Shown here: in pieces, positions 1-32,199 of the stretch | How the letters are laid out: every line of letters starts with the position of its first letter | Position numbering within the stretch: the first letter of the stretch is position 1 | NCBI GenBank assembly: GCA_016190155.1 | Contig: JACPRB010000285.1 | Span: forward strand, 1 to 32,199 | Reading direction: 5' to 3' | Source of the DNA: Planctomycetota bacterium | GTDB lineage: Bacteria > Planctomycetota > MHYJ01 > JACPRB01 | DNA length: 32,199 nucleotides | Notes under the pieces: model-generated | Seen by the model: the letters and a program-made list of their open reading frames with translations, nothing else | Database searches by the model: none | What the model was told of the DNA's origin: nothing | Position numbers and translations under genes: made by a program

Positions 1-594
1 CTGGACCAGCCGTTCTTCGTGCTGGCCACCCAGAACCCGATCGAGCAGGAGGGCACGTATCCGCTGCCGGAGGCCCAGCTCGACCGGTTCATGTACAACA
101 TCATGGTGGGCTATCCGACGGAGGACGAAGAGCTGGAGATCATGAAGCTCACCACGAGCGGCTTCGACGTGAAGCTCCAGTCCATCCTGAGCGCCGGCGA
201 AATCCTCCAGCTGCAGCAGATCGTTCGCCGCGTGCCCATCGCGGATCACGTGACCAAGTACGCCATGGCCCTGGCGCGGGCCACGCGCGTGACGCAGGGG
301 GGCGTGCCCGAGTTCATCAAGGAGTGGGTCCAGTGGGGCGCCGGGCCGCGCGCCAGCCAGTACCTGATCATCGGCGCCAAAGCCCACGCCGTGCTCAAGG
401 GGCGCTACTACGTCACGATCGAGGACGTCCGCGCGGTCGCTCATCCGGTGCTGCGCCATCGCATCATCACGAACTTCTCCGCCGAGGCCGAAGGGGTCAC
501 GACGGACAAGGTCGTCGACAAGCTGCTGGAGGTGATTCCCGCGAAGGAGGCGGAGCTGGAGAAGGTGCCGGGGCTGCCGAAGGTGACGAGCTAG
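1..594 (+). CDS. MoxR-family AAA+ ATPase, C-terminal part (5' end truncated by window edge)
   Basis: Frame is open to the window start; FFVLATQNPIEQEGTYPLPEAQLDRFMYNIMVGYPT is the typical MoxR sensor/AAA_3 motif; DUF58 and VWA genes follow. Confidence 0.93.
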   Translation: MDQPFFVLATQNPIEQEGTYPLPEAQLDRFMYNIMVGYPTEDEELEIMKLTTSGFDVKLQSILSAGEILQLQQIVRRVPIADHVTKYAMALARATRVTQGGVPEFIKEWVQWGAGPRASQYLIIGAKAHAVLKGRYYVTIEDVRAVAHPVLRHRIITNFSAEAEGVTTDKVVDKLLEVIPAKEAELEKVPGLPKVTS

Positions 595-595
595 C

Positions 596-1501
596 ATGCC
601 CGAAAACCCGCAGAAGTTCCTCGATCCCAAGATCCTCAACAAGGTCACGCGCCTGGACCTCAAGGCGCGGCACATCGTCGAGGGCTTCGTCGCGGGCATG
701 CACAAGAGCCCCTACCGCGGATTTTCCGTCGAGTTCGCCGCGCATCGCGAGTACAGTCCCGGGGACGACCTCAAGCACCTCGATTGGAAGGTCTTCGGCC
801 GCAGCGACCGCCTCTACGTCAAGCAGTACGAGCTGGAGACGAACCTGCGCTCGCACGTGCTGCTCGACACCTCGGAGTCGATGGACTACAAGAGCGGCGA
901 GCTGTCCAAGCTGGAGCTGGCGTGCTTCATCGCCGCGTCGATGTCCTACCTCATCCTGCGCCAGCAGGATTCCGTGGGCATCGTCACCTTCGACAAGGAG
1001 GTCAAGAGCAAGGTCCCCAGCTCCTCGAGCATGGGACACCTGCGCGCGATCCTGGGGACGCTGGCGGGCGCCAGCGCGCAGAACAAGACGGACCTCGCGA
1101 CGGTGCTGCACGTCATGGCGGAGCGGCTGAAGCGGCGCGGGTTGGTGATCCTGATCAGCGACCTCTTCGACGATCCGGACAAGATCCTCAAGGGCCTGCA
1201 GCACTTCCGCAGCCGGCGCCACGACGTCATCGTCTTTCACGTGCTCGACGAATACGAGCTGACGTTCCCGTTCCAGCGTATGACGCTCTTCGAGGGGATG
1301 GAGGAGTATCCCAAGCTCCTGGTGGATCCGCGGGCGCTGCGCCAGGCGTATCTCGAGGAGGTCGATCGGTTTTGCCAGAAGCTGCGCCGCGGATGCGTGC
1401 AGCAGATGGTCGACTACGTGCAGATCTCGACGGACCGGCAGCTCGACGTGGAACTGACGAAGTATCTCGCGTCGCGGTTGGCGACGGGGAGACAGCATTG
1501 A
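596..1501 (+). CDS. DUF58 domain-containing protein
   Basis: ATG 1 nt after MoxR stop; motif FSVEFAAHREYSPGDDLKHLDWKVFGRSDRLYVKQYELETN plus VWA-like LLDTSESMDY; MoxR-DUF58 neighbourhood. Confidence 0.93.
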   Translation: MPENPQKFLDPKILNKVTRLDLKARHIVEGFVAGMHKSPYRGFSVEFAAHREYSPGDDLKHLDWKVFGRSDRLYVKQYELETNLRSHVLLDTSESMDYKSGELSKLELACFIAASMSYLILRQQDSVGIVTFDKEVKSKVPSSSSMGHLRAILGTLAGASAQNKTDLATVLHVMAERLKRRGLVILISDLFDDPDKILKGLQHFRSRRHDVIVFHVLDEYELTFPFQRMTLFEGMEEYPKLLVDPRALRQAYLEEVDRFCQKLRRGCVQQMVDYVQISTDRQLDVELTKYLASRLATGRQH

Positions 1502-1537
1502 GGACCCAGAGGGTGACAGAGGACCCAGAGAAGAACC
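1500..1537. repeat. Short tandem repeat gaggacccagag x2 (period 19) in the DUF58-VWA spacer
   Basis: gaggacccagag at 1500-1511 and again at 1519-1530; resembles the cagagg-rich element at ~23.6 kb. Confidence 0.6.
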
Positions 1538-1558
1538 TCCTTATGGAAAGCGACGCTC

Positions 1559-3814
1559 GTGGGCTTCTTTAATCCATCCTTGCTCTGGTTCGCGCTCGGG
1601 GGGGCGATCCCGGTCATCATCCACCTCTTGCACCGGCAGAAGTACCGCCGCGTGCGGTGGGCCGCGATGGAATTCTTGCTGGCGGCGCTCAAGAAGACCC
1701 AGCGGCGGCTGCGCATCGAAAATCTGTTACTCCTGCTGGTGCGGATCCTGATCATGGTGATCCTGGCGCTGGCCCTGTCCCGGCCGTTCTTCCGGGAGGC
1801 GCCGCTGGAGGCGCTCGCCGAGAGCGATACGCATCACCTCTTCGTGATCGACAACAGCGCCTCCATGGCCTTCAAGAAGGCCCAGGAGTCCAGTCTGGAC
1901 GTGGCGAAGAAGACCGCGCTGAAGAAGCTCGAGGAGCTGCGCAAGCTCACCGAACAGGACAAGATCTCCGTCCTGCTGATGTCGAATTACCCGGAGGTCT
2001 TCGTCCCCGAGTCCAACAAGAAAGACCTCGTGCACCAGCGCATCAACGAGATCCGGCTGTCCCACTTCGGGACGAGCGCCCTGGCGACGTTCCAGAAGAT
2101 CGCCGAGGTCATCGAGAAGTCGAAGAACCAGGACAAACGCGTCTATCTCTTCACCGATCTGCAGCGCAACGCGTGGGACGCGGCGGACGAAACCGAGGCC
2201 CGCCGGTTCGCGGAGCTCACGAAGTCCCTGACCTCGCGCGACAGCGTCAAGGTGTATCTCATCGACGTCGGCACCGAAGGCGCCGAGAACCGCGCCGTCG
2301 TCGACCTGCGCGTGGAGAACCCCCTCGTCACGATGAAGGATTCCACGCGCTTCGCCGCGGACGTGCACAACTGGTCGAACGTCAGCCATCCGTCCGTGAC
2401 GGTCAACTTGATGGTCGACGGCGCGCTCGTCAAGACGGAGAGCGTCGCGCTGCCCGCCCAGTCGACGATCAGCGTCTCGTTCAAAGTCGATTTCGTGGAG
2501 GCGGGCGCCCATCACGTGCAGGTGTCCACGGAGCCGGACTTCCTCGACGTCGACGACCGCCGGACGTTCGCGCTGGAGGTGAAGGACGGCGTGGTCGGCC
2601 TGCTCGTCGACGGGGAGCCCGGCAACGCCCCGTGGTCGGGGGAGATCGACTACCTGCGGTTCGTCCTGGAGTTCTCGGATCTGTTCAAGCTGGACCGGCC
2701 GGTCACGCCGGAGATGTTCGAGACGGATCACCTGGAGCGGACCGACTTCATCGCGCTGTGCAACGTGCAGAGCCTCACGCAGGAGAAGGTCGAGAAGCTG
2801 GAGCAATTCGTGCACGGCGGAGGGGGGCTGCTCATCTCCGTCGGCGGGCGCGTGGATCGCGGCTGGTACAACGAGTTCCTGTGGAAGGAAGGCAAGGGGC
2901 TGCTGCCGGCCATGCTGGGCGAGAGCGCGGGGACTTCGCCCGAGGAGGACCAGCCCGTGCCGGTGCGCGTCCAGAGCTACCGGGAGGCGCATCCGATCTT
3001 CCGCACGTTCAGCAAGGGTCTGGCCAAGGCCCCGCGCGAATTGGTGTTCTACCAGTACTTCCGGCTGGAGAAGTTCGACGCCGAGGACGTCGTCGCGCGG
3101 CTCGACGACAATTTCGCGACGCCCCTGTGGGTGGAGAAGCGGTTCGGCGAAGGGCGCGTGCTGCTCTACAACAGCACCATGGACGACGGCTGGAATCTGC
3201 AGGTGCCGGGGCGCCCGCCCTACGTCGTCATGATGAAGACGGCGTGCGAGCACCTCGGCGCGCGGCCGTCGGGCCTTCGCAACCTCTTCATCGGCGACTT
3301 CATCGGGTTGCAGATGACCGCCGACAAGTTCCAGAACACGTTCACGCTGGACACGCCCGGCGAGGGACAGATCTCCATTTCTCCTGAAGTGCCCAAGCGG
3401 GAAGGCGGGACGTTCTGGATCAAGTATCCCACGCCTCCGCCGGAGCATCCGGTGGAAAGACCCGACTCCATCGAGAATGAAGGCCTTCGCAGCGCCGGCC
3501 TGTACAAGCTCGACAGGCTCAACCCCAGGCCGGAGGAACGTCCGGTGGCCTACTTCGCCGTCAACATGCCGCCGCGCGTCGTCTCGCCGGAGGAATTGCA
3601 TCGCGCCGAGGGGAACCTCGCGCGGATTCCCGTCGCCGAGATCCGCCGCCGGTGGCCGGACTTCCGCTTCGAGCTCATCGGAGAGAAGGTCGGCGAGGAA
3701 GTGGCGTTGACGCCTCCCGCGGCGGGACTGTGGAAGTATCTGCTCTATGTGCTGGTCGGGCTGCTCGGCCTGGAATCGGTACTGGCGTGGCTGTTCGGCA
3801 GGGCGAAGCAATGA
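1559..3814 (+). CDS. BatA-like membrane protein with VWA domain (Aerotolerance-type N-terminus)
   Basis: GTG start; N-terminal MGFFNPSLLWFALGGAIPVIIHLLHRQKYRRVRWAAMEFL is the BatA N-terminal signature; FVIDNSASMAF MIDAS-like motif; C-terminal TM. Confidence 0.9.
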   Translation: MGFFNPSLLWFALGGAIPVIIHLLHRQKYRRVRWAAMEFLLAALKKTQRRLRIENLLLLLVRILIMVILALALSRPFFREAPLEALAESDTHHLFVIDNSASMAFKKAQESSLDVAKKTALKKLEELRKLTEQDKISVLLMSNYPEVFVPESNKKDLVHQRINEIRLSHFGTSALATFQKIAEVIEKSKNQDKRVYLFTDLQRNAWDAADETEARRFAELTKSLTSRDSVKVYLIDVGTEGAENRAVVDLRVENPLVTMKDSTRFAADVHNWSNVSHPSVTVNLMVDGALVKTESVALPAQSTISVSFKVDFVEAGAHHVQVSTEPDFLDVDDRRTFALEVKDGVVGLLVDGEPGNAPWSGEIDYLRFVLEFSDLFKLDRPVTPEMFETDHLERTDFIALCNVQSLTQEKVEKLEQFVHGGGGLLISVGGRVDRGWYNEFLWKEGKGLLPAMLGESAGTSPEEDQPVPVRVQSYREAHPIFRTFSKGLAKAPRELVFYQYFRLEKFDAEDVVARLDDNFATPLWVEKRFGEGRVLLYNSTMDDGWNLQVPGRPPYVVMMKTACEHLGARPSGLRNLFIGDFIGLQMTADKFQNTFTLDTPGEGQISISPEVPKREGGTFWIKYPTPPPEHPVERPDSIENEGLRSAGLYKLDRLNPRPEERPVAYFAVNMPPRVVSPEELHRAEGNLARIPVAEIRRRWPDFRFELIGEKVGEEVALTPPAAGLWKYLLYVLVGLLGLESVLAWLFGRAKQ

Positions 3815-6417
3815 ACCTCCTCATGGCGCAATCCCGGTCGGAGGAGTGGATCTCCCGATTGCTGGGGATCGACCGGATCAACTTGAGCGACGGCGAGATC
3901 GGCCTGGACTGGCACCACAAGCTCGACGCGTGGGTGATCCTCCTGGTGATCGTTCCGGTCATTCTCGGCTTGGTGTGGTTCCTCTATCGCCGGGAGCGCA
4001 AGGACGTCGGTCCCGGGCCGAAGGTCCTGCTGACGGCGCTGCGCGCGGCGCTCGCGTTGCTCATCTTCCTTCTGCTCCTCGGCCCGATCCTGACGGTCGA
4101 GATCAACAAGATCCGCAAGAGCTACGTGCTCGTCCTGGTGGACGATTCGCTCTCGATGAAGAAGGTGGACGTCCCCAGCCGGGCGGATCAGAAGCTGGGA
4201 CTGGCGAAGGCCGTTCGGCTGCTCCAGGAAGGCGCGAAGGAAGTCACGCCCGAAGTGGAAGCGGCGCTCAAGACGCTGACGCGGGCGGACATCATCCGGC
4301 GCGTCCTGGAAGATCCAGAGCGGCGGATCCTGGACGAGATCGAAGCGAAGCTCAACGTGGCTTACTTCACGTTCTCCAAGGGCGCGCGGGCGGTGGAGAG
4401 CCGCGAGAAGCTGTTCGAGGTGTACAAGCCGGAAAGCATCATCGGCACGGAGACGGCGATCGGCGATTCCATCCGCCAGGCCCTGGCGATGTACAAGGGG
4501 CAGTCCGTCCTGGCGGTCATCGTGCTGTCGGACGGACGGAACAACTTCGGCGCTGAGCTCGGGCAGCACTACATCCCGATCTACACCGTGCTGGCCGGAA
4601 TCCCGCAGGAGACGCGCGACATCGCGCTCATCGAACTCGAGGCGCAGCAGGCGGTGCTCGTCAACGACAAGCTCCCCGTCAAATTCGGCGTCAAGAGCTC
4701 GGGGTACAACGGGCAGGAGATCGACGTCAACCTGCATGTCTACGAGATCAAGGACGCCGCCAAGGAGCTCTCGCTGGACGCCAAGGACGTGGAGACGTAC
4801 CTGCAGGAAAGCTCGCTCGATCAGACCAAGAAGATGACGCTGGACGGCTCGATGCGACAATCCGACGACCTCGTCTGGCAGCCGCGCGAAGCCGGGGAGT
4901 ATCTGCTGATCCTGCGCGTCCCTCCGCGGGAGGAAGAGCGGACGGACCTCAACAACGTGATCGTGCATCGCGTGCGGGTGGCGGACGACAAGATCAAGGT
5001 GCTCTACGTCGAGCATCCGCCGCGGTACGAATACCGTTTCCTCAAGAACGCGCTGATCCGCGACACGAAGATCCTGTGCCATTGCCTTCTGACCAGCGCG
5101 GACGAGGGGTTTCCCCAGGAGCACACGCGCGACCCGGGCGATCCCGACTTCAAGGAGCCGCTCAAGGAATTCCCGCGGACGCTCAAGGAGCTCCTGAAAT
5201 ACGACGTGATCATCATCGGCGACGTCGATCCCGGGCGGTTGGGCGGGCGCGAGGCGTGGGAGAACATCGAGAAGTTCGTGGCCAATTTCGGCGGCGGCGT
5301 GGTCTTCATCTCCGGCGTCATGAACAACCCTCGGACGTTCAAGGACACGCCGTTGGAACGCCTCTTGCCGGTCATCGTCGACGACGCCGGGCGCGACACG
5401 GAGCAGACGTATGAGCGCCAGTTCGGATACAAGCTGACGGACGAGGCGATCGTGCGGTCGGAGGCGCGCGGCGGGGCGCATCCCATCGTCTCTTTCCCCG
5501 CGCTCGGCAACGACCTCAACAGGATCGTGGAGGCGTGGGAGGATCGCGACGGTCGCAACGACGGGCTGGTGGGGGTGCGCTGGTTCCAGAAGGTGGTCAA
5601 GGTCAAGCCGCAGGGCAAGGTGCTCGTGGAGCTGACGGGCGTCCCGCAGCAGGAGACGCAGGCCAAGCGTCCGCCGCTGTTCGTCGCCGCGCACTACGGC
5701 TTCGGCCGCGTCTTCTGGAGCGCGACGGACGAGACGTGGTTGTGGCGTTATCTGGCGGGCGACCAGCCGTGGTTCTATCCGTTCTGGCAGCAAGCCATGT
5801 ACTGGACGCGCTACGGGAAGCTGCTGGGGGCGAAGCGATTCCGGCTGCGTCTGGACAGGCACGACCGCCGGTACATGACCGGCGACTCGGTGAATCTATA
5901 CGTGACGGCGTTCGACAAGAACTTCGAGCTGCTGGGCGATCCGGAGCTGGAGATCTATGTCGAGCCGCCGACGGGCAAGCGTCTGTCGGTCCGCTTGATC
6001 CGCGACAAGGAGCGCAACGGGTACTACGAAGGCAGTTTCAAGCCGACCGAGGTGGGGATGTACCGGGCGTGGGCGGGGGAGCCCGACGACGACTCGACGC
6101 GCGCCACGGAGAAATTCGTGGTGTATATCCCGAATCGGGAAGAGGACGAGCCGATCCTGGATCGCGAGGAGCTGCAGCGGATCGCGCACGCGTCCCATCC
6201 GGCCGAATCGGAGGGCGTGGAACATAAGGAGAGCGAGTGTCCGAACTTCTTCCCGATCGAGAAGGTCGGCGCGCTGCCGGAGGCGCTGAAGGAATCCAAG
6301 CACAGCCTGACGGAGCTCAAGGAGGACGACCTCTGGGACTCGCCGGCGGTGTACATCCTGTTCGGGCTGCTGATCACGATGGAGTGGATTCTGCGGAAGG
6401 CGTGGAGGATGCTGTAA
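3811..6417 (+). CDS. Large membrane protein with VWA and glutamine-amidotransferase-like regions
   Basis: ATGA overlap with previous gene (ATG 3811, TGA 3812-3814), so the true start lies inside the listed ORF 3652-6417; two N-terminal TMs; LVLVDDSLSMKK VWA motif; typical fourth gene of a MoxR-DUF58-VWA operon. Confidence 0.88.
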   Translation: MNLLMAQSRSEEWISRLLGIDRINLSDGEIGLDWHHKLDAWVILLVIVPVILGLVWFLYRRERKDVGPGPKVLLTALRAALALLIFLLLLGPILTVEINKIRKSYVLVLVDDSLSMKKVDVPSRADQKLGLAKAVRLLQEGAKEVTPEVEAALKTLTRADIIRRVLEDPERRILDEIEAKLNVAYFTFSKGARAVESREKLFEVYKPESIIGTETAIGDSIRQALAMYKGQSVLAVIVLSDGRNNFGAELGQHYIPIYTVLAGIPQETRDIALIELEAQQAVLVNDKLPVKFGVKSSGYNGQEIDVNLHVYEIKDAAKELSLDAKDVETYLQESSLDQTKKMTLDGSMRQSDDLVWQPREAGEYLLILRVPPREEERTDLNNVIVHRVRVADDKIKVLYVEHPPRYEYRFLKNALIRDTKILCHCLLTSADEGFPQEHTRDPGDPDFKEPLKEFPRTLKELLKYDVIIIGDVDPGRLGGREAWENIEKFVANFGGGVVFISGVMNNPRTFKDTPLERLLPVIVDDAGRDTEQTYERQFGYKLTDEAIVRSEARGGAHPIVSFPALGNDLNRIVEAWEDRDGRNDGLVGVRWFQKVVKVKPQGKVLVELTGVPQQETQAKRPPLFVAAHYGFGRVFWSATDETWLWRYLAGDQPWFYPFWQQAMYWTRYGKLLGAKRFRLRLDRHDRRYMTGDSVNLYVTAFDKNFELLGDPELEIYVEPPTGKRLSVRLIRDKERNGYYEGSFKPTEVGMYRAWAGEPDDDSTRATEKFVVYIPNREEDEPILDREELQRIAHASHPAESEGVEHKESECPNFFPIEKVGALPEALKESKHSLTELKEDDLWDSPAVYILFGLLITMEWILRKAWRML

Positions 6418-6493
6418 GAGGGTATCTCATTGGAGGACCTCGTCCTTCGGCGAAGATCGATGCGCGCGTTTCCAAGGATCCTGCTCCAGGTCG

Positions 6494-6499
6494 TATAAT
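6494..6499 (+). promoter_or_regulatory. TATAAT -10 element immediately upstream of the ECF sigma start codon
   Basis: TATAAT at 6494-6499, ATG at 6507; the predicted TSS falls at or within ~1 nt of the ATG. Confidence 0.45.
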
Positions 6500-6506
6500 C
6501 CATCCC

Positions 6507-7154
6507 ATGGCTGAATTCGTACGCTTCCAGAGCACCCTCTGGTCGCGCATCCGGCTGGTCCAGCAGCGGGATGCCCGCGCGGTCACGGAGTTCGTCAACC
6601 GCTATCGTCCACCGGTCCTGTACTTCATCCACAACGCCGGTTTCACTGAAACGGACGCGGAGGATCTCGCCCAGGAGGTTTTCACCCGCCTGCTGGCCGA
6701 CGACGCCCTCTCCAAGGCCGACCAGCAGCGCGGACGCTTCCGCAGCTTCCTCATCGCCGTGGCCCGCAACGTGATTCGCGAAGAGCGCCGGCGGCGCCGA
6801 ACCGTCCCCCGAAGCGGGCTCGCGGAACCCGCGGCCCGCGAACCCGCCGACGAGGATTTCGACCACGCCTGGGTCGGCCAGCTGCTCGACTCGGCCCTGC
6901 GCGTCCTGGAGGCGGAGCGCCCGCTGCATCACCGCGCCCTTGCCGCTCATGTCCTGGACGGCAAGACGTACGAGCAGATCGCCGCCGAGCTGGGTCGCTC
7001 GCTGCAGGACGTCAGGAACTTCATCCATCGCAGCCGCCAAAGACTCACGGAGTTGCTTCGCGAGGAGATCTGGCGCTACTCCTCCTCCCGCGAAGAATAC
7101 GAGGACGAAATCCGCGCGTTGGCCCCCTTCCTGCACGCCAAGACGTCACTTTAG
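6507..7154 (+). CDS. RNA polymerase sigma-70 factor, ECF type
   Basis: MAEFVRFQSTLWSRIRLVQQRDARAVTEFVNRYRPPVLYFIHNAGFTETDAEDLAQEVFTRLL region 2; DGKTYEQIAAELGRSLQDVRNFIHRSRQRL region 4. Start chosen inside listed ORF 6237-7154. Confidence 0.88.
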   Translation: MAEFVRFQSTLWSRIRLVQQRDARAVTEFVNRYRPPVLYFIHNAGFTETDAEDLAQEVFTRLLADDALSKADQQRGRFRSFLIAVARNVIREERRRRRTVPRSGLAEPAAREPADEDFDHAWVGQLLDSALRVLEAERPLHHRALAAHVLDGKTYEQIAAELGRSLQDVRNFIHRSRQRLTELLREEIWRYSSSREEYEDEIRALAPFLHAKTSL

Positions 7155-9590
7155 CGGGAGCAGTTCGTTGAGCGCGGGTACCGGCTCTGCGACCCGGCCC
7201 TCAATCCACAGCGGCTCCGGCTCCGCCGCGTCCCCGGGGAGGAAAAGCGCAAAACCCTTCGGCCGTCCCTCCGCGTCGGGCTCGATCTCGCTTCGAATCG
7301 ACGCAACGATCGAAAACCGTCGAGCGCCGCGCAGATCGGCGCCGATGTCGTCGATGCTCCGGCGCGTCCCCGCCGCCAGGGAAAAGAGAATGCGCGGCGA
7401 GCGTCCCTCCGTCTCCAGCGACACGTCGATCGAACCGCGTCCGTCCATGACGGTTGCGTTCGCCTGAAGACGGCACTCGAGGATCGGCCCGGGCGCCTCC
7501 ACCGCGATGACCGCCGTGCACGCGGCCGCCTTGGCCTCCGCGGACGAGAGCAGGGGGCCGATGAAGTGGAACTTCGGCGTCCTCCGGACCACGCTCACCA
7601 CCTTCCTCTGGTCGAGGTCGTACGCCTTTTCCACTCGAACCTCTTCCCACAGCCCGATCGTGACGCCCCGACCGCTCACCGTCAGCCCGCCGTTCCAATA
7701 CTCACGTGCCGACCACCGCCATTCCTTCGAGACGCACCACCGGTCGTCGACGATCAAGTACCCCCTGGAAAGGAGCGCCTGCCGCAGATCTTCGGGCGCG
7801 TACTCACGCCCCTCGAACGAGATCCACGCTATCGGGGCCCGCCCCGCGAGTGCGGCCGCGAGGGGTCCGCTTGCCGGCATTCCCAGTTCACGCCGCACGC
7901 CGCCGTCCCCCGGCTCCTCCGCGAGCGCCCGATAGAGCGCGTACTCCCGATGTCGGGGAAGCCCGTGTTCGCGACACCACTTCGCCAACGCGACGAAGTC
8001 CACCGCCTTGACGGACGCGCGGAGTTTCTCCTGGAAGAGACCTTCCGCAGAGCCGCCTGGTTCGACCGCTTCGATCAGATCTCGCGACACCTCCAGCGGC
8101 TGGTCCTGGAAGACATACCGGATGCGCGTGGTCGTTTCCTCGATCAGGCGCACTTCCTGACGGCGGCCGTCCTTGAACCGCACCAGATCCGGGGCATGGA
8201 CGAGACGCACGTCCGCTTCACGCTCCGCGACGACGGTCTGAAGGGACCGGCGCTCGCGCTCGATGCACTCGGCCGCCTCTTTTCCGATCCGCTCCGTGAG
8301 GAATCGCAGGTCCACCTCCGTGGCGCGATCGCTCGCCAGCAGCTGCTCGGCACGGACACGCTCCGCGTCCGACAGGAACGTCTCCAGGAAGTAGGCCGGC
8401 TGGTCGAAAACGCGCTCGCGAAGATGCGCCTTCAGCGCCGGGGCGATCGCTGGAAGTTCCGGCGGCGCCGGGAGGTCCTCCGTGCTCGCCGGAGGCGGGG
8501 GCTCGTTGAGCGGCGGAAGCGGGGGTAGGGGCGGAGAGATCGTGGGCGCCTCCAGCGCAATGGGAACGGGCTGCGGTGGGACATCGCGCCGGCCGCGCAA
8601 GGCCACCAACACGGACACGATCGCGAGTGCGACGGCGGCCGCGACATAGGGCGCAAACCGGCGACGCGCCGCGACCACCGGCAGCCGCCGGCTGAACCGA
8701 TCGAGGTCGTCCGCCATCTCGGCGGCGGTCTGATAGCGTTGCGTCGGATCCGGCGCCATCGCCTTCGTGATGATGGCCGCCACTTCGGACGGGAGGGAGG
8801 GGTCGAATTCTCGCGGCGGCCGTGGACGTGTCTCGATCACCTTGCGGATGATCTCGAGCGGCGTGGATCCGCCGAACGGCAACACGCCTGTCGCCAGATA
8901 ATAAAAGGTGGATCCAAGCGAAAAGACATCGGATGCCGGCCCCAGCGAGCGCGCCTCGCCGCGCGCTTGCTCGGGCGACATGAACGCCGGCGTTCCGATC
9001 ATCGTTCCGCTCTGGGTCAGCATGCCCTGGGTCGAACCGTCGTATCGCTTGGCCATCCCGAAGTCGGTCAAGTAGGGCTCCCCCTCGGGAGTGATCAGGA
9101 TGTTGCTCGGCTTGACGTCGCGGTGGATAAGGCCGCGGGCGTGCGCGACGCCGAGCGCTCGCGCCGTCTTGAGCATCACGTCGATGAACCGCCGCCGCTC
9201 GATCTTCTCCGCCGGAACGCCGTCCACATAGGCCATGGCGATGTAGAACGCCCGGCCGATCTGGCCGGTCTCGTACACCGGCATGATGTTGGAATGGCGG
9301 AGTTCCATGGCGATGCGCGCTTCCCGCCGGAAGCGGCCCACATCTTCAGGGGTGGCGCTCTTGAGGATTTTCAGCGCTACGCGACGGCCCAGCAACGGAT
9401 CCACGGCAAGATAGACACGACTGAAGCCCCCTTCTCCGATGCGCCGGATCAACCGGTATTTGCCGAAGGGTTTTTCATGGGGGTCGTCTTCGATGAGAGG
9501 CGGAGCCACTCCGCCGGCTACGAACTCCTCCGGAGAGAGGAACCGTCCGCGCAGAAGCAATTCCGCCAGCCTGTGGGATGGCTCCGGCAT
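7146..9590 (-). CDS. Serine/threonine protein kinase with TM, Pro-rich linker and ~400-aa uncharacterised C-terminal region
   Basis: GEGGFSRVYLAVD, HRDVKPSN, DFGMAKR, SPEQARGEA kinase motifs; TM FAPYVAAAVALAIVSVLVALRG; Met at 9588-9590 (MPEPSHRLAELLLRGRFLSPEEF). Confidence 0.92.
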   Translation of the reverse strand: MPEPSHRLAELLLRGRFLSPEEFVAGGVAPPLIEDDPHEKPFGKYRLIRRIGEGGFSRVYLAVDPLLGRRVALKILKSATPEDVGRFRREARIAMELRHSNIMPVYETGQIGRAFYIAMAYVDGVPAEKIERRRFIDVMLKTARALGVAHARGLIHRDVKPSNILITPEGEPYLTDFGMAKRYDGSTQGMLTQSGTMIGTPAFMSPEQARGEARSLGPASDVFSLGSTFYYLATGVLPFGGSTPLEIIRKVIETRPRPPREFDPSLPSEVAAIITKAMAPDPTQRYQTAAEMADDLDRFSRRLPVVAARRRFAPYVAAAVALAIVSVLVALRGRRDVPPQPVPIALEAPTISPPLPPLPPLNEPPPPASTEDLPAPPELPAIAPALKAHLRERVFDQPAYFLETFLSDAERVRAEQLLASDRATEVDLRFLTERIGKEAAECIERERRSLQTVVAEREADVRLVHAPDLVRFKDGRRQEVRLIEETTTRIRYVFQDQPLEVSRDLIEAVEPGGSAEGLFQEKLRASVKAVDFVALAKWCREHGLPRHREYALYRALAEEPGDGGVRRELGMPASGPLAAALAGRAPIAWISFEGREYAPEDLRQALLSRGYLIVDDRWCVSKEWRWSAREYWNGGLTVSGRGVTIGLWEEVRVEKAYDLDQRKVVSVVRRTPKFHFIGPLLSSAEAKAAACTAVIAVEAPGPILECRLQANATVMDGRGSIDVSLETEGRSPRILFSLAAGTRRSIDDIGADLRGARRFSIVASIRSEIEPDAEGRPKGFALFLPGDAAEPEPLWIEGRVAEPVPALNELLPLK

Positions 9591-9648
9591 GGACCCCACG
9601 ATCCTATTATGAACGGAACGACGCTGCAGCGGTCGCGAGCCAGAAAAA

Positions 9649-10896
9649 CTACTTCCTCTTGATCTTGCCGACGTACCAGGTCTCGATGCGGGCGCGCGCG
9701 ATCTTCCACGTGTTGGCCCCGCTTTGAAAGAACGCCACCTCGACCTCGGGCGCCAACCCCTGCGTCCGTACATCGCTCGACTTCACCTTGCCGTCCAGAC
9801 AGATCTCCTCCGTGTAGTCATAAGAGCCTTTCTTGATCGACAGAATGCGCGGCAGGAGCGCGTCGGTCAGGGCGGGCATGCGTCCGGGGACAACTACTCG
9901 GGCGTTTTGCTGAAGCTGGCGCACCTCCCGGTCGACGGCCTCTTGCCAGGCCGCCACCCCGATGCCGCCGTTCGTTCGGGATTGCTCGGCCAACTCCGCG
10001 AGACGGCGGCGGGGCTCTTCCATCCCGGCCAGCCAGGAGCTGCCGTCCTCCCACTGGAACCAAGGAACCGCGCGTCCGCGGAAGTCCCACGCCTGGCCCT
10101 CCACGCGACGTCTGCCGTCGGCGCGCGCAGCCGAAGGCGCCAGCTCATCGGAGCACTGCAGGAGAAGCCGTTCCAACATCGATCTGGCCATCTGGATCAC
10201 CGCCGGCGGGTACTTGGCGCATTCGGCCGGCCACAGCTTCTGATCCAGCACGGCGCCGGCCACGCGGGCCATCAGGAACGCCGCCAGCTGTTCCTCGAGC
10301 GAGCACGTGACGAACAGTCGCCGCCCGGCGTCGGCCGTGATGATCGGTACCTTACCGGCACGCGGTGGAGGCGTCTCATCCAACTGCGGCGTCACAGCGC
10401 TCAGGTACTGTTCAATCGCCGCGTCCTCCAGGGACTCTAAACGCCGCCGCCACTCCGCTCGGGTTCCCGTCCACTTGTCCCGCCCTCCCAGCCCCGATGT
10501 GCGGACCTTGTTATCCGTGAATTCGATCCGCCAGCTCTGCGTATCATCCCAGTAGTCGATGCGTCCGAAGAAAACGGTGTACTTTCCGTCGGGGCGAAGA
10601 ACGATCGATCCCTCGATCTTGATCGGTTCGACACGAGGGAAGGCGACGCCTATGTTGGAGGTGGGCACCTCAGCGGATCTCGACAGGCGCCAATCGGTAG
10701 TGAGCAACCGCGGCTGGGTATCCCGCGTCAACCGGCTCTCCACGACGTCGCGAAAGTCCCCCTCCGACAGAATGCGCAGCGACCATCCTTGCTGAGCCAC
10801 GAATGCGAAGGTGACGTCGGCCGTTGTCGTTCGACCGGACTCTTCGGGGTCCTGCGAAGAAAGGGCGGTCGCGAAAGCGATGATGATGGCGGTCAT
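9649..10896 (-). CDS. Hypothetical protein, probable signal peptide
   Basis: ATG at 10896 preceded by GGAG (ttaggagacgcgccatg); hydrophobic N-terminus MTAIIIAFATALSSQD; no recognised domain. Confidence 0.75.
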   Translation of the reverse strand: MTAIIIAFATALSSQDPEESGRTTTADVTFAFVAQQGWSLRILSEGDFRDVVESRLTRDTQPRLLTTDWRLSRSAEVPTSNIGVAFPRVEPIKIEGSIVLRPDGKYTVFFGRIDYWDDTQSWRIEFTDNKVRTSGLGGRDKWTGTRAEWRRRLESLEDAAIEQYLSAVTPQLDETPPPRAGKVPIITADAGRRLFVTCSLEEQLAAFLMARVAGAVLDQKLWPAECAKYPPAVIQMARSMLERLLLQCSDELAPSAARADGRRRVEGQAWDFRGRAVPWFQWEDGSSWLAGMEEPRRRLAELAEQSRTNGGIGVAAWQEAVDREVRQLQQNARVVVPGRMPALTDALLPRILSIKKGSYDYTEEICLDGKVKSSDVRTQGLAPEVEVAFFQSGANTWKIARARIETWYVGKIKRK

Positions 10897-11042
10897 GGCG
10901 CGTCTCCTAACGCGTGCACAGATACTATGACGGGCCGCCCCCGCATGTTTCAGAAGATCGACTTTCTTCTTGCCGGGCCCTCGGGGCATGAGGGCGAGAA
11001 TCGCGCCGAGTTTCTCCACTACTTATGGCCACTCGGTACTCC

Positions 11043-11318
11043 CTACTTCTTGTATCCGTAGAGCCACCGCACCGTCGTCGCGCCCACGTTGCGGACGCTG
11101 TGGCGCGCCTGCGCCGGAATGAGCACCTCCTCGCCCGGCGTCGGCCGGCACGCGATGCCTTCCACTTCCAGCTCGACCTCGCCCTCCACGAGCATGAACA
11201 GCTCGTCCGATTCGTGGGTGTAGTTCTCCCAGTTCGCCCCGGCGCGGTCCTCCCAGATGCCGAAGCTGAATCCCCGCGCGTGCCAATCCTGCTCGATCGC
11301 CTTCAGGTCCAGACCCAT
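11043..11318 (-). CDS. Cupin domain-containing protein
   Basis: 91 aa; ANWENYTHESDELFMLVEGEVELEVEGIACRPTPGEEVLIPAQARHSVRNVG matches the two cupin motifs. Confidence 0.88.
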   Translation of the reverse strand: MGLDLKAIEQDWHARGFSFGIWEDRAGANWENYTHESDELFMLVEGEVELEVEGIACRPTPGEEVLIPAQARHSVRNVGATTVRWLYGYKK

Positions 11319-11475
11319 GTCTTCTTTCGTCGCTCGTCAAAATAAAATCTTACTAGAAAAACACCGGAAGATCACGCGGCGCGTCGAGGATTTATCGCCG
11401 GCGCGCAAGAAGCCTCGTCGGGGGCGGTTCCGCTGGCATCCGCGTCCGACCTGTGGTTTCATCACGAAATCGCCC

Positions 11476-11503
11476 TTACGGGGGGATCGACGACACGTAC
11501 AAT
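11476..11503 (+). promoter_or_regulatory. Possible sigma70-type promoter (TTACGG-N16-TACAAT)
   Basis: TTACGG 11476-11481, 16-nt spacer, TACAAT 11498-11503, ~100 nt upstream of the PQQ/TPR gene. Confidence 0.35.
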
Positions 11504-11527
11504 TGTTAGTGCCGCCGATGGGAACCC

Positions 11528-11568
11528 GGGGTAGGCGCCGTGTGCCCGAGGGCCGAACGCCGTACCCC
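11528..11568 (+). ncRNA. Possible structured 5' leader of the PQQ/TPR gene
   Basis: ggggtaggcg (11528-11537) pairs with cgccgtacccc (11558-11568) with one bulge; internal gccc-gag-ggc mini hairpin. Confidence 0.3.
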
Positions 11569-11600
11569 CTGGACTGGACACCGGAGTCGGGTAATTGGCC

Positions 11601-14600
11601 ATGCGATGGTGGTGCGGGTGGATTCTGGGAGGGCTGCTGGCCCCCGCCCTGACTCCGGCGCAAGATCGCCCTGAAGACGCCCAGCGGAACACGGCACTCG
11701 TGCGCCAGTATCCTTACCTCGATCTCCTCCTGAGCAAGGCCGCCGCCCTGACCCAAGAGGGACGATATCGCGACGTGCTCGATCTGTACGCCGAGGCCGT
11801 CGGCCGGTTCCCCAATCATCTCGTGCCCGTCCCCGTGGAGTCCTCCATCCCCATGGCGCCCGTCCATTACCGCGGAGTCCTGGAGCACTGTTTCCGCGAA
11901 ATGGAGAAATGGCCCGAGGAAGGGAAAGCGGCCTACCGAACCTACTACGACGGATTCGCGCGCGCGGCGTTCGAGACCGCCCGCCATGTCCAGGACCTGC
12001 AGGCCCTCGATCAGGTGGCCCAGCGCTATCCCCTCTCCAGCGTGGCCGACGACGCCCTGGCGCTACTGGGCAATCTCGCGATGGACGCGGGCGACCCGGA
12101 GCACGCCGCCTCCGCCTTCGAACGGCTGCTGGCGGTTCCGGACGCCGACATCCCGCGCAGCCTCACCTTCGCCAGGCTCGGCGCGGCGTATGCGCAGTCC
12201 GGCCGCGCCGACGATCTGGACGAGTTGCTGGCGCGCGCGGAGCGCGAATGCCCCCAGACGAACGTCCGGTTCGGAGACCGCGAGGAGCCGCTGCCGCAGA
12301 TCCTGCGTCGAACGCTCCGTTCGATGAACACCTCGGCCGATTCGTCCCATGGCGTGGCCTGGCCGGCGGGATGGGAATGCCTGCAAGGCGACGGGACGGG
12401 AACCCGGCCGGCGGAGTCTACGGCATTGTCCAATCGCGCCTGGACCGCGACGATCCCTCCCGTCGAGTTCGAAGCCGCCGAAGACGATCCGGGCTACTTC
12501 CCGCCGACCGGCCGCGCGGCCACCCACTATCGACCGTTGTTCCCGGCCGTCTCGGACGGAATCGTCTACCTGCATCATGAGTATCAGGCGTGGGCGTTCA
12601 ACCTCTACGGCACGACGGCCGATCTCCTGTGGAGCCACTCGGTGACCCCTCCGGACGGCACGCTGCTGTACGAGGAACGGCTGGCGCACACGACCTCCGT
12701 GCATGACGGTCGCGTCTACGTCACGCTGGTCACGGCGCTCGGCGAGATGGAGAAGCGCATGCAGTGGATCCTGGTCAAGTTCGCCTTTCCCAAACGCGCG
12801 CTCTTCTGCCTGGACGCGACCACGGGCAAGATGGTGTGGCGTTTGGGCGGCCTGACGGACGACAAGGAACCCCTGGGCGGGCTTTCCTTCCCGACCGCTC
12901 CGACTCCGCAGGAAGGCCGACTCTATGTGGGCGCCGTTCGCCAATCCACCAATACCGACCCCTTCGAGCACTACGTTCTGTGCCTGGACGCCGCCACCGG
13001 CCGGGTGCTCTGGCAGACCTTCGTCGCCTCGGGCGGAACGGAGATCAACCTCTTCGGCAACTCCACCCGCGAATCCATCGGCGGCGCGGTCGCGGTCGCC
13101 GGAGACAGCGTCTACTACTGCACCAACCACGGGGCATTCGCGGCGCTGGACCGGCGTACGGGGCGGATGAAGTGGCTCTACCGCTACCAGCAGCTCTCCG
13201 TGAATCCCACCCGCAGCGTCCAGATCCGGCGCAATCCGCTGGAGTGGTGCAATGCCGCCCCCGTCGTCGCCCAAGATCAAGTGTTCTTCACCGCGACGGA
13301 TTCACCCCTCCTCTACGCGCTGGATGCGCGCACGGGCGAATATCGGTGGCGACTGGAGCGCGGGGACCTTCGACACCTCTACGGCATGCAGGGTCCTTAC
13401 CTGGTGGCCGGCGGCGACTCGGTGCGTTGGTTCGACGTCACCCAGGGCGGAAAGACGGCCGGACACTTCGAACCGGAGCGCGGCCAGGGCAGCGGCCGGG
13501 GCGTCGTGGCGGCGGACGGCATTTACTTCCCGACGACGGAAGGGCTGTACCAGATCCCGATCGCGGGGGGCAAGCCGACGTTCACGCGCTGGCCAGGCGG
13601 ACGCGGACAGGGAGGCAACCTCGTCGCGGGAGAGGGCGCGTTGATCCTGACCGGACAGACTTGGATCGACGCGTTTTTCGACCGGCGCGATCGCGAAGCG
13701 GAGATCGCCGCGGATCTGGCGCGGGATCCGAACAGCGCGCCGCTGATCTACCGCTCCGCGCTGCGATTGTTGCAGTGTGGGCGCGTGGACCAGGCGGCGG
13801 AGCTCTTCGCGCAGGTGGTCGAGACGGCCTCGCGCTCCCGCCGCGCCGAGGAGCAGCGCTTGGCTCGCGTGGCGCGGCGCCGGCTGTACGCCGGCTGCAT
13901 GGAAGCGGGTCGCAAGGCCCTGCAGGAGAAGAACGCGGTCCGCGCTCGATCGCTGTTCGGTCGCGCCCGCGAGCACGCACCGGATCAGGCGGCGCTCGTG
14001 GAGACGACGCTGCGATTGTGCGAGCTGGAGCCCCCGGAATCCGCGGTGGCGGAGCTTCAACGCTTGATCTTCGAGCACGGCGAGGAGCTCGTGGAAGGGC
14101 GCCGCGTCGCGGAAATCGTCCGCGCCCGGATCGCTTCCTTGATCTCCGAATCGGGAACGTCCTCGTATCGGCGATTCGAGGACGAGGCACGAGATCAGCT
14201 GGAGCACGCGCGACGCGAAGGGACGGCGGAGGCGCACCTGGCCGTTTGGCGGCGCTATCCGAACAGCTCCGTCGTCGAGGCGGCCGTGCTGGAGGCCGCG
14301 GAGGCCTACGAGCGCGTAGGGCGCCCGGAGGACGCCGCCATGACGCTGAGGCTTTTCCTGCGCGAGTTCCCCCGCTCTGCGCGGCTCGCGGACGCGGGAC
14401 GCGCGCTCGTGCGGATGCTCGAGGCGCGACGGCAATTCATCGAGGGACGGAAGATCCTGCGGCGCATGCTGGAATCTTCGCCGGATCCCGAGACGCGCGC
14501 GTTCTGCGAAGAGCGTCTGGCCCGGAAGGAGTACCACGCGCCGTCGACCGCGTCGTCTCCTCCTTCGCTGAAGCCTCCGCTCAAACGGGTCGGCGCGTAT

Positions 14601-15773
14601 GTCGAGCGCGAATCGTCCGACCAGGACAGTGTCGCGGAGTTGGCCGTCCTTTGCCCGGAGGGTTCGGGGCCGTCGAAGCCGGGGGAGCTCATTTACGTCG
14701 TCAAGGACGGACGGGTTTTCAAGGCCGTGCGTCCCGACACGGGTCTGGCGGCATGGGAGTTGACCCTCGACGGCAGGCCGCGCGCCTTCGCGCAGGAGGG
14801 ATCTCTCCTGATCTGTACGGAACGGACGGTGTGGCGCCTGAACGCGGCCGAAGGGACCGTGGAATGGAAATACGAGTCGCCCGTCCCGATGGATGGATTC
14901 GCGCTGACCGATATGGCGCTGTGCGTCACCTCGCCGGATCCTCGCGGAGAGCAGGCCAGGGTCGTCACGGCGATCCGCGCGTCCGACGGGAGCATCCTCT
15001 GGACTCAGGCCTACGCGGGCCTATCGACGCCGGAGGGCTTGCTGGCGATGGAGGACGGCGTGGCGCTCGTCACGACCAAGCCGAGCCGTCTTTACGTGTT
15101 CGAGGTGGACAGCGGCCGGTGCAGGGTCCAGCAGGCGCTGTCGTCGAGCGGCGGTGAAATCCAGATGCTGGGAGCGGTGCAAGGTTTGATCTATCTGCAC
15201 GTGAAGCGCGCCGCGGTGGAGGCTTATGACGCAACGGAAGGGACGTTGCAATGGCGCCGGGACCTTCAGGAGTTCGGCTGGACGAAGGTATGCCTCAGCC
15301 GGGGGGGCGTCTTCATCCTGGGTCGTCGGGACCGCCGCACCGTGGCGTCTCTCGTCGATCTGAGACACGGGAAGCTCGTGCGCGTCAACGACGTGATTCC
15401 GGTGGAACAAGAACCGCAGGTGCTCGTGGACGACGCGGCGGCGTACGTCGTTTCGCCCGCGCCCGAGCGCAACGGGGTGCTGGCGCTGGGGATCCCCTTC
15501 GAGAAGTTGGTCCCGAGTTGGATGACCGAGATGGACTTGCCCGGCCCGCTCGTGGGATTGGGTTTGCGCGCGGCGGCCGACCATCTGGTCGTATTCGGGG
15601 TCGGGGCCGCGGAGACGCGGAGATTTCATTTTGCCGCGGCCATCCTTGATAAGACGGGGAAAGTCGTACAGAATATCAAGGGCGGCGATCCGTCGCGGCG
15701 CGCGGCGGGATGCGATCTTGCGGGCGACGCTCTGTTCATTTTGGCGGACAACCGTGTCGAAGTATATCGGTAA
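11601..15773 (+). CDS. TPR plus PQQ/BamB-like beta-propeller repeat protein, secreted
   Basis: Signal peptide MRWWCGWILGGLLAPALTPAQ; repeated PQQ-type motifs (FCLDATTGKMVWRLGG, LCLDAATGRVLWQTFV, AALDRRTGRMKWLYRY, YALDARTGEYRWRLER) and a helical TPR-like middle. Confidence 0.88.
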   Translation: MRWWCGWILGGLLAPALTPAQDRPEDAQRNTALVRQYPYLDLLLSKAAALTQEGRYRDVLDLYAEAVGRFPNHLVPVPVESSIPMAPVHYRGVLEHCFREMEKWPEEGKAAYRTYYDGFARAAFETARHVQDLQALDQVAQRYPLSSVADDALALLGNLAMDAGDPEHAASAFERLLAVPDADIPRSLTFARLGAAYAQSGRADDLDELLARAERECPQTNVRFGDREEPLPQILRRTLRSMNTSADSSHGVAWPAGWECLQGDGTGTRPAESTALSNRAWTATIPPVEFEAAEDDPGYFPPTGRAATHYRPLFPAVSDGIVYLHHEYQAWAFNLYGTTADLLWSHSVTPPDGTLLYEERLAHTTSVHDGRVYVTLVTALGEMEKRMQWILVKFAFPKRALFCLDATTGKMVWRLGGLTDDKEPLGGLSFPTAPTPQEGRLYVGAVRQSTNTDPFEHYVLCLDAATGRVLWQTFVASGGTEINLFGNSTRESIGGAVAVAGDSVYYCTNHGAFAALDRRTGRMKWLYRYQQLSVNPTRSVQIRRNPLEWCNAAPVVAQDQVFFTATDSPLLYALDARTGEYRWRLERGDLRHLYGMQGPYLVAGGDSVRWFDVTQGGKTAGHFEPERGQGSGRGVVAADGIYFPTTEGLYQIPIAGGKPTFTRWPGGRGQGGNLVAGEGALILTGQTWIDAFFDRRDREAEIAADLARDPNSAPLIYRSALRLLQCGRVDQAAELFAQVVETASRSRRAEEQRLARVARRRLYAGCMEAGRKALQEKNAVRARSLFGRAREHAPDQAALVETTLRLCELEPPESAVAELQRLIFEHGEELVEGRRVAEIVRARIASLISESGTSSYRRFEDEARDQLEHARREGTAEAHLAVWRRYPNSSVVEAAVLEAAEAYERVGRPEDAAMTLRLFLREFPRSARLADAGRALVRMLEARRQFIEGRKILRRMLESSPDPETRAFCEERLARKEYHAPSTASSPPSLKPPLKRVGAYVERESSDQDSVAELAVLCPEGSGPSKPGELIYVVKDGRVFKAVRPDTGLAAWELTLDGRPRAFAQEGSLLICTERTVWRLNAAEGTVEWKYESPVPMDGFALTDMALCVTSPDPRGEQARVVTAIRASDGSILWTQAYAGLSTPEGLLAMEDGVALVTTKPSRLYVFEVDSGRCRVQQALSSSGGEIQMLGAVQGLIYLHVKRAAVEAYDATEGTLQWRRDLQEFGWTKVCLSRGGVFILGRRDRRTVASLVDLRHGKLVRVNDVIPVEQEPQVLVDDAAAYVVSPAPERNGVLALGIPFEKLVPSWMTEMDLPGPLVGLGLRAAADHLVVFGVGAAETRRFHFAAAILDKTGKVVQNIKGGDPSRRAAGCDLAGDALFILADNRVEVYR

Positions 15774-16857
15774 ACGCTGGCTGGCGGGCGTGGTCCTAAT
15801 GGGCGCCGTGGCGCTGGATCGTCCGTCCGGAGCGCATTCGGCCCAGGATCCCCACGGGCCGCAGAGTTGGTCCCCGGCGGTTTATGCGCGGAACTTCGAC
15901 GCGGAGGTGCGCCGGGCGTGCGACCGCGGATTGGCTTGGCTGGCTTCGCAGCAGCAGTCCAACGGCGCTTGGCGCTGCAAGATCGCCTACAAGTTGTACG
16001 AGACGTATGAGGGAGAAGACGGCGACGACGTCGGGGTGACGGCCATCGCGTGCATGGCGTTCGTCGGCGCCGGCCACGTGCCCGGGCGCGGCCGCTACGG
16101 TCGGGTCGTGGAACGCGGGCTCAACTTCATCCTCTCCTGCGTGCGCGAGGAGGACGGCTACATCACCGCTCACGGGACGCGCATGTACAGTCACGCGTTC
16201 GCGACGATGTTCCTGGCGGAGATCTACGGGATGACCCGGCGCAGCGACGTGAAGGAGAAGCTGCGCCGCGCCATCGACTTGATCGTGTCCGCGCAGAACA
16301 AGGAGGGGGGGTGGCGGTATCAGCCGATTCCGGTCGACGCCGACCTTTCGGTGACGGTCTCGACGCTGCAGGCGCTGCGGGCGGCCCGCAACGCGGGGCT
16401 CGTGATTCCGTTGGACACGATCGACCGGGCGATGCGGTACGTGAAGGGATGCGCCACCCGGTACGGCTTCACGTACCAACTGGTCAACGACTACGCCTTC
16501 AACGACACGCGCATTTCCTACGCGCTGACGGCCTGCGGAGTGGTGGCGCACATGAGCGCGGGGATCTACGACTCGCGCGAGATCCGCGACGGGCTCCGGT
16601 TCCTGGAGGAGAGGCTTCGGGATTTGCGCTGGGGGAAGTACCACTACTTCTATGGGCACTATTACGCGGCCCAGGCGATGTACATGGCCGGCGAGCATTA
16701 TTGGGAGAACTATTATCCGCGCGTCAAGGCGGAGATCGTGCGCGGGCAGCGCGAGGACGGCGCGTGGACCGACGACGTGGGCTTGACGTACGCGACGGCG
16801 ATGGCGGTGGTGGTGCTGCAGATGCCCTGCGAGTGGCTGCCTATTTTCCAGAAGTAG
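15754..16857 (+). CDS. Prenyltransferase / squalene-cyclase repeat protein, secreted
   Basis: GTG start 15754 overlapping the upstream gene by 20 nt; signal-like KRWLAGVVLMGAVALD; QW-like repeats QQQSNGAWRC, AQNKEGGWRY, GQREDGAWTD. Confidence 0.85.
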   Translation: MSKYIGKRWLAGVVLMGAVALDRPSGAHSAQDPHGPQSWSPAVYARNFDAEVRRACDRGLAWLASQQQSNGAWRCKIAYKLYETYEGEDGDDVGVTAIACMAFVGAGHVPGRGRYGRVVERGLNFILSCVREEDGYITAHGTRMYSHAFATMFLAEIYGMTRRSDVKEKLRRAIDLIVSAQNKEGGWRYQPIPVDADLSVTVSTLQALRAARNAGLVIPLDTIDRAMRYVKGCATRYGFTYQLVNDYAFNDTRISYALTACGVVAHMSAGIYDSREIRDGLRFLEERLRDLRWGKYHYFYGHYYAAQAMYMAGEHYWENYYPRVKAEIVRGQREDGAWTDDVGLTYATAMAVVVLQMPCEWLPIFQK

Positions 16858-16893
16858 GCCACCCGGCGGCCGGATGGTACACTGCAGCGCATC

Positions 16894-17787
16894 ATGGTCG
16901 CCCTGGTCCGAACGGAAGGATTGGGCCGCGCCTTCGGGCGTCTTCGCGCGGTTCAGGATCTCAATCTGGAGGTCCAGGAGGGGGACATCTACGGCTTCCT
17001 CGGGCTCAACGGCGCCGGCAAGACCACGACGATCCGGATGCTCCTGGGCCTCATCCGCCCCACGACGGGCCGCGTATGGCTGTTCGGTAAGGAAGCCCGC
17101 CGCAACTTTATCGACGTGATGCGCCACGTGGGGTCTCTCGTCGAGCTGCCGGCGTATTACCCCCACCTGACCGCCCGGCAGAATCTGGAGATCGTCCGCC
17201 TCGCGACGGGCGGCTTGCCGGAGTCGCTGATCTCCGAAGTGCTCGAACGGGTGGGCCTGGCGGGCCGGATGGACGATCCGGTGCGCATGTACTCGCAGGG
17301 AATGCGACAGCGGCTGGGCATCGCCATGGCGCTCCTGCCGCGGCCGCGCCTCGTCATCCTCGACGAGCCGACCAACGGCCTGGACCCCCAGGGCGTCAAT
17401 CACATCCGGTCGCTCGTCATCGATATGAACCGGAACCACGGGGTCACGTTCATGATCTCCAGCCACCTGCTGCATGAGGTCGAGATCACCTGCAACCGCG
17501 TGGGTCTGCTCAAGGAAGGGCGGCTCATCGTGCAGGAGGCGGTGGAACGGCTGCTGTCGCAAACGAGCGGTTGGCTTCACGTCGGGACCGACCGGCGCGA
17601 GGAGGCGATCGCGGTCCTGAAGGGCTTGGATTACGTGCAGGCGGTGGAGGAGGGGGATGCCCTGCGGGTGAAGGCGGATCCCGCTCGGCACGCGGATCTC
17701 AACGCCGCCCTGGTGACCCGAGGCATTCGAGTCTCCGCGTTGACGCCGCAGAAGATGACGCTGGAGGACTTCTTTCTTTCCCGATGA
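16894..17787 (+). CDS. ABC transporter ATP-binding protein
   Basis: LNGAGKTTTIRMLLG Walker A, YSQGMRQRLGIAMALL signature, LVILDEPTNGLDP Walker B, SSHLLHEVE H-loop. Confidence 0.96.
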   Translation: MVALVRTEGLGRAFGRLRAVQDLNLEVQEGDIYGFLGLNGAGKTTTIRMLLGLIRPTTGRVWLFGKEARRNFIDVMRHVGSLVELPAYYPHLTARQNLEIVRLATGGLPESLISEVLERVGLAGRMDDPVRMYSQGMRQRLGIAMALLPRPRLVILDEPTNGLDPQGVNHIRSLVIDMNRNHGVTFMISSHLLHEVEITCNRVGLLKEGRLIVQEAVERLLSQTSGWLHVGTDRREEAIAVLKGLDYVQAVEEGDALRVKADPARHADLNAALVTRGIRVSALTPQKMTLEDFFLSR

Positions 17788-18659
17788 TCGGACGAATCGC
17801 CAGATTGGTGGGCGCGGAGCTTCTCAAACTGAGACGGCATCCGTTCTTCTACGTCTCCGTCCTGCTCGTGGTGACCGGCACGGTCCTGGGGGGGCTGTTC
17901 CTGCGGGAGGAACGGGAAACGGTCTGGAGAAGTTACAACGCGATTTCCATCTTCGCCGGCGGCGCCCGAGTCGGACTGAAGCTGGCGACCTTCGTCATGC
18001 TCGTCTTCGGCGCGCTGCTCTTCGCCGGCGAATTCGACAAGGGCACGATCAAGGTGCTGTTGACGCGCCCGATCCGGCGGTCGGACCTGTTCCTGGCGAA
18101 ATCCGCCGTCGCGACGCTGCTGGCGCTGTTTCTCATCGGTACGGTGCTGTACATCAGCCTGGCGGTGGGCTGTTCGGTCGGCGAACTGGGCATGGTGTGG
18201 GACGATCAATCGTACGTCAGCAACACTTCCTATGAGGCGTTGCTGGATCACGCGTTGAGGGCGATGGGGATGAGCGTCCTGCCCGTGATCGCGGCGGCCT
18301 TTTTCGGCGTGCTCGTATCCAATCTGACCGAGTCGTCGGGGTTCGCCGTGGCCATTACCCTGACGCTGTTCCTGCTGGCGGACGAGATCGTGCTGAGGGT
18401 GTTCCAGACCGACGAGGTGCGCCGCTTCTTCTTCAACCATTATCCGGCGTACGCATTCGACATCCTGCGGGACTTCGCGCGAGGATCGTCCACCCGATGG
18501 AAGGACGCCTTCGAATCACCGGTGGTCGTCCCGCTGGGCTCGTGGGGATCGGTGCCGATCCCCCTGGGACCGGCCTACGTGACGGTTCCCGTGCTGGGCA
18601 TCGCGACGTTCGCCGCGGCGGGCTTCGCGGTGTTTCGAGGGCGCAATATCACGGCGTGA
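17784..18659 (+). CDS. ABC-2 type transporter permease
   Basis: ATGA overlap with ABC ATPase; about six hydrophobic segments; MIGRIARLVGAELLKLRRHPFFYVSVLLVV; FAGEFDKGTIKVLLTRPIRRSDLFLAK. Confidence 0.9.
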   Translation: MIGRIARLVGAELLKLRRHPFFYVSVLLVVTGTVLGGLFLREERETVWRSYNAISIFAGGARVGLKLATFVMLVFGALLFAGEFDKGTIKVLLTRPIRRSDLFLAKSAVATLLALFLIGTVLYISLAVGCSVGELGMVWDDQSYVSNTSYEALLDHALRAMGMSVLPVIAAAFFGVLVSNLTESSGFAVAITLTLFLLADEIVLRVFQTDEVRRFFFNHYPAYAFDILRDFARGSSTRWKDAFESPVVVPLGSWGSVPIPLGPAYVTVPVLGIATFAAAGFAVFRGRNITA

Positions 18660-18667
18660 GGGCGGCC

Positions 18668-18696
18668 TTGCGTGCCTTTGCCCGATCGCCTATAAT
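18668..18696 (+). promoter_or_regulatory. Near-consensus sigma70 promoter TTGCGT-N17-TATAAT
   Basis: -35 TTGCGT 18668-18673, exact 17-nt spacer, -10 TATAAT 18691-18696; ATG at 18711. Confidence 0.65.
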
Positions 18697-18710
18697 CGCC
18701 GAACCTAGCC

Positions 18711-19616
18711 ATGAAACTGTCTTCGCTGCTTCACCCCGCGCTGGTCAAATGCGGCATGGTCGCGACTTCCAAGCAGGAGGCGCTGGCCGAGCTTGTCCGC
18801 CTGCTCGTCGCCACTCAATCCAACCTGTCCGAGCCGGAGCTGCTGCAGGCGTTGGCCGAACGCGAGAAGCTGGGGCCATTTTCCATGGGCAAGGGCGTGG
18901 CGTTTCCGCATGCCCGCACGGAGAAAGTGTCCGACTTCACGATCGTGCTGGGCACCTCGCCGCAAGGCGTCGACTTCCGCGCCCCGGACGGGCACCGCGT
19001 CAAGGTCGCCATCCTTTTCGTCATTCCCAAGAAACACTCGAACCTGTACCTGCAGGCGCTGGCCGCCTTCCTGAACGTGCTCTCCGTGGAGGCGAACCTC
19101 CAGCGCGTCGCGGAGGCCAAGACGCCGCAGGAGATCATGGGCATTTTGGATACATTGTCGGGGCGCCCCCGGGAGGCGGCTCCGCTGGAATCCAACGGCG
19201 TGGCGTCCATCGTGACGGGGACGCCGCTGGCGAAGGCGATCGAGGCCCTGATCGCCGCCCGGGTGGATGCGCTCCCCGTGGTCGATCCCGAGGGCAATCT
19301 CGTCGGGGAGATCGGCGCGGGCACCATCCTGCAGCTCGGCGTCAAGGAGCACTTGCTGGCTTTGGCCAGCTCCGCATCCCTTCAGGGCGGCCTGGGACTG
19401 GAACAGGCGTTACGGCAACATGCGGACACCCCGGTCGAGGCCATTCCGGGGCTGGTTTCGCCCAACGGCTTCAAGACCGTCCAGGAAGACGAGTCGACGC
19501 TGGACGTCGCCGTGCGTTTGGCCCGCGGGGGAGGACGCGGCATCTACGTCTTGCGCGGCCGCAAGCTCGTCGGGATCGTCACGGCGCATGATCTGCTGAG
19601 GAAGCTGGGGCGCTGA
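18711..19616 (+). CDS. PTS EIIA (fructose/PtsN-type) fused to CBS domain pair
   Basis: MGKGVAFPHARTEKVSDFTIVLGTSPQGVDF contains the EIIA phospho-His context; C-terminal CBS motifs (VDALPVVDPEGNLVGEI, GIYVLRGRKLVGIVTAHDLLRKLG). Confidence 0.9.
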   Translation: MKLSSLLHPALVKCGMVATSKQEALAELVRLLVATQSNLSEPELLQALAEREKLGPFSMGKGVAFPHARTEKVSDFTIVLGTSPQGVDFRAPDGHRVKVAILFVIPKKHSNLYLQALAAFLNVLSVEANLQRVAEAKTPQEIMGILDTLSGRPREAAPLESNGVASIVTGTPLAKAIEALIAARVDALPVVDPEGNLVGEIGAGTILQLGVKEHLLALASSASLQGGLGLEQALRQHADTPVEAIPGLVSPNGFKTVQEDESTLDVAVRLARGGGRGIYVLRGRKLVGIVTAHDLLRKLGR

Positions 19617-20212
19617 TGACGGATACGGAACCCTCCGTCTCCCTCGGCCACTACGCGCGAGGCGCCGAGCAATTCAAGAAGAAGAACTTCGCGGAGGCCG
19701 TCCGCTGCTTCAAACTGACCCTCGAGGAAGATCCCAAGTTCTACCGGGCGTGGGCGTACCTGGGAATGGCTTATGCGAGCCTCGGCCAGATCGACGAAGC
19801 GATAGAAGCTTATCGCAAGTGCATCGAGCTGGAGCCCAAATACCACAAGGCGTTCAACAACGTGGGAGAGCTGTATCGCCGCAAAGGGGTTCTCGACTAC
19901 GCGGCCATGGTGTTCAAAATGGCCACTGAGATCGACGACTCGCACCCGCATTACTTCTACAACCTGGGCCTCACTTATTCCGACATCGGGATGCTCCGCC
20001 AAGCCGAGGAGGCGCTTTCGCGGGCGCACGCGATGCAGCCGGCCGATTTCGAATACGCCGCGGAGCTGGCGCAGGTGCAATTCAAACTGGGGAAGGTTGA
20101 GGAGGCGCGCCGGGCGGTGGAAGGCTTCCTCCGCGCGGCCCCTCAGCACGAACGGGCGCCGGAGATGGCGGCACGCCTCAAGATGCTGCAGCGTCGATCG
20201 AGTACGCCGTAG
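19616..20212 (+). CDS. TPR repeat protein
   Basis: Multiple TPR motifs (YRAWAYLGMAYASLGQIDEAIEAYRKCIELEPKYHKAFNNVGELYRRKG); start overlaps previous stop by 1 nt. Confidence 0.9.
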   Translation: MTDTEPSVSLGHYARGAEQFKKKNFAEAVRCFKLTLEEDPKFYRAWAYLGMAYASLGQIDEAIEAYRKCIELEPKYHKAFNNVGELYRRKGVLDYAAMVFKMATEIDDSHPHYFYNLGLTYSDIGMLRQAEEALSRAHAMQPADFEYAAELAQVQFKLGKVEEARRAVEGFLRAAPQHERAPEMAARLKMLQRRSSTP

Positions 20213-20236
20213 GTCGTACGCGAGCGGTCACGACGG

Positions 20237-20635
20237 CTATTCCTCCGGCTCGACGATCACGCCTCCCGGACCGGGAGATTCGGACGTGAATCGAATCCGT
20301 CCCGGACTCGATCCTTGAGTCTCGACGGCTCCGCAATCCAAGAGACGCACACCCGGACGGCTCGGCCGGACGCGGAAGCGGTGCCTCTCATGCGGCCGCG
20401 CGCCGGGGACCCACACTTCGACCGTGGCCGGCTGCCCGACGCGAGGCGATTCGTGTCCGACGAACCGCACCTCGAAGTGGGCGAGGACACGAACCGCCCG
20501 TTCCAACACCGTCAGACGCTCGTGCTCGGCCAGGCGCCACGAATGATGCTGGGGCGTCGGAGGCGGCGCCGGAGCGGCGCAGCCGGCCAGCATGGCGAGC
20601 AGGACTACTTTCCCGTAGGACACGATTTGGCCCAT
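20237..20635 (-). CDS. Small predicted lipoprotein
   Basis: MGQIVSYGKVVLLAMLAGCAAP lipobox; overlaps the upstream minus-strand gene by 31 nt. Confidence 0.75.
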   Translation of the reverse strand: MGQIVSYGKVVLLAMLAGCAAPAPPPTPQHHSWRLAEHERLTVLERAVRVLAHFEVRFVGHESPRVGQPATVEVWVPGARPHERHRFRVRPSRPGVRLLDCGAVETQGSSPGRIRFTSESPGPGGVIVEPEE

Positions 20636-21810
20636 TCGCGGGTCTGGTACGCAGCGGCGGCTTGCTGGTCTCGGACGCGCCAGTCCGACGTGTTCAGACG
20701 CATCCGCTCGATTATGTGGTCCTCCATGACGGCTTCGGCGCGCAGGCGCGCCCGAGTCACCCGCTCGTTCATCTCGAACGCCTCCTTGAGCCGGCGGATC
20801 TCCTCGTCGAGGCGGCGCGATTCCTGCTCAAGCGCCCCCTGAACCGTAGGATCGGTCGACAAGGTCCTCGCGGACGCCAGCGCCGCCTGCACGTCGCCCG
20901 CCTCCCGCGTCACTTCGGCCAAGGCGCAGGCGGAAGCCAGCATCGAGACGACCAGATCCCGTTCCACGGGATCCATGGCGCTCAAGCGCTGAACCTCGTC
21001 GTTGCTCATGGGAGGCGCGCCGGGCGGCGAGAGACGATCCAGAGCGTCCGGAGAGAGCGGCCCGCGCGGAGCCTCCGCGGCCGCCGCCGTGAGCGCTTGG
21101 ACGTAGTCCGCGCGCTTGCCGTCGTAACGTCGATCGACGGGGCGTACCTTGACGTCGCCTCCGAAGCGATGCGGACTCAAGGTCAAGCGGCTCACGTAAT
21201 GATCGAGGAGCTCCCGCGGCTTGTCCGACAACTTCAGCGCCTCCCCGATCTCGCGAACCAGATCGATCTCCTGCACGCGTTGCCCGCGCAGGCCGCGCAT
21301 TTCGATCGCGTCGCGACACTGCTGCATCGCTTCGTCGAGCGGCACTCCCTCCGCTTGCTTGCGCTCCAGGCACTCTTTGACGGCAGCCGCGCGCAGTTGC
21401 CGGTCGGGACCTCCCGCAAGCTGTTCCACCGCGCGACACTGGTCGAGCTGCATCTGCAGGAAATCCTGCGTGGTCAGGCGGTAGTGTTTGATGGCGTCGC
21501 ATACCGTCGGCGACATCTGGCAGGCCAGCACCAGGGCGGAGCCCGCCAGCTCCGATCGCGCCCGAGCGACGAGCGCGCCGACGAGTTCATCCTTGACGCT
21601 CTTATTGAAGATGGAGGTGAAGCTCCCCTTGAGATCGAATCGGCCGCACGCCAAATCGGGGGCGAACTCCAGATCGAGGTCGATCCGACCGGGGGCGATC
21701 GTCGTCGTTCGTTCGACCCGGGGTCCGACACGAAGATCCAGTCGGTCTGGGCTTGCCCGCGATCGTTCCATGAGATCCTGGCACAAGGCGACGCAAAGGA
21801 GGAGAGTCAT
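20605..21810 (-). CDS. TraH / ICE PFL_4711-like conjugation-associated protein (putative)
   Basis: LACGRFDLKGSFTSIFNKSVKDELV...LVLACQMSPTVCDAIKHYRLTTQDFLQMQLDQCRAVEQL resembles the N-terminal Cys-containing region of TraH/PFL_4711-type T4SS proteins; ATGA overlap with the upstream TraF-like gene. Start at 21810 inside listed ORF 20605-22005. Confidence 0.5.
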   Translation of the reverse strand: MTLLLCVALCQDLMERSRASPDRLDLRVGPRVERTTTIAPGRIDLDLEFAPDLACGRFDLKGSFTSIFNKSVKDELVGALVARARSELAGSALVLACQMSPTVCDAIKHYRLTTQDFLQMQLDQCRAVEQLAGGPDRQLRAAAVKECLERKQAEGVPLDEAMQQCRDAIEMRGLRGQRVQEIDLVREIGEALKLSDKPRELLDHYVSRLTLSPHRFGGDVKVRPVDRRYDGKRADYVQALTAAAAEAPRGPLSPDALDRLSPPGAPPMSNDEVQRLSAMDPVERDLVVSMLASACALAEVTREAGDVQAALASARTLSTDPTVQGALEQESRRLDEEIRRLKEAFEMNERVTRARLRAEAVMEDHIIERMRLNTSDWRVRDQQAAAAYQTREWAKSCPTGK

Positions 21811-22295
21811 CGCGTCAGCTCCTCGATTTGGTCCCGCGTGCGCAGGCCGCGCAGGACACGACCGTCGATCACGAGGGTGGGCGTAGCCGTCACCTTGTAG
21901 CGCTCCCAGAGTTCCGGAGCGTCGCGAGGCGTCAAGCGCCGCAGCGGGCGCTCGCCCAGGTCCGCCGCCTCGAGCCGGCGATCTTGCTCGGCGCAATGTG
22001 GACAACCCTCTTGCGCGAAGTAGAGAATCTCCCGGCGATCGGTCGGCGGGGCCGACGACTGCACCTCCTCGATCGCTTCGAGCGCCGCCCTCAGTCTAGC
22101 CAGCCGGTCCTCTTGCCACTGGAGGTAAGCCCGGGCGTTCTCATGGGTCGGTTCCTCCAGGAGCCGGACGACGGGCTCGGGCGGGGTATGCCCCGGTTCC
22201 ACCCAAGGCGGCGGATCGGCTCCCTTCTTCTTCGTGCCCCAGAAGTCCACATCGGGTTTCTCGAAGAACTGCATCAGGAGGATCAGCGCGAACAT
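21807..22295 (-). CDS. TraF-like thioredoxin-fold protein (CPHC motif)
   Basis: Perfect SD aaggaggt upstream of ATG 22295; PTHENARAYLQWQEDRLARLRAALEAIEEV followed by ILYFAQEGCPHCAEQDRRL...YKVTATPTLVIDGRVLRGL matches TraF family layout. Confidence 0.6.
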   Translation of the reverse strand: MFALILLMQFFEKPDVDFWGTKKKGADPPPWVEPGHTPPEPVVRLLEEPTHENARAYLQWQEDRLARLRAALEAIEEVQSSAPPTDRREILYFAQEGCPHCAEQDRRLEAADLGERPLRRLTPRDAPELWERYKVTATPTLVIDGRVLRGLRTRDQIEELTR

Positions 22296-22663
22296 GTCAG
22301 CACCTCCTTGAGATCCGTTCGAGCGCCGTGGGCGACGTGTCCCCGGTAGACGAAGCATGGCGTGCGCGCGACACGATAGAGGCGGGCCAGGGCGAGCCCT
22401 TCCTCGTCGATGACGCGCAGCTCTCCGAGATCGGCCAGGGCGGAGAGGAACGGTTCGGGCCAGTCGTTGAAGCCGGTGAGCAGAAGGACCGGCCGCACGG
22501 GCACGCCGCTTCGTCGCAGCGCCTTGGCGAGTTCATCGAGCCGCGGCGTGTCGGGCGAGAAGAAGAAGTAGAGCGTGGCGGGATCGATCGCCGGTTCGTC
22601 GTCCTGGGCCGTGGCCGCCAGCGTTGCCGCGGCGGCGCCCAGGATCCACATCGCGCGTCTCAC
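22283..22663 (-). CDS. TrbC-like (F-type T4SS) thioredoxin-fold protein, putative
   Basis: LYFFFSPDTPRLDELAKALRRSGVPVRPVLLLTGFNDWPEPFLSALADLGELRVIDEEGLALARLYRVARTPCFVYRGHV resembles TrbC layout (S-x-x-x-P..., DP-like, xVPtfV); signal peptide. GTG start at 22663 (alternative ATG 22651). Confidence 0.45.
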   Translation of the reverse strand: MRRAMWILGAAAATLAATAQDDEPAIDPATLYFFFSPDTPRLDELAKALRRSGVPVRPVLLLTGFNDWPEPFLSALADLGELRVIDEEGLALARLYRVARTPCFVYRGHVAHGARTDLKEVLTCSR

Positions 22664-22721
22664 GCCGGGGTGTGTCGGTGGGCGTGAAGAATCGTCATGA
22701 AATCCGCCGGCGTACCGACTT

Positions 22722-23420
22722 TCACTTCGCCGGCAATGGGTAGGTGATCACCACATCCACGGAGTCAATCAGGGCTCCGTCTTCGACTCGCTTCGCCTTG
22801 TAGTACAGAATGCCTCGGTTGGAGTTCCGCAACCGACCCACATGGAACTTGGCGAGCTTCCCCGAGTTGGTTTCGGGGTCGAAGGTCGCCTCTAACGCCC
22901 AGGCGTAGCCGTCCCACGGAAAGGTGTGGCCTGGGGGCGTGTGGATCTCCGATCTCTGATCGCACGTGCCGAAGGGCGTAGCGACAACGGCGTTCTTCAG
23001 ATTGATCTTCACTCCATGCAAGGCCGGCAGATCTTCTTCACATTGAAACGTGAAGACGCCTTCCGGATCTTGGGCCAGTTCCACCGTCACTTCTCGCGCC
23101 TTCACGAGCCCTGTCTGCTTCGCCAGCTTCAAGAAATCCCGGTATTCTGCGCGGGTCAGGCCGAGCTTCTCATCATAAGGAAGCGGTTCTCCCGGTTTCG
23201 CCTCGCGCGCATGCTCCTGGAACCACTCGGGGTCTTCCTGAGCGGCCGCTTGTAGCTTTGCCGTCAATTCTTCGAGACGCGGGGTAGTCCTGAGGGTCAT
23301 GAGGTCGATCTTGCCCTTGACGTGCGCCAGGAGCTTGGGGACCTGGTGGGACATCTTCGCTTCGAGCGCATCGCCGTCCGTCTGCAGCGCACACCCCACA
23401 ACGATCAGCCACTGGATCAT
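22722..23420 (-). CDS. Hypothetical secreted protein, first gene of the TrbC/TraF/TraH-like operon
   Basis: ATG 23420 with aagggaag SD; N-terminal MIQWLIVVGCALQ; 59 nt from next gene. Start is inside listed ORF 22722-24059. Confidence 0.7.
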   Translation of the reverse strand: MIQWLIVVGCALQTDGDALEAKMSHQVPKLLAHVKGKIDLMTLRTTPRLEELTAKLQAAAQEDPEWFQEHAREAKPGEPLPYDEKLGLTRAEYRDFLKLAKQTGLVKAREVTVELAQDPEGVFTFQCEEDLPALHGVKINLKNAVVATPFGTCDQRSEIHTPPGHTFPWDGYAWALEATFDPETNSGKLAKFHVGRLRNSNRGILYYKAKRVEDGALIDSVDVVITYPLPAK

Positions 23421-23529
23421 GGTGTCTTCCCTTTCACGCGATATTCGGCTCTCTATTCGATCTAAACGGCGATTCGTTCGTCCGAATCGACGTGACTCCA
23501 TGATCTCCGTATCGTGCGCGAACCCCACG

Positions 23530-23773
23530 TGAACCGTGCCCGAATTCTGGCACGATTCAATTTGGGCTTGTGCGAGGACACAGAGGGGAGCAGAGAACGT
23601 AGAGCTGCGGGCCAAATCGCAGAGATCGCAGAGGGTCGCAGAAACGGAGGAGAACGGGAGAAATCGCCTCTCTGCACCCTCTGCGTTCTCTGCGATTAGG
23701 TTCTCTCTGCGCCCTCGACTGCTCAATAAGCCTGCCACGACTGTCACCCTCGGTTGAACCATGCCCGAATTCT
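23530..23773. repeat. Pair of 19-bp direct repeats (tgaaccRtgcccgaattct)
   Basis: tgaaccgtgcccgaattct 23530-23548 and tgaaccatgcccgaattct 23755-23773 (18/19 identical), flanking the inverted-repeat element. Confidence 0.7.
23574..23719. repeat. Imperfect nested inverted-repeat element rich in cagag/ctctg motifs
   Basis: Inner arms atcgcagagatcgcagagggtcgcagaa (23616-~23642) and tctctgcaccctctgcgttctctgcgat (23669-23696) are near-complementary; outer arms cagaggggagcagagaac and ggttctctctgcgccctcg also pair. Confidence 0.75.
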
Positions 23774-23896
23774 CGATCGATTTCCTGCCGAAGTCGGCCT
23801 CCCGAGCGCACACCTGCACGGCCGCTATGCGGCGGTTCTTTGAAAATCCGGACCCGGGAGCGCAAATTTTTCCGTGCTTCCGCCGGCCTTCCTTGT

Positions 23897-23929
23897 CCGG
23901 AGGGTGCGCATGAACGCGACGCCCTCCGG
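23897..23929 (+). other. Hairpin upstream of small ORF (8-bp perfect stem)
   Basis: ccggaggg (23897-23904) and ccctccgg (23922-23929), 17-nt loop. Confidence 0.5.
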
Positions 23930-23967
23930 CGGGGACGTCGCATCGACTCATTTCGAGGAGGTGTACC

Positions 23968-24084
23968 GTGCCCCGCGCAAAGAGAAGGGCGTGGATGGCG
24001 GTCGTCGATCGTATCGCCGTGGCGGTGGCCAGGGTGGCGGAGTTGCTGATCCTGGTCATGAACGCCTACTTCCGCGTCCGGTAG
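23968..24084 (+). CDS. Small ORF, 38 aa: MPRAKRRAWMAVVDRIAVAVARVAELLILVMNAYFRVR
   Basis: GTG start preceded by aggaggtg at 5-6 nt spacing; basic N-terminus then hydrophobic/amphipathic helix-like stretch; stop TAG 24082-24084. Below the length cut-off of the ORF track. Confidence 0.5.
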   Translation: MPRAKRRAWMAVVDRIAVAVARVAELLILVMNAYFRVR

Positions 24085-24124
24085 GCAGGTCGGCCTGGGG
24101 GCACACGCTCCCGGGTCCACCCAC

Positions 24125-24232
24125 ACGAAAAATCCAAAATCCCAAGCCCCAAGAGATCCTGCCTTTCCTCGGCTCGGGCAGCGCCGTCGGGATTGGGGAC
24201 TGGTTCGACGGGCTCACCACAAGTTCGGAGTC
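24125..24232. repeat. Two short dispersed-repeat-like fragments
   Basis: aaaaatccaaaatcccaagccccaa (~24127-24151) and ggttcgacgggctcaccac (~24203-24221) resemble repeats common in environmental bacterial genomes. Confidence 0.35.
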
Positions 24233-24246
24233 GGGGTTTCACCTGT

Positions 24247-25980
24247 ATGCCTCTCTTGCCGCGCCGTCTGGGTCGCTATGAACTGGTCGAGGAGATCGCC
24301 CGCGGCGCCCACGGGATCGTCTACCGCGCCCGGGACCTCGAGCTGGGGCGAATCGTGGCGCTCAAGCTGTTGCGAGCCGAAGAAACCACGGCCACCTCGG
24401 TGGAGCGCTTCCATCGCGAAGCCCGCATCGCCGCGAGGCTCCGCCACTCTCACATCATCGACGTGTTCGAGGCGGGAGAGGAGGACGGACAACCGTTCTT
24501 CACGATGCCGTTGATCGCGGGGCCGTCGCTGGCCCGCGTGCTGCAGGGCGCCCCTCTCGACCCGAAAACGACGGCTCGACTGATCGAACGTGTGGCGCGC
24601 GCCGTCCATTTCGCCCATCAGCGAGGGGTCGTGCATCGGGATCTCAAGCCGACCAACGTGCTGATTCGCGACGACGGTACGCCGGTCGTAACCGACTTCG
24701 GAATCGCCAGGGACGAAGAGGCCCCCCGCTCCCTCACCGAAACCGGCGAACTGCTGGGAACGCCGGCCTACATGGCTCCGGAGCAGATCACGGGCGGCGC
24801 TCGCAAGGCCGACGCGCGTGCCGACATCTATGCGCTGGGCGCGATTCTCTATGAGCTCTTAGCGCGACGGCCGCCCTTCCAGGCTACGACGTTCCTGGAA
24901 CTCTCGGCTCAGGTCCTCAACAACGCGGCGGAGCCGCCGTCACGACACGATCCGGCAGTCCATCCGGACCTCGAACGCATCTGCTTGCGGTGCCTGCGCA
25001 AGGATCCCGACGAACGCTATCCCACCGCGAACGATCTTGCGGAGGATCTGGCGCGCGTCGCCGCCGGAGAGGAAGTGACTGTGCGACGCGAAACCACGAG
25101 CGCTCGTCTGAGGCGGGCGATGAAACGCCATCGACTCGTCGCGGTGTCGGCCCTGGCCGGCTTGGTGGGTGCGGCGGTGGCGTTGACGGCCGGCGCGTTC
25201 GTTCGCGGTCCTTCCACGGCCGACTCCGGGGCGCGGGCATTCGTCATGACGGACCCGGAGGGGGCTTCCCTATACCGGGAGGGGCGTTTCGAGGGGACGA
25301 CTCCCCGGGCCACGGAACCGCATCCGCACGTGCAGTTGAGGCGAGTGGGATTCCTGGAGGTCGCGATTGCGGTTCGACCGGGCGAGAATCGTTTTCACCT
25401 GGTGCGTCCCGGCGAGGTCCCCGAAGGGATGGTCTATGAGGCGCAGCGCGGGCTCTTCGTCGACGCCGCGGAAGTGACGGTGGGGCAGTACGCCCGCTTC
25501 GTTGAAGCGACCGGCCATCGATCGCCCCCCGCGTGGAAACGGGCGGCGGCACCGAAGGGTGATGAGGCGCTTCCGGTGGTCGGGGTGAGCTGGCGGGATG
25601 CCCGGGCGTACGCCGATTGGTCGGGCAAGCGTTTGCCGACCGTCGAGGAATGGCGGTCGGCCGCACGCGGGGCCGCCGGGCCGATGAACGGCGCCTCGGA
25701 GTCCGGGCCGCGGGAAGCCGGCGCGTTTCCGGGGGATTGCTCGCTCTTCGGTTGTCGGGACGTGCTGGGCAACGTTCAGGAGTGGACCGCCACGGAAGGC
25801 ACGGCCGGGCCGGACTATCGCATCGCGTGCGGCGGCAGCTGGGAACGCGCGCCGCGGGAGTGCACCACCGACCGGGCGGAGGAGCGACACGTCGACCACC
25901 GCAGCCGGGATCTGGGATTCCGCTGCGTCATGGATCCGCCGTGGCGTCCCTACCCGAAGAAGACCTCCGCGTCGGAGTAG
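24247..25980 (+). CDS. Serine/threonine protein kinase fused to C-terminal FGE/SUMF1-like domain
   Basis: Kinase: HRDLKPTN, DFGIARDEE, APEQITGGARKADARADIYALG; TM; then VDAAEVTVGQYARFVEATGH, GVSWRDARAYADWSGKRLPTVEEW, DVLGNVQEWT, CGGSWERAP, RDLGFRCVMD. Start at 24247 inside listed ORF 24193-25980. Confidence 0.93.
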   Translation: MPLLPRRLGRYELVEEIARGAHGIVYRARDLELGRIVALKLLRAEETTATSVERFHREARIAARLRHSHIIDVFEAGEEDGQPFFTMPLIAGPSLARVLQGAPLDPKTTARLIERVARAVHFAHQRGVVHRDLKPTNVLIRDDGTPVVTDFGIARDEEAPRSLTETGELLGTPAYMAPEQITGGARKADARADIYALGAILYELLARRPPFQATTFLELSAQVLNNAAEPPSRHDPAVHPDLERICLRCLRKDPDERYPTANDLAEDLARVAAGEEVTVRRETTSARLRRAMKRHRLVAVSALAGLVGAAVALTAGAFVRGPSTADSGARAFVMTDPEGASLYREGRFEGTTPRATEPHPHVQLRRVGFLEVAIAVRPGENRFHLVRPGEVPEGMVYEAQRGLFVDAAEVTVGQYARFVEATGHRSPPAWKRAAAPKGDEALPVVGVSWRDARAYADWSGKRLPTVEEWRSAARGAAGPMNGASESGPREAGAFPGDCSLFGCRDVLGNVQEWTATEGTAGPDYRIACGGSWERAPRECTTDRAEERHVDHRSRDLGFRCVMDPPWRPYPKKTSASE

Positions 25981-26975
25981 AGGGCCATGTCGAGGGTGCG
26001 CTTGCCGACCTCGGGATCGGGGAGCGGCACGTCGATGATCTCCGAGCCCCGCAGCGCGACCATGCGCCCGAATTTCTTTTCCTTCGCCAGGTCGAAGGCC
26101 CGCAGGCCGTAGCGTGTCGCCAGGACGCGGTCGTACGCCGTGGGCGATCCTCCCCGCTGGATGTGCCCCAGGATCGTGACCCGGGTCTCCACGCCGAGCT
26201 TGTGCTCCAGCTCCCGCGCGAGCAGGGTGCCGACCCCGCCCAGACGCACGTGGCCGAACTCGTCCACGCCGGCTTCCTGCGTGACGGGCTTTCCTCCCTT
26301 GGGGAAAGCGCCTTCGGCCACGACCACGATCGAGAACCCCTTGCCCCGCTCGTGCCGCCGCTTGAGAACGGCGACGACCTCATCGATCTCGTACGGTCTC
26401 TCGGGCACGCAGATGTAATCCGCGCCGCCGGCCAGGCCGGCGATCGTCGCGATCCACCCGCTCTCCCGCCCCATGACCTCGACGACCATGATGCGGTGGT
26501 GCGACTCCGCGGTGGAGTGCAACCGGTCGATCGCCTCCATCGCGATATTGGCCGCGGTGTCGAAACCGAAGGTCTGATCCGTCCCGGGCAAGTCGTTGTC
26601 GATCGTCTTGGGGCAGCCGACGACGGGCAGGCCCTCATCCGCGAAGCGCTTGGCAACGCCGAGGGTGTCCTCCCCGCCGATCGCGATCAACGCCTCCAGG
26701 GCATAGCGTTTGAAGTTCACGAGACACTTCTGAAGCGATTCCTGGTTCTTGAACGGATTCGTCCTGGAAGTGCCCAGGATCGTTCCTCCGCGCGGCAGAA
26801 TGCCGGTCACCGAAAAGTCGGTGAGGGGCTCGACCAGGCCATTGATGAGCCCGGCCCAGCCGTTCTTGATGCCCAACACCGAGTCTCCCTGTTTCTCCGC
26901 CTTCTTGACGACGGCCCGGATGACGGCATTGAGTCCGGGGCAGTCGCCTCCTCCCGTCAGTACGCCGATCTTCAT
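25950..26975 (-). CDS. 6-phosphofructokinase (group III / possibly PPi-dependent)
   Basis: MKIGVLTGGGDCPGLNAVIRAVV, GGEDTLG, PKTIDNDLPGTDQTFGFDTA, MGRESGWIA; overlaps the kinase-FGE gene tail to tail by 31 nt. Confidence 0.93.
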   Translation of the reverse strand: MKIGVLTGGGDCPGLNAVIRAVVKKAEKQGDSVLGIKNGWAGLINGLVEPLTDFSVTGILPRGGTILGTSRTNPFKNQESLQKCLVNFKRYALEALIAIGGEDTLGVAKRFADEGLPVVGCPKTIDNDLPGTDQTFGFDTAANIAMEAIDRLHSTAESHHRIMVVEVMGRESGWIATIAGLAGGADYICVPERPYEIDEVVAVLKRRHERGKGFSIVVVAEGAFPKGGKPVTQEAGVDEFGHVRLGGVGTLLARELEHKLGVETRVTILGHIQRGGSPTAYDRVLATRYGLRAFDLAKEKKFGRMVALRGSEIIDVPLPDPEVGKRTLDMALYSDAEVFFG

Positions 26976-27186
26976 GCCAGAAATCTCCCTGCTGCGTGAG
27001 GGGGGATTGTAAGGCCAGGGGAAATTCGATTCAACAAGCCTGTTTCATTCCACGGCGGATTCGCCGGCGGGCGCGGCGACTCTTCGATCGCCGGCCTTCA
27101 GGCCCTCGGCCTTCCAGGACGATTATTCCAGGGATGCCGCTGATTCCCTGCTGGGGTATCATGAAGGGATCCCGCAGCTAGGATAG

Positions 27187-27194
27187 AGAAGGAG
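27187..27194 (+). promoter_or_regulatory. Shine-Dalgarno agaaggag before TTG start of the GGDEF/AAA gene
   Basis: agaaggag with 5-nt spacing to TTG at 27200. Confidence 0.6.
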
Positions 27195-27199
27195 TACGC

Positions 27200-30100
27200 T
27201 TGTCCCGCGTTACCGAGACGTATGCCAGCCTCTCTCAAGAAGATGACCTGACGGGGCTGCGCAATCGCCGGTTCCTGGTCCAAGACCTCTCCGAGAGGCT
27301 CCAGTCCCAGGAGCTCTTCTCCCTCCTTCTCCTCGATTTCGATCGCTTCCAGGACGTCAACGAACAATGGGGCAACATCGCCGGCGATCGGGTCCTCAGA
27401 CAATTCGCGGAGCGCCTTCGTGAAATCGGGCGCGAGACCGATCTGCTGGTGCGGTACAGCGGGGACTCCTTCTGCATGCTCCTGCCGCGGGCGAGCGCGG
27501 AGTCGGCGACGTCCCTCGCCAAACAGGTCCAGCACGGCTTGTCGGAGCGGCCCATCGACACGGGCACGCAGAAGGGGTCGATCGCGCTGACCCTGTCCGC
27601 GGCGATCGCGGCGCACCCGCAGGACGGCAACACCGTGGAAGCGTTGCTGGAGGCCCTCGAAACGGCGATGTACGCGGCCAAGAAGAAAGGGCCCGCCGGC
27701 ATCCTCACGGCGGCTCAGACGGACCCCGCGCTCAAGGTCGAGCGCCGCACCCTCTCCGTCATCCCCACCCCCGACTTCATCGGACGCAAGTCGGAAATGA
27801 CGGCGGCCGATCGATTCGCCTCCGGGGTTCGAGACGGCAAGGCCGGCGTGCTCCTCCTCTACGGGGACGCCGGTCTGGGCAAGACGCGCTTCATGCGGCA
27901 TCTCGCCAGCCGGTTCCGGGGAACAGGGCTCCTTTACTTCTATATGTCCTGCAACCCCCTCTGGCGCAGCCGGCCTGGGTATGGCCTGGTGTACCTGATC
28001 AATCGTTTCTTCGAGCACCATCCCGCCTCGCAGGATCGGCTGCGCACCGTGCTCAATCCGGTCCAGCGCCATGTCCTGCGCGAACTCGTTCCGGCGATCG
28101 CCTCGTGGCAGGCCGAGCCGGCGCCGTCGCTGACCCCCGCCAATCGAACCAGCCAAATCCTCGAGGCCTTGGAGATCTCCCTCATCGTGGTCACCCAGGA
28201 GGCGCCGCTGGTGGTGCTCCTGGACAACATGAAGGCCCTGGATCGGGGAACGGTGGACGTCCTCTCCGTCCTTTTGCGGGAGAACAAGGCCCGCATGGGC
28301 GTCATCGGGTCCATCACCGGCGAGCCGTTCCAACTCCATCCGACGGAAGACGCGCGGCTGATCGAGTTCATCGGCGAATTCCAGAAACGCGGTCGCTTGT
28401 GGGGGATCAGCCTGAGCCCGTTCACCGGGGACGACCTGCGGTCCCAGATCGAGGCGATCCTCCCCGGATCGATGCGCCCGCCCGGCTTCGACGACATCCT
28501 GGTCGAACGCTCGCGCGGAAACCCGCTCTACATAGAGGAAGCGTTGCGCGCCCTGATGCTCAACGGACGCATCCGGCGGGAATCCGTCTTCTGGCGGGTG
28601 CAGGTCGTCGAGCCTCACGAAGTGCCGGCGAATCTCGATGCGGCGTTGGCCGCCGTCCGGGAGCACGTCTCGCGAAACGCCCGGGAATTCCTGACCAACG
28701 CGGCCGCCGTCGGAACCCGCTTCGACGTGCGCGTCGTGCAGGACCTGACCGGCAAACGCGAAGGAGAGATCCTCGACGCGGTAGCCAAGGCCGTGGACGC
28801 GGGGGTGATCCATCCCGCCCCCGAGGGACGCCCCGATGAGTACGAATTCGCCAGCGACCGCGTCCGCGAGGCTCAGATCGAGGCCGTGCCTCCTCAGGAG
28901 CGCGAGAAGCTCGAGAGTCGGGTCACCGAAGTGGTTCGGGCACAGACGGCACCGCCGCCGGATCCTCCTCCGCCGCCACCCCCGCCCCCGCCTGAGCCGG
29001 CTCCATCCCCTTCTCCAGGCGGCGCTCCCGGGCCGGTGTCCGTGCATCGGGCGCGCGATCTGATGACGGCCTTTACCGAGTGGGTGCAGCGGGATCGGCT
29101 GTTCCCGCAATGGGCGAAGCTCTCGGTGGAATCGCTGTCGCGGGTCATGGAGGCTCTCCAGGCTCTGTTGGCTGAATCGCCCCTCGTGACCTTCGCCGTC
29201 GCCTCGCCCGGCCTGCGGCTCAACGACACTCCGCTGGACCCTCTGACGGGCGGCGAAGTCGTCTGGGATTTCGCGACCATGCTCTCCGAGCGCCTCATCC
29301 TGAGCGTGACCTTTGAGGCCGGGGTGCAGGCGAACGAGATGACGGTATTCGCGCGCCAGATGTGTGCTCCCATGGACATCGAGCGCGTGCCACAGGATTA
29401 CTGGGAGCAGGCCCTGCGACGGGAGGGAGCGACCCATATTCGCGTCCAGCAGAGCCGATTCGTGAGCTACCCCGAGGGAGAGACGGTGAATCTCCTGCGC
29501 GGGGATCTGGTCGGAGACCGGCCGCTCGGATCGGATGCGACGCTCGTTTGGCCCTTGTTGCGGGCGCTGCGGGGCGCCGCGATGAACCTGCGACTCTATC
29601 CGCCGGAGCATCCGCATGTGGTCCGCGCGCTGTCGGACGCGGTCGAAGGAGCCCAGGCCCTGCTCTCACGCGTACGCGTTGTGACGTTCAGCGTCCAGGA
29701 GGGGCGATTGAACGCCAACGGGCAGGCGTTGGGCGAGGGCGCGGATCGAGGTGAGTCGGCGCGATTTCTGGCCGACGAACTGGGAAAGAAGGGATTCCGC
29801 TCCTTGACCCTCAAGGACGGACTTACGGATCGCGAGGTCAGGTCGGTGGCCAGCATCCTCTCGCTGGCGACGGACGATCCCGCGTGGGCGACTCATGTGC
29901 AGATCGTCTTGGGAGGCACGGGAGTGCGCCGGTTCATCTTCGCCGCGGGCGGGGCGGCGGTCACCACGAGCGTGGCCCTTCCGACGCCTGCACCCGAGCC
30001 GGTGAAGCCCGATCCGCCCCAGGCGCATCGAGCCGTCGCCATTCCTCCGACCGCATCGAGTCCGCCTCCGGTGGTGCCCGTCAAGGTGGGTCAGCTTCAA

Positions 30101-31486
30101 ATCACGCGCAGCATACCGGGGCCGCCTCCACGGGTGGACCGTACTCCCACGACGCGCAACATCCCGGTTCCACCGGCGTCTCCGGCCGTTCCCGAGGCAA
30201 AATTCGGGGAGGTTCAGTTCCAGGAGATCCCAGAAACCGGCGAACCCGTCCGGCTGGACGTGCGAGCCCGGACGCTGCTGAAGCTCACCGACGAGCAATT
30301 CGTGTCGAAGGAAACGCAGGCCGAGTATGTGAATCTCCTGCAGGCCCTCAACCAAGGCTGGACGCAAGACCTGGTGTTGCAGTTGACGGAGCGGCTCGGG
30401 GCGTTGATCGGCAGCGAGCACGCCGTCCTTCGGGAGCGATCCCTGACCGTGGCGCGGACGGCGCTGCGCGACTTGAAGCGCGAGCCGCTGGAGGCGTTCC
30501 TCTCTCGGTTGAGCGGTATCCTGCGGGCACGGATCATGGCGGAGCTCGACCCGATCGTCCAGCAGGCGTTGGCGGAGACCCTGAGGGCGTGGATGTCCGC
30601 GGCCTTCGGGGTGAATCGCGTGAATCTGGCGGCCGAGATGGCTCGCGACACGCTGCGTCCGGCCATGGATTCGCCGAAGCTGTCGCGGGAATTCCGCATG
30701 GCGTTGAGCTCCAAGATGCGGGCGCTGTCGATCGATCTCATGCCTCCGCTGTTGCAGCTGCTGGTCAACGGATCGGCTTCCATGCGGGAAGGGGTGGTGA
30801 TGATCCTGGGCATCCTGGGACCCGCCGTGAACGCGCACCTGGTCAAGCTCGTGACGACATCTGATAATCCGGAAGTGCGTCGGGCCGCCGCCCGCGGTCT
30901 GGGCGTCGTGGGCGGAACGGCGCAGGGGGAGCTCTCGCGACTGGTGACCAAGGACGGCGATCCGGAGACGCTGCGCCGGGTGTTGGGCGTCTTGGAGCTG
31001 TCGGGGACCATCAACGTCGTCAGCACGGTCATGGCGGCCATCGAGCATCCGTCGGAGACGGTGCGGGACGCGGCCTTCGCCGTCCTGGAACGGATCGACA
31101 TGTCCATCGCCGGCCCGGCGTTGAAACGTCTCATGGCGGCGCCGGAAGGGTGGATGGTCGCGCGCGGCATCCAGGTCTGCATGCACCGGCAGATGGCGGG
31201 GGTGGCGCCCGAGATCGTGCGAATGGGGACCGCCACGCAGGACGAGATGATCGCCCGCGCCTGCTGCGAGTTCTTCCAGGCGGTGCCCGTGTCGGGGGCC
31301 GTCGCGGTGTTGAAGCGGGTCTTCGATATGAGGCCGCGGCTCTTGAAGCGAGGGTGGAGCGAGGACACGCGGGCGGCGGCGGTCAGGGCGGCGGTGCGGC
31401 TCATCGGCGCGCCGGGCGCGCAGGACATCGTCACGGCCGCCAAGAGCGACGAGAGCCCGGTCATTCGCCGGGCGGCGGGGGCGTAG
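27200..31486 (+). CDS. Multidomain protein: degenerate GGDEF + AAA ATPase + Pro-rich linkers + duplicated module + HEAT-like repeats
   Basis: DDLTGLRNRRFLVQDL...LLLLDFDRFQDVNEQWGNIAGDRVL...RYSGDSFCMLL (GGDEF-like); VLLLYGDAGLGKTRFMRHLASRF Walker A; C-terminal HEAT-like MREGVVMILGILGPAVNAHLVKLVTTSDNPEVRRAAARGLGVVGG. Confidence 0.88.
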   Translation: MSRVTETYASLSQEDDLTGLRNRRFLVQDLSERLQSQELFSLLLLDFDRFQDVNEQWGNIAGDRVLRQFAERLREIGRETDLLVRYSGDSFCMLLPRASAESATSLAKQVQHGLSERPIDTGTQKGSIALTLSAAIAAHPQDGNTVEALLEALETAMYAAKKKGPAGILTAAQTDPALKVERRTLSVIPTPDFIGRKSEMTAADRFASGVRDGKAGVLLLYGDAGLGKTRFMRHLASRFRGTGLLYFYMSCNPLWRSRPGYGLVYLINRFFEHHPASQDRLRTVLNPVQRHVLRELVPAIASWQAEPAPSLTPANRTSQILEALEISLIVVTQEAPLVVLLDNMKALDRGTVDVLSVLLRENKARMGVIGSITGEPFQLHPTEDARLIEFIGEFQKRGRLWGISLSPFTGDDLRSQIEAILPGSMRPPGFDDILVERSRGNPLYIEEALRALMLNGRIRRESVFWRVQVVEPHEVPANLDAALAAVREHVSRNAREFLTNAAAVGTRFDVRVVQDLTGKREGEILDAVAKAVDAGVIHPAPEGRPDEYEFASDRVREAQIEAVPPQEREKLESRVTEVVRAQTAPPPDPPPPPPPPPPEPAPSPSPGGAPGPVSVHRARDLMTAFTEWVQRDRLFPQWAKLSVESLSRVMEALQALLAESPLVTFAVASPGLRLNDTPLDPLTGGEVVWDFATMLSERLILSVTFEAGVQANEMTVFARQMCAPMDIERVPQDYWEQALRREGATHIRVQQSRFVSYPEGETVNLLRGDLVGDRPLGSDATLVWPLLRALRGAAMNLRLYPPEHPHVVRALSDAVEGAQALLSRVRVVTFSVQEGRLNANGQALGEGADRGESARFLADELGKKGFRSLTLKDGLTDREVRSVASILSLATDDPAWATHVQIVLGGTGVRRFIFAAGGAAVTTSVALPTPAPEPVKPDPPQAHRAVAIPPTASSPPPVVPVKVGQLQITRSIPGPPPRVDRTPTTRNIPVPPASPAVPEAKFGEVQFQEIPETGEPVRLDVRARTLLKLTDEQFVSKETQAEYVNLLQALNQGWTQDLVLQLTERLGALIGSEHAVLRERSLTVARTALRDLKREPLEAFLSRLSGILRARIMAELDPIVQQALAETLRAWMSAAFGVNRVNLAAEMARDTLRPAMDSPKLSREFRMALSSKMRALSIDLMPPLLQLLVNGSASMREGVVMILGILGPAVNAHLVKLVTTSDNPEVRRAAARGLGVVGGTAQGELSRLVTKDGDPETLRRVLGVLELSGTINVVSTVMAAIEHPSETVRDAAFAVLERIDMSIAGPALKRLMAAPEGWMVARGIQVCMHRQMAGVAPEIVRMGTATQDEMIARACCEFFQAVPVSGAVAVLKRVFDMRPRLLKRGWSEDTRAAAVRAAVRLIGAPGAQDIVTAAKSDESPVIRRAAGA

Positions 31487-31528
31487 AGCCAGCTCCTTCG
31501 GGCGAGAATGAGCCCTTTTCTCTGGAGA

Positions 31529-31548
31529 TTGTGCGTAGCTGCGCACAA
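31529..31548. promoter_or_regulatory. 20-bp near-perfect palindrome ttgtgcgtagctgcgcacaa
   Basis: 9 of 10 symmetric pairs complementary; located upstream of the ECF sigma gene. Confidence 0.45.
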
Positions 31549-31594
31549 AGGCCATTGAACGATCCTGCGCCGGCTTCGAGCTTCTGGCGTAGGT

Positions 31595-31631
31595 AATCAG
31601 ATTCGGGGACCGATCTGATTTCTTGCAAGAA
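31595..31631. promoter_or_regulatory. Two adjacent dyads: aatcagat...atctgatt and ttcttgcaagaa
   Basis: 8-bp perfect arms 31595-31602 / 31613-31620; perfect 12-bp palindrome 31620-31631. Confidence 0.45.
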
Positions 31632-31707
31632 TCTTCGCGACTCGGTGAAGGATTTGGTGGACTTCGGCCTCCTTATATGAGGTTGTGCTTGTTTGCGAGA
31701 AAGCCTC

Positions 31708-32124
31708 ATGAGCCCAGGGTCGAAAGGCAACGAAGCGGTTCAAGAGCTGTTCGGGAGACATGCAGACGGGCTGTACCGTTTTGCCTATGAATTCCTGGGC
31801 ACAGAACAGGAAGCCGAAGACGTGCTTCAAGAGTCGTTTCTGGTCGCCCTGCGACACGGGTCGGTCATGGACACGCTGAACAACCCCCGGGCCTGGCTAT
31901 TCACCGTCGCGCTTAACCTATGTCGCCAGAGATACAAGAAGAATTTTCAAGATCGCATCGCCAAAAAGAACCTTGGCACACGGGCAGCGGCTTCGGGTTG
32001 CCCAGGAGAACGAATGGCCCTGCACGAAGCAATCCAAATGCTTCCGCCCGATCACCGTGTCCTTCGTTCCGCAGTTCAGCCTATCGATTATCGTGCGGCG
32101 CCGCTCGCTCGGATCGGTCCCTGA
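31708..32124 (+). pseudogene. ECF sigma-70 factor with region 2 intact and region 4 apparently frameshifted
   Basis: LFGRHADGLYRFAYEFLGTEQEAEDVLQESFLVALRHG...NPRAWLFTVALNLCRQRYKK is region 2; after AIQMLPPDHRV the frame loses region 4, while pieces of region-4-like sequence (YRAAPLAR..., RVARSQTRRSLRRRR) appear in different frames. Confidence 0.5.
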
Positions 32125-32199
32125 TGGCGGAGAGAGTCGCGCGTTCCCAGACTCGGAGGAGCTTGCGGAGGAGGCGGTAGTTTCGGATGGCCCGGGCCA

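Follow-up and report, generated by a model that had tools for sequence, protein, structure and literature searches.

A four-gene operon on the minus strand (positions 22663-20237) of the 32,199 nucleotides of Planctomycetota DNA analysed here, called the window in the following, very probably encodes a periplasmic and outer-membrane accessory subcomplex of a chromosomally resident F-type T4SS related to the GGI and MPF_G systems. Judged from sequence, the operon is no orphan; it is a detached satellite of a T4SS encoded elsewhere in the genome, since tra genes are found on two other contigs of the window's own genome (G000) and full sets in relatives. The original prediction of a T4SS subset repurposed without its machine is thus not supported, TraC, TraG, TraV, TraU, TraE, TraL, and TraD being present in the same genome and the complete set in relatives.

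Organization and Conservation of the Operon

All five minus-strand ORFs predicted to lie in series were found in place, and the overlaps claimed for the last four genes amount to 13 nt (22295/22283), 4 nt (21810/21807), and 31 nt (20635/20605). Of the five genes in series, four form a conserved module; the first gene (22722..23420), which is separated by a gap of 58 nt from the gene at 22663-22283, is probably not part of it. This gene was judged to lie outside the module because it has no homologue at any related locus compared and because of its low G+C content (59.7%, versus 67.3% in the module).

The first module gene (22283..22663), which starts at either GTG 22663 or ATG 22651, encodes the 126-amino acid TrbC-like periplasmic protein P0002, comprising a signal-peptide-like N-terminus and a thioredoxin-like region without CxxC. 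It is followed by the TraF/TrbB-like thioredoxin P0003 (21807..22295; 162 amino acids), in which both the predicted TraF-type N-terminal helical region PTHENARAYLQWQEDRL and the CPHC active site are present. The protein in the TraH slot, P0004 (20605..21810; 401 amino acids), is of the TIGR03755/PFL_4711 type; its N-terminal half is Cys-rich and contains the segment CGRFD...SPTVCDAIKHYR...QLDQC, as had been noted, while the C-terminal half is helical. The last gene of the module (20237..20635) is conserved and encodes a small putative lipoprotein of 132 amino acids, which carries the lipobox-like sequence LLAMLAGC and belongs to no known family.

The order TrbC-TraF-TIGR03755-lipoprotein recurs in G001, G002, and G003, which represent three other genera of the window's family, and in a second copy on contig C194 of G000, a contig that looks mobile; for this reason, the order is regarded as beyond chance. 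Across the four genera, gene order, CxxC, and most of the Cys pattern are kept at 35-60% identity. The chromosomal character claimed for the neighbourhood is borne out by syntenic chromosomal surroundings. A Ser/Thr kinase-FGE protein encoded divergently from the module (24247..25980, plus strand) is a conserved neighbour in G001 and G002; it serves as a synteny marker and is no T4SS part. The trees of the module, TraC, TraG, TraU, and a chromosomal gene are without conflict and, where resolved, agree on G000 + G003 and/or G001 + G002. Recent horizontal arrival on the chromosome was considered and rejected, as the G+C content of the module is not low (window, 65.6%) and both synteny and trees fit long residence. 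The GC3 of the module is somewhat lower (0.75-0.82 versus 0.86-0.92 in four other window genes measured).

Family Assignment of the Module Proteins

The assignments to TrbC, TraF, and TraH/PFL_4711 are supported by profile matches, by gene order and synteny, and by profile-profile ranking with hhalign against 27 targets including F, R100, and MPF_G proteins. For P0002, the ranking places F/R100 TrbC first among the 27 over the thioredoxin-like domain, albeit weakly (E 0.0023, probability only 12.6%), and no match was obtained in the Pfam/NCBIfam profile search. The TrbC-like gene adjoins TraU in G045, a more distant planctomycete; profile match and position together weakly suggest that P0002 is TrbC-like.

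The best hhalign target of P0003 is F TrbB (E 3e-4). Its match to the TraF model PF13728 scores 15.6 bits, below the gathering cut-off of 23 bits, with generic thioredoxin models scoring about equally or better; the TraF match recurs in the orthologues at 10.7-21.6 bits and exceeds the cut-off in the G045 homologue (34.2 bits). CxxC and the cis-Pro motif TPT are kept in all six TraF-like family members. An assignment of P0003 as a generic DsbA/DsbC/TlpA protein was rejected, the N-terminal helix, gene order, and orthologues fitting TraF/TrbB instead.

P0004 matches TIGR03755 with E 9.6e-9, the best stretch being N-terminal, and such a match is found in four of the five members of its family. 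As its 34.5 bits fall below the curated cut-off of 270 bits, P0004 is, by profile comparison, a distant TIGR03755 homologue that the curated rule does not admit as a member. In the hhalign ranking, its top three targets are planctomycete TIGR03755 (E 1.6e-11), MPF_G TIGR03755, and F TraH, the last with E 0.0011 and a probability of 20% over 168 columns. With a T4SS profile match at hand and gene order conserved in relatives, the family assignment of the original prediction is supported. The AlphaFold models, built from three-row alignments, are of low confidence (pLDDT 54.5 for P0002 and 57.8 for P0004) and give no support for the assignments; a search of solved structures returned no relative of P0004 or P0002, and searches of plasmid and viral contigs with P0004 returned nothing.

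The Main Locus

That no other T4SS gene is visible holds true within the window and does not hold for the genome, in which machine genes are found on contigs C321 and C229. C321 carries TraC/VirB4 (PF11130, E 7.3e-26; Walker A and B intact), TraV (above the profile cut-off), and TraG, which is recognized as TraG_N by Pfam only at E 0.013 and is 39% identical to the G002 orthologue. C229 carries TraD (PF10412, E 2e-20), TraE, TraL, and TraU, the latter matching PF06834 above the cut-off. All genomes are fragmented MAGs, with the G000 assembly being 88% and the G002 assembly 99% complete.

In G002, the main set TraG-C-V-B-K-Dsb-pilin / TraL-E-W?-U-D and, at a second locus, the module are found on contigs C107 and C78, and TraC matches TIGR02746 best (E 6e-92). 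The core complex TraV/TraK/TraB is present in G002, G003, G004, and G045, TraV being the one component found in G000. The coupling protein TraD is found on C229 of G000, C24 of G001, and C107 of G002; TraW is a candidate by position only, with no hhalign match to F TraW. In G045, a single cluster comprises TraK-TraB-TraV-TraC-W?-TraU-TrbC-TraF-TraH-TraG, TraG lying directly downstream of the TIGR03755-type gene homologous to P0004.

The T4SS of the window's family would accordingly be encoded at two or more loci, namely the satellite operon and a main locus with TraG-TraC-TraV-TraB-TraK-Dsb/VKOR-pilin back to back with TraL-TraE-TraW?-TraU-TraD-DUF4400.

Proposed Function and Alternative Readings

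From homology, gene order, and co-occurrence, we infer a role in assembly. The subcomplex would consist of the TrbC-like protein, the TraF-like thioredoxin, the TraH-like Cys-rich scaffold, and the lineage-specific lipoprotein, all four predicted to be exported. The CPHC thioredoxin may catalyze disulfide formation or isomerization in the TraH-like protein and possibly in TraU, too. The TrbC/TraF/TraH group and TraU would meet at the outer membrane, where the TraC-driven machine would assemble or extend a pilus or channel. In the F-type T4SS, TraH is bound by the N-terminus of TraF, and the set TraF/H/U/W occurs specifically in F T4SSs (PMC7555446); in the GGI T4SS, secretion of ssDNA depends on trbC, traF, and traH (PMC4207684).

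Relaxases of the families MOBH, MOBF, MOBP, and MOBQ, the four that the search covered, were found in none of G000-G003, and the slot between TraU and TraD, in which a relaxase would lie, is closed by 4-nt overlaps in G000 and G002. The relaxase has apparently been lost from the system, which has therefore probably ceased to transfer its own DNA. Its absence is compatible with a protein-exporting T4SS (pT4SS), a class recognized only among MPF_I and MPF_T (PMC4793230); protein export or a surface appendage is the more likely use, a substrate and role that, like current activity, we infer. The overall picture suggests a conjugation machine turned resident component of these Planctomycetota. Permanent domestication of an F/GGI-like T4SS in this uncultured family, with split chromosomal loci, vertical inheritance across genera, loss of the relaxase from the TraU-TraD slot, and a present-day use as protein exporter or surface appendage, is proposed tentatively.

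Alternatively, the module, along with the dispersed tra genes, could be what is left of an ancient, decaying integrated conjugative element from which nothing is assembled any more, at least in G000 and G001. This would fit the missing relaxase and the findings that TraB (VirB10) was found neither in the 88% complete G000, where the TraB-TraK-Dsb-pilin block is missing and unrelated genes have replaced its flanks on both sides, nor in G001, that only the C-terminal 117 amino acids of TraC remain beside TraU in G001, and that TraD was not found in G003. Random decay would, however, be expected to leave frameshifts in some of these genes, whereas all tra genes that G000 possesses have open frames of full length with ATPase motifs intact; together with the order and Cys residues kept across four genera and the complete set retained in G002, this makes decay unlikely. 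It is quite unlikely, too, that the system is still conjugative or mobilizing in trans, with its relaxase unassembled, located on a separate plasmid or ICE, or of a family outside the search. TraD and a DUF4400 protein are kept beside TraU in three genomes, as in MOBH systems (PMC4207684), G004 possesses a version in the order TraU-TraI(MOBH)-TraD, accompanied by a serine recombinase, on the ICE-like contig C149, and there is the mobile-looking module copy on C194, but the four relaxase families are absent even from the 99% complete G002, the relaxase slot is closed, and the loci lie in syntenic chromosomal surroundings. A third reading, in which the module is a T4SS-derived envelope disulfide or assembly device that operates on its own without the machine, is highly improbable. 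It would fit the presence, within one operon, of two thioredoxin-like proteins and a Cys-rich one, the physical separation from the other tra genes, and the occurrence of the module in G001 and G000, for which most of TraC and TraB, respectively, were not found. However, each of the four genomes with the chromosomal module also has some or all of the main locus, the same genes lie inside one T4SS cluster in G045, and no conflict is seen between the trees for the two loci; as the main reading, an orphan disulfide module was rejected in view of TraC, TraU, TraG, TraD, and others in the same genome.

If domestication holds true, the F class would have a counterpart to the protein-exporting systems recognized in MPF_T and MPF_I. 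An F-type machine that is dispersed, inherited, and free of a relaxase would imply that the F class is also open to host takeover, and it would identify a minimal F-type pilus or channel gene set retained without DNA transfer. As a caution, small tra-like "orphan" operons in a window may belong, as satellites, to a complete machine encoded at another chromosomal location.

Comparison with Known Systems

The literature searched here contained no paper describing an F-type T4SS from Planctomycetota. Homologues of TraL, E, K, B, V, C, U, TrbC, TraF, the TraH-slot protein, and TraG are shared with the MPF_F T4SS (F/R100 tra operon), and the F order TraU-TrbC-TraF-TraH-TraG is kept in G045. Unlike F, the T4SS of the planctomycete family lies on the chromosome, distributed over two or more loci; no relaxase of the four families searched was found in the family genomes, and TraN (PF06986) in none of seven genomes. 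The planctomycete TraF-like protein has CxxC, while F TraF does not (PMC7555446); furthermore, the TraH slot is occupied by a TIGR03755-type protein, and a lipoprotein is added.

The GGI T4SS of Neisseria and other bacteria (MPF_F + MOBH, TraD, Yaa) is likewise chromosomal and has a DsbC-like gene among its tra genes, a small membrane protein encoded after TraD, and trbC, traF, and traH in the machine (PMC4207684). It differs in its relaxase, which has no equivalent in the four family genomes; the sole MOBH case is the ICE-like contig of G004. With MPF_G (TIGR03755/03756/03757, PFL_4711), the similarities are P0004 to TIGR03755, TraU to TIGR03756, the best alignment of TraG to MPF_G TraG, and the location of the TIGR03755-type gene shortly upstream of TraG. 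In contrast to MPF_G, the planctomycete TraC is F-type, TIGR02746 being its best match, and a TraF-like thioredoxin and TrbC lie between TraU and the TIGR03755-type protein.

Organization and conservation of the operon

The genome containing the window (G000, of which the window is contig C240) is a draft of 4.49 Mb in 360 contigs, 88% complete; among the named genomes of the collection, those closest to it are MAGs of Planctomycetota, at least one of them from groundwater according to its isolate name. The five minus-strand ORFs of the original prediction were present at exactly the predicted coordinates. Genes 2 to 5 (22663-20237), overlapping by 13, 4, and 31 nt, encode a TrbC-like protein, a TraF-like thioredoxin, a TIGR03755-like protein in the TraH slot, and a small lipoprotein-like protein (P0002 to P0005, respectively). 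Gene 1 (23420-22722) is separated from gene 2 by a 58-nt gap, sits in a low-G+C patch, and has a homologue in none of the related loci compared; the module is treated here as genes 2 to 5, with gene 1 left out. The stretch between the module and a kinase gene (22500-24200), which contains this unconserved gene at 22722-23420, has a G+C content of about 59-61% and looks like a later insertion.

A search with P0004 retrieved relatives from three of the four other genera of the family. The four-gene order, whose conservation in relatives had been proposed as a check, is identical in all three (G001, G002, and G003), with one extra small ORF inserted in G001. A divergent Ser/Thr kinase gene is located upstream of the module in the window, G001, and G002, and these kinases are mutual best matches. 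From the conservation across genera and the kinase synteny it follows that the module is family-level chromosomal equipment, and a chance string of ORFs is rejected. In a sample of 297 genomes of the phylum, matches were found in eight, namely, G000 to G003, one further genome of their class (G005), and three genomes from more distant families.

Identities of the module proteins

As judged from profile matches and hhalign ranking, the names originally proposed, TrbC, TraF, and TraH/PFL_4711, are right in kind, TrbC being the least certain. P0004 matches TIGR03755 (PFL_4711) at E 9.6e-9, far under the curated cut-off, and four of the five members of its family match this profile. P0003 and its orthologues give weak but recurrent matches to PF13728 (TraF; E 2e-4 to 0.5), the homologue in the distant planctomycete G045 scores over the cut-off, and a CxxC motif and a TPT loop are found in P0003 and all orthologues examined. 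Since family profile searches with P0002 were without a match, small profiles of the module proteins were compared by hhalign with 27 T4SS proteins of F/R100, MPF_G, and distant planctomycetes. The best target of P0002 was the thioredoxin-like domain of F/R100 TrbC, a weak match (E 0.0023, probability 12.6%), and that of P0003 was F TrbB (E 3e-4). P0004 ranked planctomycete TIGR03755 (E 1.6e-11), MPF_G TIGR03755 (E 5e-4), and F TraH (E 0.0011) highest. P0005 has a lipobox-like N-terminus and no relative among the 27 proteins. Predicted structures of P0002 and P0004 were uninformative.

The main tra genes

Further genes of the machine, originally described as not visible, are present elsewhere in the same genome. 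Contig C229 carries TraU (PF06834, above cut-off) together with TraD (PF10412, E 1.9e-20), TraE (PF05309), TraL (PF07178), a small unassigned protein in the TraW position (W?), and a DUF4400 protein. Contig C321 carries TraC (PF11130, E 7.3e-26) with intact Walker motifs, TraV (PF09676), and TraG; the latter matches TraG_N at only E 0.013 and is assigned because it is 35-40% identical to the TraG proteins of G001, G002, and G003, all adjoining TraC. In G002 (99% complete), one strand carries TraG-TraC-TraV-TraB-TraK-Dsb/VKOR-pilin, and this series stands back to back with TraL-TraE-W?-TraU-TraD-DUF4400; a separate contig holds the module. G003 is arranged likewise, with the assembly interrupted between TraC and TraV, and TraD was not found there. 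The more distant G045 has the single cluster TraK-TraB-TraV-TraC-W?-TraU-TrbC-TraF-TraH-TraG, and in two further planctomycetes (G162, G255) TrbC-TraF-TIGR03755 is followed by a large TraG-like gene. Taken with the tra genes of C229 and C321, these gene orders show that the window operon is the TrbC-TraF-TraH part of an F-type T4SS, which in this family has become separated from the main locus.

A rival explanation to be taken seriously is that the T4SS is decaying in single lineages. In its favor, neither G000 nor G001 yielded a TraB, and in G001 TraU directly adjoins the last 117 codons of TraC (C24, locus L045, 7195-8353); compared with G002, W?, E, L, pilin, Dsb, K, B, V, and most of TraC are gone from between, the junction being either a deletion or a misassembly. 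In G000, a PD-(D/E)XK (GxxExxY-type) protein takes the place of TraB upstream of TraV (C321, locus L042, 14119-14933) and a HEAT-repeat-like protein lies beyond TraL; the TraB-TraK-Dsb-pilin block has therefore left both old neighbours, and may have moved to an unassembled part of the genome or been lost.

Relaxase and proposed function

Relaxase profiles MOBH (PF07514), MOBF (PF08751), MOBP (PF03432), and MOBQ (PF03389) gave zero matches in G000 to G003; with these four profiles, matches occurred only in G004, also of this family (MOBH), and in G005 (MOBF, separate contig). The G004 order is TraU-TraI-TraD-small protein; in G000 and G002 the TraU and TraD genes share a 4-nt overlap, and in G001 they are adjacent. 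Thus, the slot is without its relaxase. None of the seven genomes searched yielded a TraN. Always directly 3' of TraD is a small membrane protein with a weak DUF4400 match (L024, 7263-7514; L043, 13343-13696; L045, 5395-5748; L025, 5155-5706). It occupies the position of Yaa in the GGI and is kept though a relaxase was not found.

In the F system, the TraF N-terminus binds TraH, TraF/H/U/W act jointly in pilus extension at the outer membrane, and TrbC works with TraW (PMC7555446); DNA secretion by the GGI machine needs trbC, traF, and traH (PMC4207684). Homology, gene order, and co-occurrence link the module to the T4SS. By analogy, the CPHC protein P0003 would introduce or rearrange disulfides of the Cys-rich TraH-like protein, and the two would cooperate at the outer membrane in extending the pilus. 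Since a relaxase was not found, protein export or an appendage would be the likeliest present use. Protein-exporting T4SSs are recognised in MPF_T and MPF_I only (PMC4793230). The components are all of recognised types; the literature searched contained no description of F-type systems in Planctomycetota that are dispersed over the chromosome and apparently free of a relaxase.

Resident and mobile copies

The tra genes of C229 share flanking genes with G003 contig C108 (PolX-like, sigma-factor-like, and three others), and the main loci of G001 and G002 have glycosyltransferase and aminotransferase neighbours in common. Trees of the module, TraG, TraC, TraU, and a chromosomal vWA-type gene, unrooted, of only four taxa and with moderate support in several forks, agree where resolved (G000+G003 and/or G001+G002). 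Shared flanks and trees alike fit a resident system better than a mobile one. A second four-gene module copy, about 31-35% identical to that of the window, is found on G000 contig C194 (locus L006, 6763-9731), together with a tyrosine integrase, IS66 transposase genes, a serine recombinase, DUF736, and a ParE/Phd toxin-antitoxin pair; a second TraC or TraU was not found in this genome. G004 contig C149 (L025/L046) carries an ICE-like T4SS with a serine recombinase and sigma factors, in which TraU and TraD are separated by a MOBH-type TraI; it is a candidate for a mobile relative of the resident T4SS. Shared flanks and agreeing trees on the one side and the mobile-type contexts of C194 and C149 on the other imply that, within the family, this T4SS exists in resident as well as mobile lineages.

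Other genes of the window

A MoxR/DUF58/vWA-type operon (1-6417) lies about 14 kb from the module; on G002 contig C78, the distance is about 2.5 kb. A 1428-amino acid protein (27200-31486) combines GGDEF, AAA ATPase, and HEAT repeats in an unusual signalling architecture, and at 18711-19616 CBS domains are fused to a PTS EIIA type-2 domain.
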